64,000 nucleotides of DNA from Isoperla grammatica (Eukaryota > Arthropoda > Insecta > Plecoptera > Perlodidae): NCBI GenBank assembly GCA_945910005.1, contig OX246749.1, positions 34,622,084 to 34,686,083 on the forward strand, in the 5' to 3' direction. Below, piece after piece: positions 1 to 64,000 of this stretch (the first letter of the stretch is position 1; every line of letters begins with the position of its first letter). The notes under the pieces are model-generated. The model did not search any database and had not been told where the DNA came from. It worked only from the letters and a program-made list of their open reading frames with translations. The position numbers were made by a program, and so were the translations under genes.

Positions 1-849
1 GGCATAATTACCTTAGGGGTTTCAACTTCTTTCTTGTCCTAAGCTCTCGGCTGGCGGCTGGGCTTAACGGTTCATCATCCATTTTGCGGTGAAATTATAA
101 TAGCAGCAGAACTGTATTCAGTGGCATTTACTAATTATTTGGCCTCCTAACTCAGCCCATGGTCAGATTTCAGATCCCCGTGCAATACCGGTACGAGGTT
201 GTTAATTAAGCGTCTAGGCCTATTATACAAATGCAGCGGCACAACCGAACATGCTGTCACCAACTCTGCCAGCTTAACAAATTTATGATTTAGTATAAAT
301 GAAGCTTAAACATTCCCTTGAATGACAATGACGCACATAATAAAACATTTCGACGTTAAATTATTCACAAATTGTTTATAATGAATGGTTAAAAAAAAAA
401 ACTAAAATTCCGATATTGGCGATATCGATACCAAGTTTAAAAAATTCGATATCGCGATACGATATCGATAATTACATCCGCCATATTGATATGAATTTTT
501 GTATCATTGGGCAGCTCTACTATATTACTTTGTAATACGTGGAAACTGAATAAAACAATTGAATTGAATTGAATTGTATTGTATTTACTGGTAACTGCCC
601 ACACTCAAGTTTAAAATTAAACTTTGTGGACTTTGCTGTTTTTTCCCCCACTTTTATGTAATGATATATGTTGTAAATATCAACTTGTATAAACATGGGA
701 ATAAAATTATGATGGAAAAAACAAAAAAAACAATAATTACCATAGGGACCTGTCATGAATGTACGTTATACTGCATTATATCTAACTTATTTACATTACA
801 ACTAATTACAATAGGTACCGGTACAGTATATCTGTTGACATTACAAGTG
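1..849. other. AT-rich stretch without a gene
   Basis: I see no supported gene. Positions 410-475 hold clustered GATATCG/CGATATCGATA motifs of the kind found near the ends of MITEs, but no partner end was found. Positions 553-582 hold a GAATT/GTATT pentamer run like a LINE 3' tail, similar to the run at 9215-9235. Confidence 0.4.
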
Positions 850-2183
850 AAGAAGTACGTACAGGCAGGGTCTTATGTTTTGGCCCGGCTGTACAGTATG
901 AACGGAGGGCAGTGGCTTCTGCCCGCGTGATATCGAACTCGTTCAAATGTGTTATCAGGACTCGGGTATAGTGTCCACGCAAGGATGCCCAAGTAGGCAG
1001 GGTATTTCGTTTTGGCCCGGCTGTACAGTATGAACGGAGGGCAGTGGCTTCTGCCCGCGTGATATCGAACTCGTTCAAATGTTTTATCAGGACTCGGGTA
1101 TAGTGTCCACGCAAGGATGCCCAAGTAGGCAGGGTATTTCGTTTTGGCCCGGCTTTACAGTATGCACGGAGGGCAGTGGCTTCTGCCCGCGTGATATTAA
1201 AGTCGTTTAAATGGCGTATCAGGACTCTGGTGTAGTGCCCACGCAAGGATGCCCAAGTAGGCAGGGTATTTCGTTTTGGTAGTATGAACGGAGGGCAGTG
1301 GCTTCTGCCCGCGTGATATCGAACTCGTTCAAATATTTTATCAGGACTCGGGTATAGTGTCCACGCAAGGATGCCCAAGTAGGCAGGGTATTTCGTTTTG
1401 GCCCGGCTTTACAGTATGCACGGAGGGCAGTGGCTTCTGCCCGCGTGATATTAAAGTCGTTTAAATGGCGTATCAGGACTCGGGTATAGTGTCCACGCAA
1501 GGATGCCCAAGTAGGCAGGGTATTTCGTTTTGGCCCGGCTTTACAGTATGCACGGAGGGCAGTGGCTTCTGCCCGCGTGATATCGAACTCGTTCAAATAT
1601 TTTATCAGGACTCGGGTATAGTGTCCACGCAAGGATGCCCAAGTAGGCAGGGTATTTCGTTTTGGCCCGGCTTTACAGTATGCACGGAGGGCAGTGGCTT
1701 CTGCCCGCGTGATATCGAACTCGTTCAAATGTTTTATTAGGACTCTGGTGTAGTGCCCACGCAAGGATGCCCAAGTAGGCAGGGTATTTCGTTTTGGCCC
1801 GGCTTTACAGTATGCACGGAGGGCAGTGGCTTCTGCCCGCGTGATATCGAACTCGTTCAAATGTTTTATTAGGACTCTGGTGTAGTGCCCACGCAAGGAT
1901 GCCCAAGTAGGCAGGGTATTTCGTTTTGGCCCGGCTTTACAGTATGCACGGAGGGCAGTGGCTTCTGCCCGCGTGATATCGAACTCGTTCAAATGTTTTA
2001 TTAGGACTCGGGTATAGTGTCCACGCAAGGATGCCCAAGTAGGCAGGGTATTTCGTTTTGGCCCGGCTTTACAGTATGCACGGAGGGCAGTGGCTTCTGC
2101 CCGCGTGATATCGAACTCGTTCAAATGTTTTATTAGGACTCTGGTGTAGTGCCCAGTCCCACGCAAGGATGCCCATGTGCGAC
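850..2183 (-). repeat. 132-bp tandem array of a Rap1/TERF2IP-type Myb exon
   Basis: Ten tandem units are seen. The conserved 'aaggatgccc' recurs at 981, 1113, 1245, 1367, 1499, 1631, 1763, 1895, 2027 and 2165, so most units are 132 bp (44 codons); one is 122 bp and one 138 bp. On the minus strand each unit encodes a TWASLRGHYTRVLIKHLNEF-like segment, which fits the third helix of a Rap1-type Myb domain (family call from the W-x-S-L pattern). The first unit is preceded by a good splice acceptor (exon starts at 2183 after TTATTTCCAG). Its phase matches the donor of the Myb half-exon at 4520, giving GRTW across the junction. The frame stays open for about 330 codons until the 122-bp unit shifts it near 1275. 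It could be a real repeat protein or an amplified pseudoexon. Confidence 0.75.
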
Positions 2184-2259
2184 CTGGAAATAATGTAAGG
2201 AAAGGAAGCATATTAATACATTACCGGTATATGGTAGGAAAACTAACACAACTTAGTCT

Positions 2260-4440
2260 TCTACTTCTTCTTATGCCAACAATTGACCTATTCGGTCATC
2301 ATGCGTTTTCGTGTTTCCCAGTAGAGATAGGATTCTTTTTCTGCCTCCGCCATATCTTTTGGCATTGCATCTCTTATATCTTGGAGTGCCGGGCATCTAC
2401 GTAAGTGCTCCCTGGTATGCTGTTCTGTTGTACATAGTGTGCATGTGCTGGAGTCAGTTATCCCTAGTTTATGCAGGTGTGAAGCTAGCAGATCATGACC
2501 AGTTTCCAGTCTGAATTGCGCCGTCTCAGTCTGCCGATTTCTCCATTTAGCTTTTCTTGTGACTGCTCCTTGCCAGTGCTTGCCTTTGCTTGCCTTCTCC
2601 CATACCTTTTTGATATTGTTGTTAACTGCCGCATTTACATGAGACTTGACGGCATTGTAGGATAGGGGCTTCTTGTCCTGCTTCATCCTGCTCCCCTCTT
2701 TCGCGAGTCTGTCTGCTTCCTCGTTCCAATGAATGTTACAGTGTGCAGGCACCCACTGGAAGGTCACCTTTTTTTCCTGTTTTGTAAGGTCACCTTTTTT
2801 TCCTTGTTTTCCAGCCAAACCAGTAGTCTTTTACACTGCAGTGTCTCAATGTCTCTCTCTACCTTGCTCACAATGGTTTGTATGGCCGCTTTGGAGTCTG
2901 AGAGAATGACTGCTTTAGATATTTGCTGTTCCTTTATTTTGATAAGTGCTACTTTGATTGCCTTGATTTCTCCATCATTATTGCTTCCATTATGTCCTGC
3001 TGGCAATGCTTGCTGGAATACATTGCAGTATACCCCAGCCCCTGATTTTCCCTCCTGGGGCAGCAGACCCGTCTGTATAAACATGCACCCATTCCGGGGT
3101 GGGGTAATGCTTCCCTATATGGGCAATTGTCAGATATTTAAGCTCATTCTCAAGATAATCCGCCTTTTTTTTCTCAATTCCCTCCACCATTAGCTCTTGC
3201 TAGACATCCAGTATAGCAACTCTCATATCAGGTGTGGGAAGCTCCATTCGATCTTGTAAGCCCACCTTGCCCACAGTTTGCTTCTTCAGTTGCTTCACTA
3301 CTGTGATAAATGTAGTGTGTGTTTTTAGCCTCTCGACCGGCTCTCTGTTCCATTCCTCTTTCTCAAGTCTCAAAAGTTTCTCATGTAAACAAATTGCTGC
3401 TTTCTTCCTCCTAGCATCCAATGGTGGGACATTCGCCTGCATTTCCATTGCCACAACAGGGGTAGACTTTGTTGCGCCTGTAGCTATGCGTAGGGCCTGG
3501 TTTTGCACCCTATCTAACTTGATGACGTGACTGTTAGGTGCCGTGATGAGAACCGCATTATTTCAGCACTGGCCGTACACATGTCTTGTATGTTGTTGCT
3601 AGTACATCGGTCGATGCTCCCCAGCTCGCTCCCGCCACTCGTTTCATGAAGGTGAGTCTTCTCTTCCCTGCTTTGCTCATTTTTTCAATTTGTGAGTTTT
3701 TTGTCATTTTAGAGTCCAGAGTCATGCCCAAGTAGACTGTGTTTTCTTCCTAACGTATTGTCGTAGCGCCATACTCCAGTTTGAATTCCGGCTTCGTGTG
3801 GGCCATAGTGTAATAGTCATAGACTGTCTTGGTTTCATTCACCGTCATTCCATCTCTCTCCGTCCATTCTCGCAGCGCCTGCAATGCCTTATTCATCTCT
3901 CCTTCCATGTACTTTGCATCTCCACTAGAGACACACAACACCACATCGTCCGCATACAGCTTTACTTGAACATCACTTCTTTCCTGGATATACATCGCAA
4001 GGTCATTTATACATATTAAAAATAACGTAGGGCTCAGCTCAGCATCTTGCGGTACCCTGCTCCTTGTTTGCCTGTATCTTGATGCCTGTCATTGTATTTT
4101 ACCCTTATAAAACGTTGGCTCAAGAAGATCTTCACCCATCTATACAGATTCTCTGGGACTTCCATAGCTTCCATTTTCTGTAATAGATGCTTCCTGTCCA
4201 CTACGTTGAAAGCCGTTTTAAAATCTACATATACCGCTAGCGTCGAATATTTTTTGTTAAAACCTTCTTTCACTTCTTGCATGATGTACGCAATTTGGTC
4301 CACGGTGCCACGGTGAGATCTGAATCCAGCTTGATGTGGGGTGAGACGACTTTCTGCCTCCAGGTAGCTTCACAGTCGTAGATTTACGAAGTGCTTCATC
4401 ACCTTAGCTATCACGCTGGTTAGGGAGATTGGTCCACCAC
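2260..4440 (-). mobile_element. Non-LTR retrotransposon, RT and RNase H part, decayed
   Basis: On the minus strand, pieces in several frames give an RT domain (PISLTSVIAKVMKH and HQAGFRSHRGTVDQI near 4300-4440, VYVDFKTAFNVVDR near 4200, YADDVV near 3950), then an RNase H domain (VYTDGSA near 3080, LSDSKAAIQT near 2900, WVPAHCNIHWNEEADRLAKEG near 2740). The C-terminal tail has a Cys/His knuckle (CTLC...H...C, about 2400-2450). RNase H after RT points to the I/Jockey-like side of the LINEs. Frameshifts and stops make it inactive. It sits inside the intron between the Myb half-exon at 4520 and the array acceptor at 2183. Confidence 0.8.
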
Positions 4441-4519
4441 TTACTACGTTACAAGAAATGATTTTGGAGGGCACGGACTCAAAAAAAGAATGCTGTCAAT
4501 TGCTAGATTGTTCACTGAC

Positions 4520-4850
4520 CTGGAAGAATTTTCTCTTCTACCATCCTCTTCCACATGTTCTGGCTCCCAACTTGCGTGTATCGCTTACTTTTCATGACGT
4601 ATGCGAGCAACGTTTGGTCTTCTGCCCGAGTGTAAAAGTAGCGATTACTCTGAATTTTTTTTGTCCTCGTACTGCTTGACCTGGAAGAATTTTCTCTTCT
4701 ACCATCCTCTTCCACATGTTCTGGCTCCCAACTTGCGTGTATCGCTTACTTTTCATGACGTATGCGAGCAACGTTTGGTCTTCTGCCCGAGTATAAAAGT
4801 AGCGATTACTCTGAATTTTTTTTGTCCTCGTACTGCTTGAAAATCTGCAA
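4520..4850 (-). pseudogene. Rap1/TERF2IP-type Myb half-domain exon, 161-bp duplication
   Basis: The minus strand encodes RAEDQTLLAYVMKSKRYTQV followed by GSQNMWKRMVEEKILPG, the first two helices of a Rap1-type Myb domain. The exon ends at 4520 with a CCAG/GTCAGT donor in phase 1, which fits the acceptor at 2183 and restores ILPG-RTWASL. A 161-bp unit is present twice (starts 4520 and 4681), and the duplication crosses the donor, so the upstream copy reads through its old splice site and then loses frame. Just upstream, 4845-4905 encodes SWVQKHRPKGTHPF, also found beside the Myb fragment at 13.98-14.04 kb. Both sides are LINE sequence. Probably a pseudogene or captured exon. Confidence 0.65.
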
Positions 4851-4879
4851 CGAAATGGATGCGTTCCCTTAGGCCGGTG

Positions 4880-5880
4880 CTTTTGTACCCAAGACTCACT
4901 TCTCTCTTGCTCTTCCTTAAAAACCCGTGTTGCTTGCTTGAGCACTTCCATCGTCTCTGGGGTTCGTAGCACCTCAGCATCTCTTTGCCCCTTGTTTCTC
5001 TCCTCCATCAGAGATTGTAATTCGCTATTCCAAAATGGTTTGTACTTCTGTACTCGCCCCCTAGGTACATGTTTCACTGCTGCCTCTAGTACAATCTCAC
5101 GGAACTCTTTATATTCTTTGCTTACGTCTTCTGTTTTGTTCCTGCCCATAAAATGCATCTCTGTCTCTCTCCGATACTCCTTCCAGTTGGCCTTTTTAAA
5201 GTTCCAGCTTACTTTTTCTTCCTTTTTATCTCCCTCACATTTCATCTTTGTTAGTAGTAGCATCTTGTGGGCCACGCCAGACGGGCTCTCTTGCTTCATT
5301 ACGCCATATAAGTTTGCATGGCAAAAAGCTAGATCCGGTCTAGTGAGACTACCTGTATTTGAAATGAATGTGTATTGGTTGGGTGTTCCTTCTAATAGAA
5401 TTGAAGGTTTGCTGTCCATGCAGTCTCCCCAAATCTGCATGTATCTCTATATCCCCAACTGATGTTATGTGCGTTGAAGTCTCCTACAACTACGGTGCTC
5501 TTGTCCATCACCAACGTGTCTAGTTTGTTAGTGACATTGTTTGGGGGGTCGTAGACTATGATATATTTTGATTTGGTGTGACCTTTCCTTATCGTTACCT
5601 GCACCAGCTCAATTTTATCGTCTTCTTCCATGGTGTGCAGAATTTCGTACTGTGAGTCCCACTTACACACCAATTATCATGCCTGCAGCAACTTGTCTTT
5701 CTCTTAGGAGGTTGTATATTACACATCCTTGTAGAGCAAGGTCTCCAAGTTTGTCATTATCGGAAATAGAACGCTTCGCAAATAGCGAATGCGTCAATAT
5801 CCCTATTATTTAAGAGGTGGTCAAATTCAACTTGCTTTTCTTGGGTGAATCCACCTGCGTTCCAAAATATAAATGTGCAA
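4880..5880 (-). mobile_element. Non-LTR retrotransposon, APE endonuclease part
   Basis: On the minus strand the start near 5875 reads FWNAGGFTQEKQVEFDHLLN and IDAFAICEA, the N-terminal end of an apurinic-type (APE) endonuclease. Next come VVGDFNAHNISWGYRD (about 5480) and TRPDLAFCHANL (about 5320), typical central and C-terminal APE motifs. A linker, KPFWNSELQSLMEERNKGQRD, runs to about 4900. One frameshift lies near 5640-5760. It is likely the 5' half of the LINE whose RT half lies at 2260-4440, with the Myb half-exon between them. Confidence 0.7.
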
Positions 5881-5884
5881 TCGC

Positions 5885-7145
5885 CCTTATAAGGGCAAAA
5901 TGTTTTTGAAGGAGTTTCCGTTATTATACGCTTCCTTCCTGGATGGTCCAGTTATCCCTTGTACAGATCACAGTCCTAAGTTAGCTGCTCAGTTGGTTGT
6001 CAAGGATGAGGGTGATATATGTCGCGGGATGCGAGTTGTTGCTCGTTCAGGAATTAATAGTGATTGTGGTAGGGTAGATTGCCCCACAGAAATAACCCCC
6101 TTATCAACTCGTGGATGTGTTGTTCAGGAAGACATTGTGGTTATTCGGACTATAGGAGCCTTAAGGGTTCGGATACAATTCGGGGACGTAACGTTGTATA
6201 CGTTGCTTGATTCAGGAGCAGGAGTATCGTGCATTAATGCGGCAAGAGTGCGTTCATGTCCGGCTTAAGCCTATTGCAGGTTTGTTGCTGCGCACTGCTA
6301 ACAACGCTTCTTTGCGAGTAGTGGGCAAAGTTGAAGGAGCTACAGTGTCTATTAGCGGTGTGTCGTTCTTGGCCGATTTTATTGCTGTGGATGGTTTGTC
6401 GGTGGATTGTATTTTAGGGAATGATTTCAGTGTGACGTATGGTGTCGTTATTGACTACAATCAGTTTGGTATATCGGCATGCAATGGCACAGATAATGTT
6501 CGAGTGTCATTTGCGAATGATGCTCTGTGCTATGATCTGCAACAAGAGGAGGCTGAGTCAGCAGAGTTTTTAAATAACATTCAGGTTGACGAGGAAATAA
6601 CTCTGAATCTCGTGGTGTCTAAGTCAATGTGTCTTGCTGCGGGTGCAATTACAGAGGTTCCATTTAAGGTTGATGGTGACATGTGGTGTGAGTCGTATGT
6701 GTTTGAACCAAAGTACACGCCGTTTTACTTGTTATACGGTCGGGAACCAACACTTCCTATCGATGCAGGATTACAGCCAGATTTGCAGCTAGGTGAAGCA
6801 ACGGAGGAGCCATTGCAACAAGTTCGTGAGGCTCGCACGATCGTGCTTGACGTTATCAAGAAGGAACAAGAGAGACAGAAAAAATACTATGACGCTGGCC
6901 ATCGTCAGGTTGACTATGAGGTTGGAGACTATGTCAAGGTGTTCTTTCCTATTCGTAAAGTGGGCCAGGTTGATAAATTTCAGCATTGTTGGCTTGGACC
7001 GTATAAAATTGTGACCAAATTATCGGATTTGACGTACGAAGTTAAGATGAACAAGAAGAGAAAAATAATGACTGATGTCATACATGTTTCCCGTCTCAAG
7101 AAGTATTATGATCCGGCGGAATGGCAGCAACCCTGGCAAGATTAG
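5885..7145 (+). mobile_element. Ty3/gypsy pol fragment: protease joined to integrase C-terminus
   Basis: Positions 5890-6710 encode an aspartic protease region (YTLLDSGAGVSCIN near 6200, VDCILGNDF near 6405), with a frame break near 6230. At about 6715 the sequence jumps directly to an integrase C-terminus (YTPFYLLYGREPTLPID, then QERQKKYYDAGH, VGDYVKVFFP, HVSRLKKYYDP), ending at a TAG at 7143. The whole RT, RNase H and integrase core are missing, so this is an internally deleted element. Its left edge abuts the LINE endonuclease at about 5885. Confidence 0.85.
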
Positions 7146-7716
7146 GAATTGTTTTTATTTTTCAAGAGATCACTGTTGAAGAGTGGACCGGGTCATCACA
7201 TGGACGAGGTGGTTTTTGATCTGTAGTAGGGGTGTTTACACATTCTGAATGCTTTGCGTTATGCGTACGGCCAGTTCAACCACCTTCCACATGTGTATTG
7301 ACCGCAGATCGACGAGATTGCTACGTTTGGCATTTGCAAAATTTCTACGGTACGGAGTGTTTCGACGAGTTAATTTCAACATCTCAAGGAACTCATCGCC
7401 TACAATGTGGCAATATTGTATTGTTGTTGTATTGTATTGTAAGCCTGTACATGCTACTATTGGTTACTCTAGACGAGAGCGTGCAGTACATAAAACACCA
7501 TCCGAAAGAGAGTTGAATGAAACTGATATGTTGGAACGGTTACAAGAATTGGACACAGAGGAAGAGACAATTCAGGAAGCAAAAGTTGTTGCCAAAAGCG
7601 TCGACATTGCAGTGCCAACTTGTGCTAATTCAAACTGTGATAAACTAAACGAAATCACCGTGCCATCAAATGTACCTGGTTTGAGGAGAGTATTGACAGA
7701 CGTCAGGAAGCGTAGT
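7146..7716 (+). other. Unrecognised coding-like segment, inverted copy near 27.3 kb
   Basis: From about 7510 to 7715 the plus strand encodes ELDTEEETIQEAKVVAKSVD and then VPGLRRVL. The same segment is on the minus strand at about 27230-27415 with few differences. I do not recognise the protein. The match ends at 7714, exactly where the BEL/Pao LTR begins, so the LTR element inserted into this sequence. Positions 7146-7510 show nothing recognisable. Confidence 0.45.
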
Positions 7717-8160
7717 TGTTCGCGCCATATTTCATAGTCGCTCGTTTATTTCCGGTGGTTTGACTAGGGTAGTCTATCACGTCATTTCTCTATTTTATCG
7801 TTGTTTTTTCCACTGTCTGTTGTCAGGCTTTCTCCAGTATTGTCTCTGTCAACCTCGGGTGCACTCTGGACTCACTGTCGTTCGTGCGTGTTCGTTCGTC
7901 TCTCGCTGACTTACGTCAGACTCATTTCTCGGCTTTGTGATTATCCTTTGCTTATTCCTATCTTTTCTTCCTTCATCTTGCTTTAGTATTACACCCCTAA
8001 CTATACAGCAAGTATCAAGTCTTCTGCGTCACCTGTTCACAACGTCATCCACCGAAGCTTCTCACCGCAATGTAAGTTCTATTTCTCTTCTTTCTCATGT
8101 ATCTCTCTCTACCAAAAAATACAGTCCACTATTGCTATCTTCAGGGCAAACGCCCCTACA
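7717..8160 (+). mobile_element. BEL/Pao 5' LTR (proposed)
   Basis: The segment starts TGTTCGCGCC and ends CCCCTACA, the TG...CA form expected of an LTR. It is followed by a primer-binding-site-like TGGTCCGTCCTGACCGG at 8165-8181 and, after a leader, by a BEL-type gag at 8499. Its left edge coincides with the end of homology to 27.23 kb. No second LTR is seen in the window. Confidence 0.5.
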
Positions 8161-8498
8161 AATTTGGTCCGTCCTGACCGGATGTTTATCAGTTCAATTT
8201 ATCAGTTCGACTCTCTTCTAGTGCAAATTATTCTCGCTGATAATTTGTATTCTGAGTCACGTTTAGTCTCGCTGCTTTCCGCATTTCTTAAACTTACCGG
8301 CCTATCTATAGTAAGCATTGCTGAATGGTTTCACCCTAGCTCTGGGCCGCTCCTCTCCGATTTGCCTCACGATTACTCTCGTTGTACTTCTGTCATAACA
8401 AGGGTAGTATTTTTTTCTCGTGTTTGCTCTGTATTCTGCTCTGTAATTCGATTACCCCTGTTGTTTCTCGTATTGTTCATTGTATTTTCTTATCCATT

Positions 8499-9210
8499 AT
8501 GGAAGCTGAACAAAAACTTCTTGTCTCTCGCCGTCAGAATGTATTCGCTAGTGCACAATGACGCATTCGCTGACTGACAACCAGCTGATGTGTATTCTGT
8601 CAAAGATCGCTTCGAAAGGTTAGCAACAATAGAATCGAAATTCAAAGCGTCCAATCAGATATCGAAAAGTTAAATGCGAAGCTTGTGTCCCCCGCATTAT
8701 CCATTGAAGTGGACCAAGTTCAAGCAAGCTTCGAGACTTTACTTTTTGGCGCTCAAGCACGCTACCGTGCCGCCGAAAAACTTATAAGTCAAAATAATTT
8801 CGTATCTGCGCCTGTGGCTGAACCTACGCAAGCCAAATCTCTTGTACAATTACCAGTCATTGACTTGCCTAAGTTCTCTGGTGACATATCGAAATGGACA
8901 GAATTTTACTCTCTATTTAAATCTCTGATTGATGATACAGTGAAACTTCTTTATAAAGAACGTCTTTATAACAAAATGATCTATATAACAAACTGTTTTT
9001 GAGGTCCCAAAAGGTTCTTATGCATGTAAAGGTACCCTCTTTATAAAGAAATGTTCTTTACAAAATAATAATCGAGCCCCCAAGAGTTCGTTATAAAGAA
9101 GTTTTACTGTAATGACTCATTAAGCAATGTGCTAAAGCTTCATTATTTCAAATGCTCGTTGTCCGAACAACCTCTCGCAATAGTTTCGGAATTTCAAATT
9201 TGTGATGAAA
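8499..9210 (+). mobile_element. BEL/Pao gag fragment, interrupted
   Basis: A start at 8499 reads MEAEQKLLVSRRQNVFA. After frame damage near 8560-8600 the sequence continues as a coiled region (RFERLATIESKF, EKLNAKL) and then the BEL/Pao gag signature LPKFSGDISKWTEFYSLFKS at about 8865-8925. A mariner-type MITE interrupts it at 8938-9109. The gag resumes at 9112 with NDSLSNVLKLHYFKC and ends near 9210, where unrelated AT-rich sequence begins. Confidence 0.75.
8938..9109. mobile_element. 172-bp mariner-type MITE in BEL gag
   Basis: Terminal inverted repeats begin CAGTGAAACTTCTTTATAA and, read from the other end, CAGTAAAACTTCTTTATAA. TA flanks both sides (8936-8937 and 9110-9111). Removing the element and one TA restores an uninterrupted gag frame (ID-DNDSL). 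A TA target and CAGT ends fit the Tc1/mariner superfamily. It has no coding capacity. Confidence 0.85.
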
Positions 9211-9645
9211 GCTATTCAATTCAATTCAATTTAATTTATTAGACATTAACAGGTACATATTATTTCCAGATATTTTATCATTTAATCAAGGCAACCACAT
9301 AAGTAAAGAATCCTTGTTCGTGGTTGCCCTGTTACAAGTTTAGTCTTTAATATTTAATTGATAAAAAAATAGACAATTTATACTTAAAAACTAATCCTTC
9401 TTACTACTAGTAGAAGCAATGTTATTTTATTGACAATGTTAGCTCTGACAACGCTATGGTATGATATGATAAAATTGCTATGGATACCAATTTGTGCTGA
9501 CATAATTTTTAACAATATAACATTCATATAATGTTAAAAATAAAATAAAGATACAACTGACAAAATACTATTGTCATAAAATAAGAGGGCACTTTGAAAT
9601 TCGTTAAAAAAAAACTCCGAATAACAGTATTTTATAATAATGTGA
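9211..9645. other. AT-rich sequence, no gene seen
   Basis: It opens with a TCAATT pentamer/hexamer run (9212-9235) like a LINE tail. Otherwise it is AT-rich with nothing recognisable. Confidence 0.4.
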
Positions 9646-9960
9646 TCTTTTTTTTTTTATCTTATGCCAAAAGTTTGATTTTTCAATCATTTTTCTTCCT
9701 AGCTATCCAATAAATATGTGCTTCCTTCTCTGGCCCGCTCAGGTTATTTGGCAGGGGGTCAATGTCAGATTTAAGTGCGGCACAGCTGAGGAGATGTGCT
9801 CTGTCCTGAAAACCTAATGTACATAATTTGCAAGTTGCTGGTTCCTTTGTTATTTGAAATCGACTCAAGTGGTGCTGCAGGACATCGTGTCTTGTGGCCA
9901 GCCGAAACTGCGCTGTTGCCACTTTTCTTGACCATGATTTGTCCGGCCCTTTGAGTGATT
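9646..9960 (-). mobile_element. 5'-truncated LINE 3' end
   Basis: The minus strand encodes the LINE C-terminus TAQFRLATRHDVLQHHL, a Cys knuckle (CKLC...H...C) and EAHIYWIARKK. It is followed by a short 3' end and a poly(A) (plus-strand T run at about 9650-9658). It is homologous to the tails at 2300-2560 and 13430-13850. Only the last 90 or so codons remain. Confidence 0.75.
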
Positions 9961-10389
9961 AATGTTATCTTAACTAATAAAATCTAATAACTACGAATAA
10001 CAAACTAAAACAAACACTTTTATAACTTTCAAAAGTTACATTCAACTCATCTGGACGTATTCAACTCAACTCATCTAACAACTCGAGAAAAGAAAAGACT
10101 CAAAAGCAGAATTGTGTTTTTTAAGAAACGATAAATAATTGGCACGGGTTTTTAATCGTTAGATGGTTATTTTGAGTAAGCAGTTATCCTATTTAACTTT
10201 TTTTATTCGTTACAGCGTTGAGGTTTGAGAGTTAAAATGTTTTCTAATTTATTAACTGATAATGAGCAAATCCACTTATGCATTTGGTTACTAAGTAAAA
10301 ATAGATGTTGAACAATTTCGTAATTCTTGTGGGACTTGGTTGTACAATTTTGGCCCTAGGTATGCAACTTGTTTTTGTGCTAGAGTTTT
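9961..10389. other. No gene seen
   Basis: AT-rich sequence between two LINE fragments. The right part (from about 10240) may be the 3' untranslated region of the LINE at 10396-13165. Confidence 0.35.
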
Positions 10390-13165
10390 GTTTACTCAGG
10401 GAATTATAAGATTGTGTTTGTGATTTCCTCGTGTTTTCGAATGGTGAGATATTTTTTGAAATCTGTTGAGATTTGTATGTACAAATTTAAGGAGAGTTTT
10501 GGCATACAGCTTGCGAATGTCAAGAATGTTGCTTTCACTATACAGCAGTGTTGTGGGATATAGAAAGTGTTTTTTCATTATTACCTTCAGTATGTGTTTT
10601 TGTATCGTGATAAGGGGTATAAGATGATTGAGGTAAGTTCCACCCCAAGCTAGTATTCCGTATTCAAGTATAGATTGTGTTATACTTGTACAGAGTGTTT
10701 CTCTAAGTTTGTTACATACAGTTTTAACATGGCAGTCCCATTTCATGTGTTGGTCCACAACCATTCCAAGATATTGAATTTGGTACTTTCTCGATTTTTT
10801 TGCAGTTACAAGCAACTGAAGTAGCGTTACATGTATTTGTATGTATTTTGAAGTAGAAGTCATGAACAGGTCGGTCAGTTTCTGTTGGAGAGAATGCAAT
10901 GTGGAAGGTTTTATCTTTGTTGAGTGTAAGTAGATTTACATCAAGCCATAGTCTTATTTTCCTCATTTCATTCTCTGCAATTTTGTAAGTAGTTTTCCAG
11001 TCGTCGCTAGAAAATATGAGGACAGTGTCGTCAGCAAAGGTGGCAATTTCACATTTTAACTAAGAATTACATAAACTATTTATATATATACTGTAAATAA
11101 TTGTGTCCTAGAACAGTTCCGTGGGGAACACCATACTCAATGATTGAGGAGCTACTGAAGGTATCTTTGATTTTCACAACTTGCTCTCTGTTATTTAAGT
11201 AACTTTAAATTAGTTGTAGAACTACACCTCGGATGCCATAATTTTCCAGTTTTGTTAAGAGTTTCTTGTGTGATACGGTATCAAAAGCTTTAGCTAGATC
11301 TAGGAAGACGGCTAAAGATTTCATCCCATTGTCTTAACTGTGATGTGACGATTTCAGTTAATGTGTGAGTAGCGTATTGTGTGTTTAATTTTTTTCTAAA
11401 TCCAATTTGGTTAATTAGGTGATATTAATTTATTGGTTTCAAAATATTCGTCTAGTCGGTATTTTATGCATTTTTCGTGTATTTTTGTAAAGTTGCTAAT
11501 AAGGGATATTGACCTGTAGTTACTAATTGCACTTTTGTCGCCTTTTTTATGAATTGGAATTATATTATTGATTTTTTAAAGATGTTTGGAAATATTCCTG
11601 TGGTAAAGCTTAAGTCTATGACGTATTTGAGAGGTTGAACTATGTGACATCTTATTGCTTTGATTATTTTTTGTGTTTCTAAGGTCGGGCCCTGAGGCAG
11701 AGTCTGTTTTTAGCTCATTGATATTTCTTATTATTTCTTCATCAATTGTTGGACTGAGAAATATTGACGCGTTTTGACGATGTACAGGAAAGTCATCGGC
11801 GTTTAGATGGTTGGAAGATGATGGCTTTTTTAGTAGTATGTTTTCAGCTAATTCTTTTCCTATGTTATTAAAGTAGTTTATGAATGTTTCTGCTACTTTT
11901 CGGGGATTACTCTCTGTACTGACAATATCACTGTCTATTATTATTTTGTCTATAATATTAGATTTTGCTTTTTGATTGCTTGTTGCCTCATTGATGATTT
12001 TCCACACTTTTTTAATATCTTTATTTGCATCTGCTATTTTGTTTTCATAGTAATCGTTCTTAGTTGGCTGTATTAATCCATCTAAGTGATCTCTGTGTTC
12101 TTTGTAAGAAGATCGTAATTCAACATTGTTAGGATCTTTTAGAACTTGCTTACTCATTCGATCTCTGTGCTTAATTGAGTGTATAAGTCCTAATGTTATC
12201 CATGGTTTTAGTTTTTTAGTTTTATTATTTGTTTTGATTGTTTTTGTCGCAGAGCTGAGCTTCGTATAAGTCTTAATTTTGTCAATAAATGTCTCTGTGG
12301 CTTTGTCGGTGTTTTGTTCATTTAGCGCCGATTCCCATGTTTCGTTTTTTAGAAAGTCATCAAGTTGCAAGAAATTCAGAATGTGTGTTTACTGTTTGTT
12401 TATAGCTACCCTTAGTATTGCTAGACTCAACGACTGCATTTCCATTTTCCATCCCAATTGTGACTGGATAATGGTCAGTCGTACTCGTTTGTACAATTGC
12501 CGTATGGAACTTATTAACTTGATTTGACTTGAGAAATATGTGATCAATGCAAGTATTTGTTTTATTGTTTACTCTAGTAGCTTTTTCTATGAGCGGTAAA
12601 AATCCGTTAGCAAACATTTTTTTTTCCTTCTTATGCGATGATGACTTTTCAGCCATTCATTTTTCTTGCTATCCAATACAAATTAGCTTCAAATCAAAGT
12701 GTTTCAAACATAGTAGTATTTAAATATTGTTGTGTATGTTGTGATTCATTTCCCCTCTCTTGATTAGTATTAATATTAATATTTATGTCTCCTATCAGTA
12801 TAACGTGCATGTTTTTTTCTTTGGATATTGTGTATTGTAATTCGTTTATGAAGGTCTGTATATTGCTTGATGGTGATCTGTACATGGCAAGAATGGAAAA
12901 TGATTCTTTTGCCATTACAATTTGAATGTTAATACAGTTAGCTTGAGATATTTCTTCTACCATTGAAATACGCAATCGGTCGTAGATTCCATTTCTAATA
13001 AATATTGAAATGCCGTCAAATTGTGTTGCCTTGTTACTATAGTTATAGGTTGTGTAGTCTTTAATTTGAAAATTGGTTTCATTCGTTCTTATCAGCTGTG
13101 TTTCTGTGAGGATTATAATATCAAATGTAACTTTAGAAGTTTGTAATGTAAATGAGTTCATCAAA
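10390..13165 (-). mobile_element. CR1/Daphne-like non-LTR retrotransposon, decayed
   Basis: The minus strand carries an APE endonuclease (TLQTSKVTFDIIILTETQLI near 13140, VILIGDININI near 12790, CIDHIFLKS near 12550), a linker rich in Lys/Asn, and the start of RT (TIDEEIIRNINELKTDSASG near 11700). Distal RT parts follow (WLDVNLLTLNKDKTFHIAF near 10920; YLGMVVDQHMKWDCHV near 10770; LEYGILAWGG near 10660; tail to 10396). Several frameshifts are present, and the middle RT (about 11000-11580) is too decayed for a long ORF. The order APE-RT without RNase H and the tail style fit the CR1 group. Confidence 0.75.
12618..12704 (-). mobile_element. 87-bp truncated LINE insertion inside the CR1-like endonuclease
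   Basis: The insert is the last part of the LINE type seen at 13413-13500 (shared 'cattcatttttcttgctatcca'-like text) with its poly(A). It is flanked by the 7-bp direct repeat CAAACAT at 12611-12617 and 12705-12711. It splits the APE domain of the host LINE, which gives the order of insertion. Confidence 0.85.
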
Positions 13166-13412
13166 GTGTTTCCTAATACTACGTATATTAAAATGTATTA
13201 TCTTTAATCCTGATACATGCTTAAACGTATCACGTAGTTCATCAATGCTCCCGAGCATGAGAGATGAGTTGACTTCATCCAGATCGTATAGATCATCTCA
13301 TCGGTAATCATCTTGTTAACGATAGAAAGTATAGACTACAATCATGCAATTCAAGATTTGTAAAAAGGAAACAAGAAACTTATTATATAATATAGTACTA
13401 TATACTGACAAT

Positions 13413-13850
13413 ATATTTTTTTTTCCTCTTATGCAATGATGACTTTTGAGCCATTCATTTTTCTTGCTATCCAGTATAAATTAGCTTCTTGATCTGGCCT
13501 GCTCTGGTTGTCAGGCAGGGAGTCGATATCACTCTTCATTGCGGCACATCTGAAAAGGTGCGCCCGGTCTTGATGTTCAAATTTACATAATTTACAGGTG
13601 GCCGAGTCTTTTGTGATGTTGAATCTGTTGAGATGGTGCTGGAGTACGTCGTGGCCAGTTGCTAGCCGGAATTGAGCAGTGGCAGTTTTTCTGCTCCAGG
13701 TCTTGTCCGGGCCTTTTTTAATCTCCGTCCACCACGACTTGAGCTTACAAGCTTCTTCTTTAACCGTCTTATTGAGCCTTTTGAGGGCAGATTTCACTTT
13801 GTTCTTTACTCTGTCGTACGAGAGTGGTTCTGCTGGTGGAGGATGTCTTT
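13413..13850 (-). mobile_element. LINE 3' end fused to a Myb fragment
   Basis: The minus strand encodes EPLSYDRVKNKVKSALKRLN, KTWSRKTATAQFRLATGHDV and a CKLC...H...C knuckle, ending at MNGSKVIIA with a poly(A) (plus-strand T run at about 13412-13420). It is the same family as 2260-4440. Its 5' truncation point (about 13850) lies inside a Myb half-exon, and the two read as one open frame. Confidence 0.75.
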
Positions 13851-14042
13851 TCTTCCACATTGCTTGGCTATTGACTTGGGTGTAGCGCTTATGTTGCAGC
13901 ACGTAAGTTAGAAGAGTCTGGTGCTCTGCATTGCTATAGAAGTAGCAGAGACCATTTCGCTTTCGCGACCTCACACTGCTCGAAAATCTGTAACAAAATG
14001 GATGCGTTCCCTTAGGCCGGTGCTTTTGTACCCAAGACTCAC
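13851..14042 (-). pseudogene. Rap1-type Myb half-domain fragment, second copy
   Basis: The minus strand encodes SWVQKHRPKGTHPF (about 14040-13990) and then NAEHQTLLTYVLQHKRYTQV followed by NSQAMWKK, homologous to the exon at 4520-4850. It is cut at MWKK by LINE sequence, so the third helix is absent. Probably a broken paralogue. Confidence 0.6.
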
Positions 14043-14214
14043 TTATATAACCTTATAAGGAAGGATGTCTCACCCGTCTTTCAAAATTATTTTTGTTTTA
14101 TGCAATAAAATCACAATACAAGAACATAAATATAGTAACACTTACAAACGTAACGAGCTCCCGCCCACAACAAGTGGATATGTTGCATGTTCACTAGTGT
14201 GTTGGCGGGCTACC
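14043..14214. other. Unassigned
   Basis: No gene or bounded repeat is seen between the Myb fragment and the sequence shared with 28.7-29.1 kb. Confidence 0.3.
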
Positions 14215-14605
14215 CATTAAGGAATGCAATATGTGGGGTACAAATAATAACTCTTGAGTAAACCCCTCTGAGACAGAACACATTTAAAAAAATAAAATCA
14301 GTACCGATTTCCAAATGTTGGTTGTGTATTTATTTGGAAAGGTGTGTTGCAACAACACACAATCAAAGACGTTTGCAAAAAACAGAAATACTTATTGGAA
14401 CATACTTAAGAAAGAGTATTAAATTCTTTGGAAGATATGCCGTATAGGCCTATTTTACTTTACTTTGTGACCATTTTGAAGTCTTTTAAAGCCATTTTAA
14501 CAGAGAGAAATGGGGGGTTCGCACGGCAGGGGGGGGGGGGGGTACAGCCTAAAAATAAAAATTGTAACTAAAAAGTTTCTTATAACGAAACAATCCCAGA
14601 CTTAC
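14215..14605 (-). repeat. Intron sequence duplicated (inverted) at 28.72-29.10 kb
   Basis: Read on the minus strand, this begins with the splice donor GTAAGTCTGGGATTG directly after the Myb array. It matches the plus strand at 28722-29105 almost base for base, apart from small changes and a G-run at 14529-14542. It is thus the downstream intron of the array exon. A diverged relative of part of it (TTAAAATG-CTTTAAAA...CACAAAGTAAA) occurs at about 41005-41040 in GNPTAB intron 2, so some of it is an interspersed repeat. Confidence 0.75.
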
Positions 14606-16560
14606 CCCTTGTTGAGCTTGCGCAGCTCTTCCATGCTCATGTAGTTTTTAATATGGCGCATGAGGATGTTGTTGAAGTGCGCCTTAAGGGATTGCCATGT
14701 TCGGCCGGGGCACACTCGGTCCGAGACCATTTGCAGCCAGATTACTTTACCGCCAAGCCGGTTGTAGGCCTCATTCTTACCCCTTGTTGAGCTTGCGCAG
14801 CTCTTCCATGCTCATGTACTTCTTAATATGGCGCATTAGGATGTTATTAAAGTGGGCCTTCAGGGATTGCCATGTTCGGCCGGGGCACACTCGGTCCGAG
14901 ACCATTTGCAGCCTGATTACTTTACCGCCAAGCCGGTTGTAGGCCTCATTCTTACCCCTTGTTGAGCTTGCCAAGCTCTTCCATGCTCATGTACTTCTAA
15001 TATGGCGCATTAGGATGTTATTAAAGTGGGCCTTCAGGGATGGCCATGTTCGGCTGAAGCACACTCGGTCCGAGACCATTTGCAGCCAGATTACTTTACC
15101 GCCAAGCCGGTTGTAGGCCTCATTCTTACCCCTTGTTGAGCTTGCGAAGCTCTTTCATGCTCATGTACTTTTTAATATGGCGCATTAGGATGTTATTAAA
15201 GTGGGCCTTCAGGGATTGCCATGTTCGGCCGGGGCACACTCGGTCCGAGACCATTTGCAGCCAGATTACTTTACCGCCAAGCCGGTTGTAGGCCTCATTC
15301 TTACCCCTTGTTGAGCTTGCGAAGCTCTTCCATGCTCATGTACTTCTTAATATGGCGCATTAGGATGTTATTAAAGTGGGCCTTCAGGGATTGCCATGTT
15401 CGGCCGGGGCACACTCGGTCCCAGACCATTTGCAGCCAGATTACTTTACCGCCAAGCCGGTTGTAGGCCTCATTCTTACCCCTTGTTGAGCTTGCGAAGC
15501 TCTTCCATGCTCATGTACTTTTTAATATGGCGCATTAGGATGTTATTAAAGTGGGCCTTCAGGGATTGCCATGTTCGGCCGGGGCACACTCGGTCCGAGA
15601 CCATTTGCAGCCAGATTACTTTCCCGCCAAGCCGGTTGTAGGCCTCATTCTTACCCCTTGTTGAGCTTGCGAAGCTCTTCCATGCTCATGTACTTCTTAA
15701 TATGGCGCATTAGGATGTTATTAAAGTGGGCCTTCAGGGATTGCCATGTTCGGCCGGGGCACACTCGGTCCGAGACCATTTGCAGCCAGATTACTTTACC
15801 GCCAAGCCGGTTGTAGGCCTCATTCTTACCCCTTGTTGAGCTTGCGAAGCTCTTCCATGCTCATGTACTTCTTAATATGGCGCATTAGGATGTTATTAAA
15901 GTGGGCCTTCAGGGATTGCCATGTTCGGCCGGGGCACACTCGGTCCCAGACCATTTGCAGCCAGATTACTTTACCGCCAAGCCGGTTGTAGGCCTCATTC
16001 TTACCCCTTGTTGAGCTTGCGAAGCTCTTTCATGCTCATGTACTTTTTAATATGGCGCATTAGGATGTTATTAAAGTGGGCCTTCAGGGATTGCCATGTT
16101 CGGCCGGGGCACACTCGGTCCGAGACCATTTGCAGCCAGATTACTTTACCGCCAAGCCGGTTGTAGGCCTCGTTCTTACCCCTTGTTGAGCTTGCGCAGC
16201 TCTTTCATTGTCATATACTTCTTAATATGGCGCATGAGGATGTTGTTGAAGTGTGCCTTCAGGGATTGCCAAGTCCGGCCGGGGCACACTCGGTCCGAGA
16301 CCATTTGCTGCCAGATTACTTTGCCCCCGAGCCGGTTGTAGGCCTCATTCTTACCCCTTGTTGAGCTTGCCAAGCTCTTCCATGGTCATGTACTTTTTAA
16401 TATGGCGCATTAGGATGTTGTTGAAGTGCGCCTTCAGGGATTGCCAAGTCCGGCCGGGACACACTCGGTCCGAGACCATTTGCTGCCAGATTACTTTTCC
16501 CCCGAGCCGATTGTAGGCCTCGTTTGTGACAATGTAGGCCACCATCCTACGCCTCTCCTT
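14606..16560 (-). repeat. 175-bp tandem array of a Myb exon with its splice donor
   Basis: About eleven units, mostly 175 bp (for example plus-strand starts at 15221, 15396, 15571, 15746, 15921 and 16096). On the minus strand each encodes NEAYNRLGGKVIW, then VCPGRTWQSLKAHFNNILMR and a MEELRKLNKG end. This is a Rap1-type Myb domain whose exon ends in a GGG/GTAAG donor. The unit crosses that donor: each GTAAG is followed at once by the AATGAGGCC that starts the next copy. Because 175 is not a multiple of 3, read-through shifts frame. The most upstream copy (16351-16560) keeps the domain start (EKERRRMVAYIVTNEAYN), and the most downstream donor continues into a real intron at 14605. A further diverged partial copy lies at about 16560-16640. 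Confidence 0.8.
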
Positions 16561-16649
16561 TTCGGAGTACAGAGGCCATTTCCAGCCAAATTGTTTCCCC
16601 CCCGAGCCGCTTGTAGGCCTCATTCTGGACAATGTAGTCCCACTTACCC

Positions 16650-17085
16650 CCCCCACTTTATCTAACACCCCCTCTCGACAGCAAATGTGTAATCCCCACT
16701 TTATCTAACACCCCCTCTCGACAGCAAATGTGTAATTCCCACTTTATCTAACACCCCCTCTCGACAGCTAATGTGTAATTCCCACTTTATCTAACACCCC
16801 CTCTCGACAGCAAATGTGTAATTCCCACTTTATCTAACACCCCCTCTCGACAGCGAATGTGTAATTCCCACTTTATCTAACACCTCCTCTTGACAGCGAA
16901 TGTGGCATTCCCACTTTATCTAACACTCCCTCTCGATGTGTCATTCCCACTTTATCTAACACCCCCTCTCGACAGCAAATGTGTCATTCCCACTTAATCT
17001 AACACCCCCTCTCGACAGCGAATGTGTCATTCCCACTTTATCTAACACCCCCTCTCGACAGCGAATGTGTCATTCCCATCAGATG
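16650..17085 (-). repeat. 43-bp minisatellite made from the copia pol/LTR junction
   Basis: About ten units, mostly 43 bp, with CCACTTTATCTAACACC recurring (for example from 16653, 16696 and 16739). On the minus strand each unit contains the end of the copia pol gene (THSLSRGGVR and stop), the polypurine tract AGAGGGGG and the presumed LTR start TGTTAGATAAAG. One unit near 16930 is shorter. Confidence 0.8.
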
Positions 17086-18385
17086 TCTCAATTTTTCAAA
17101 TTGGGTTTTTGGAAGTGGTTTTGTGAAAACGTCCGCTATCATGTTGTCACTTTCACAGTAGACAAGTTGAATCACTTCCCTGTCCACCAAATCTCGCAGA
17201 TGATTATGACGTACATCAATATGCTTGGTACAACTGTTAATTTTCTCATTTAATGCCAATTTTATGCATCCCTGATTATCTTTGTACAACACTGTAGCCT
17301 TGTCTACTACGTGTCCAAAGTCTTGTAGCATTTGACGTAACCACACAAGTTCTTGGCTAGCATATGAAACCGACACGTACTCCGCTTCTGTAGATGACAG
17401 TGCAACTGACACCTGTTTCTTGCTTTATACCGTTGTATTTTTCCTTGTGAATCACATTTAGCTTCGAAAACCCATTTGTATCCAATGGCACGTTTTCCAG
17501 CTGGTAGATCTGTCAACTCCCATGTATTATTAGATACAAGAGAATGAAATTCTTCTTTGGTAGCATCAATCCACTTCTCTCTCTCTCTGATTCAGGTAGC
17601 CCCATCATATCTTTCCAAGATTCTGGTTCCGATTGTGGCTCTGCGTGTGTGCAATATGACAGTTTTAGAGGTGGCACACCCTTGTTGACTCTTGTGGATT
17701 TTCTAATTGGTTGATTTACTTTTTCAACTGACCGAGATTTCTCTTTTTCCGCTTCCGGTTCTTCAACTTGATTATTTGATGGTGCAATCTGTACTTGAAA
17801 TCGCTGTTCCTTTGCATGTCTTTCATGTTTGTCTTCTGGTGTTGATTCCATACCGTTAGCAATTTCTAATAATCCCAACTGATCCTCCTCAATTACCACA
17901 GTTCGACTAATAGTAATTTTGTCTGTTGCTGGATGTAGGATTCTGTAGCCTTTAGATGTGTCACAAAATCCCACCACAACCCCCTCTTTCTTACACATTA
18001 GGATCTAATTTTGTTCTCTTTTCCTTTGGGATATAAACATATGCCTTACTTCCAAAGATTCCAATATGTTTGATCGTAGGCTTCTGTTCATTCCACAGTT
18101 CATAAGGGGTTACTTCTATTGCTTTGCTTGGCAATCGATTTTGCAAGTAACATGCCGTCACGACAGCCTCTCCCCAGTACTTTGTTGGAAGATTTGCATC
18201 TAATAGCATACATTTAGCTGCTTCCATTAGTGACCTGTTTTTGCGCTCTGCAACTCCATTTTGTTGAGGTGAGCATGGTACTGTTGTCTGATTTTGAATG
18301 CCCTCTTTGGCAAAAATGCTTTGAGTTTTCTTCCCTGTATATTCGCCACCGTTGTCGGCACAAAACTGCTGTAGTTCCACACACA
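17040..18385 (-). mobile_element. Ty1/copia, 3' part (integrase C-terminus to RNase H)
   Basis: On the minus strand: integrase core end (ADNGGEYTGK near 18370, SPQQNGVAERKNRSLMEAAK near 18270, KYWGEAVVTACYLQNRLPSK near 18190), a linker with VVVGFCDTSKGYRI, the first part of RT (RAIGYKWVFEAK near 17490), and then directly RNase H (LSSTEAEYVSV near 17395, YKDNQGCIKLA, TKHIDVRHNHLRDLV, DVFTKPLP). Most of RT is deleted near 17420. It continues into the 43-bp minisatellite. The 5' part of the same element is probably 24793-25440. Confidence 0.85.
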
Positions 18386-18922
18386 CATCGAAACTACAGG
18401 GACACAGGGAGCAGGGTCATAGAATAACGGGTCAGATACACGTTCACACACTCGTGTATTATTGTCAACTGACTTACAGTGCGGTTGAGGTTTACCTTCA
18501 AACCTCGGGTGACATCGACTTGGATCAGGTGATGCACTCAGTGACGTCAGAACTACATAGTCCAAATCATACCATTTTCCCCCCTACACATGGAAAAAAA
18601 ATGTGTAGCAGCGTTTACAATTAATCATAGATTGGAATACAATGGATACATAGATAATATTGTTAATCATAATAATACACAATGTGCATACATAATACAT
18701 AATAATACATATGGTGTAATAATACAACCATAAATAAATATAACCGCATGATAACAAGATACATAGTTACAACCACAATGCTTCCACCTGCATAATGTAT
18801 TTAGGGTCCCATACAATTAGTAACAATAATATTCCCTTCCAATGACTCTAGTACAACCTCTGCAAATTACAAAATGAACAGTAACACTTGAAGGAGGATA
18901 CAAATTACTACCTCAAAGTCAC
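18386..18922. other. No gene seen; possible gypsy LTR region
   Basis: Minus-strand sequence downstream of the gypsy pol. A polypurine stretch (GTAGGGGGGAAAA) near 18590 followed by TGGTATGATT may mark an LTR start, but no second LTR was found. The rest is AT-rich. Confidence 0.35.
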
Positions 18923-21900
18923 TTAATTGTAAAAAAGTTTTTTCGGTGCCCATTTTTGGCGTTGAGATCGCCTTAATGGGACGATTGAGTGTTCAGTTGG
19001 ACTCACTAGGGTTCCGCCCCGCCTTGCGTCAGACATTGTTCGTTGTGCTGGATTTCCAGGCAATGCAGGTGATAACCCTGACATGGGTGTCCGAGGCAAG
19101 GCTTGTGCCTCGGGTGAAGCCTGTATATCCGGCTGAGTAGGGTTATTCTTTCGCATGGGGACTACGTAATGCTTTGTAGGTGAGCCCAACTTAACACGTT
19201 GGTTGCCGATTGGCGACATGTCCGACTTTGTTGAATGCGTAATTGGTCTGTGTGACATTTTCTTTCAACCTCATTTACAGACACTTTATAGATATATGGA
19301 CTGATTTTGGCAATGACTTTTCCTTGTTGCCAGTTTATAATGTTATTTAAATGAGTTTTCACATAAACAGTATCATTGATTTTAAACACCTTTTTCTGAA
19401 TGTTCCGACACGCAATGATTTCCTGTTTAGAAGTCACATTTGGTTTTAATTGACTTAGTAAGGTTTTGGGTTTACAGTTGAGAAATAACTCCGATGGTGT
19501 CTTTTTACTAACAGAACTAGGAGTGTTTCTGTATGAGAAAAGAAAATCCATGATTTTCTCTTCAAGTTCATTTTGTGGTACCCTTGGCGACTGAGTGTAA
19601 ACTTTTTTTAAGAATTTTTTGAATGTTTGAACTGCTTTCTCTGCTGCCCCATTGCTTTGGGGATGCCAAGGAGGCGACAAGATGTGGTTTATACCCCATT
19701 GATTACAGAATTCCGCAAAAGATGCGGAGCTGAAGGGTGGGCCGTTATCGGTATTTAAGTCTTGACAAAACCCGTGGGTAGCAAAAAACTTAGAGAAAGC
19801 TTTTTGTGTTGTGTTGAAGTTTGTAGATTAACATTTATAGATTTCTATCCATTTACTAAAAGAATCATAAATGATAAGGTAATTGACTCCGTCAAACTGA
19901 GCGAAATCTGCGTGAATTCTTTCCATTCTACGTGTGGTTTCGGGCCAACTAGTGGTACGTGATGGTTCCTTATTGCGTGTTGCTTGACATGCTTTACAGC
20001 ACTGTACATGATGCACTATATCTGCGTCAATATCGGGCCACCAGACGTACGACCTTGCAAGCAGTTTCATGCGAGTGATTATGATGTAGTAATTCTAATA
20101 CTGAATACTGTAGTTTACTTGGTATGATAACCCTGTCACCCCACATGATACAACCATTATCCGATGTCAGATCATAATGACATGTCTGATATGGTTTATG
20201 TTCCGGTTTGATTTGTGACTGGGACCATCCACCTTGTACAAATTCAAGAATTGTTATTAGAATCGGGTCCGACTTAGTGTGTTCTGCTATATGTGCCCAG
20301 TTCAAAGGTAATATCTTTTCAATATTTGATTGGATAAAGCTGACACAACCTTCTTCGGGGTCAGAGTCCGCTAAGGGCTTCCTAGACAAATAATCAGGTA
20401 GGAACATTTCTGTGCCCTTCCTGTGTTTTAGCACATATCTATATGCACTAAGTTGTAACGCCCAGCGTTGCATTCGTTGACGAGCTGTTATCGGTACTTG
20501 TTTGTTTTCAGAAAAAATGTACACATGTGTACATGTACACACATGTACACATCAAAAAATGTACACATCAAAATGTACACATTATTATCAAGAGTAGAGC
20601 ACAAATTGTTTCCCATAAATAAATTTATGGAATTTATTAAATGCATGTATTAATGCAAGTCCCTCTCTCTCTATGTGTGGGTATTTTCTTTGTGTTTCGG
20701 TGAGATATTTTGAAGTGAAAAAGACAGGTCGTTCTTTACCGTTGTCATCGATATGGTACAAAACCGCTCCTGTGCCGACTGGGCTAGCGTCAGCACATAT
20801 GACAATAGGTTTTGTGGGGTCGAACGGTAATAGTACATAGTTTGAAGGCATTGAGTTGTTCAACCTCCCATTCGAGACTCGCGTGACCCTTGTTACGCAG
20901 GTCATGAAGCGGTCTAGATATGGTGGATAGGTTGGGTATGTGGGGTAGATAATAATTTAGGATACCTAGAAACTTTTCAAGTTCCTCTTGCGTCGAGGGA
21001 GGGCAAGAGTCTCGTATGGCCGCAAATTTTTCCGGCGAGGGGAGGATACCCTTTTTTGATAGTAAATGCCCTTTATATTCAACTTCCTGTTGCATGAACT
21101 TGCATTTTTTAATATTGATTTTTATGCAATATGCCGAAAGTGCTTTTAGTACTAGCAGTAGTCGGCGTTTCGCTTCCTTTTTGGTAGCGCCCCCTACACA
21201 GACATCATCCAGGTACACGGTAACTCCTGGAATCCCTTTTAATATTTCCTCTATTATGCGCTGAAATTCAGCTGGGGCTCCATTCCAGCCATATATCATT
21301 TTATTGTAACGGTAAAGTCCTTTATGGGTGTTAATAGTCAAATACTTCGACGAGGCCTTGCTCACTTTTCCTTGCAAATATGCGTTTTTGAGGTCAATTA
21401 CTGAAAAATATTTACAGTTAACCCAGTTTGTTGACATCTCATCAAAGGTTGGAAGAGGATAGTGTTCAAGTTTGGTGACCGGGTTCAATGTTTTTTTGAA
21501 ATCACCACACAGCCTAACTTGATCGCTATCCTTCTTCCTTACAACAACAATAGGAGTTGCCCACTCCGAATATCTCACCGGTTCAAGAATTCCTTATGCT
21601 ACCTGTTTGTTTATCTCTTGTTCTACTGCATCCCTTAGTGCGTAAGGTACCGGGTGAGCTTTTTTAGCAACAGGGGTCGCTCCTGTTTTTAGTGTGATTT
21701 TAGCTTCGTAATTTTTAATTTCCCCTACACCTTCCGATACAAGATTGGGGTATGTAGACTTAATACGTAGCACAATTTCATTGTGAGTTTGTTCGTTAAA
21801 CTTTTTATCTGAAGTTGTGTTTATCTTATTAACTATAGTCTCTACTGTCGGCTTACAGTTGTTAAGAATTTGCAGCCAGTTAATTTTAATAACTTCGATC

Positions 21901-22160
21901 CAATTTCTGCCTAACAAGGCTTGTTGTCTAGTGTTATTAATAATCACAATCGAAAGTGCGTTGTACATGACCCCATCATATGACACATTTACAACTATTT
22001 TTCCTACTATATTTAAATGTTCGCCACTGAATGTTTTAAGTTTTTGCTTCGTCTTTAACAGAGGGCAAAAAGAGAATCTCTCTTTGTTTTCTGAAAAAGT
22101 CATAATTGAGACGTCAGCGCACGTGTCAATTGCCATGCTTAGAGTTTGATTCTGAATTAT
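18923..22160 (-). mobile_element. Ty3/gypsy pol: protease, RT, RNase H, integrase
   Basis: On the minus strand in order: protease (MAIDTCADVSIMTF at 22136, LLGRNW), RT (WATPIVVVRKKDSDQVRLCG near 21560, FSVIDLKNAYLQ, YLDDVCVGG near 21210, FLGILNYYLPHI), RNase H (ADASPVGTGAVLYH near 20800, YPHIEREGLALIHAF), a tether (QRWALQLSAYRYVLKHRKGT near 20470), integrase zinc finger (HHNHSHE near 20070, CCKACQA), core (MERIHADFAQFDGVNYLIIYD near 19900; SPPWHPQSNGAAEKAVQ near 19670) and C-terminal tail. It is split by frameshifts and by a TGTACA-rich microsatellite at 20515-20582. Protease has DTC where DTG/DSG is usual. Confidence 0.9.
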
Positions 22161-22179
22161 AACATTAATTGAATAAGGT

Positions 22180-22256
22180 TATGAAAGTAGGTGCCAATCG
22201 GCTGGAATGGTATATTAAGTGAGGAAAGGATCCAACAGCTTACCTTCGTGTAGTAA
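22180..22256 (-). mobile_element. Penelope-like element terminus remnant
   Basis: It shares TGCCAATCGGCTGG and CCAACAGCTTACCT, in the same order and at nearly the same spacing, with the outer end of the Penelope-like insertion at 45106-45175. The orientation places it at the 3' side of the 420-codon ORF at 22500-23762. Confidence 0.55.
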
Positions 22257-22499
22257 GATGACGGATTTGCGAGTTTGAAGTACACATGAAGACATAATAC
22301 AAAATATAACGACCCCTATTTACACTATTATAATATTAAACTTTCAAGTAACAAAACTTACGACTTAGTCTTTTTGTTTTATCTTTCTTAAAGGTATGTA
22401 TTAAAATGTTATTTCTGTTCACTCATTCGACTCCTTGCGGATTATCGTTCGCTGGGCGTGACTCCAACTAGCCTACAGGCTATGCTTGCGCTTCGTCTT

Positions 22500-23762
22500 T
22501 CAGCGCGTCTCTTTAATCAAGCGGCGGATGATGTTTTCTGTCACCACGCTTTGCTTTTCATTAAGAGCACGGAATCTCATGCTTCCAATACCCGGAGGCA
22601 TCGTTCTTCTGAGATTTCGACTGTTTTCCCATGCGTTTGTCATTTCCCATGGATTTTCGGCGTTTGTGTCTGTGTTCAAACAGCTCCAGCTTTGATTCCT
22701 CGCTGTAATAGAATTTCCATATCCCGGTTCCTTGTACGTCTGGAAACCGAAGATGTAGGATGCTCCTACGTTTGCGGTGGATTCAGCGTTTGCTGATCGT
22801 GGTTCGACTTCTACGTCAATCCATCTGTCGCACCTCTCTCCCTGATCTGCGGGATGGGTTTCGATGACTTGCGCTTGGCCTCCGTTGGCTGTTAAGCTTG
22901 CGATGTTTAGCTTTTCAACTCGGAATGTAGAGAATTGTCCAATTATATCTGAGAGTTGTCTCATATATTCGACATTCATTCTTGTGTTTGGCGAGAATTC
23001 TGGGAATGCTGTTGCCGTGATTCCTTGCCCCGTTAACCGACGTCTGACTTCGTCGCGCGGTCGTGCGACAGCTTCGAGAGCTCCGCTCAGGTTTCTCGTC
23101 TGTATCACTGACCCCTCGGGCCCTGTGACACGATAGTCAGGTTGTGGATTGTCCATCTGTAGTGACATTACTGCGTCTGCAGCAATACCCAAGCACGGTA
23201 CTTCCTCAAAGATGTTGTGATTGTCTTGAGTAATCGCCGTGTCGTGATAGCCTCCAAAGCCTCCTATGACTGATGTTGGTAAAGCAGGAATCTCGAGCTC
23301 CGTTTCTTTCTCTCCTGCATCTGTTATATTTCCTAGCTGAGCCAGGTAGATGTGTAGAGGTTGTGGAACGTTAAAATGCTCCGCCTGCGTTTCCTTGCGT
23401 ATGTCCTTCTCTGCGGATGTTAATGCTGTTCTTCCTTGCTTTGCTTTTATCTCGAGCATTCTTAACCATAGCAGTCCTGTTGTGTAGTAGTTGAATTCAG
23501 GCTCAGTGATGAGTCTGTCCAACTGCCTCTCGTCTGGAACGTATGATTGGAACACTTCTGCTGAAATAAGCGGCAATCGAGCTGCACTTACAGCAAAGTT
23601 CTGCCTCGGGTCGATCGGAAATACACTAACGTCGACGCCAAAAATGGCTTCACTCACCAGTTTTTCATTTTTCTGCGGTGTGGGAGTTTGTTTTTCCCCC
23701 GCATGCGTTGGCGGTGTGACGTCTGGAGTAGCCGGTCCTCGTTCACTTGGGTTCACGTTCAA
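22500..23762 (-). CDS. 420-residue protein of unknown function, possible viral capsid-like
   Basis: An intact ORF of 420 codons begins at ATG 23762 and stops at 22500. I do not recognise a family with certainty. It has no signal peptide, membrane segment, zinc knuckle or nuclease motif. The N-terminus is Pro/Thr-rich (about residues 1-35). The remainder looks like one globular domain, with segments such as HFNVPQPLHIYLAQLGNITD (about 140-160) and PWEMTNAWENSRNLRRTMPP (about 375-395). Composition and look resemble small RNA-virus coat proteins (partiti-like), which is inference only. It interrupts the gypsy element between gag (ends about 23770) and protease (starts 22136). It is more GC-rich than its surroundings and has no frame damage, unlike every neighbouring element. 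Confidence 0.6.
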   Translation of the reverse strand: MNVNPSERGPATPDVTPPTHAGEKQTPTPQKNEKLVSEAIFGVDVSVFPIDPRQNFAVSAARLPLISAEVFQSYVPDERQLDRLITEPEFNYYTTGLLWLRMLEIKAKQGRTALTSAEKDIRKETQAEHFNVPQPLHIYLAQLGNITDAGEKETELEIPALPTSVIGGFGGYHDTAITQDNHNIFEEVPCLGIAADAVMSLQMDNPQPDYRVTGPEGSVIQTRNLSGALEAVARPRDEVRRRLTGQGITATAFPEFSPNTRMNVEYMRQLSDIIGQFSTFRVEKLNIASLTANGGQAQVIETHPADQGERCDRWIDVEVEPRSANAESTANVGASYIFGFQTYKEPGYGNSITARNQSWSCLNTDTNAENPWEMTNAWENSRNLRRTMPPGIGSMRFRALNEKQSVVTENIIRRLIKETR

Positions 23763-23764
23763 TA

Positions 23765-24400
23765 AGGGTTCACTTCAGCCGATAATTTGCAAATTACATT
23801 GATTGTCCCGTTATTTGAAGATTCATCGGAATCTGTTGATTCAGAATCATACTCTACAATTTCATCTATTCTATTACATTTCTGTTTGTTACGCTGTTTA
23901 CGAACAGCTGACTTAACTGACTGTTGTGATGCGGAGTCGTACTGCTGGTCCCCGTGACGCACGCAAGTGTGATGACAAGTGCTCGTCGTTGTTTGACAGC
24001 CTCTTCTTCTTGCGTCAATGGCTGGTGGTACGTCCTTCGTTGTTTGACCGTGAGCATCGAAGTCGACCCCTTAGCAGACGGCTGCTACGTGTCCCACACG
24101 GCCACAGTTCCTGCATTCCCACCTTCTTGCTCTGCATACATCTGGTCCATGATTTGTGTACCCACACCTCCAACAACACTGATTTTCCGACAACTTGAGA
24201 GCGTGAACTGCCTCTTCTAGTCCCGTGTCGGCAGGTGTGCTTGAAGACGTATCTAATTGTTCATACACCATTTCGAACTTTTGTGCCAATGTGACAGCCA
24301 AGTCGAAAGATAAGTTTTCCGTGCAAATTAATTCTTTCTTTATTCTTATGTCCATAATGTTTTGAACAAACAATTGCAACAATGCAGTTTGTAATTCTGC
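23765..24400 (-). mobile_element. Ty3/gypsy gag remnant with zinc knuckles
   Basis: The minus strand encodes LQLFVQNIMDIRIKKELICT and then two CCHC-like knuckles (CCWRCGYTNHGPDVC and CRNCGRVGHVAAVC) at 24180-24090. A Gln/Ser-rich tail in other frames follows, down to INVICKLSAEVNP at about 23770. Frameshifted. It belongs with the pol at 18923-22160. Confidence 0.75.
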
Positions 24401-24792
24401 TAAACGAAGCGGCCGGCCTCCTCTGGCATCTTATTGCACGTGCAGCAACTTAGGCGGGGAGGGCGGGAGTATGCCTACCGCATTCCCCCGCACACTGCTC
24501 AGGTACCTATAAGCTGAACGACTGAGAGGCCCGGACTCACGAAGTTCCTCGCGTTTCTACTGGTTCAACGCGGCTAGCAGCCACATTCTGAAGAGGCGCG
24601 AAACTTTGAAACGTTGAACATTTTTTGTTTAAAAACTTTTACGATAAATATGTATATTATGCAAGATGAACATTAAAATACATAGAACCATTTTAAACAA
24701 GATCACAGACAAGATTAATCCTCCTCCCTCCGAAAATGTTTGAGGAGGCCCAGCCTCCCTTGCCTCCCCCCACCAGCAGCCACTGATCCTTG
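24401..24792. other. Insertion-derived sequence between gypsy gag and copia
   Basis: The right edge, read on the minus strand, begins CAGTGGCTGCTGGTGGGGGG, which resembles the CAGTGGC ends of hAT-type MITEs. No matching partner end was identified. No coding sequence is seen. The copia frame is broken exactly here (after HTKDQ at about 24785). Confidence 0.4.
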
Positions 24793-25440
24793 GTATGTAG
24801 AAGATACACTGTTGTATACCTTGAGTAATCATCTATGAACGTCAGAAAATATTTCTTCTTTCCAGGCGTTTCTATCGTCATTGGTCCACATACATCAGTG
24901 TGATATAAGTCCAATGGTTCCTTAGCCCGATTCACACTTACCTTAGGAAAAGCTTTCTTAGTCAATTTCCCCTTTATGCAACTAACACACTTCATGAGGT
25001 TATCACAATTGTCAATTTTAAAATCTACCACAAGATCATTGCATACCAAACTTTTAAAAGCTTCCGGATCCCGATGTCCAAGTCGCGATGCCACAAGTGG
25101 ATGCAATTACTGTGCTGTTGTTTAGTTACATTTACCTTTTCCTTACATGAAAACTTGAACAAATCATTGACAACATTTGCTCTTGCCACAATTTCATTGT
25201 TGTTCAGAATAGTACATTCATCTCCTTTGAAAACAACAACGTACCCTGATTTAGTTAATTTCTGTACCGAAATCAAACTGTCTTGTAATTGTGGAGCATA
25301 CATCACATTCTTGACAAGAACTCTTATTGTCTTTGTAGGAGAAACAATACAATTTAAATAACCTTCACCAACTCCTTCAGATAACATCTGCTGTCCATTG
25401 GCAGTGGTGATCTTATCTATCCTAGTATGATAGGAGTTTC
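24793..25440 (-). mobile_element. Ty1/copia, 5' part (protease end, gag-pre-integrase, integrase N-terminus)
   Basis: On the minus strand: KNVMYAPQLQDSLISVQKLT near 25300 (protease to gag-pre-integrase), HLWHRDLD...HPLVASRLGH with Cys residues of the integrase zinc site (CVSCIKGKLTKK near 24985), and the integrase core start (DLYHTDVCGPMTIETPGKKK, FLTFIDDYSRYTTVYLL near 24830). It breaks at 24785. The remainder of the core resumes at 18385, implying about 6.4 kb of later insertions. Confidence 0.8.
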
Positions 25441-25599
25441 TCGATTTGAAAATGGTCTACAAATTCTTAAAAAGCTACTGAAAAAACATAACCAGCCACT
25501 TCAGCAAGTACACAATAGATTGTATGAACAAAGTCAACTGCAGCCAAGATTATCACAGTTGTAACAAAGCCATTCATAGTTGAAGGCAAACGTCTGAAG
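25441..25599. other. Unassigned
   Basis: Short AT-rich stretch; no feature recognised. Confidence 0.3.
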
Positions 25600-25911
25600 T
25601 ATAATGGTTTTATTATCACTGTTTAAGAGCCTAACAATTGCTGTATCCTAAATGATAATACTGTTATTATTGTGGATGACATAACTGTTGATGAGGAAGA
25701 TGTATTTGTATATGGCCGACATGTACTCGATATAAATGACTTCTTCGACACACCATGCAAATCTTCTATTCTTGGCATAACCACAGCAACAAAATTCTCT
25801 ACCAGACCCAAGCGATGGAATGCTAACTCTGTTACCAGAAAAGCATTGAGATTGCCAACAAATACAAAAGTCAACAAGTGGGTTATAATCTCACTTTGCC
25901 ACACCCAATGA
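25600..25911 (+). pseudogene. Unrecognised coding-like fragment
   Basis: The plus strand encodes IIVDDITVDEEDVFVYGRHV, LDINDFFDTPCKSSILGI and a basic C-terminus ending at a stop at 25909. I do not recognise it. It may be the last exon of a gene or a transposon-derived ORF end. Upstream sequence from 25440 gives no clear continuation. Confidence 0.3.
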
Positions 25912-26121
25912 AGGTGAAATTCTCAAAAATCCTTTGCAATAAAATGATAAGTAAACTCATAATTTAATTTCGAAGGATTGTTGGGAACGATTATATTATT
26001 GCTTTGAAATATATGTGCTCAAACAGCTTTGAAATTATGATATTTAGCTACTGTAGTACTTTCAGTAGAATAGCCTAGACCCTATATATGTAGGCCTAAT
26101 AGTATTTTCCTATTTTCTGAT
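25912..26121. other. No gene seen
   Basis: AT-rich; nothing recognised. Confidence 0.3.
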
Positions 26122-26356
26122 AGTAGGACCCACCTATGGCCATGGCTTCACAACTGACTCGACCATACGTCCTTGCCGAGTTTGAGGACGGATGTTGTGC
26201 TGGTGCCATCTTGCTGGTTGAGGGGACCAGTTATGTGTATGTGGCCTCCCCAAATAAGGGGGGAGCCCAAGGGGAATACGGTTGGGTTGATCCAGCGGCA
26301 AGCTCAACCAGAAGCAAATTGGGGGCCTGCCAAGTGTACAACAGTGAAATCCTTTG
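26122..26356 (+). CDS. Possible exon of unknown gene
   Basis: An open frame encodes YVLAEFEDGCCAGAILLVEG and YVYVASPNKGGAQGEYGWVD and ends in a canonical donor (TTTG/GTAAGA at 26356/26357). No family is recognised and no partner exon was found. The even codon composition and the splice donor are the only support. Confidence 0.25.
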
Positions 26357-26493
26357 GTAAGATAGGTACCAGTCAATGTACCATTTATTAATATGTAGGC
26401 CTATTAAGTGTTATCCTATAACTAGAGATGTAAAAAAATATAGTTTAAAGATTACTTGACTTTCATATGGTGGTTTGGCACACAACAGTTATA

Positions 26494-26549
26494 AGTCTTG
26501 CGCACAGAACAGTTATAGCTATAGCTATAACTGTTCTGTGCGCAAGACT
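26494..26549. repeat. Perfect 56-bp palindrome
   Basis: A 28-bp arm beginning AGTCTTGCGCACAGAACAG is followed without spacer by its exact reverse complement. The centre is an AGCTAT run. It is near-identical in arms to the palindrome at 26568-26637. Confidence 0.9.
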
Positions 26550-26567
26550 ACGCACACGTCGACGACG

Positions 26568-26637
26568 CATAAGTCTTGCGCACAGAACAGTTATAGCTAT
26601 AGCTATAGCTATAACTGTTCTGTGCGCAAGACTTATG
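26568..26637. repeat. Perfect 70-bp palindrome
   Basis: A 35-bp arm beginning CATAAGTCTTGCGCACAG is followed without spacer by its exact reverse complement. It shares the same arm core as the 56-bp palindrome 18 bp to the left, with one more AGCTAT step at the centre. Confidence 0.9.
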
Positions 26638-26641
26638 GTAC

Positions 26642-26790
26642 GTTTACAGCTACGCGTTGCGAGCGAAGCGAGGGCGCGAGCTCCAATCAGCGGCCGAGTT
26701 TCAAGCAAAGAAGTTAATAGTTTCACGCAAACTCGGCCACTGATTGGAGCTCGCGCCTTCCCTTTGCTCGCAGCGCGTAGCTGTAAATCG
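26642..26790. mobile_element. Fold-back MITE-like element
   Basis: Arms of about 60 bp (26642-26703 and 26725-26787) are about 90% complementary, beginning TTTACAGCTACGCG and including GCGAGCTCCAATCAG. About 20 bp of AT-rich loop separates them. There is no coding capacity. It abuts the 70-bp palindrome. Confidence 0.7.
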
Positions 26791-27229
26791 ACTCTTAGGG
26801 CTGGTAATGATTCTGAATTCAAGTTCTGTGCTTCTTAAAACTACAGACAGTCGACTTGTAAGAGTAACTGTTCATGACACTGAAGAGTTTAATGTTGTAA
26901 ACGTAAATTTACATCCTATCTGGACCTATAATTTTACATTTTTTTAATTATTTAGCTAGGTCCTGTGGGCTTATAACTGTAGGGGTTTATTTTTTGTTTG
27001 TTTACAAATTTCAAAGCCAATTTTCAATAAGCTTCCTAATTCTATCCAGGCTAGTCATAAGCATTATTGTTCAGCATATAGGCGCTAGGCAAAACGATAA
27101 TGTGATGTCGGTAATCCATTGGCCCTACTTGTATTTTCAGAAACATATTCAGGCAGCAAATGCCCGTTCCATATACTTAAGCGGTGATACCGTCGAATCG
27201 GAAGATCCGCTTAACATGGGGAGGATTGG
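26791..27229. other. No gene seen
   Basis: Nothing recognised; the region lies between the fold-back cluster and the coding-like segment at 27.23 kb. Confidence 0.3.
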
Positions 27230-27783
27230 TACGCTTCCTGACGTTTGCCAATACTCTCCTCAAACCAGGTACGTTTGATGGCACGATGATTTCATTTAGT
27301 TTATCACAGTTTGAATTAGCACAAGTTGGCACTGCAATGTCGACACTTTTGGCAACAACTTTTGCTTCCTGAATTGTCTCTTCCTCTGTGTCCAATTCTT
27401 GTAACTGTTCCAACTGTAACGTAAAGGTACCCTGACTCCGTGTTTCTGATTTAACGTATTACGCTTCTCTTTAGGAAGGTTAAAGAAAGGATTATAACGG
27501 AGCTGTTCCCTATGCAAATGTTTATGTTTCTGTATTGTGGACGATGTGGGATCCAGCCCAAACTTCCGAGTTGCAGCTTCTGGGCGGGCTCGATGCAAAT
27601 TCTCTTCTGTAGTAACGATAGGCCTACCTTTCTTGGTACGTTCGTGTAATGTTCTGGCAGAATCATCGTTCTTCATACCACGTTCGCTTGCCAGAGGCAA
27701 ATGCTTGGTTAATTGATGCGAGTAGTAGCCCTTCAAATGTGATTTATGACCAAGGGCTCGTTTAGGACTTAGGTGGGACATTT
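27230..27783 (-). pseudogene. Unrecognised basic protein segment, partly duplicated at 7.5 kb
   Basis: On the minus strand an ATG near 27781 opens MSHLSPKRALGHKSHLKGYY, then RKFGLDPTSSTIQKHKHLHR and FFNLPKEKRNTLNQKHG. Around 27415 the coding potential moves to another frame (ELDTEEETIQEAKVVAKSVD, VPGLRRVLANVRKR), suggesting a frameshift or an unspliced junction. The second half is the segment found on the plus strand at 7510-7715. Function unknown. Confidence 0.4.
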
Positions 27784-27836
27784 TGGACGCATTGGATAAA
27801 GAAACATAGCTGAATCATCTGGGTGATTGTTGACAG

Positions 27837-28022
27837 AGGATCCCTGGGACAATGAGCGGCGGAAGATCGTGAAGTACATAGTCCAGAACGAGGCCTACAA
27901 CCGGCTCGGGGGCAAAACATTCTGGCTGGAAATGGCCTCTGACCGAGTGTGTCCCGGCCGTTCTTGGCAATCCCTCAAGACGCACTTCCAGAAAATCATC
28001 ATGCGCAGCATCAAAAACTACA
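27837..28022 (+). pseudogene. Rap1-type Myb exon, single copy, interrupted
   Basis: An acceptor GATTGTTGACAG at 27836 opens EDPWDNERRKIVKYIVQNEA, then YNRLGGKTFWLEM and VCPGRSWQSLKTHFQKIIMR. This is the complete Myb domain that the 14.6-16.5 kb array repeats. At 28022 a LINE interrupts it; the exon resumes at 28677 as MTMEELGKLNKG with donor GG/GTAAGT at about 28722. It is a likely unamplified relative of the array exon. Confidence 0.75.
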
Positions 28023-28676
28023 TTTATTTATTTATTTATTAGGACACGTAATATTTATACAATTACAAATTTACTTATAATGTATTAAATAATTATTTGA
28101 AACAGTTTTCACCGTGTTGTCCATGTCGTAATGTCCTACTTTCCATTTCATATCATTTCTTAGCTGTATAACCACAATGCAAGATTGTATGTACATTGTC
28201 AAGATGAGTTAAATATTACATCATAAGGTCGTATAGGCCTTGAAGTCATTGTATGGCTCATAGCTTGGTTCCTTGACCGGTGAACTCGGCTACATCATAA
28301 TACTGCTCCGCTTTCAGAAACATGGTTATTTTGCGTTTGAATGTTCGTATATCTGGGGAGTCTTTGATCTCGTCTGGAAGCTTGTTGTAGAGTCTACGAC
28401 CTGACTGTAGAATTCCATGATAAGCCAAGCTCAGCTTGCAGTATTCGTGCTGTAATTGGGAGGATCCTCGAGTGTTGTAGTGGTGGCTAGCTGCTTGGAA
28501 CAGGTGAAGGTTTTCCCTGGTGAACATGCACACTTGTCGGATGTATAAGCACGGCAACGGCAGTATATTTAGGTCCTTGAAGTAGGGTCTGCAAGATGTT
28601 CTTCTACACACGCCCACCATGTACCGGATTATTCTCTTCTGAGCAACAAATACCCGCTTGTCCGAGGACGAGCTAC
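28023..28676 (-). mobile_element. 5'-truncated CR1/L2-like LINE in the Myb exon
   Basis: On the minus strand: VFVAQKRIIRYMVGVCRRTS, LPLPCLYIRQVCMFTRENLH, ASHHYNTRGSSQL and YNKLPDEIKDSPDIRTFKRK, the C-terminal end of a CR1/L2-type RT protein. A 3' UTR and a (TAAA)n tail at 28023-28040 follow. Target duplication is short or blurred (ACAT on both sides). About 110 bp of its 3' UTR (28150-28262) has a close copy at 52555-52665 in GNPTAB intron 11. Confidence 0.8.
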
Positions 28677-28722
28677 CCCAAAACATGACCATGGAAGAGC
28701 TTGGCAAGCTCAACAAGGGGTA
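28677..28722 (+). pseudogene. End of the interrupted Myb exon
   Basis: Encodes MTMEELGKLNKG and ends at a GGG/GTAAGT donor, the same end as each unit of the 14.6-16.5 kb array. Confidence 0.7.
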
Positions 28723-29105
28723 AGTCTGGGATTGTTTCGTTATAAGCAACTTTTTAGTTACAATTTTTATTTTTAGGCTGTTCCCCCCCTACCGGGCGAA
28801 CCCCCCATTCTCTCTGTTAAAATGGCTTTAAAAGACTTCAAAATGGTCACAAAGTAAAGTAAAATAGGCCTATATGGCATATCTTCCAAAGAATTTAATA
28901 CTCTTTCTTATCAATGTTCCAATAAGTATTTCTGTTTTTCGCAAACGTCCTTGATTGTGTGTTGTTGCAACACACCTTTCCAAATAAATACACAACCAAC
29001 ATTTGGAAATCGGTACTGATTTTATTTTTTTAAATGTGTTCTATCTCAGAGGGGTTTACTTAGAGTTATTATTTGTACCCCACATATTGCATTCCTTAAT
29101 GGCTA
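28723..29105 (+). repeat. Intron copy, inverted duplicate of 14215-14605
   Basis: See the entry at 14215. The match ends near 29101 (GCATTCCTTAATGG). It shows that the two Myb loci derive from a duplication that included the downstream intron. Confidence 0.75.
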
Positions 29106-31370
29106 ATCAGTTTGTTCATCAGTTTGCTCATGCGTGTCGTGACACGTCACGCCTGATTCTTTGCTGTACGTTGGTGGCTCTGCTGAGAGTAGGAGGGAGT
29201 GAGAGGATGTCTATGGTTTCACTATTGTGCTGTCATGACACAACTATATGGAGCGCTTCCCGAAGCCAGTGGCGGCTTTTGAACTCAATATCAGGTGTGC
29301 AATTCCTAAAAACGAGGTGGCGCGGAACAGCTGGGGTCTGGGGCAAAGCCCCAGCCGCCGGAGGCAAATTCGCCGTAGGGGAATTTTTTTGGAGACTGTT
29401 AATTTTAATGGCCTAAAACGAATTCTAAGGCGAATTTGTATTCTAAATAACTTGAGCAGCTTAATTTTGTTAATGCACAGGTGAGTTGTCACTTTACTTT
29501 GACTGGATGTGGTTTCGTGGCAAATTTTTAGAGCAAATTAAAGTGATTTTTTTGTATTTATGTAATAATTAGATACATATTACACAGTATATATTCGTTG
29601 AATGGAATTACAAACGAAGAGTCCGATTACCCTCCACCATTATTATTCTTAGTCTTTTTTTTATTTCCCTTATTGATCAGGTGTGCAATTGTCACCGTAA
29701 AAACCGCCACAGCTCGAAGCGGTCTCGTCTGTCGCGTATCGTTGTTTGGATACAGTCGCGCTGCCAAGGTCGCTCGTCGTCATTTGTTCTGTATGACAGG
29801 AGGCATTTGATGGAAACCATCCATTTTCCGGCGCATCGCACGTGTAGTCGTCTGCACAGAAGTGTAGTAATGTAGTACTAGTAGTTTTATTAGCGTCACT
29901 AGAGGTATGTAGATATACATGATGTGCAATGGTGTCTGGAGGGGGATGCAGGTGCGGGAATACCATACTGCTCGTGTTTTTTTTTGTGTTCCAGTATAAG
30001 TTGCATCTCCGCGGTCTGTGTTCAAACCGTCGATCTGTTGGCTTGGGTGGATCAAGGCTGCCGTCAGCGGGTCGACGGAAAGAAGACTCCGGGCCGAGGA
30101 ATTGTTCGACTCCGGGGTCCACTGTATTGAGGAGGAACCGTACATTATTGTATTGTCTTTATTATCTTTCATGAAATTATGATAGTTTTATTTATTGGAG
30201 TATGAGTTAAATTTTTCTTTATCTATGTTTTCTGATTATCTCATCGTTTGCGGAGCGTGATCTCTAGGCCCTATTGTGAATGTTATTCGGTTTTTAGGTG
30301 TGCACTGGGGTGCTGGAGAGATCATGACTCATAGTAGCGTCACTTTAGAATGTATATGGCTGAGTGGTGAGGGATTTGGCTATGGGTCCTGGGACATATT
30401 GTTAATCAGGTTAGAAAAGTTGGTTTTTCAATTTGGGGGGGATTGTGCTTACGTCATACATCCAATACCAAGTTTGGTTTTCACTTTGCTCTCTGGCTTT
30501 CCATAAATTACGTGTCGAGTCAGTAGTGACTCTTATCTAAGGGGGGGGGGCACGTGAGATAAAAATGGGGTCTAGTTCATTATTTCATTTTTACTTAGTT
30601 TTATTTAATTGCGTGATTTATGGATACTTCACGGTGACACCTGTGTTTCCTCACAGCTGTCGTCACCGTAAAGTATGCGCTGTCCTCGGCTATTTCGACA
30701 GTCTAAGCCGGTTATAATTTCCTGTCATTGCGGCAACTTTGCTGACTGCTCGGTTCAGGAGGAGGCTGGTTCGTTGACATCGTCAGTGAGCCCTGGTCCC
30801 ACTCTTTCGTGAATGCCAAGGGAGGGGGTCGAACCGAGTAGTTTGATTGGTAATTTATGACTTGGTACAGCAAGCGTGGGGCAGAGAGGGGGTGACTGGG
30901 GTATGACATAGGAAAGTCTAGGTGCGAGGGGACACGTGTGTAATTCGGGGCATTCAATCATGGAACGGAAGAGGTGGTAGACCTGTGCCAAGGTGGAACG
31001 GTGGAAAGATCGTGGACATGGACCACGGGGTCTGAGTTAGCCACCGGGAAGCCAAGGTATAGGGATACTACAGCTACCCTCTGTATAGGAAGGGTAAGTC
31101 CATCAGACCTGGAATGCCCATAGACAGATCCGCCATAACTCAGCCACGTATAGGATAAATCTGTAGTTTAATAAATTGCGGTTCCTCTATTGTTTGAACC
31201 AAAGTCTTGTCATTCTAAGACCTAAACTGCCTCAACTGGTTTGTCCCGATCCCTATGATGTGAGAACCACCCCTAGAGCTACGCCCCAGTACTTCTACGG
31301 GACCGTCGACTTTGGAGTCCGTGGGTTCGAGGCCGAGCCGACGGAATTGGGTCGGTGTCACGGTAGGTTC
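29106..31370. other. No supported gene
   Basis: I see no bounded element or conserved protein. Positions 29268-29400 start CAGTGGCGGCTTTTG and contain GGGGCAAAGCCCCAGCC, resembling one end of a MITE. Minus-strand ORFs at 29670-30122 are Cys-containing but unrecognised. Positions 31176-31370 read open on the plus strand up to a possible donor, also unrecognised. A 10-bp G run lies at 30541-30550. Confidence 0.35.
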
Positions 31371-31379
31371 TCACTATCT

Positions 31380-31660
31380 AACAATATTCGTTATCATCTC
31401 ATCTTTGACATAATTACTACCTATGACTCTCTTCAAGATTTTAGACCCTAATAAAGTTAGTGAGATTGGACTAAAATTCCCCATCTTTCTCTTCTCATCC
31501 CCCCTTATGTATTGGCATTACCACAGCTTCTTACCAGTTTTCGGCCACGACCCCTGTTTTGAGAGACTCCTCCATTATCACCTTTAGAAAACCCGCCACC
31601 TCTCCAATAGCCAGCTTCAGGAAGTCAGCATCGATACCATCCCCACCTTTCTTTTCTTTA
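31380..31660 (-). mobile_element. Decayed non-LTR RT fragment
   Basis: The minus strand gives GGDGIDADFLKLAIGEV, then VVMPIHKGG and, after a frameshift, GNFSPISLTLLGSKIL: the usual LINE RT motif 'vPI-K-G ... N-RPISL'. It contains a stop and a frameshift. No other parts of the element were found. Confidence 0.6.
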
Positions 31661-32430
31661 GTTACACTCTCGCGACCATGTCAACTGTCAACTGAGATTT
31701 TGAGCGGTGGTTTGGCTTCCATCCCATCTGCGAAATTGTCTCCGGCTGTTTGATTGTCTGCCCCAGACAATCAAACAGCCATCCATCGCCTCAGCAATAT
31801 CACCCACCTCATTTTGAGTACAAACTGAAGTATGCGAGTGGATAGCTAGTGGACTCCCTGCACCCCTATCATCTCGCAGATGTCATCGCTCCATTAGATC
31901 CTAAATCCTGTGACCTCCTTCCCTCCCATACTTCCCCCCCTCTTCCTTTTCCCTATTCCTTACTCTACTTCCATCAGCTCCTCCCATCCTGTCTGGGCCC
32001 GGGGAAGAATAGGGCCAGAATGACTGCTCGTCTTAAGAGGGGACGAAGGAGACCCTGTCCCTTTCCTCCCCTGTGTCATTGAAGATTTCTCCTCCCAGTT
32101 GGCCCTGTCCTCCCTTGCTGGACTCCCCTTATGATGACCCCCGCAACGTGCAATGGATCTGCTTCAGACATGTGACGTTTTTCATCTTCATCTTTATATA
32201 CCACCCTATCCTCGTCTCGACTCACCAAAGTTGTATTAATATGGGACGTAAAAACCAAACATGATCATCATCATCATCAGCTACTCCCCCTATTGACCCC
32301 CTTTCTTCACACCTCTCCCCCTCCCCCGCCCTCTAGTCACTTTAAGGAGCTTTCATAGCAGACTCATCGTGTGTACAGTCGTTGACACTTGTTCAGGGCA
32401 CGGTAAGGACAGAACACGTGTTGTCCCGCA
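31661..32430. other. Pyrimidine-rich stretch with a strong hairpin
   Basis: No gene seen. Positions 31744-31780 form a perfect 17-bp stem (GGCTGTTTGATTGTCTG) with a 3-base CCC loop. Positions 31900-32340 are C/T-rich. Confidence 0.5.
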
Positions 32431-33283
32431 TAGGGATGTAAATCGGAAATATTTCCACGGGAAATTTTCCGGAAATGGAAATATTTCCGGAAATTTTCCG
32501 AGTTTATCTTTCCGGAAATTTTCTGGAAATATATTTTGAATTTCCCTCACAAAATGTAAGGTGGGCACGGAACTTCATTAGGTTTGTTCGTTTGTCCTGC
32601 CTCAACAGTAGTATTTTACGCCAGGAGTAATCCGGAAATACGTCATTGTAACGGATATGGGAGTAGAAATCACAGTTAGGTACTCCCACTTGGACAAAAA
32701 AGATGTCACAGTTGAGATCGTTTCAGTTGTTCCTCCTACTCCTACTCGGGAAGCAGGTGTAAAAACTTTACTCCCATCACAGTTGTAGTAAGTTACCACT
32801 GGACTAAAGAACTTGTCACAGCTACTCCCATCACACTTACTCCAGGACAGAAAAACGGGGTTTTCGTAATACCGTACTCCTGGAGTAATGATCACAGGAC
32901 AAACGAACAAAGCTATTATTATTTTAATGTTTCAAATTTCCCACAATAAATGTTTTTGAGCAAGGCAGTGGCTTTTCAACACATGGTATTGGCTACATAA
33001 CCCTATTGTTCACAAGATCCTGAACTGAAGTGCAACTGTTTGAGTCTAGCCTGACTAGGCCTAGTTAGTAAGTAAAAGAATGGGTAAGCATCAGAACAAG
33101 GCAATACGAATTCATGCAAGTTCTGTGGAAAGATGTATATTATGATTTACACCCCACCACATTAATTTGCAATTTGCATGAATTTTAGGTAAGGAATTTT
33201 TTTGGAAATATTTCCAGAAATATTTCCGGAAATATTTCCGGAAAATTTCCGAGATTTATCTTTCCGGAAATTTTACATCTCTA
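32431..33283. mobile_element. 853-bp hAT-type MITE
   Basis: Ends TAGGGATGTAAA and, from the right, TAGAGATGTAAAATTTCC, flanked by a perfect 8-bp direct repeat GTCCCGCA (32423-32430 and 33284-33291). An 8-bp target duplication and TAG-RGATGTAAA ends fit the hAT superfamily. Subterminal regions are full of GGAAATATTTCC-like motifs. No transposase is present. Confidence 0.9.
32583..32905. mobile_element. Fold-back element nested in the hAT MITE
   Basis: Ends GTTCGTTTGTCCTG at the left and its complement CAGGACAAACGAAC at the right, with further inward complementarity (CAGGAGTAAT against its complement). The interior repeats ACTCCCATCACAG-like motifs. Noncoding. Confidence 0.6.
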
Positions 33284-34758
33284 GTCCCGCATGATCTTCT
33301 TGTGTGCCCATCAAAATCCTGTTTTAATTAATAAATTTTCCCCGTTAAGAAATAAAATAAAATAACCTGTTCTTGCACATCCTGTACAATTTGAGGGAAT
33401 AAGAAATTACTTGTGGTGCTAACAATAACATCAAAGGCGTAGTCAGATACGACAGTTTCTTTTATTACCCATAAAAGTCGAGTGACAGCTGGTGGGTTGC
33501 ACAATCTTCATAAAATTCAATATTGAAAAATTTACCATTAAACGATTAATTTAGTTTCAAGTTTTTGTATCAACTTTGTAATGACAATTAAGAGAAATAC
33601 AAGTGAAATAAGGATTGAAATAAGAATCCGTGAAATAACAACGAACTGGTTCACAACAGACCCGTAGTACCTTATTTCAATCGAGCACTTTTCGACCGGA
33701 TCTGACGCCATAGTCACGGCCTACTCTAAACCTATAGCAGGCCGTGGCCAAATGTGGCTTTGCACTGCGACTTTTTTCCACTCGCAGCGCCAGCACCGAC
33801 AAACAACGAGCTGTCAAAATAATAAAATTGCAACATTATGAAGAAAACGAGGTATGGCAATAGTAACTGCTCACCAGTTAAAACGACTAATGATGGGCAA
33901 CCAAGTTGTGAACGTTTTGTATGTTTCTTGTTTGTTTTGAAGATTTGTTTTCAATTTCAGGATATTTTATTGTTTGACAGCTTGATGTTTGCCGATCGAT
34001 TCATTTAATTTGTTTCATTGTTGTAAAACAAGCTTGCAAGAAGCCTACCTAACGTGGACGACGACGACGACAATAACAACAACAACAACGACGATATTAT
34101 CCGGTTCGACTGGAGTAGGCCTTCTCTTCTCGAGCTTTGATTGGTTCGTCATAAGAAGTTGAAATAAGAAATGGAATTGAATAATTTCTTATGACTATTT
34201 CAATCCACTGTGACAGTTGTGAACCATAGCATTGTTATTGCATGTTCCATTTCGCTTAAACCTTATTGCTATTTCACTATTTCAACTCTTATTTCAATTG
34301 TGAATCCGCCTTTACAAGCAAAGTTAGATTTGTCCCAGTTTGTACAGTTATGGCAGTCGACTACGAAAATAGAAAACACCCCATAAGAACAATATGTGTA
34401 AACGACAACCAATATGAATTCTAGAAATTAATATTAATACACCATAGGGAATAATGCGAGTGGAGGCTGCATTGAGAAATATTTCGTTTTAATAAAATTA
34501 TATACCTAACACTCATATTATATATCATCAGTGCAGTGCTCGAAATTAAAAAGTCGAGTCCACCCACAACCCTACTATGGTCGCGACGAGTCATTCTTTA
34601 CTCACGTCCAATTATGTAATGTTTACAAATTGTTTACTCACACACCACTATTTTCTATTCTTTGAACAGAACCCTGTGAAAACTCTCTTGTGTTCATAAG
34701 CGAGTGCCCTGTATTTCGATATAAGGATGATGGCACACCCTTTGTAGAATAACCTAGC
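33284..34758. other. No gene; fold-back sequence at 33.80-34.00 kb
   Basis: Arms at about 33798-33830 (GACAAACAACGAGCTGTC) and 33960-33993 are complementary. The same arm core (ACAAACAAC-AGCTGTCAAA) is found in the fold-back at 55.21-55.51 kb, so they belong to one MITE family. Flanking sequence is rich in TTGAAATAAG motifs in both orientations. No coding region. Confidence 0.5.
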
Positions 34759-35201
34759 CAGTGGCGTATCCAGGAATTGGGAAAGGGGGGGGTTTTCAAC
34801 CCATATAGAGAGTGGATGCCGAAACACAATTGGAGTTCCGGGGGGCTTGCCCCCCGAAAAAACCTCGTCAAGGTAATTTTAGTGCAAATCTGTGCGTTTT
34901 ACAGCGGCCAACTGAAACAAGATTACTGAGTTTCTGGCAACACATTTTTTCCTTAGCACCGCTAATAAAAGGAACCTCAATCAATAATTTGCATATTTTT
35001 CGTATTGCTTTTGCTTTGAATTACAACAATATACAATAATTATAAAGTAAAACATCTAACTGTCTATTGAAATACTGTCTATTGATACTGTCTATTGAAA
35101 TACTGTCTATTGAAATGAAATGTAAACGTTCATTTTCCATGTTTCCTTTGCAAAAGGGGGGGTTTTTGTCCCCTCCCTCCCCCCCCGTGAATACGCCACT
35201 G
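34759..35201. mobile_element. 443-bp hAT-type MITE
   Basis: Ends CAGTGGCGTATCCAGG and, from the right, CAGTGGCGTATTCACGG, flanked by a perfect 8-bp direct repeat AACCTAGC (34751-34758 and 35202-35209). Noncoding. The ends differ from those of the element at 32431, so this is a second hAT family. Confidence 0.9.
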
Positions 35202-35804
35202 AACCTAGCAAGAAATAAGGCATCATTCGCAGGCTCAGAGGAAATTATCGTGACGACTATAGACGTCCCCCCCCCCCCCCCCCCCCCCGCTGTAACCGGG
35301 TGTAGAGTGGTAGCAAAGCTACTTTAAAGATAATTTAGCGAAAAATAGTGTCATTGTGTATACAATCCCTTATCCCATCCCTCGTTATACCGTAAGGGAT
35401 TGGATACACAATGATAGTGTACAGTGAGCTGCTTTTTTCAAGCAATTGGGAGTTAAGTGGTAGGGACATAGATGAATAGAAACAACATGATTATGATTTA
35501 TGATAAATGTAAGAAAATTGCCTCGAGATTTTGGGAAATTGACGCCCTTGTTAGGGTTGGGGGGGGGGGGGAAGGAACCATGCAGGCAGGGTGTTGTAGA
35601 AGGTTTTCTTCATAAAAACAAGATTGTGGTAGGGTTAAATAAAATAGCATATTTTTTTAATTCTAATTAAACATTATATACATTGCATTTTTATATAATT
35701 GTGGCACTGCTCAAAGTCGACATACATCGACGATTGCATCAAACTGGAAAATGTCACACACACGTTTGTGCCTAACTATAAACATATATTTAAAATACAA
35801 CCCC
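35202..35804. other. Downstream flank of the repeat-protein gene
   Basis: No gene. Contains a C run of about 25 at 35264-35288, a G run at 35560-35571 and a hairpin with arms at about 35347-35372 and 35392-35417 (GTCATTGTGTATACAATCCC against its near-complement). The 3' UTR of the minus-strand gene probably lies here. Confidence 0.4.
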
Positions 35805-38683
35805 TTACAGATCTACGTCACAGCCGGCCACATACGTGCTCTGCGTAATGTGCGTGTGATAATAGCCCCTCGTCCCCCTCCCGTCCCCCTTGCTGACGTC
35901 ACACACGCATCTATACTGCCACAAGTCTAAGCACCTATCGTAGTTGATCACAATCAGCAACAACACCACGACAGCAGCCGACCACAGTAGGAGGACCATG
36001 ACAATACGACTCAGGTCATAGTAGTCATCTTCGTCCCTTGATCCCGTTCCTTGTCCAATACGCAGTCCGCTGTCGCCCGCCGGGGCCCTGGTGACGTCAT
36101 CATACCACCAGTGCACGTGTTCTGTGGTTGTGAGTGGGCGATATCCACCCTCGCTAGTGACGTCACGATCCCGCGTCGGTTCAACTGTCTGCGTGTCCGT
36201 TGTCTCGAACAATGGCCGACCACTGACACTTGTGCCTGTTGCGTTCGACTCAGTTGAGCTAACAGGTCGTCGGATAACCACACTGTCCACAACACTTGTC
36301 ACAGTACTGCTCATAACTTCTGACACGTCTGTGTCTGTCTCATCTTCTCCAATATCCGTAGCAGTACTGCTCATAAATCCTGGCACACCTACACCTGCTC
36401 TATCAATACTAGTAATCGCTGATACAGTACTGCTCATAATATCTGCATTTGTCTCATCTTCTCCAATATCCGTAGCAGTACTGCTCATAAATCCTGGCAC
36501 ACCACCTGCTCCATCAATACTAATAATCGCTGATACAGTACTGCTCATAATATCTGCATTTGTCTCATCTTCTCCAATATCCGTAGCAGTACTGCTCATA
36601 AATCCTGGCACACCACCTGCTCCATCAATACTAATAATCGCTGAGACAGTACTGCTCATAATATCTGTATCTGTCTCATCTTCTCCAATTTCCGTAGCAG
36701 TACTGGTAATAAATTCTGAAACTATATACGCTTCATCTTTACTACTGGCTGTGACAGCACTGGTCATAGGTTCTGACATCACTGGAACTAGCTCATCTGT
36801 AGGTGGGACAATACTGGCCATATTTCCTGGCATAACTGCATCTGGTCTATCTGTACTAATAGGTCGGACAGTACTGGCCATAATTCCTGACACAACTACA
36901 TCTGATACATCTGTATTAACAGGTGTGACAGTACTGGTCATAAGTCCTGACACAACCACATCTGATACATCTTTACTAATGGGTGTGACAGTACTGGTCA
37001 TAATTCTTGGCACAACTACATCGGATGCATCTTTACTAATGGGTGTGACAGTACTGGCCATAATTCCTGGCATGACTGCATCTGGTCCATCTGTATTAAC
37101 AGGTGTGACAGTACTGGCCATAATTCCTGGCATAACTGCATCTGGTCTATCTGTATTATCAGGTGTGACAGTACTGGCCATAATTCCTGGCATAACTGCA
37201 TCTGGTCTATCTGTATTATCAGGTGTGACAGTACTGGCCATAATTCCTGGCATAACTGCATTTGGTCTATCTGTATTATCAGGTGTGATAGTACTGTCCA
37301 TAATTCCTGGCATAACTGCATCTGGTCTATCTGTATTATCAGGTGTGATAGTACTGTCCATAATTCCTGGCATAACTGCATCTGGTCTATCTGTATTATC
37401 AGGTGTGATAGTACTGTCCATAATTCCTGGCATAACTGCATCTGGTCTATCTGTATTATCAGGTGTGATAGTACTGTCCATAATTCCTGGCATAACTGCA
37501 TCTGGTATATCTGTATTATTAGGTGTGACAGTACTGTCCATAATTCCTGGCATAACTGCATCTGGTATATCTGTATTATTAGGTGTGACAGTACTGGTCC
37601 TAATTCCTGACACAACTACATCTGATACATCTGTATTAACAGGGGTGACAGTACTGGCCATAATTCCTGACACAACTACATCTGATACATCTGTATTAAC
37701 AGGGGTGACAGTACTGGCCATAAGTCCTGACATATTTGGATCTAACACATCTGCAGGTGTGACAGTACTGGCTATAGTTTCTGGCACAACTATATCTGCG
37801 CCATCTATGCTGGCGGTTGTATCAGTACTGGACATATTAAGTCCTGACATATTTGGATCTAACACATCTTCAGGTGGGACAGTACTGGCTATAGTTTCTG
37901 GCACAACTATATCTGCGCCATCTATGCTGGCGGTTGTATAAGTTCTGATCATAAGTTCTGACTCAGCGGGATCTTCTTCGGCAGTTGTTTCTTCAGAGGA
38001 GGGGTCGACCACCCCACCCCCCACCCCCATATCTAGGCCACCTCCAACATGTGTACCACCTAGATCTATACCACCTCCAACATGTGTACCACCTAGATCT
38101 ATGCCACCTCCAACATTGCGACCACCTAGACCTATACCACCTAAATCTATACCACCTCCAACATGGCGACCACCTAAATCTATACCACCTCCGACATTGC
38201 GACCACCTAAATCTATGCCACCTCCAACATGGCGACCACCTAAATCTATACCACCTCCGACATTGTGACCACCTAGACCTATACCACCTCCAACATGGCG
38301 ACCACCTAAATCTATACCACCTCCGACATTGCGACCACCTAAATCTATGCCACCTCCAACATGGCGACCACCTAAATCTATGCCACCTCCAACATGGCGA
38401 CCACCTAAATCTATGCCACCTCCAACATGGCGACCACCTAGATCTATACCACCTCCGACATGGCGACCACCTAAATCTATACCACCTCCAACATGGCGAC
38501 CACCTAAATCTATGCCACCTCCAATACCGCCGCCCCCAACATTCACCGCCTTGTCGCTTCCTCCGCCAGGAAACTTGAAGACGTTGCCGATGTCTGTGGC
38601 CACCTTATTCACGCCGGCTTCTAAGCGTTTCGCGCCGGCGTTCAAAATGTTGCCGCCGAATCCAAACGGTGCCGCCCAAACTC
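35805..38683 (-). CDS. Repeat protein exon 2
   Basis: Begins GVWAAPFGFGGNILNAGAKR after the junction, carries all three repeat classes and ends at a TAA at 35805-35807. The frame is open throughout in spite of the repeats, which argues for selection on the reading frame. Confidence 0.8.
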
Positions 38684-39337
38684 CTGAAACCGACAGATAT
38701 ATATCACGATGACGTCACAAACTCGATTTATTTAATTATTAACACTTTGTTTCTTCACAGACTATGATAAATATTTGTAATATTTTAATGTTATCAGTAT
38801 AGTTTATCATAAATTACTAATCAAAGCAACAGCGTTGGTGGTTATAGAAATAACTCCATGATAGAGTAAGTAAGGCTTACGAAACACAGTAGACTGTGTG
38901 CTCGATATAGTTGATTGGTTAGATACGATTGAAACAGTCGGCTTTAATACCGACCACTATAAAATCCATACAGACTCAAAATCAAAGTGTTTCGGGATGT
39001 GTATGTTGAGAGCACTATATTATACAATATTGCAACAATGTGTGCATGATTTCGTAGTAGCAACAAAACGTTACCAAAATATTCAAACCGTTTACGATTC
39101 TGATTATGAATTAATTCAAACTGCCCCTAGAGCGATTACGGTTACTACTAAGTTCTTACGGAACCTCACGTTTTGCAAAATAGCAATTATAGCGTTTTCA
39201 ATATATCCTTGTACGCGTTAACGGGCATATGCACACACGTCTTACATCGAGAGGTTAAATCTACGGTTCTCACCTCTAGGCGTGAGCAGAGCAACAACAA
39301 CAACAACAATCGTCGCGATAGTTCTCGGCGTCTTCAT
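35805..39337 (-). CDS. Repetitive mucin-like single-pass membrane protein, two exons
   Basis: Exon 1 is 39337-39274 and exon 2 is 38683-35805, joined across a 590-bp phase-1 intron (donor AGAG/GTGAGA, acceptor TCGGTTTCAG). This gives 980 residues. Residues 1-18, MKTPRTIATIVVVVVALL, are a clear signal peptide, with a likely cut near VWA-AP. Then come about fifteen 11-residue repeats (HVGGGIDLGGR type), about twenty 20-residue repeats (MPGIMDSTITPDNTDRPDAV type), three 37-38-residue repeats (MSSTATDIGEDET... type), a unique linker, a membrane segment (VMVLLLWSAAVVVLLLIVI) and a cytoplasmic tail of about 45 residues with Cys and His. The Thr/Ser/Pro-rich repeats suggest O-glycosylation (inference). 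No family is recognised. Both strands of the repeats are open, but signal peptide, splice sites and membrane segment fix this strand. It is divergent from GNPTAB. Confidence 0.8.
36300..36720 (-). repeat. 111-114-bp coding repeats
   Basis: About three and a half units, with GCAGTACTGCTCATAAATCC at 36361, 36475 and 36586. Each encodes 37-38 residues with MSSTATDIGEDET and MSSTVSAI. All unit lengths are multiples of 3. Confidence 0.85.
36780..37740 (-). repeat. 60-bp coding repeats
   Basis: About sixteen phase-locked 60-bp units, nearly identical at 37080-37560, encoding 20 residues (MPGIMDSTITPDNTDRPDAV). Further diverged copies continue to about 37930. The most uniform units are central, as expected for unequal exchange. 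Confidence 0.9.
38030..38535 (-). repeat. 33-bp coding repeats
   Basis: About fifteen units of 33 bp encode HVGGGIDLGGR with H/N and R/T variants. One unit is shortened (DLGGIGLGGR) but stays in frame. Confidence 0.9.
39274..39337 (-). CDS. Repeat protein exon 1 (signal peptide)
   Basis: 64 nt: 21 codons plus one base. Start chosen as the only ATG in frame with the signal peptide. A run of GTT codons encodes the Val-rich core. The donor GTGAGA follows. Confidence 0.75.
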
Positions 39338-40034
39338 GGCGCGATGAGACGATAGAAAGTATGAGGATGATATACACCTGTTGCACGTTCAACTCACTGC
39401 AGAACACCTAGCTGCGTACGTCGTCTACGTGTGTACGACTTCCGACCTCCCACGCACGCGTTGCAACGGCAGTGGGTGATTAGAGTAATCTGTGTTGTGG
39501 TCACTTTGCGATCAAGGATGCTGATTCGTTAGTTACAGTTAAAGATAGTGTGGCGTGTAGTTATATAGGTGCTGCACGTTGATAACGATTCGGATGCTGA
39601 CGTCATTGCTCGGGGTGGTTAGACGGGTTTCCCCTCCCCCCCCATCCCAATCCCCTTAAATTAAATTTTGTCTTCTGCAACCCTTACCATGTATCAGTAG
39701 AGATAAAATCGTAAGCTCCGCTTTCAACATATATTATGTTTAATCGTACCCCCGATCGTATTTCCGTTTTATATTTGTTCAGATTGATTTAAAGTGCTTT
39801 AAAATTGTCAAATAGTAAAAGAAAATATCTCATCTCGTAGAGAATTCCAGTGTTCGTACTGGTAAAATGTTCCTTGTTCTATTTTTTTCAAATGTTCTCA
39901 TTTTTACCGTGTTCATATTTCCCGCGCGAAGTTGTGTTGGTAGTACGCGTAATTTGGCCAAGTAAGGTTGGTCAACCTGTACTAATTTAAAAATGTCACA
40001 TCAGCTGTGTACAAGATGAAAAATGTTCATTATT
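39338..40034. promoter_or_regulatory. Divergent promoter region (proposed)
   Basis: 697 bp separate the start codons of the minus-strand repeat protein and plus-strand GNPTAB. It must hold both 5' UTRs and probably both promoters. No convincing TATA box is seen for either. Short TATA-like text (AGTTATATAGG) occurs near 39560. Confidence 0.4.
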
Positions 40035-40153
40035 ATGAAGCCATGGAAGATTCTGCAAAGGCATACGTACGATTTACTATCACACAAGTACGCCTTGGTC
40101 ATTATCGTTCTAGCATTTACTACAATATTGGTATCCGCCATTCAATTCGGTGA
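40016..40153 (+). other. Overlapping upstream ORF across GNPTAB exon 1
   Basis: An ATG at 40016, 19 bases before the chosen start, opens another frame that stays open for 45 codons and stops (TGA 40151-40153) at the last bases of exon 1. If it lies in the mRNA it could reduce GNPTAB translation. Confidence 0.4.
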
Positions 40154-40154
40154 G
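40035..40154 (+). CDS. GNPTAB: GNPTAB exon 1
   Basis: 40 codons, [20 protein letters not shown] then a hydrophobic signal anchor ending IQFGE. Phase-0 donor GTAAGT. An in-frame ATG at 40023 would add four residues. 40035 was chosen because it gives the usual length before the QRHTY motif. Confidence 0.88.
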
Positions 40155-43100
40155 GTAAGTTTGAAACATTGGCGATTTTTAGGTTAGACTCGGCCATGTC
40201 AGAAACGAGTGTTTTGACAGCTACAGGTAGATTCTTCATTCGTCCTAGGGATAAGTCTTCATACGGCCGCTTCTTTATAAAATCAAATAGATGCAATATT
40301 TTACATCTATTGATAATCAATATCAGGCCGTACGTAAATGTACAGTTGAAATTATCGACCTACCAGCCCAACCCTGCTATAGATCTAGGTACTCTCCTAG
40401 ATTCAGACTTTGGCCAGATATTCTGTAGCATGATTTATGATCTTTCATCGTGATATAGCCAGTAGAGACAAACTTGGTTCTCTTCTCTCATCAAGCCGCT
40501 AGACAATGCGTCGCGTTCTAACCCTAGTTTGTTACATGTAGGTAAAACGGTGATTTCCATCCTGTTCTTCCACCCCAGTGAGTCTATGATATTCCCATGG
40601 TGTGTTTCACTCACCGATCGTGTAACAGTCGCACATGCAGAAGACGAAGAAGAAACTGTTAATTTAATCTGCCTTAGCCAACGCTAACACTTGTCGCTCG
40701 CGTGTGCGCAACAGGTGCTGGTGTCATGGAGTCACGACAAGTACGAGTCCGTCTTCACGTCGTTGTTCAGCGACAACCTGGCGCGAAGGTCGTTCAGGTC
40801 GATGCTCTGCCAGAACGTCCCGATAGACGTCGTCTACACTTGGGTCAACGGTTCCGACCCGGAGCTCAGAGACGACCTTGAGACACTTCGCGTTCGGCTG
40901 GCGAGGGAGACTTCCGAGCGGTGTCCCTACGCGCACTGCGTACCGTCAGCGTGGGGCGCTTACAGGTATTGACGTGTTTCGTGTCTCGACCTATTTCCGT
41001 CGGTTAAAATGCTTTAAAAAGTGTCACAAAGTAAACTAAAATGTGTCGTTACCTAAACTGGAAAATTTGCGGCTCTTTCTTACTAGGCCTAATGTTTTTT
41101 TGTTCCATTAGGCCTAAATATTTCCCTTTTATTTTAATTGTGAAGTGGTGTGTGGCAACTTGCAACCACACATTACAGAAGTTAAATAAGAACATTTTGA
41201 AAACAGAAATATTTATTAGTAAGGAGCAGATCTAGGGGCTTCCACAGGGTAAAGAAAGATGTCCTACAGCCTTAATGCAAAGGTAAAAAGAGTAGCCTAC
41301 CTATTGGAAGAGCACAAAGGATAAAGTTTTGCGTGAGTTAGTTAATAAAAGGAAAATAAGTTAAAGAAAACAACGCACCTGTATAAAATGTGTAATGACA
41401 TGTTAGAATTCTTTTCTATGAGATGTAGGAATGTATTCCCGTTTCTTTTTAACTTTGAATTCAAATATGTTGTTATAAACTGACAACTGTGAAACATTTT
41501 GTTATTATGTGAAATATTAATGTTTGATGCCCCACCTCAAGAAGGCGTCTCTCTCTCTCTCTCGCAGGGGTTGGTTGGATGATGTCGCCGTGTCGCCTCT
41601 CAGTCACGTCGCCTCGTCCACTCGGAACTGGACCCTGCTCGGCTTCCCGACCGGTCGGGCTGCGACTCTTGCGTGCTCGGGCCCGTTGTTAGCGGGGGGA
41701 CACAACGTGACGCTTAGCCACGCCCACTTTACAACGGGTGAGTGAGAGGAACCTGGAGGTATCGAGATGTTAGAGAAGCATTAAAAAATGTCTTTTTAGC
41801 TTGGCTGGCAATTTTTTAAAGAGATCTCCGAGTATGCAGTCTGAGTTGGTGAATGTATGAATGATTTAGAATAATGTAACGTATGCCTACATGGATGTTA
41901 CTTATTAAATGTACAACTAGTAGATAATAATTTAGCTACATTAAGAAGAGGTGTCATCATCACAACACCCAATCAGCAGCCAAGTACCTAGTTAGATCAA
42001 CAAATTCTTAATGTCATTTACAAATAAATCAATTTGATTAGAACTAACTAGAATAAAATTTGCAAATAATAAATTAGGATACATTGAAAGAAAACACAAA
42101 AACAAAACGACGGTTCTGTAGGCAATCCTTCTTTTTCTTTAAACGGAATTGAGTAACTGCTGCAACACACCTTGGTCCGTTATTGTTTAATATATTTATG
42201 ATGGATTTGCCTCAGTGTGTTTCTTCGGATATGAGCCAATTTGCTGATGACTGCACGATTTACAGAAAGATTATGACGAAGGAGGATTCAGAAACTCTAC
42301 AATCTGATTTAAAAAATATTGACAATTGGTGTACAGTTAATGGCATGAAGATTAACCCCCAAAAGAGTATGTCTATCCGATTTGCAAGATCCAAGAATCC
42401 ATTCCCTTGTTGTTATTTGATCAATAACTTGCCTATTCCAGAGAAAAAACGTGTCAGACTACTAGGTGTAATTGTTACAAGTGATCTAAAATGGAACACT
42501 CATTGTGAAGTAGTACGAGCCAAAGCCACCAGGCATTTATATTTCATTGCTAGACATCTGCATCATGCTCAGCCTAGCACCAAAAGGGCTGTTTACCTAG
42601 CGCTCGTTAGACCTCATCTCGTCTACGGCTGCCCAGCGTGGGACCCAACATCTATAAGCAACAAGATGAAGTTGGAGCGTGTCCAAAGTAGAGCTACACG
42701 ATTTATTGCTGCTAGGTCGCAATTTACCACTCATAGTGCTACGGCAAGACGTGCATCATTGAAGATTCCATCTCTAGAAACATTCAGGAAAAAAGTAGAG
42801 CTGCAATTTTTGTGGGGCATGTTAAATGGTAGGACAAACCTGGATCCATATGTAAGACTACAAGCCTGTAATCGTAGTGCCCAATTTGGTAGGAGTCTAT
42901 TGTTCAGGCCACCTTTTACCAGAACAGCAGCCTACCAGAAAGGGTTCTATTATAGGGCTTGTCAATCGTGGAATTCCCTACCACTCAAGATCAGGATGGC
43001 ACGCTCATTAGATGTCTTCAAAGCCTCTTTAACGGAGCATTTTTTAAACATTGTTTTGTAAATTTTCATTTTTTTATTCTTTTTTATTCTTTTTTACTTC

Positions 43101-46100
43101 ATATTTAACAGTTGTATCTTATAATTATATTTTCATTCATATTATGTTTTCATGTTTTTTGTTTTGTATTTTATATTTTGTATTTTGTATTATGTTCATT
43201 ATTATATTTTAATTTTAGTATGGGTTGGCAGTCACTCTGGTGTTTGGAGCTGTGCTCTTTTCTGCCAACCCCCATTCTATTTTGTAGTAAATGGAAATGA
43301 TTAATAATAATAATAATAATAACACGGTCTAACGTTGCCTGTATTGCGCTCACAGATCCGACAGCGCCCGAAGCGATCGCGCTCCCCTCCACCCTCCTCC
43401 TGGTGGGGGCGGCGTGGAGCGGGGGTGGCAGAGAGGCGGAGGCCTTCCCCTCCCTCAGGGCGGGGGTGGAGTCACACGCAGACCGGGGGGTGGTGGTCAT
43501 CACTCTGAAGGACGAGGCAGTCGCAAGGCACATCCTACAGGTGGGTGCATGCCTTACTTTAGCGCAGGCTTACTTCATTCTACTTGTTTCTTCATGTTCT
43601 TTCTTATTTGCATGCTTCTATTTTTATTTTTGTACTATGTTGAATTTCCACTTCATTTGATTCTATTTCATTTCTCAATTATTTTTTCTTGTTCTTGATT
43701 ATATTTTATATAGTTGAGTAGTTTGTTTTGTTTTTGTTGTTATTGTTATTTATGATTTCATTACTATTAATTGTTTGCATAGCTTAGTTTTATTTAAGGT
43801 CCTCCTTTGTAAATCAGTTTTTATAACTGAATAGGATTGTCTATCCTAAAAATAAAATAATTTATTTTTATAGTTTTAAGTATGCAAGGTCTTGGCTATA
43901 TCTAATGCTCACAAAGCCATGTTGATAAAGGAGATATGTATAATATGGTACAACCCTCGGATGTGTGTATGTCGGTGAGCGTGGATGTTAAAATGAGAAG
44001 ACTTGAGTGCAGTGAGCTATTATTCGTAGAACGTCCGGAACGTCACCCTGTCCGGATCCCGGTACGCCGTGCGTTCGGCGTTCCTGATCCCGGAGCTTCC
44101 GTCCCCGAGCCACCCCCGAGACTTCTCTGCCTCCCGGTTCGAAGACAAGGACGTGAGTACGAACTTCCTTGACCGTGATACGTACTTGAGATACAATCAC
44201 TAGTGTAGAAGTTCCCCTTTGATTCAAACTTCAAGGAACTCTGAAACCCCCAATTTTGAATTGCAAAATATTGAATTACAGTGATGCCACATAACACTAA
44301 ACTAAGCCTTGAATCAAAACTTTCTACAGGGACTTCGTCACTTTTTGTTTTTCAAAAAGTAATAGCCTAATAATGTCGCTTATTTTTATAATTATTTGTT
44401 ATTGTAATATACTTCATTTTATTGTACATATTTTGTATTAGTTGTTTTTTAGGACTATTCCTTGCTCTGTATTGGTAATATGAATTAAGATCTTACTATT
44501 TATACATGAATTTCAACGAACGAGTGTTTGAGTTGGCGCGAGACACTAGTGTGGTCGCTGAATAGTACGAGATGTCCCCAGGAGCTGCGCTACTCCCTCC
44601 GCTCGCTGGAGAAGTTCGCCCCGTGGGTCCGCCATGTTTACCTGGTGACCAACGGTCAGCTGCCCCATTGGCTGGACCTTGAGAACCCTCGACTGACGGT
44701 CGTGACTCATCGACAGATCTTTCCCGACTCGACGCACCTCCCCACGTTCAGCAGTCCGGCCATAGAGAGTCACCTGCACAGGTACGCGGTGTTTGTATTA
44801 GCATCTGTGACTTATAACGTACATGGATTACCTCGCCGACTACCATCCATGAATTGCTTCTCTGAGTGATCAAGACCATTAGTTGGCCAAAATGTCTCAG
44901 TTTATTTGTCTTCTCACCTATATGTTTCTCAAAGCGACCTATCTACTTTCTCAGGTAAGCTGTCGTCCTTCTGTACCTTTCCCATCGTTAGAACATGTTT
45001 TATCTTGTTATGAGTTCCAATTAATTCAATATGCAAATCTGTATTCATTAATATTTTTTTGTTGCTTGAGAAATATATAAAGAATCTTTACTTGATTTGG
45101 TAGAAATGCCAATCGGCTGGGTTAGATGTATATTGGGGAAAGAAGAAAGGAGACCAACAGCTTACCTGAAAGGTTGTGGGTGGCTGCTTGAGGTGAAGAT
45201 TAACACAGATATTTATTTACACATTATTGTCGAACGTTTCGGCCTACGTGGCCTTGGTCACCGACCGTTGAAGAAGACTAAAGCTATTTCAATTTAAAAA
45301 TACTATTTACACGATATTTACAAGGCGCTGTTGGTTGTGGTGGCGGTGTGGGAGGAGGGAGGGGCCTAGGGGTAGGTGGCCTAGGCCTACCTTAGGTTGA
45401 GGTTGGGCTTTTGGCGCGAGTTGGTAACTATTTGATGCGCCAGTTCCCATTGCCTCAGGTGCTCCTCGTTGCAGGAAGGGGGTAATGATCTTACTACCCT
45501 GGTAGTGTAGCAATCATTAAACCCCTTGTTGTGGGTGCCTGCATGTTGGGCCACGGGTTTAAGGTCAAGTTTCTGTACAGTGTCCTGCCTATGCCCATTC
45601 ATTCGAGTACTTAGTGAGTTGGTCGTTAGGCCTATGTACTCGGCCGGGCATAGTTGGCACTGTAGTTGGTAGATCAGGTTGGTTGTGGTGCAGTTGTAGT
45701 GTTGCCTGATGGGGTATGTTTTTCCGGTGGCTCGAGCAGTGAAAGAAGTAGTGGAAGGGTGGATGGCGCAGGTCTTACAACGTGGTCTGTGGCATGGGTG
45801 TGATCCCCGGGGTAGGGGCAGCTTCTCCTTCTTCCTGTCTGGGGTGTGCCTAACGATGCGGTCGCTGATGTTAGGTGGGCGCCGGAAGTACACCCGCGGT
45901 AGGTTTTTCGCCAGGTCGTTGGTGAGAGCTGAGGATTTGAGGATGTGGGCTCCTCGCTTCATAATGCCATTTAGTACGTGTAAGCCTGGGTGCCACTGGG
46001 TGACTAGTGGGATAATGCTGTTGTTGGGTGGAGTGCGTGGTTTGTTTGGCCGATGGATTTGGTTTAGGACTTTCTGGCGGGGGTATCCCCGAGCCACAAA

Positions 46101-49100
46101 GGCATTCGCAATGCGGTGGCAATACTTCGCTAAGTCCTCTTCGTTGGAACAAATCCTGTGTCCTCGTATGGCGAGTGCGTGTGGTAAGGCTTGTTTCGTA
46201 TAGTTGGGGTGGCAGCTGTCATAATGCAGATATTGCTGACTGTTGGTTGGTTTGAAATGGACGCTGGTTTCCAGGTGTCCATCCCGGATCCAGACATCGA
46301 CGTCTAAAAAGTTGACGTGGTGTTTGGAGATTTCCCACGTGAAGCGTAGCGAGGTAAAGGTGTTTAGTTCCTCTAAGAAGGTCGCGAAAGATTCTTCACC
46401 ATGGGTCCAAATAGCGTAGATGTCGTCGATGAACCGGAACCAACAGAGCGGTTGTAAACCCTGTGTCTTCAGGAAGTCCGTTTCAACTTTGCCCATGAAC
46501 AGGTTGGCGTAAGATGGAGCCATCCTGGTGCCCATGGCCGTTCCCTTCGTTTGGAGGTAGTGGCGGTCCATGAAGCTGAAGTTGTTCATTGATAGGACCA
46601 GCTGCGATAGTCCTACCAAGAATTGGGTATCGGGTTTGGTGTTCTGGGGTCTGCTGTTGAGGTACTTTTCTAAGGCTGAGAGTCCTTGTGTGGTGGGTAT
46701 GTTTGTATATAGAGAAGTGACATCTATGGTGGCCATAAGGGCGTTGGCAGGGAGGGGCATGGCCAGACTCTTCAGTTTCTCTAGAAAATCATATGTGTCT
46801 TTGATGTGAGACTCTAAACCGGTGACCAGGGGTTGTAGATGGTAATCAACAAACGCAGAGATGCGCTCCGTGGGTGAGTCGAAGCTGGCGACAATAGGGC
46901 GCCCTGGGTTGTTCGGTTTGTGGATTTTTGGGAGCATATAGAAGGTCGGTGTGCGGGGTTCCTTAGGGGTCAGGAGATTGATGTCGTTCTCGCTGAGGTT
47001 TTGGGCCTTCCCTCGACTGTTGACAAAATCTTTGACCTTCTGCAGGTGTGTTGTTGTTGGGTCTCCTTGTAACAGCTTGTATCCATCTTACGCCAACCTG
47101 TTCATGGGCAAAGTTGAAACGGACTTCCTGAAGACACAGGGTTTACAACCGCTCTGTTGGTTCCGGTTCATCGACGACATCTACGCTATTTGGACCCATG
47201 GTGAAGAATCTTTCGCGACCTTCTTAGAGGAACTAAACACCTTTACCTCGCTACGCTTCACGTGGGAAATCTCCAAACACCACGTCAACTTTTTAGACGT
47301 CGATGTCTGGATCCGGGATGGACACCTGGAAACCAGCGTCCATTTCAAACCAACCAACAGTCAGCAATATCTGCATTATGACAGCTGCCACCCCAACTAT
47401 ACGAAACAAGCCTTACCACACGCACTCGCCATACGAGGACACAGGATTTGTTCCAACGAAGAGGACTTAGCGAAGTATTGCCACCGCATTGCGAATGCCT
47501 TTGTGGCTCGGGGATACCCCCGCCAGAAAGTCCTAAACCAAATCCATCGGCCAAACAAACCACGCACTCCACCCAACAACAGCATTATCCCACTAGTCAC
47601 CCAGTGGCACCCAGGCTTACACGTACTAAATGGCATTATGAAGCGAGGAGCCCACATCCTCAAATCCTCAGCTCTCACCAACGACCTGGCGAAAAACCTA
47701 CCGCGGGTGTACTTCCGGCGCCCACCTAACATCAGCGACCGCATCGTTAGGCACACCCCAGACAGGAAGAAGGAGAAGCTGCCCCTACCCCGGGGATCAC
47801 ACCCATGCCACAGACCACGTTGTAAGACCTGCGCCATCCACCCTTCCACTACTTCTTTCACTGCTCGAGCCACCGGAAAAACATACCCCATCAGGCAACA
47901 CTACAACTGCACCACAACCAACCTGATCTACCAACTACAGTGCCAACTATGCCCGGCCGAGTACATAGGCCTAACGACCAACTCACTAAGTACTCGAATG
48001 AATGGGCATAGGCAGGACACTGTACAGAAACTTGACCTTAAACCCGTGGCCCAACATGCAGGCACCCACAACAAGGGGTTTAATGATTGCTACACTACCA
48101 GGGTAGTAAGATCATTACCCCCTTCCTGCAACGAGGAGCACCTGAGGCAATGGGAACTGGCGCATCAAATAGTTACCAACTCGCGCCAAAAGCCCAACCT
48201 CAACCTAAGGTAGGCCTAGGCCACCTACCCCTAGGCCCCTCCCTCCTCCCACACCGCCACCACAACCAACAGCGCCTTGTAAATATCGTGTAAATAGTAT
48301 TTTTAAATTGAAATAGCTTTAGTCTTCTTCAACGGTCGGTGACCAAGGCCACGTAGGCCGAAACGTTCGACAATAATGTGTAAATAAATATCTGTGTTAA
48401 TCTTCACCTCAAGCAGCCACCCACAACCTTTCAGGTAAGCTGTTGGTCTCCTTTCTTCTTTCCCCAATATACATCTATAAAGAATCTTTAGAGTGTCGTA
48501 GGCATTGATGAATACTACGACATTGAATACCTCTCCACATTGTTGTAAGTGGTTTTGATATGGAAAATAACGTGCATAAAACAGTTGTGTAGCAATCTTT
48601 TCTTTGCAACGGGCTGTGGGTTGTTACGGCCCCTAACTCTACAGTACTATCATGCTGTGGAAGTCTAGAACACCTTACAGTAGAAGATACACGCGGATGC
48701 ATAGATGCCCCCTCACCAGACATTGAGTAGTGAGTGCGAGCTTGTGTGTTGCAGGATACCGGGCTTGTCCACTCTCTTCCTCTACCTCAACGACGATGTC
48801 ATGTTCGGAAGAGACGTCTGGCCGGAAGACTTCATCACCCCCGCCAACGGACAGAAGGTGATTAATAATCGTAATAAATCAAGTGTGAAATTATATCTAT
48901 TGAAACTGTTGGGGCATTTAACAATGCTCTTCAAAATTGTCTTTCTCTTGTAGCAGGGATACGTAATTACCATGAAATCCAGAAGACTGCGATCCCGAAT
49001 AACTCACATTTTGAGAAACGTTTCTAGTTCGACGACATAGTTTCTATAATTTATGATGATCGATTTGCCTACTTCTCTTTTTCAAAGTGTTAGAAACATG

Positions 49101-52100
49101 TTTTCAATTTTCTTGTTCTTTAAATGAGGTTAATGTTTGGTGATACATGGTCTCTCCATACTTGTAAATGTACTGGTGTATCCAAATACAGAATAATAAT
49201 AACAATATGTGGTCTCCCCTGCATGTAATGGTCATTGTGGGTGACCCCCAGTGCAATGTCTGTGACTGTGGGTGTCTGGTTGCAGGTGTACCTATTGTGG
49301 GGTGTCCCGGACTGCTCCCCCGCATGTAATAGTCATGTGTGGGTGACCCCCAGTGCAATGTCTGTGACTGTGTATCTGTGTCTGTGTGTGTGTGTCTGTG
49401 TGGGTGTCGGTTGCAGGTGTACCTAACGTGGGGTGTCCCGGACTGCTCCCCCGCATGTAATAGTCATGTGTGGGTGACCCCCAGTGCAATGTCTGTGACT
49501 GTGGGTGTCTGGTTGCAGGTGTACCTATCGTGGGGTGTCCCGGACTGCTCCCCCGCATGTAATGGTCATGTGTGGGTGACCCCCAGTGCAATGTCTGTGA
49601 CTGTGGGTGTCTGGTTGCAGGTGTACCTATCGTGGGGTGTCCCGGACTGCTCCCCCGCATGTCCGTGGTCCTGGGTAGGAGATGGGGCTTGTGACCCCCA
49701 GTGCAACAACTCGGTCTGTTTCTTCGACAACGGAGATTGCCGGCCCGACGCCCTCCTTTCCGAGGAGGAAGAGCAGAACTACCAACAGATGGGTGAGCGA
49801 GCAATAAAGAACTCAATATAATTTATTTTTTCCAGTTGTAGAAGCTGGGAGGAGGATAAAGACTTTTAACGTTCAACTTTCAGCTCACATGGTGGGAGAA
49901 GACCTGAGCCCTCACGACGATCAACGCAACCTGGTGGCGGAACTGCAAAACAGCGAAGCGGAGCGAAACATTGACGACATCTTCAACGACAGACGCAAGC
50001 GCGACACCGACTTCGGGCCGGACAAGAAAAACCAAAGAGACATCCAAGGCGGGATGTCGGCAAACGTACAAAGACCGCGAGAGAATACCAAAGAAGTTGA
50101 GCCGCTCGGGTTCGAGAGATTTACAAACAAGTCTGAACGTGACGGCCGTAACCAAAGAGCTCGTGATGATCCCCTTCCCTATGATGTAAGTAGACCACTG
50201 ATTTCAACTTAAGGTTTGACATTATAGACAGTTGGAACAATGGAAACACATAGGCCTACTGTAGCGTCCACACAAACGTTTTAATTCTTAGGTGTCTTTT
50301 TTAAGGTTTTGTTTCCTGTTTAATGCTGGCCAACTTTCAACTCTCAACTTAAAAACAAATTACGAATAACCAAAGTCATAGGTTCCATCTAATAGCCTGC
50401 TACTGCAGAATTGCATAATTGCTGTAGGCAAGGCTACCTTAGTGGTTTGTAATAAATTATGGACAATACAGACCTGGATAAATTTGTAGTGGTGCATCAC
50501 GATAATTTAACACGTCAACATGCTACCAAAGTTATTTTAAATCATAGCTTCAACAAAACTCGCGATTCTTATGACTTTATATGAACCAGGGGCGTTTAAA
50601 ACAACGTCTTAATGGAAAGAAATAAATGTTATAAATGGAACTAAATCGCACATTGCCTTCTCAGTGTAAATCAATGTTTAACTAATCAAGTTCTGAATTG
50701 AACCAGGAGGTTCACAAAACCACCTCGATTATCACGGCGGCCACGCATGCCAACGCGACAAGACAAACTAGACGCAACAGGGATGCCACCGCGATGAGAA
50801 GAACGAGGGACATCCTGCAGATAGTGGGCCCGAACGCCAGTCAAGGTCGCATGAAGGACGTCCTGCGTCGGCTCTACGTGGGTCAGAGGTCGAGCCGCGT
50901 CGGCAGGTTCAACCGGACGAGAGAGTCGCGGTATCGGCTACGCGGGCGATACGGGGGCTCGACCAATCACAGCGCGGCCTACTCCAAGGTCGGCAACGCG
51001 ACCCGTTGGGGAACACAGAACTCTACGGAGCACAGCTGGCGACAGGGTACGTCCCACTCGCATCGTGTTTTACTTGCAGCTGTTTAATTACATATCAGAT
51101 GGTGCAACAAGTATAGGGGGGAAAGCCTGCAACAAGTTTTAAGTATAGGGAGCTTGCAATAACGTAATTTCCGGTATCGCACGGTGGCCATACTGAGGTA
51201 CTCTGTAAACATTTGTTTACGTTCTTCCGACACTGCATTGTTGCAATATTGCAGATGTCCTTTGACTGACACATCAACTGTTTTCAAACAAAGGTTCCGT
51301 AATATGACTGAAAACAAAATAAGAACGCGTAAACTCTGTTTGAAGACAATCATTTGCATGTGTTATCATTTTCTTGAATTTTTACCTGCACACATCAATC
51401 TATACGGCTTGAAAAGTCTGTGATATCTCCTGTATAACCTATGTGTCTTCTATTGACAGAACAAATGTAAACAAGCAATGTGTACCTCATAATGGCCGCC
51501 AGGTGACGTCTATTGAAAGCTACCTATGACCGTCATTGTAACATAAGCATTAGCTACTTGTTAGTACAAGATAATCGTTTACTATCACTTATGTAATCGA
51601 ACATAGTGATCAATATTAAAATAACTTAGGCACTGATAACCTTGCTGTTTTGTGCCTTTAAACTCCAAGAATAAATAAATAAATAATACTTGTTAGTAGG
51701 CTTTGTACCGTTTCACATTTATTGGAATTGTTTATTATTTGTAGAGATTGGCAAACATACGCACGTTTCGTGTTTAGGGAGGTTTTTTCGATTATTTCGG
51801 CAACTGTTCGTCGTAGAGCAAACCGGACCGTTCAGGTATGGCTTGAACTTGAAGTCAAGTTAGGTATTTAAGCTCGTGGCTCTGCCCTCAGAAATGATCC
51901 TTAATACAGTATCTTCCTTTGAGGAAAGTTGGGTGCTTACTGTTTTTATTACAAGGTACACGATCCGACTGTGATATATTGAGCTTATTCCCATAACTGG
52001 GTTAAACGGTACCATTGCTGTTAATTTGACTGTTGATTTTTAATGTCGATGGGGCATTAATGAATAATAGTAATAGAGAGATCTTTATTCAGTTTGATAT

Positions 52101-55100
52101 ATACATATTACATACATAGTATAAGCAAGGCTATAAGTAACATTTTTATTTTTTAGAGAAATTTGCAAAATTTAGTTTTGAAAGCAAGTTTTCTAGCTGC
52201 AAACACTGAATGTGATTGAGTCTGCTTGCAGCGAGCGTTCGCCCGGAGAACGTCACCGCCCACGGCAAGCGTCGCCCGAAGCACTGGCTGCACGCCGGGG
52301 CCGAACGCTCGATGGAACGCCCGGGCCAAATGGACACGTTTGCCGAGTCCCTTCTCTACGTGAACCAACTGTTGAACCGGGCGTACGGGTTCGCTCCTCG
52401 CAAAGTGCCGGCTCACATGCCCCACTTAGTGGACCGGGGGGTGATGGGCCGCTTGCAAGACAAGTAGGTTCCATTACTATCTTAAGTCAGTAAATAGTGT
52501 TCTTCTTTTATATTATTTTTTTAATTAATTAAGTTATTATAATTATTATATTGATTTCATTTCTTAGCTGTATAACCACAATAGAAGATTGTATGTACAT
52601 TGTCAAGATGGGTTAAATATTACATCATAAGGTTGTATAGGCCTAGAAGTCATTGCATGGCTTTGTAACAACATGAACAACAAAATGTAACAACAAAATG
52701 TAACAGCAAAATGTAACAACATGACAAATCCCTTGTAAAACGATCTCTTTGCATGCTAATACAAACAAACAAACAAACACATGCACACACACACACCGGT
52801 AACAGATCTGTGTGAATGTTGATAGTAAGGCCATGTCTCAATGCTTCGTAATCATCTAAACAGTTGCCCAAACCACAGTGATCAACAATGAAAGTGACAT
52901 CTAAAGAAGACGGCAGTGGTGCCGTGATTGGCTGGCAGTGAGTTAGCAGACTCGGAGCTTTTAGATACATGCCGTAAGTAAACGCAGCCGTTCTGTCTCA
53001 GGTTCGCCGAGGAGTGGCTGACAACGTCTTCACATCGCGTACGTAGTTCTCGCGACATGCAGTTTGCCTTCTCGTACTTCTACTTCCTGATGAGCGAGAA
53101 GGTCAACGTTTCCACCGCGGAGATATTCCGGACGTTCGACACGGACCGCTCGGGGTGAGGAGAACAAATCCACAACAACTTTCACTCTCTTTAATTCAAG
53201 TTTTTAAACTACCCTAAAACTCTAATTTGAATTAGAAAATTAAAAAAAGATGATTGGTCAAATGCATAGTCACTGTTCATCACGTGTGCTCCTCAACTCA
53301 GCCTTTCCTCAGACTCGCCCAACCACCAATCACAAAGCAGCATTGCCGTGTGGACGGCGCTGTGATTTGTGATTGGGCGAGTCTGAGGAAAGGCTGAGTT
53401 GAGGAGCACGTGAGGAACATTTATCCATTTGACTCTTAACCTTCTACGAGGACGTTATCACTGGTTTCAAGTTTGAATTATGCATTAATTTCCATTAAAT
53501 TAACCTTATTTTAAAGTAGTTACAATTACATAATGTAGAGACAGTAAGGACTAGTTTTTCAATATGTCTTTAATCATTATTTAATAACATAGCTTAGTCA
53601 GCACTGTTACTAGTTTAAAAATGATTGTACGATCATAATTACAACAAAGAAGTAGTGGTTGCTATGTCACATTTCAAATTGTTATTTATTTTGGTAAAAC
53701 TGGAGCACAGCTGATCCGTTTTTTTCACTTACCCCTTCTTCAAATTTGAGGAAGGGGTATTTTGAAGAAGGAGTAATTTATTTTTAGTTGCGTCTCCGTG
53801 TAGGGTTAGGCCTACCTCATTTCATTTCCCTTTATTGTGGTTCAAGACCTACATCTCCCTAACCTTTTGAACGTCTTTATAAAGTTGCGTCTCCGTGTAG
53901 GCCTAGGCCTAGGCCTCGCTCGTACGCCATATTGCCATATTTAACGTGATTCACATGTCAAAACAATGCATTTTAAAAATGGAAATTAACTATCAAAAAA
54001 CGTACTACAGTATTTGTAGAAAAAAAAAAAGTGGAAGTTACAGATAAATAATCAGACAATGTGTATGTACTACTTACGTAATCTATCTCCCAAAGGAATA
54101 CACAAAAGAAGTGAGTAGAAACCGGATCAGTCGTTCGTAAGAAATACCTTTTTATTTTATTATGTGACCTTGGCAGTTAGACCCGTGGTTGTTATTCTCG
54201 TAGGACGTGGTCTGACCGAGAGCTGCGGACACTGTTGACGAGGCTGTTCGAGGTCCCGCTGAGCTACCATCGCGTCCTCTACGTGGAGCAACTGTTGACC
54301 AACTGCTCGCAGCATTTCCCCCCCGAGACCCTGACCACTCCGCCTTACGAGAGATACCAGGACTCCAAGCTGGTGAGTGATGCCCGTAGAACGCTGTGGT
54401 GTAGATGTATACAACTGTTGACCAACTGCTCGCAGCATTTCCCCCCCGAGACCCTGACCACTCCGCCTTATGAGAGATACCAGGACTCCAAGCTGGTGAG
54501 TGATGCCCGTAGAACGCTGTGGTGTAGATGTATACAAGGTATCTTGACTCAAACCAACACACAGGGCTGCTAAGCAACCCCCTTATCTGCACCGTTGATG
54601 ATTTAACAATAAATTAACAATGAACAATTGATAGAGCTAATCTCCTCCTCATAATAATTTCACTTTTCTTGCCATCAGATTGCATCTAGTCTATTTTTAA
54701 CGGTCATATTTACAACAATTTGAATAAAATATTTAGAAAGTCTATTTTTTAGAAAATTGATAGTTTAATATCACAGAGAGTGAGAAAAATTAGTTTTTAA
54801 GTTGTGTGAGATAATCTAAAATTATCTACGCACGCGCATTGTTCAAAACGCTACATGATTTCAAAATTAGTGAGCCGCATCATGGTTTCGTAATCTTTCT
54901 CCCGACTAAAACGTTGACCCGACCTCTGTCTCCAGCCAATCATATCGCAGCGCCTGGTGACCTCGTGCCGGCCAATGGCCAAACTACTCTCGGACAAGTT
55001 CGGCCAGCGTAACCGGTACAAGTTCGAGGTGGTCAAGGATCGAACCCAGGACGTCAGCTTCAAGATGCTCAGTTCCAACCTCAGCCACTTGGTGCAGCAC

Positions 55101-55924
55101 TTGGACGACGTGCGGAGGCAGCCCAAGTACGCTGACAGTTATTATTGATTTATTATTCCCGACCTCATTGTTGGGCACGGGAGCAGATATAAAAAAAAAT
55201 ACAACCATAGGGCACTAGCAACACCAAAAGACAACAATGAAACAAATTAATTGAATCGATGGACAAACAACAAGCTGTCAAAGAATAATTCCTTCCGATT
55301 TTGGAAAAAAAAAAAAAAAAAAATACACATACAAAACTTTCACTTAGTTGTTGTCTATCATTAAAAGTTTTAAATGGCTGGCAGTTACTATTGCTACACT
55401 TGTTTTTATTTCTATGGTTGCAAGTTTATTATTTTGACAGCTGATGGTTTGTCCATCAGTTCAATTCATTTGTTGCATTGTTGTCTTTTGGTGTTGCTAG
55501 TGCCCTATAAGCCTAATAATAAAATAAAGTAAATAATAATATATAACAATAAATAAAAACATTACAATTATTATTATTAGGCCTAGTTAACTAACCAAAT
55601 AATTAATTATAGTTAATTTATTGTTATTACACTGAGAATGGTTGTTGTTGTTGTCCTGGCAGGAAGTTCATCTGCCTGAACGACAACCTGGACCCCTCCC
55701 GTGAGAGCGACAACGCCGTCGCGCGTGCAGTGTTGCAAGACTTCTACGAGTCTCTGTTCCCGCTGGCCTCGACCTTCGAGCTGCCCCCCGACCTTCGCAA
55801 CAGGTTCCTGCACGTCCGCGACCTTGAGCGATGGCGCGACAACCGGGCGAGGCTGCGGTCGGCCATCTACGTCTGTCTGCTGGGGCTGGCAGCCTTCACT
55901 GCCGTCAACCTCTTCAGCACTGAG
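40035..55924 (+). CDS. GNPTAB: GlcNAc-1-phosphotransferase alpha/beta precursor, 15 exons, 3' incomplete
   Basis: This enzyme of the Golgi transfers GlcNAc-1-phosphate to mannose on lysosomal hydrolases, the first step of the mannose-6-phosphate tag (family knowledge). Exons: 40035-40154, 40715-40965, 41568-41737, 43356-43540, 44030-44152, 44582-44781, 48755-48857, 49621-49792, 49884-50185, 50707-51046, 52232-52463, 53002-53154, 54204-54372, 54936-55126, 55663-55924; 2973 nt, 991 codons, all phases agree. Domains: signal anchor (20-36), Stealth CR1 (about 76-90, [14 protein letters not shown]), CR2 (about 284-384), one LNR/Notch repeat with six Cys (394-424), charged middle (442-656), CR3 (about 700-770), EF-hand-like FDTDRSGTWSDREL (about 778-792), CR4 (about 904-960), C-terminal membrane segment (about 968-988). 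Vertebrate proteins are longer, with a second LNR and a DMAP-binding region, which I do not see here. The cytoplasmic tail exon is outside the window. Confidence 0.93.
40715..40965 (+). CDS. GNPTAB: GNPTAB exon 2 (Stealth CR1)
   Basis: Starts [14 protein letters not shown] and carries the CR1 motif [14 protein letters not shown], thought to form part of the catalytic site in Stealth proteins. Acceptor GCGCAACAG, donor ACAG/GTATTG, phase 2 at the end. Confidence 0.93.
40966..41567 (+). other. GNPTAB intron 2
   Basis: No gene. Positions 41005-41200 are a diverged relative of the sequence at 14215-14500 and 28.8-29.0 kb, so an interspersed repeat. Ends in a TCTCTCTCTCTCGCAG acceptor. Confidence 0.5.
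41568..41737 (+). CDS. GNPTAB: GNPTAB exon 3
   Basis: Encodes [18 protein letters not shown] and [20 protein letters not shown], the variable region between CR1 and CR2. Starts in phase 2, ends in phase 1 at ACGG/GTGAGT. Called from open frame and matching phases. Confidence 0.85.
41738..42160 (+). other. GNPTAB intron 3, left part
   Basis: AT-rich; nothing recognised before the LINE. Confidence 0.4.
42165..43322 (+). mobile_element. 5'-truncated Jockey/CR1-type LINE in GNPTAB intron 3
   Basis: Encodes [68 protein letters not shown] and [18 protein letters not shown]: the distal RT and C-terminal part of a non-LTR element, ending at 43061. A 3' UTR and an (AAT)n tail at 43300-43322 follow. 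Uninterrupted ORF, so fairly young. Same strand as the host gene. Confidence 0.88.
43356..43540 (+). CDS. GNPTAB: GNPTAB exon 4
   Basis: Encodes [20 protein letters not shown] and [20 protein letters not shown]. Phase 1 at start, 0 at end (CTACAG/GTGGGT). It begins only 33 bp after the LINE tail. Confidence 0.88.
43541..44029 (+). other. GNPTAB intron 4
   Basis: T-rich; a LINE-tail-like end (CCTAAAAATAAAATAATT) near 43845-43865. No gene. Confidence 0.4.
44030..44152 (+). CDS. GNPTAB: GNPTAB exon 5
   Basis: 41 codons, [20 protein letters not shown] to [10 protein letters not shown], the stretch just before CR2. Phase 0 on both sides. Confidence 0.9.
44153..44581 (+). other. GNPTAB intron 5
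   Basis: AT-rich; nothing recognised. The acceptor is GATGTCCCCAG; the nearer AG at 44565 would break the frame. Confidence 0.5.
44582..44781 (+). CDS. GNPTAB: GNPTAB exon 6 (Stealth CR2)
   Basis: Encodes [40 protein letters not shown] and [15 protein letters not shown], the CR2 core. Ends in phase 2 (CACAG/GTACGC). Confidence 0.95.
45076..45090. repeat. Target-site duplication, left
   Basis: TATAAAGAATCTTTA, repeated exactly at 48476-48490. It bounds the Penelope-like insertion. Confidence 0.92.
45387..47081 (-). CDS. Penelope-like RT with GIY-YIG endonuclease, 5'-truncated
   Basis: 564 codons remain. RT motifs: [20 protein letters not shown] near 46950, [38 protein letters not shown] near 46520 and [11 protein letters not shown] near 46420 (IDD catalytic triad). 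C-terminal: a Cys/His-rich [11 protein letters not shown] linker and a GIY-YIG domain ([20 protein letters not shown] ... R near 45620-45690). The frame is open to 47081, where the element is cut; the N-terminus is missing. Family knowledge: Penelope-like elements use RT plus GIY-YIG to insert. Confidence 0.9.
   Translation of the reverse strand, partial: YKLLQGDPTTTHLQKVKDFVNSRGKAQNLSENDINLLTPKEPRTPTFYMLPKIHKPNNPGRPIVASFDSPTERISAFVDYHLQPLVTGLESHIKDTYDFLEKLKSLAMPLPANALMATIDVTSLYTNIPTTQGLSALEKYLNSRPQNTKPDTQFLVGLSQLVLSMNNFSFMDRHYLQTKGTAMGTRMAPSYANLFMGKVETDFLKTQGLQPLCWFRFIDDIYAIWTHGEESFATFLEELNTFTSLRFTWEISKHHVNFLDVDVWIRDGHLETSVHFKPTNSQQYLHYDSCHPNYTKQALPHALAIRGHRICSNEEDLAKYCHRIANAFVARGYPRQKVLNQIHRPNKPRTPPNNSIIPLVTQWHPGLHVLNGIMKRGAHILKSSALTNDLAKNLPRVYFRRPPNISDRIVRHTPDRKKEKLPLPRGSHPCHRPRCKTCAIHPSTTSFTARATGKTYPIRQHYNCTTTNLIYQLQCQLCPAEYIGLTTNSLSTRMNGHRQDTVQKLDLKPVAQHAGTHNKGFNDCYTTRVVRSLPPSCNEEHLRQWELAHQIVTNSRQKPNLNLR
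47083..48213 (+). CDS. Penelope-like element, second copy, more truncated
   Basis: 376 codons from [19 protein letters not shown] to NLNLR and stop, identical in protein sequence to the distal part of the left copy. It keeps [11 protein letters not shown] and the GIY-YIG domain but lacks the proximal RT. Confidence 0.9.
   Translation, partial: PSYANLFMGKVETDFLKTQGLQPLCWFRFIDDIYAIWTHGEESFATFLEELNTFTSLRFTWEISKHHVNFLDVDVWIRDGHLETSVHFKPTNSQQYLHYDSCHPNYTKQALPHALAIRGHRICSNEEDLAKYCHRIANAFVARGYPRQKVLNQIHRPNKPRTPPNNSIIPLVTQWHPGLHVLNGIMKRGAHILKSSALTNDLAKNLPRVYFRRPPNISDRIVRHTPDRKKEKLPLPRGSHPCHRPRCKTCAIHPSTTSFTARATGKTYPIRQHYNCTTTNLIYQLQCQLCPAEYIGLTTNSLSTRMNGHRQDTVQKLDLKPVAQHAGTHNKGFNDCYTTRVVRSLPPSCNEEHLRQWELAHQIVTNSRQKPNLNLR
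48339..48365 (+). ncRNA. Hammerhead-ribozyme-like core in Penelope 3' region
   Basis: GTGACCA, a GGCC-ACGTA-GGCC stem-loop, then GAAACG. This has the layout of the hammerhead core (CUGANGA, stem II, GAAA) known from Penelope-like elements, but with G at position 3 and C at position 8. An identical copy is at 45235-45261 on the minus strand. Stems I and III are not convincing, so activity is doubtful. Confidence 0.35.
48476..48490. repeat. Target-site duplication, right
   Basis: TATAAAGAATCTTTA, the partner of 45076-45090. Confidence 0.92.
48755..48857 (+). CDS. GNPTAB: GNPTAB exon 7 (CR2 end)
   Basis: Encodes [20 protein letters not shown] and [14 protein letters not shown]. Includes the conserved YLNDDVMFG motif. 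Starts phase 2, ends phase 0. The donor GTGATT is weak. Confidence 0.95.
48858..49215 (+). other. GNPTAB intron 7, unique part
   Basis: AT-rich; nothing recognised. Confidence 0.4.
49216..49660 (+). repeat. 102-bp tandem repeats across the exon 8 acceptor
   Basis: The acceptor plus exon start (TTGCAG/GTGTACCTA...) occurs at 49286, 49417, 49519 and 49621, so spacings are 131, 102 and 102 bp. Only the last copy continues into the full exon. In the others, exon sequence stops after GCATGTAAT and a degenerate piece of the LNR coding region (GTGACCCCCAGTGCAATG) follows. A TGTG microsatellite enlarges the 131-bp unit. The two regular units are 34 codons long and stay open in the exon frame. Confidence 0.88.
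49621..49792 (+). CDS. GNPTAB: GNPTAB exon 8 (LNR/Notch repeat)
   Basis: Encodes [38 protein letters not shown]: six Cys with the LNR spacing and Asp/Asn calcium ligands. Phase 0 at start, 1 at end (ATGG/GTGAGC). The last of four equivalent acceptors was used because only it leads to the full exon. Confidence 0.93.
49884..50185 (+). CDS. GNPTAB: GNPTAB exon 9
   Basis: About 100 mostly charged residues ([54 protein letters not shown]). Contains RRKR, a possible furin-type site (model residues 478-481). Low conservation; called from frame, splice sites and phase. Confidence 0.8.
50186..50706 (+). other. GNPTAB intron 9
   Basis: AT-rich; nothing recognised. Confidence 0.4.
50707..51046 (+). 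CDS. GNPTAB: GNPTAB exon 10
   Basis: About 113 residues, very Arg-rich ([40 protein letters not shown]). Phase 0 at start, 1 at end (CAGG/GTACGT). Several NxS/T sites. No domain recognised; it lies where vertebrate proteins have a longer spacer. Confidence 0.8.
51047..52231 (+). other. GNPTAB intron 10
   Basis: No gene. An (AAAT)n run near 51670-51688 looks like a LINE tail. Confidence 0.4.
52232..52463 (+). CDS. GNPTAB: GNPTAB exon 11 (CR3 start)
   Basis: Encodes [20 protein letters not shown] and [20 protein letters not shown], the start of the beta-subunit region and CR3. The position corresponding to the vertebrate alpha/beta cleavage (just before the DTFA-like motif) reads RPGQM and lacks a clear site-1 protease motif. 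Ends in phase 2 at CAA/GTAGGT. Confidence 0.93.
52464..53001 (+). other. GNPTAB intron 11 with LINE 3' UTR fragment
   Basis: 52555-52665 closely matches 28150-28262, the 3' UTR of the CR1/L2-like LINE. 52700-52800 has short AACAAAATGT and CAAACAAACA repeats. No gene. Confidence 0.55.
53002..53154 (+). CDS. GNPTAB: GNPTAB exon 12 (CR3 end)
   Basis: Encodes [40 protein letters not shown] and the start of an EF-hand-like loop (FDTDRSG). Phase 2 on both sides. Confidence 0.95.
53155..54203 (+). other. GNPTAB intron 12 with inverted repeat
   Basis: 53281-53337 and 53364-53412 are complementary (TGCTCCTCAACTCAGCCTTT...), with a loop of about 26 bp. A fold-back element without recognisable target duplication. 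The rest is AT-rich. Confidence 0.6.
54204..54372 (+). CDS. GNPTAB: GNPTAB exon 13
   Basis: Encodes [20 protein letters not shown] and [20 protein letters not shown] to YQDSKL. Phase 0 donor CTG/GTGAGT. Its second half is duplicated just downstream. Confidence 0.93.
54289..54534 (+). repeat. 123-bp tandem duplication across the exon 13 donor
   Basis: Two copies, starting 54289 and 54412, each with the exon end, the GTGAGT donor and about 40 bp of intron. They differ by about one base (CCTTACGAG against CCTTATGAG), so the event is recent. 123 bp is 41 codons, and read-through stays open for about 60 codons. In copy 2 an acceptor-like CTGCTCGCAG precedes an in-frame 20-codon segment ([20 protein letters not shown]). 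Confidence 0.9.
54535..54935 (+). other. GNPTAB intron 13, unique part
   Basis: AT-rich; nothing recognised. Confidence 0.4.
54936..55126 (+). CDS. GNPTAB: GNPTAB exon 14
   Basis: Encodes [40 protein letters not shown] and [16 protein letters not shown], conserved between EF-hand region and CR4. Phase 0 at start, 2 at end (CCCAA/GTACGC). Confidence 0.93.
55127..55662 (+). other. GNPTAB intron 14 with fold-back MITE
   Basis: Arms at about 55208-55290 and 55430-55508 are complementary (TAGGGCACTAGCAACACCAA at the left, its complement at the right). Same family as 33.80-34.00 kb. An A run of about 20 lies at 55303-55322. Confidence 0.65.
55663..55924 (+). CDS. GNPTAB: GNPTAB exon 15 (CR4 and membrane segment)
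   Basis: Encodes [60 protein letters not shown] and the membrane segment [19 protein letters not shown], ending STE at a phase-0 GAG/GTGAGT donor. The following exon with the cytoplasmic tail should lie past the tandem array. Confidence 0.95.
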
Positions 55925-58900
55925 GTGAGTCTTCTTCTTCTTCTCTTGTGCCCACGTTGACGTGTATGTCATCATGTGTCTTGACAACCAGGCCAGGCTG
56001 CATCTACGTCTGTCTGCAGCCTTCACTGCCGTCAACCTCTTCAGCACTGAGGTGAGTCTTCTTCTTCTTCTCTTGTGCCCACGTTGACGTGTATGTCATC
56101 ATGTGTCTTGACAACCAGGCCAGGCTGCATCTACGTCTGTCTGCAGCCTTCACTGCCGTCAACCTCTTCAGCACTGAGGTGAGTCTTCTTCTTCTTCTCT
56201 TGTGCCCACGTTGACGTGTATGTCATCATGTGTCTTGACAACCAGGCCAGGCTGCATCTACGTCTGTCTGCTGGGGCTGGCGGCCTTCACTGCCGTCAAC
56301 CTCTTCAGCACTGAGGTGAGTCTTCTTCTTCTTCTCTTGTGCCCACGTTGACGTGTATGTCATCATGTGTCTTGACAACCAGGCCAGGCTGCATCTACGT
56401 CTGTCTGCTGGGGCTGGCAGCCTTCACTGCCGTCAACCTCTTCAGCACTGAGGTGAGTCTTCTTCTTCTTCTCTTGTGCCCACGTTGACGTGTATGTCAT
56501 CATGTGTCTTGACAACCAGGCCAGGCTGCATCTACGTCTGTCTGCAGCCTTCACTGCCGTCAACCTCTTCAGCACTGAGGTGAGTCTTCTTCGTCTTCTC
56601 TTGTGCCCACGTTGACGTGTATGTCATCACGTGTCTTGACAACCAGGCCAGGCTGCATCTACGTCTGTCTGCAGCCTTCACTGCCGTCAACCTCTTCAGC
56701 ACTGAGGTGAGTCTTCTTCTTCTTCTCTTGTGCCCACGTTGACGTGTATGTCATCATGTGTCTTGACAACCAGGCCAGGCTGCATCTACGTCTGTCTGCA
56801 GCCTTCACTGCCGTCAACCTCTTCAGCACTGAGGTGAGTCTTCTTCTTCTTCTCTTGTGCCCACGTTGACGTGTATGTCATCATGTGTCTTGACAACCAG
56901 GCCAGGCTGCATCTACGTCTGTCTGCAGCCTTCACTGCCGTCAACCTCTTCAGCACTGAGGTGAGTCTTCTTCTTCTTCTCTTGTGCCCACGTTGACGTG
57001 TATGTCATCATGTGTCTTGACAACCGGGCCAGGCTGCATCTACGTCTGTCTGCAGCCTTCACTGCCGTCAACCTCTTCAGCACTGAGGTGAGTCTTCTTC
57101 TTCTTCTCTTGTGCCCACGTTGACGTGTATGTCATCATGTGTCTTGACAACCAGGCCAGGCTGCATCTACGTCTGTCTGCAGCCTTCACTGCCGTCAACC
57201 TCTTCAGCACTGAGGTGAGTCTTCTTCTTCTTCTCTTGTGCCCACGTTGACGTGTATGTCATCATGTGTCTTGACAACCAGGCCAGGCTGCATCTACGTC
57301 TGTCTGCAGCCTTCACTGCCGTCAACCTCTTCAGCACTGAGGTGAGTCTTCTTCTTCTTCTCTTGTGCCCACGTTGACGTGTATGTCATCATGTGTCTTG
57401 ACAACCAGGCCAGGCTGCATCTACGTCTGTCTGCAGCCTTCACTGCCGTCAACCTCTTCAGCACTGAGGTGAGTCTTCTTCTTCTTCTCTTGTGCCCACG
57501 TTGACGTGTATGTCATCATGTGTCTTGACAACCAGGCCAGGCTGCATCTACGTCTGTCTGCAGCCTTCACTGCCGTCAACCTCTTCAGCACTGAGGTGAG
57601 TCTTCTTCTTCTTCTCTTGTGCCCACGTTGACGTGTATGTCATCATGTGTCTTGACAACCAGGCCAGGCTGCATCTACGTCTGTCTGCTGGGGCTGGCAG
57701 CCTTCACTGCCGTCAACCTCTTCAGCACTGAGGTGAGTCTTCTTCTTCTTCTCTTGTGCCCACGTTGACGTGTATGTCATCACGTGTCTTGACAACCAGG
57801 CCAGGCTGCATCTACGTCTGTCTGCTGGGGCTGGCCGCCTTCACTGCCGTCAACCTCTTCAGCACTGAGGTGAGTCTTCTTCTTCTTCTCTTGTGCCCAC
57901 GTTGACGTGTATGTCATCACGTGTCTTGACAACCAGGCCAGGCTGCATCTACGTCTGTCTGCTGGGGCTGGCAGCCTTCACTGCCGTCAACCTCTTCAGC
58001 ACTGAGGTGAGTCTTCTTCTTCTTCTCTTGTGCCCACGTTGACGTGTATGTCATCATGTGTCCTGACAACCAGGCCAGGCTGCATCTACGTCTGTCTGCT
58101 GGGGCTGGCAGCCTTCACTGCCGTCAACCTCTTCAGCACTGAGGTGAGTCTTCTTCTTCTTCTCTTGTGCCCACGTTGACATGTATGTCATCATGTGTCT
58201 TGACAACCAGGCCAGGCTGCATCTACGTCTGTCTGCAGCCTTCACTGCCGTCAACCTCTTCAGCACTGAGGTGAGTCTTCTTCTTCTTCTCTTGTGCCCA
58301 CGTTGACGTGTATGTCATCATGTGTCTTGACAACCAGGCCAGGCTGCATCTACGTCTGTCTGCAGCCTTCACTGCCGTCAACCTCTTCAGCACTGAGGTG
58401 AGTCTTCTTCTTCTTCTCTTGTGCCCACGTTGACGTGTATGTCATCACGTGTCTTGACAACCAGGCCAGGCTGCATCTACGTCTGTCTGCAGCCTTCACT
58501 GCCGTCAACCTCTTCAGCACTGAGGTGAGTCTTCTTCTTCTTCTCTTGTGCCCACGTTGACGTGTATGTCATCATGTGTCTTGACAACCAGGCCAGGCTG
58601 CATCTACGTCTGTCTGCTGGGGCTGGCAGCCTTCACTGCCGTCAACCTCTTCAGCACTGAGGTGAGTCTTCTTCTTCTTCTCTTGTGCCCACGTTGACGT
58701 GTATGTCATCACGTGTCTTGACAACCAGGCCAGGCTGCATCTACGTCTGTCTGCAGCCTTCACTGCCGTCAACCTCTTCAGCACTGAGGTGAGTCTTCTT
58801 CTTCTTCTCTTGTGCCCACGTTGACGTGTATGTCATCACGTGTCTTGACAACCAGGCCAGGCTGCATCTACGTCTGTCTGCAGCCTTCACTGCCGTCAAC

Positions 58901-61900
58901 CTCTTCAGCACTGAGGTGAGTCTTCTTCTTCTTCTCTTGTGCCCACGTTGACGTGTATGTCATCATGTGTCTTGACAACCAGGCCAGGCTGCATCTACGT
59001 CTGTCTGCAGCCTTCACTGCCGTCAACCTCTTCAGCACTGAGGTGAGTCTTCTTCTTCTTCTCTTGTGCCCACGTTGACGTGTATGTCATCATGTGTCTT
59101 GACAACCAGGCCAGGCTGCATCTACGTCTGTCTGCAGCCTTCACTGCCGTCAACCTCTTCAGCACTGAGGTGAGTCTTCTTCTTCTTCTCTTGTGCCCAC
59201 GTTGACGTGTATGTCATCACGTGTCTTGACAACCAGGCCAGGCTGCATCTACGTCTGTCTGCAGCCTTCACTGCCGTCAACCTCTTCAGCACTGAGGTGA
59301 GTCTTCTTCTTCTTCTCTTGTGCCCACGTTGACGTGTATGTCATCATGTGTCTTGACAACCAGGCCAGGCTGCATCTACGTCTGTCTGCAGCCTTCACTG
59401 CCGTCAACCTCTTCAGCACTGAGGTGAGTCTTCTTCTTCTTCTCTTGTGCCCACGTTGACGTGTATGTCATCATGTGTCTTGACAACCAGGCCAGGCTGC
59501 ATCTACGTCTGTCTGCAGCCTTCACTGCCGTCAACCTCTTCAGCACTGAGGTGAGTCTTCTTCTTCTTCTCTTGTGCCCACGTTGACGTGTATGTCATCA
59601 TGTGTCTTGACAACCAGGCCAGGCTGCATCTACGTCTGTCTGCAGCCTTCACTGCCGTCAACCTCTTCAGCACTGAGGTGAGTCTTCTTCTTCTTCTCTT
59701 GTGCCCACGTTGACGTGTATGTCATCACGTGTCTTGACAACCAGGCCAGGCTGCATCTACGTCTGTCTGCAGCCTTCACTGCCGTCAACCTCTTCAGCAC
59801 TGAGGTGAGTCTTCTTCTTCTTCTCTTGTGCCCACGTTGACGTGTATGTCATCATGTGTCTTGACAACTGGGCCAGGCTGCATCTACGTCTGTCTGCTGG
59901 GGCTGGCAGCCTTCACTGCCGTCAACCTCTTCAGCACTGAGGTGAGTCTTCTTCTTCTTCTCTTGTGCCCACGTTGACGTGTATGTCATCATGTGTCTTG
60001 ACAACCAGGCCAGGCTGCATCTACGTCTGTCTGCTGGGGCTGGCAGCCTTCACTGCCGTCAACCTCTTCAGCACTGAGGTGAGTCTTCTTCTTCTTCTCT
60101 TGTGCCCACGTTGACGTGTATGTCATCATGTGTCTTGACAACCAGGCCAGGCTGCATCTACGTCTGTCTGCTGGGGCTGGCAGCCTTCACTGCCGTCAAC
60201 CTCTTCAGCACTGAGGTGAGTCTTCTTCTTCTTCTCTTGTGCCCACGTTGACGTGTATGTCATCACGTGTCCTGACAACCAGGCCAGGCTGCATCTACGT
60301 CTGTCTGCAGCCTTCACTGCCGTCAACCTCTTCAGCACTGAGGTGAGTCTTCTTCTTCTTCTCTTGTGCCCACGTTGACGTGTATGTCATCATGTGTCTT
60401 GACAACCAGGCCAGGCTGCATCTACGTCTGTCTGCTGGGGCTGGCAGCCTTCACTGCCGTCAACCTCTTCAGCACTGAGGTGAGTCTTCTTCTTCTTCTC
60501 TTGTGCCCACGTTGACGTGTATGTCATCATGTGTCTTGACAACCAGGCCAGGCTGCATCTACGTCTGTCTGCAGCCTTCACTGCCGTCAACCTCTTCAGC
60601 ACTGAGGTGAGTCTTCTTCTTCTTCTCTTGTGCCCACGTTGACGTGTATGTCATCACGTGTCTTGACAACCGGGCCAGGCTGCATCTACGTCTGTCTGCT
60701 GGGGCTGGCAGCCTTCACTGCCGTCAACCTCTTCAGCACTGAGGTGAGTCTTCTTCTTCTTCTCTTGTGCCCACGTTGACGTGTATGTCATCATGTGTCT
60801 TGACAACCAGGCCAGGCTGCATCTACGTCTGTCTGCTGGGGCTGGCAGCCTTCACTGCCGTCAACCTCTTCAGCACTGAGGTGAGTCTTCTTCTTCTTCT
60901 CTTGTGCCCACGTTGACGTGTATGTCATCATGTGTCTTGACAACCAGGCCAGGCTGCATCTACGTCTGTCTGCAGCCTTCACTGCCGTCAACCTCTTCAG
61001 CACTGAGGTGAGTCTTCTTCTTCTTCTCTTGTGCCCACGTTGACGTGTATGTCATCATGTGTCTTGACAACCAGGCCAGGCTGCATCTACGTCTGTCTGC
61101 TGGGGCTGGCAGCCTTCACTGCCGTCAACCTCTTCAGCACTGAGGTGAGTCTTCTTCTTCTTCTCTTGTGCCCACGTTGACGTGTATGTCATCATGTGTC
61201 TTGACAACCGCGCCAGGCTGCATCTACGTCTGTCTGCAGCCTTCACTGCCGTCAACCTCTTCAGCACTGAGGTGAGTCTTCTTCTTCTTCTCTTGTGCCC
61301 ACGTTGACGTGTATGTCATCATGTGTCTTGACAACCAGGCCAGGCTGCATCTACGTCTGTCTGCAGCCTTCACTGCCGTCAACCTCTTCAGCACTGAGGT
61401 GAGTCTTCTTCTTCTTCTCTTGTGCCCACGTTGACGTGTATGTCATCACGTGTCTTGACAACCAGGCCAGGCTGCATCTACGTCTGTCTGCAGCCTTCAC
61501 TGCCGTCAACCTCTTCAGCACTGAGGTGAGTCTTCTTCTTCTTCTCTTGTGCCCACGTTGACGTGTATGTCATCACGTGTCTTGACAACCAGGCCAGGCT
61601 GCATCTACGTCTGTCTGCAGCCTTCACTGCCGTCAACCTCTTCAGCACTGAGGTGAGTCTTCTTCTTCTTCTCTTGTGCCCACGTTGACGTGTATGTCAT
61701 CATGTGTCTTGACAACCAGGCCAGGCTGCATCTACGTCTGTCTGCAGCCTTCACTGCCGTCAACCTCTTCAGCACTGAGGTGAGTCTTCTTCTTCTTCTC
61801 TTGTGCCCACGTTGACGTGTATGTCATCATGTGTCTTGACAACCAGGCCAGGCTGCATCTACGTCTGTCTGCAGCCTTCACTGCCGTCAACCTCTTCAGC

Positions 61901-64000
61901 ACTGAGGTGAGTCTTCTTCTTCTTCTCTTGTGCCCACGTTGACGTGTATGTCATCATGTGTCTTGACAACCGGGCCAGGCTGCATCTACGTCTGTCTGCA
62001 GCCTTCACTGCCGTCAACCTCTTCAGCACTGAGGTGAGTCTTCTTCTTCTTCTCTAGTGCCCACGTTGACGTGTATGTCATCATGTGTCTTGACAACCGC
62101 GCCAGGCTGCATCTACGTCTGTCTGCAGCCTTCACTGCCGTCAACCTCTTCAGCACTGAGGTGAGTCTTCTTCTTCTTCTCTTGTGCCCACGTTGACGTG
62201 TATGTCATCATGTGTCTTGACAACCGCGCCAGGCTGCATCTACGTCTGTCTGCAGCCTTCACTGCCGTCAACCTCTTCAGCACTGAGGTGAGTCTTCTTC
62301 TTCTTCTCTTGTGCCCACGTTGACGTGTATGTCATCATGTGTCTTGACAACCAGGCCAGGCTGCATCTACGTCTGTCTGCAGCCTTCACTGCCGTCAACC
62401 TCTTCAGCACTGAGGTGAGTCTTCTTCTTCTTCTCTTGTGCCCACGTTGACGTGTATGTCATCACGTGTCTTGACAACCAGGCCAGGCTGCATCTACGTC
62501 TGTCTGCTGGGGCTGGCAGCCTTCACTGCCGTCAACCTCTTCAGCACTGAGGTGAGTCTTCTTCTTCTTCTCTTGTGCCCACGTTGACGTGTATGTCATC
62601 ATGTGTCTTGACAACCAGGCCAGGCTGCATCTACGTCTGTCTGCTGGGGCTGGCAGCCTTCACTGCCGTCAACCTCTTCAGCACTGAGGTGAGTCTTCTT
62701 CTTCTTCTCTTGTGCCCACGTTGACGTGTATGTCATCACGTGTCTTGACAACCAGGCCAGGCTGCATCTACGTCTGTCTGCTGGGGCTGGCAGCCTTCAC
62801 TGCCGTCAACCTCTTCAGCACTGAGGTGAGTCTTCTTCTTCTTCTCTTGTGCCCACGTTGACGTGTATGTCATCATGTGTCTTGACAACCAGGCCAGGCT
62901 GCATCTACGTCTGTCTGCAGCCTTCACTGCCGTCAACCTCTTCAGCACTGAGGTGAGTCTTCTTCTTCTTCTCTTGTGCCCACGTTGACGTGTATGTCAT
63001 CATGTGTCCTGACAACCAGGCCAGGCTGCATCTACGTCTGTCTGCAGCCTTCACTGCCGTCAACCTCTTCAGCACTGAGGTGAGTCTTCTTCTTCTTCTC
63101 TTGTGCCCACGTTGACGTGTATGTCATCATGTGTCTTGACAACCAGGCCAGGCTGCATCTACGTCTGTCTGCAGCCTTCACTGCCGTCAACCTCTTCAGC
63201 ACTGAGGTGAGTCTTCTTCTTCTTCTCTTGTGCCCACGTTGACGTGTATGTCATCATGTGTCTTGACAACCAGGCCAGGCTGCATCTACGTCTGTCTGCA
63301 GCCTTCACTGCCGTCAACCTCTTCAGCACTGAGGTGAGTCTTCTTCTTCTTCTCTTGTGCCCACGTTGACGTGTATGTCATCACGTGTCTTGACAACCAG
63401 GCCAGGCTGCATCTACGTCTGTCTGCAGCCTTCACTGCCGTCAACCTCTTCAGCACTGAGGTGAGTCTTCTTCTTCTTCTCTTGTGCCCACGTTGACGTG
63501 TATGTCATCACGTGTCTTGACAACCAGGCCAGGCTGCATCTACGTCTGTCTGCTGGGGCTGGCAGCCTTCACTGCCGTCAACCTCTTCAGCACTGAGGTG
63601 AGTCTTCTTCTTCTTCTCTTGTGCCCACGTTGACGTGTATGTCATCACGTGTCTTGACAACCAGGCCAGGCTGCATCTACGTCTGTCTGCAGCCTTCACT
63701 GCCGTCAACCTCTTCAGCACTGAGGTGAGTCTTCTTCTTCTTCTCTTGTGCCCACGTTGACGTGTATGTCATCACGTGTCTTGACAACCAGGCCAGGCTG
63801 CATCTACGTCTGTCTGCTGGGGCTGGCAGCCTTCACTGCCGTCAACCTCTTCAGCACTGAGGTGAGTCTTCTTCTTCTTCTCTTGTGCCCACGTTGACGT
63901 GTATGTCATCATGTGTCTTGACAACCAGGCCAGGCTGCATCTACGTCTGTCTGCAGCCTTCACTGCCGTCAACCTCTTCAGCACTGAGGTGAGTCTTCTT
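55925..64000 (+). repeat. 62-copy minisatellite made from the GNPTAB exon 15 / intron 15 junction
   Basis: The donor GAG/GTGAGTC occurs 63 times from 55925 to 63989, giving 62 complete units: 43 of 127 bp and 19 of 137 bp (43x127 + 19x137 = 8064, the exact distance). Each unit has 67 bp of intron-like sequence (GTGAGTCTTCTTCTTC...GACAACCAG) and a copy of the last part of exon 15. Relative to the true exon every copy lacks 8 bp (CGGTCGGC-type deletion before ATCTACG). The 127-bp copies also lack 10 bp (TGGGGCTGGC). Units are nearly identical; variants include CCGGG, CCGCG or CTGGG for CCAGG. The array runs off the window. Confidence 0.95.

What the first reader, a model, noticed from the sequence alone, without database searches (positions are those of the whole stretch)
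55925..64000. Sixty-two tandem copies of an exon end plus splice donor inside GNPTAB
Seen: 63 GAG/GTGAGT donors in a row, in two unit lengths that account for every base. Inferred: the array began as a tandem duplication spanning the exon 15/intron 15 junction and then expanded. A VNTR made of splice sites in a lysosomal-targeting gene could change splicing, through donor competition or intron length, and vary among individuals.
Basis: partly seen in the sequence, partly recalled or inferred. Interest (0 to 1): 0.9.

Follow-up and report, generated by a model that had tools for sequence, protein, structure and literature searches.

The report
Giant splice-donor minisatellite in insect GNPTAB
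An insect's GNPTAB gene carries about 200 head-to-tail copies of the end of one exon, its splice donor and a scrap of a dispersed repeat, filling most of the last intron: an oversized case of the "mirage" minisatellites described in amphioxus, probably spliced out harmlessly from the first donor.

Summary
The window has 63 GAG/GTGAGT donors and 62 units (43 of 127 bp, 19 of 137 bp) that leave no base over. In the assembly the array runs past the window: 204 donors, 203 units, 26.5 kb. A likely terminal exon lies 1.8 kb further on (CRALHRRFFPGKRLRPQTKTEPV*), so the array would be 94% of a 28.3-kb last intron. The gene is GNPTAB of an unnamed insect.

The unit is a hybrid: about 60 nt of its intronic part match a dispersed repeat (44 places; flanks). 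That repeat and the exon share GACAACC exactly one ancestral unit (145 bp) apart, which suggests a microhomology duplication. Units are 99.1% identical.

Tandem copies also cover two other GNPTAB exon edges and both edges of one exon next door, but none of 30 sampled kinase loci.

Best reading: a "mirage" minisatellite, known from amphioxus, here far larger and in an insect. Donor 1 is probably used and the rest leaves as intron. Splicing and individual variation are untested.

The parts
55663..55924 (+). Authentic GNPTAB exon (262 nt) coding the end of Stealth CR4 and the C-terminal membrane helix (KFICLNDN...NLFSTE); donor GAG/GTGAGT in phase 0
   Evidence: coordinates, frame; PDB GNPTAB; Stealth_CR4
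55925..63988 (+). 62 whole tandem units (127 or 137 bp) inside the window, followed by 12 bases of the next; the array goes on to window-extended 82457 (203 units)
   Evidence: window; extension
55838..55924 (+). Exon part that was copied; begins with GACAACC. The units lack 8 bp of it, the 127-bp form 10 bp more
55930..55990 (+). Piece of a dispersed repeat in the intron half of the first unit (query 42-102 of the unit); ends in GACAACCA
   Evidence: 44 places at 76-88% identity; flanks
49267..49662 (+). Second boundary array in GNPTAB: acceptor plus start of the LNR exon; CAG/GTGTACCTA ends at 49285, 49416, 49518 and 49620, the last taken as authentic
   Evidence: LNR domain
54289..54537 (+). 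Third boundary duplication in GNPTAB: exon end plus donor twice (donors behind 54372 and 54495), 123 bp, CAA shared at the joins
40035..40154 (+). Likely first coding exon of GNPTAB ([12 protein letters not shown]...FGE/GTAAGT), start of the gene model
   Evidence: likeness to human GNPTAB is recalled

Best explanation
A very large minisatellite that grew from a tandem duplication across an exon/intron junction, of the kind called 'mirage' in amphioxus. A fragment of a dispersed repeat lies directly behind the donor of the penultimate coding exon of GNPTAB. It shares GACAACC with the exon 145 bp upstream, and a duplication between the two made the first extra copy. After an 8-bp deletion the unit spread to about 203 copies by unequal exchange or slippage. 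Donor 1, nearest the authentic 262-nt exon, most likely pairs with the terminal exon's acceptor, so the array leaves as intron and the protein is normal. Shown: array, unit make-up, shared GACAACC at unit distance. Supported: terminal exon. Inferred: order of events, use of donor 1, near-neutrality.
For: 203 units with 99.1% identity over the 197 of standard length. Exon part recognisable in the unit, intron part matching a dispersed repeat. GACAACC at 55838 and 55983, 145 bp apart = 137 + 8. The copy at the far end of the array keeps CTTATACCCATGTTGAC, closer to the dispersed copies (CTTAT.CCCACATTGAC in many) than the array units. Candidate terminal exon in phase 0 with a good acceptor and an insect-like tail. 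Other boundary duplications in the same gene and next door. Known precedents reported to splice normally (passages).
Against: No RNA data. The terminal exon was picked from 7 filtered candidates. Mini-exon acceptors are not excluded: by pyrimidine content the unit's ACCAG (0.59) falls within the 0.53-0.94 of seven authentic acceptors. 0 of 30 kinase loci showed a boundary array, so the process is not general across exons. The repeat's class is inferred from copies that share one end and differ at the other.
Confidence: 0.8

Rival explanations
1. The array influences GNPTAB output: 204 identical donors compete, or bind U1 snRNP along 26 kb and slow or shield the last intron. Reading on past donor 1 would replace the tail by VSLLLLLLCPR and a stop, probably with loss of the mRNA.
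For: All 204 donors carry the intact 9-mer; reading on gives the short new tail; the intron is 28.3 kb, nearly all array.
Against: No sign that donors are kept by selection: 16 variable of 127 columns, none in the 9-mer, P 0.29. Amphioxus mirages are reported not to disturb splicing (passages).
Confidence: 0.1
2. The units act as real mini-exons: each has GT...AG of 67 nt followed by a 60-nt piece in phase 0 (127-bp form), so short introns are removed one by one and the protein gains copies of [20 protein letters not shown].
For: 60 nt open in phase 0 in the 127-bp form; the CAG is present in 55 of 62 window units and 169 of 203 in all; another AG made by the 10-bp deletion scores 5.2, near the 95th percentile of window AGs; a 43-nt intron at 49793-49835 is implied by the frames.
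Against: The 137-bp form gives 70 nt with a stop in phase 0, and the third unit is of that form. The ACCAG scores -2.95 against 0.7 to 14.7 for 10 of 11 authentic acceptors (the eleventh scores -11.5, so the yardstick is rough), and 30% of 2859 window AGs score as high.
Confidence: 0.05
3. Assembly artefact: the true copy number is small or very different.
For: An identical 2361-bp block of 18 units occurs twice about 1 kb apart, which a mis-joined read could also give. No raw reads seen.
Against: 37 distinct units in an aperiodic order; in the window no run of 5 or more unit types recurs, runs of the commonest unit left aside; in all 203 one run of 6 or more recurs. The contig is 40.6 Mb and the 134 kb read here hold no N.
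Confidence: 0.05

Closest known systems
'Mirage' minisatellites of amphioxus (Adh3, globin genes BflGb6 and BflGb9, TnC, PGBD5); passages of PMC3087553 and PMC3902484 seen, the original Adh and TnC papers not seen
   [quoted passage not shown] several genes of one genome hit
   Different: Here an insect; 203 units against 3 and 6 in the two BflGb6 haplotypes; units 127-137 bp against 10-72 bp (Adh3) and 150-160 bp (globins); part of the unit is a dispersed repeat; splicing and length variation untested
Intron gain by tandem duplication of AG/GT proto-splice sites (discussed in PMC2891723 for Drosophila, passages seen, and in PMC3087553)
   Same: Duplication of a junction that carries AG/GT
   Different: Here an existing intron is enlarged; no new intron is shown
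Variable internal tandem repeats that change human gene structure (PMC2812944, passages seen)
   Same: Minisatellite expansion at an exon-intron boundary can alter gene structure
   Different: There units average 30 bp, about 4 copies, in recent segmental duplications
Intron-filling minisatellites of earthworm metallothionein genes (PMC12783039, passages seen)
   Same: Minisatellite in an intron; duplicated exons reported absent from the final transcript
   Different: The passages seen do not describe a unit made of exon end plus donor

Membership tests
Mirage minisatellite | Tandem repeat unit spans an exon/intron boundary | tested here: met
   Exon part, donor and intron part in each unit
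Mirage minisatellite | Copied splice signals (AG/GT) in the repeats | tested here: met
   GAG/GTGAGT at all 204 junctions
Mirage minisatellite | Regular splicing is not disturbed | not testable with these tools
   No RNA data; only a plausible in-phase terminal exon
Mirage minisatellite | Length instability between haplotypes or cells | not testable with these tools
   One assembled haplotype; high identity and a duplicated 18-unit block fit recent turnover
Introner-type dispersed introns | Dispersed copies are themselves introns with GT-AG ends | tested here: not met
   In the flanks printed for 13 loci the shared piece has no GT at its start and runs past CAACCA without the unit's AG
Tandem duplication of a whole exon | Unit holds the exon with its own acceptor and donor | tested here: not met
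   The unit starts inside the exon (55838); the authentic acceptor before 55663 is not in it
Intron gain by AG/GT duplication | The sequence between duplicated AG/GT sites is spliced as a new intron | not testable with these tools
   Needs cDNA

The most novel reading that the evidence does not exclude
A hypervariable splice-donor minisatellite in an insect whose copy number tunes how the last GNPTAB intron is removed, and so how much transferase with its proper C-terminal tail is made; and this genome makes such arrays by a route in which dispersed-repeat tails and microhomology copy exon/intron junctions.
Probability: 0.1. Interest if true: 0.75.

Novelty: new member of a known kind. Interest (0 to 1): 0.5.

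Why it matters
About 204 identical donors in a row behind one exon are a natural experiment on how the spliceosome picks a 5' splice site when the local sequence gives no clue. The case also takes boundary-spanning minisatellites from amphioxus to an insect, at a far larger size, and offers a likely molecular start (dispersed-repeat fragment plus 7-bp microhomology). Gene predictors may take such arrays for many exons.

Tried and rejected
Amphioxus as the source, my first guess from the mirage literature: rejected; the top protein hits are insects (Anabrus, Periplaneta, Cryptotermes, Gryllus) and the tree puts the protein in an unresolved insect group. Introner reading, raised when about 60 nt of the unit matched 44 places: not met. 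Selection on the donors: no signal. Bias of arrays to exon boundaries: all 3 GNPTAB arrays with period over 100 span one, chance about 0.002 to 0.007, but post hoc, n = 3, on an approximate list of 25 boundaries; 0 of 30 kinase loci speaks against a general rule. Clustering of unit types: identical neighbours no more than by chance (21% against 20%); equal lengths side by side slightly more (41 against 34.6, 82 of 2000 shuffles reach it). Species by assembly size: no paper. Penelope-like ORF as a taxon marker: no clear answer. A 201-aa GNPTAB piece found no closer named species. Hairpins: single-strand DNA z -2.1 and -2.4; RNA z -2.3 for the 127-bp unit, -0.25 for the 137-bp unit, -0.28 for the authentic junction; could favour slippage, not pursued. 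Ten paper searches listed no insect mirage; the library lacks most subscription journals. Some rows of my scripts are off by one or a few bases and were not used: several donor rows, and E3, E6 and CTGCAG.

Full report
Observation. The window holds 63 GAG/GTGAGT donors from 55922 on, and none in the rest of the + strand or on the - strand. The 62 intervals are 127 bp (43) or 137 bp (19) and leave no base over; 12 bases of the next unit end the window. There are 16 distinct units in the window.

The window cuts the array. It lies at C17:34622084-34686083 of an 874-Mb assembly. In the next 20 kb the array runs on: 204 donors, 203 units, 37 distinct, 26,533 bp. Mean pairwise identity is 99.1% over the 197 units of standard length, with 16 variable of 127 columns; the 6 units of other lengths were left out of that count. 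One block of 18 units (2361 bp) occurs twice, identical, about 1 kb apart.

Gene. The exon at 55663-55924 matches four PDB GNPTAB sequences (best E 2.1e-18) and Stealth_CR4. A hand-joined partial protein has insect GNPTAB as its top hits among the best 120 listed of 2438. Behind the array, at window-extended 84274, the acceptor CCCCTGTTTCAG opens TGTCGGGCG..., in phase 0, coding CRALHRRFFPGKRLRPQTKTEPV and a stop. It is one of 7 candidates of a filtered search that asked for a basic tail ending in V; I chose it for its acceptor and for its likeness to insect tails such as CRVFQRR... (Anabrus) and CRWLQRK... (Periplaneta). If right, the last intron is 55925-84273, 28,349 bp, 94% of it array.

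Make-up of the unit. The exon part runs from GACAACC to GAG; 8 bp of the authentic exon are absent from 203 of 203 units, and the 127-bp form lacks 10 more. The intron part is GTGAG followed by about 60 nt that match 44 places in the genome at 76-88% identity, a lower bound by the tool's own note; some of these places are tandem neighbours, and the array itself is not among them. In the flanks printed for 13 loci the repeat starts in a TCT-rich run and continues past CAACCA into other sequence; copies share that end and differ in how far they agree at the other. This fits 5'-truncated non-LTR elements in reverse orientation; the class is inference. In L015, L018 and L019 pieces of the same repeat are in tandem without the GNPTAB exon. 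Exon and repeat share GACAACC at 55838 and 55983, 145 bp apart = 137 + 8. A duplication at this microhomology is the simplest founder event.

Other boundary arrays. In the same gene the acceptor of the LNR exon is present four times (spacings 131, 102, 102) and another donor twice (123 bp, CAA at the join). In the next gene on the minus strand one exon has both edges repeated: acceptor side 131 bp x 5.0, donor side 94 bp x 3.8. I read that gene as PPP2R3C from memory; the tests are weak (PDB PP2A B'' subunit, E 0.01; no Pfam match). As a wider sample, 30 kinase loci (108,525 bases) had 0 arrays of period 40 or more over the coding match; L029 has 104-bp units that begin around the stop codon, and L050 an array 1 kb away. 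Many of these 30 matches are long and cover most of the domain, so few exon edges were sampled. Nine other loci (43,509 bases) held 2 arrays. Boundary arrays are thus repeated here but not everywhere.

What it does. The donors are identical, so only position or context can single one out. Donor 1 ends the real exon and with the terminal acceptor gives the normal tail; this is my preferred outcome. Reading on into the array would add VSLLLLLLCPR and stop. The copies also contain AGs; the one 67 nt behind each donor would make a 60-nt phase-0 piece in 127-bp units and a 70-nt piece with a stop in 137-bp units. Its score against the gene's own acceptors is poor (-2.95), but that yardstick has 11 sites and gives one authentic site -11.5; by plain pyrimidine content it is not set apart. 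The frames imply a 43-nt intron at 49793-49835, so short introns may be spliced in this gene and the mini-exon reading stays open at low odds.

Comparison. Tandem duplications of exon/intron boundaries are known as mirages in amphioxus: 6 and 3 units in two haplotypes of BflGb6, also BflGb9, Adh3, TnC and PGBD5, reported not to disturb regular splicing (passages). This array meets the sequence features; splicing and length variation are untested. It differs in host, size and the dispersed-repeat part. None of ten paper searches listed an insect case, within an open-licence library.

Verdict. A real feature of this assembly, larger than reported, of a known kind; striking in size, with a plausible neutral explanation and an open, easily tested question about donor choice.

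Noticed in passing
window-extended 89363-89719 and 89865-90512 (L023, outside the window): One exon of the neighbouring minus-strand gene (PPP2R3C by recall) has tandem copies of both its edges: donor side 94 bp x 3.8, acceptor side 131 bp x 5.0.
   Followed up: partly
L015, L018, L019: The dispersed repeat found in the GNPTAB unit forms short tandem arrays of its own elsewhere in the genome, at spacings near 90 to 125 bp.
   Followed up: partly
L029:823-1388: A 104-bp x 5.4 array begins around the stop codon of a protein kinase gene and runs into the 3' side.
   Followed up: partly
window 35805-38714, minus strand: A 969-aa open frame is built largely of tandem repeats (periods about 33, 60, 111-117 bp); no Pfam match.
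   Followed up: no
window 863-2155, minus strand: A 132-bp (44-codon) unit is repeated about ten times in open frame.
   Followed up: no
window 45387-48213: Two closely similar reverse-transcriptase open frames face each other in opposite orientation within a GNPTAB intron.
   Followed up: no
window-extended 120992-134000 (L026-L027, outside the window): A satellite-like array of 157-bp units runs off the stretch fetched.
   Followed up: no
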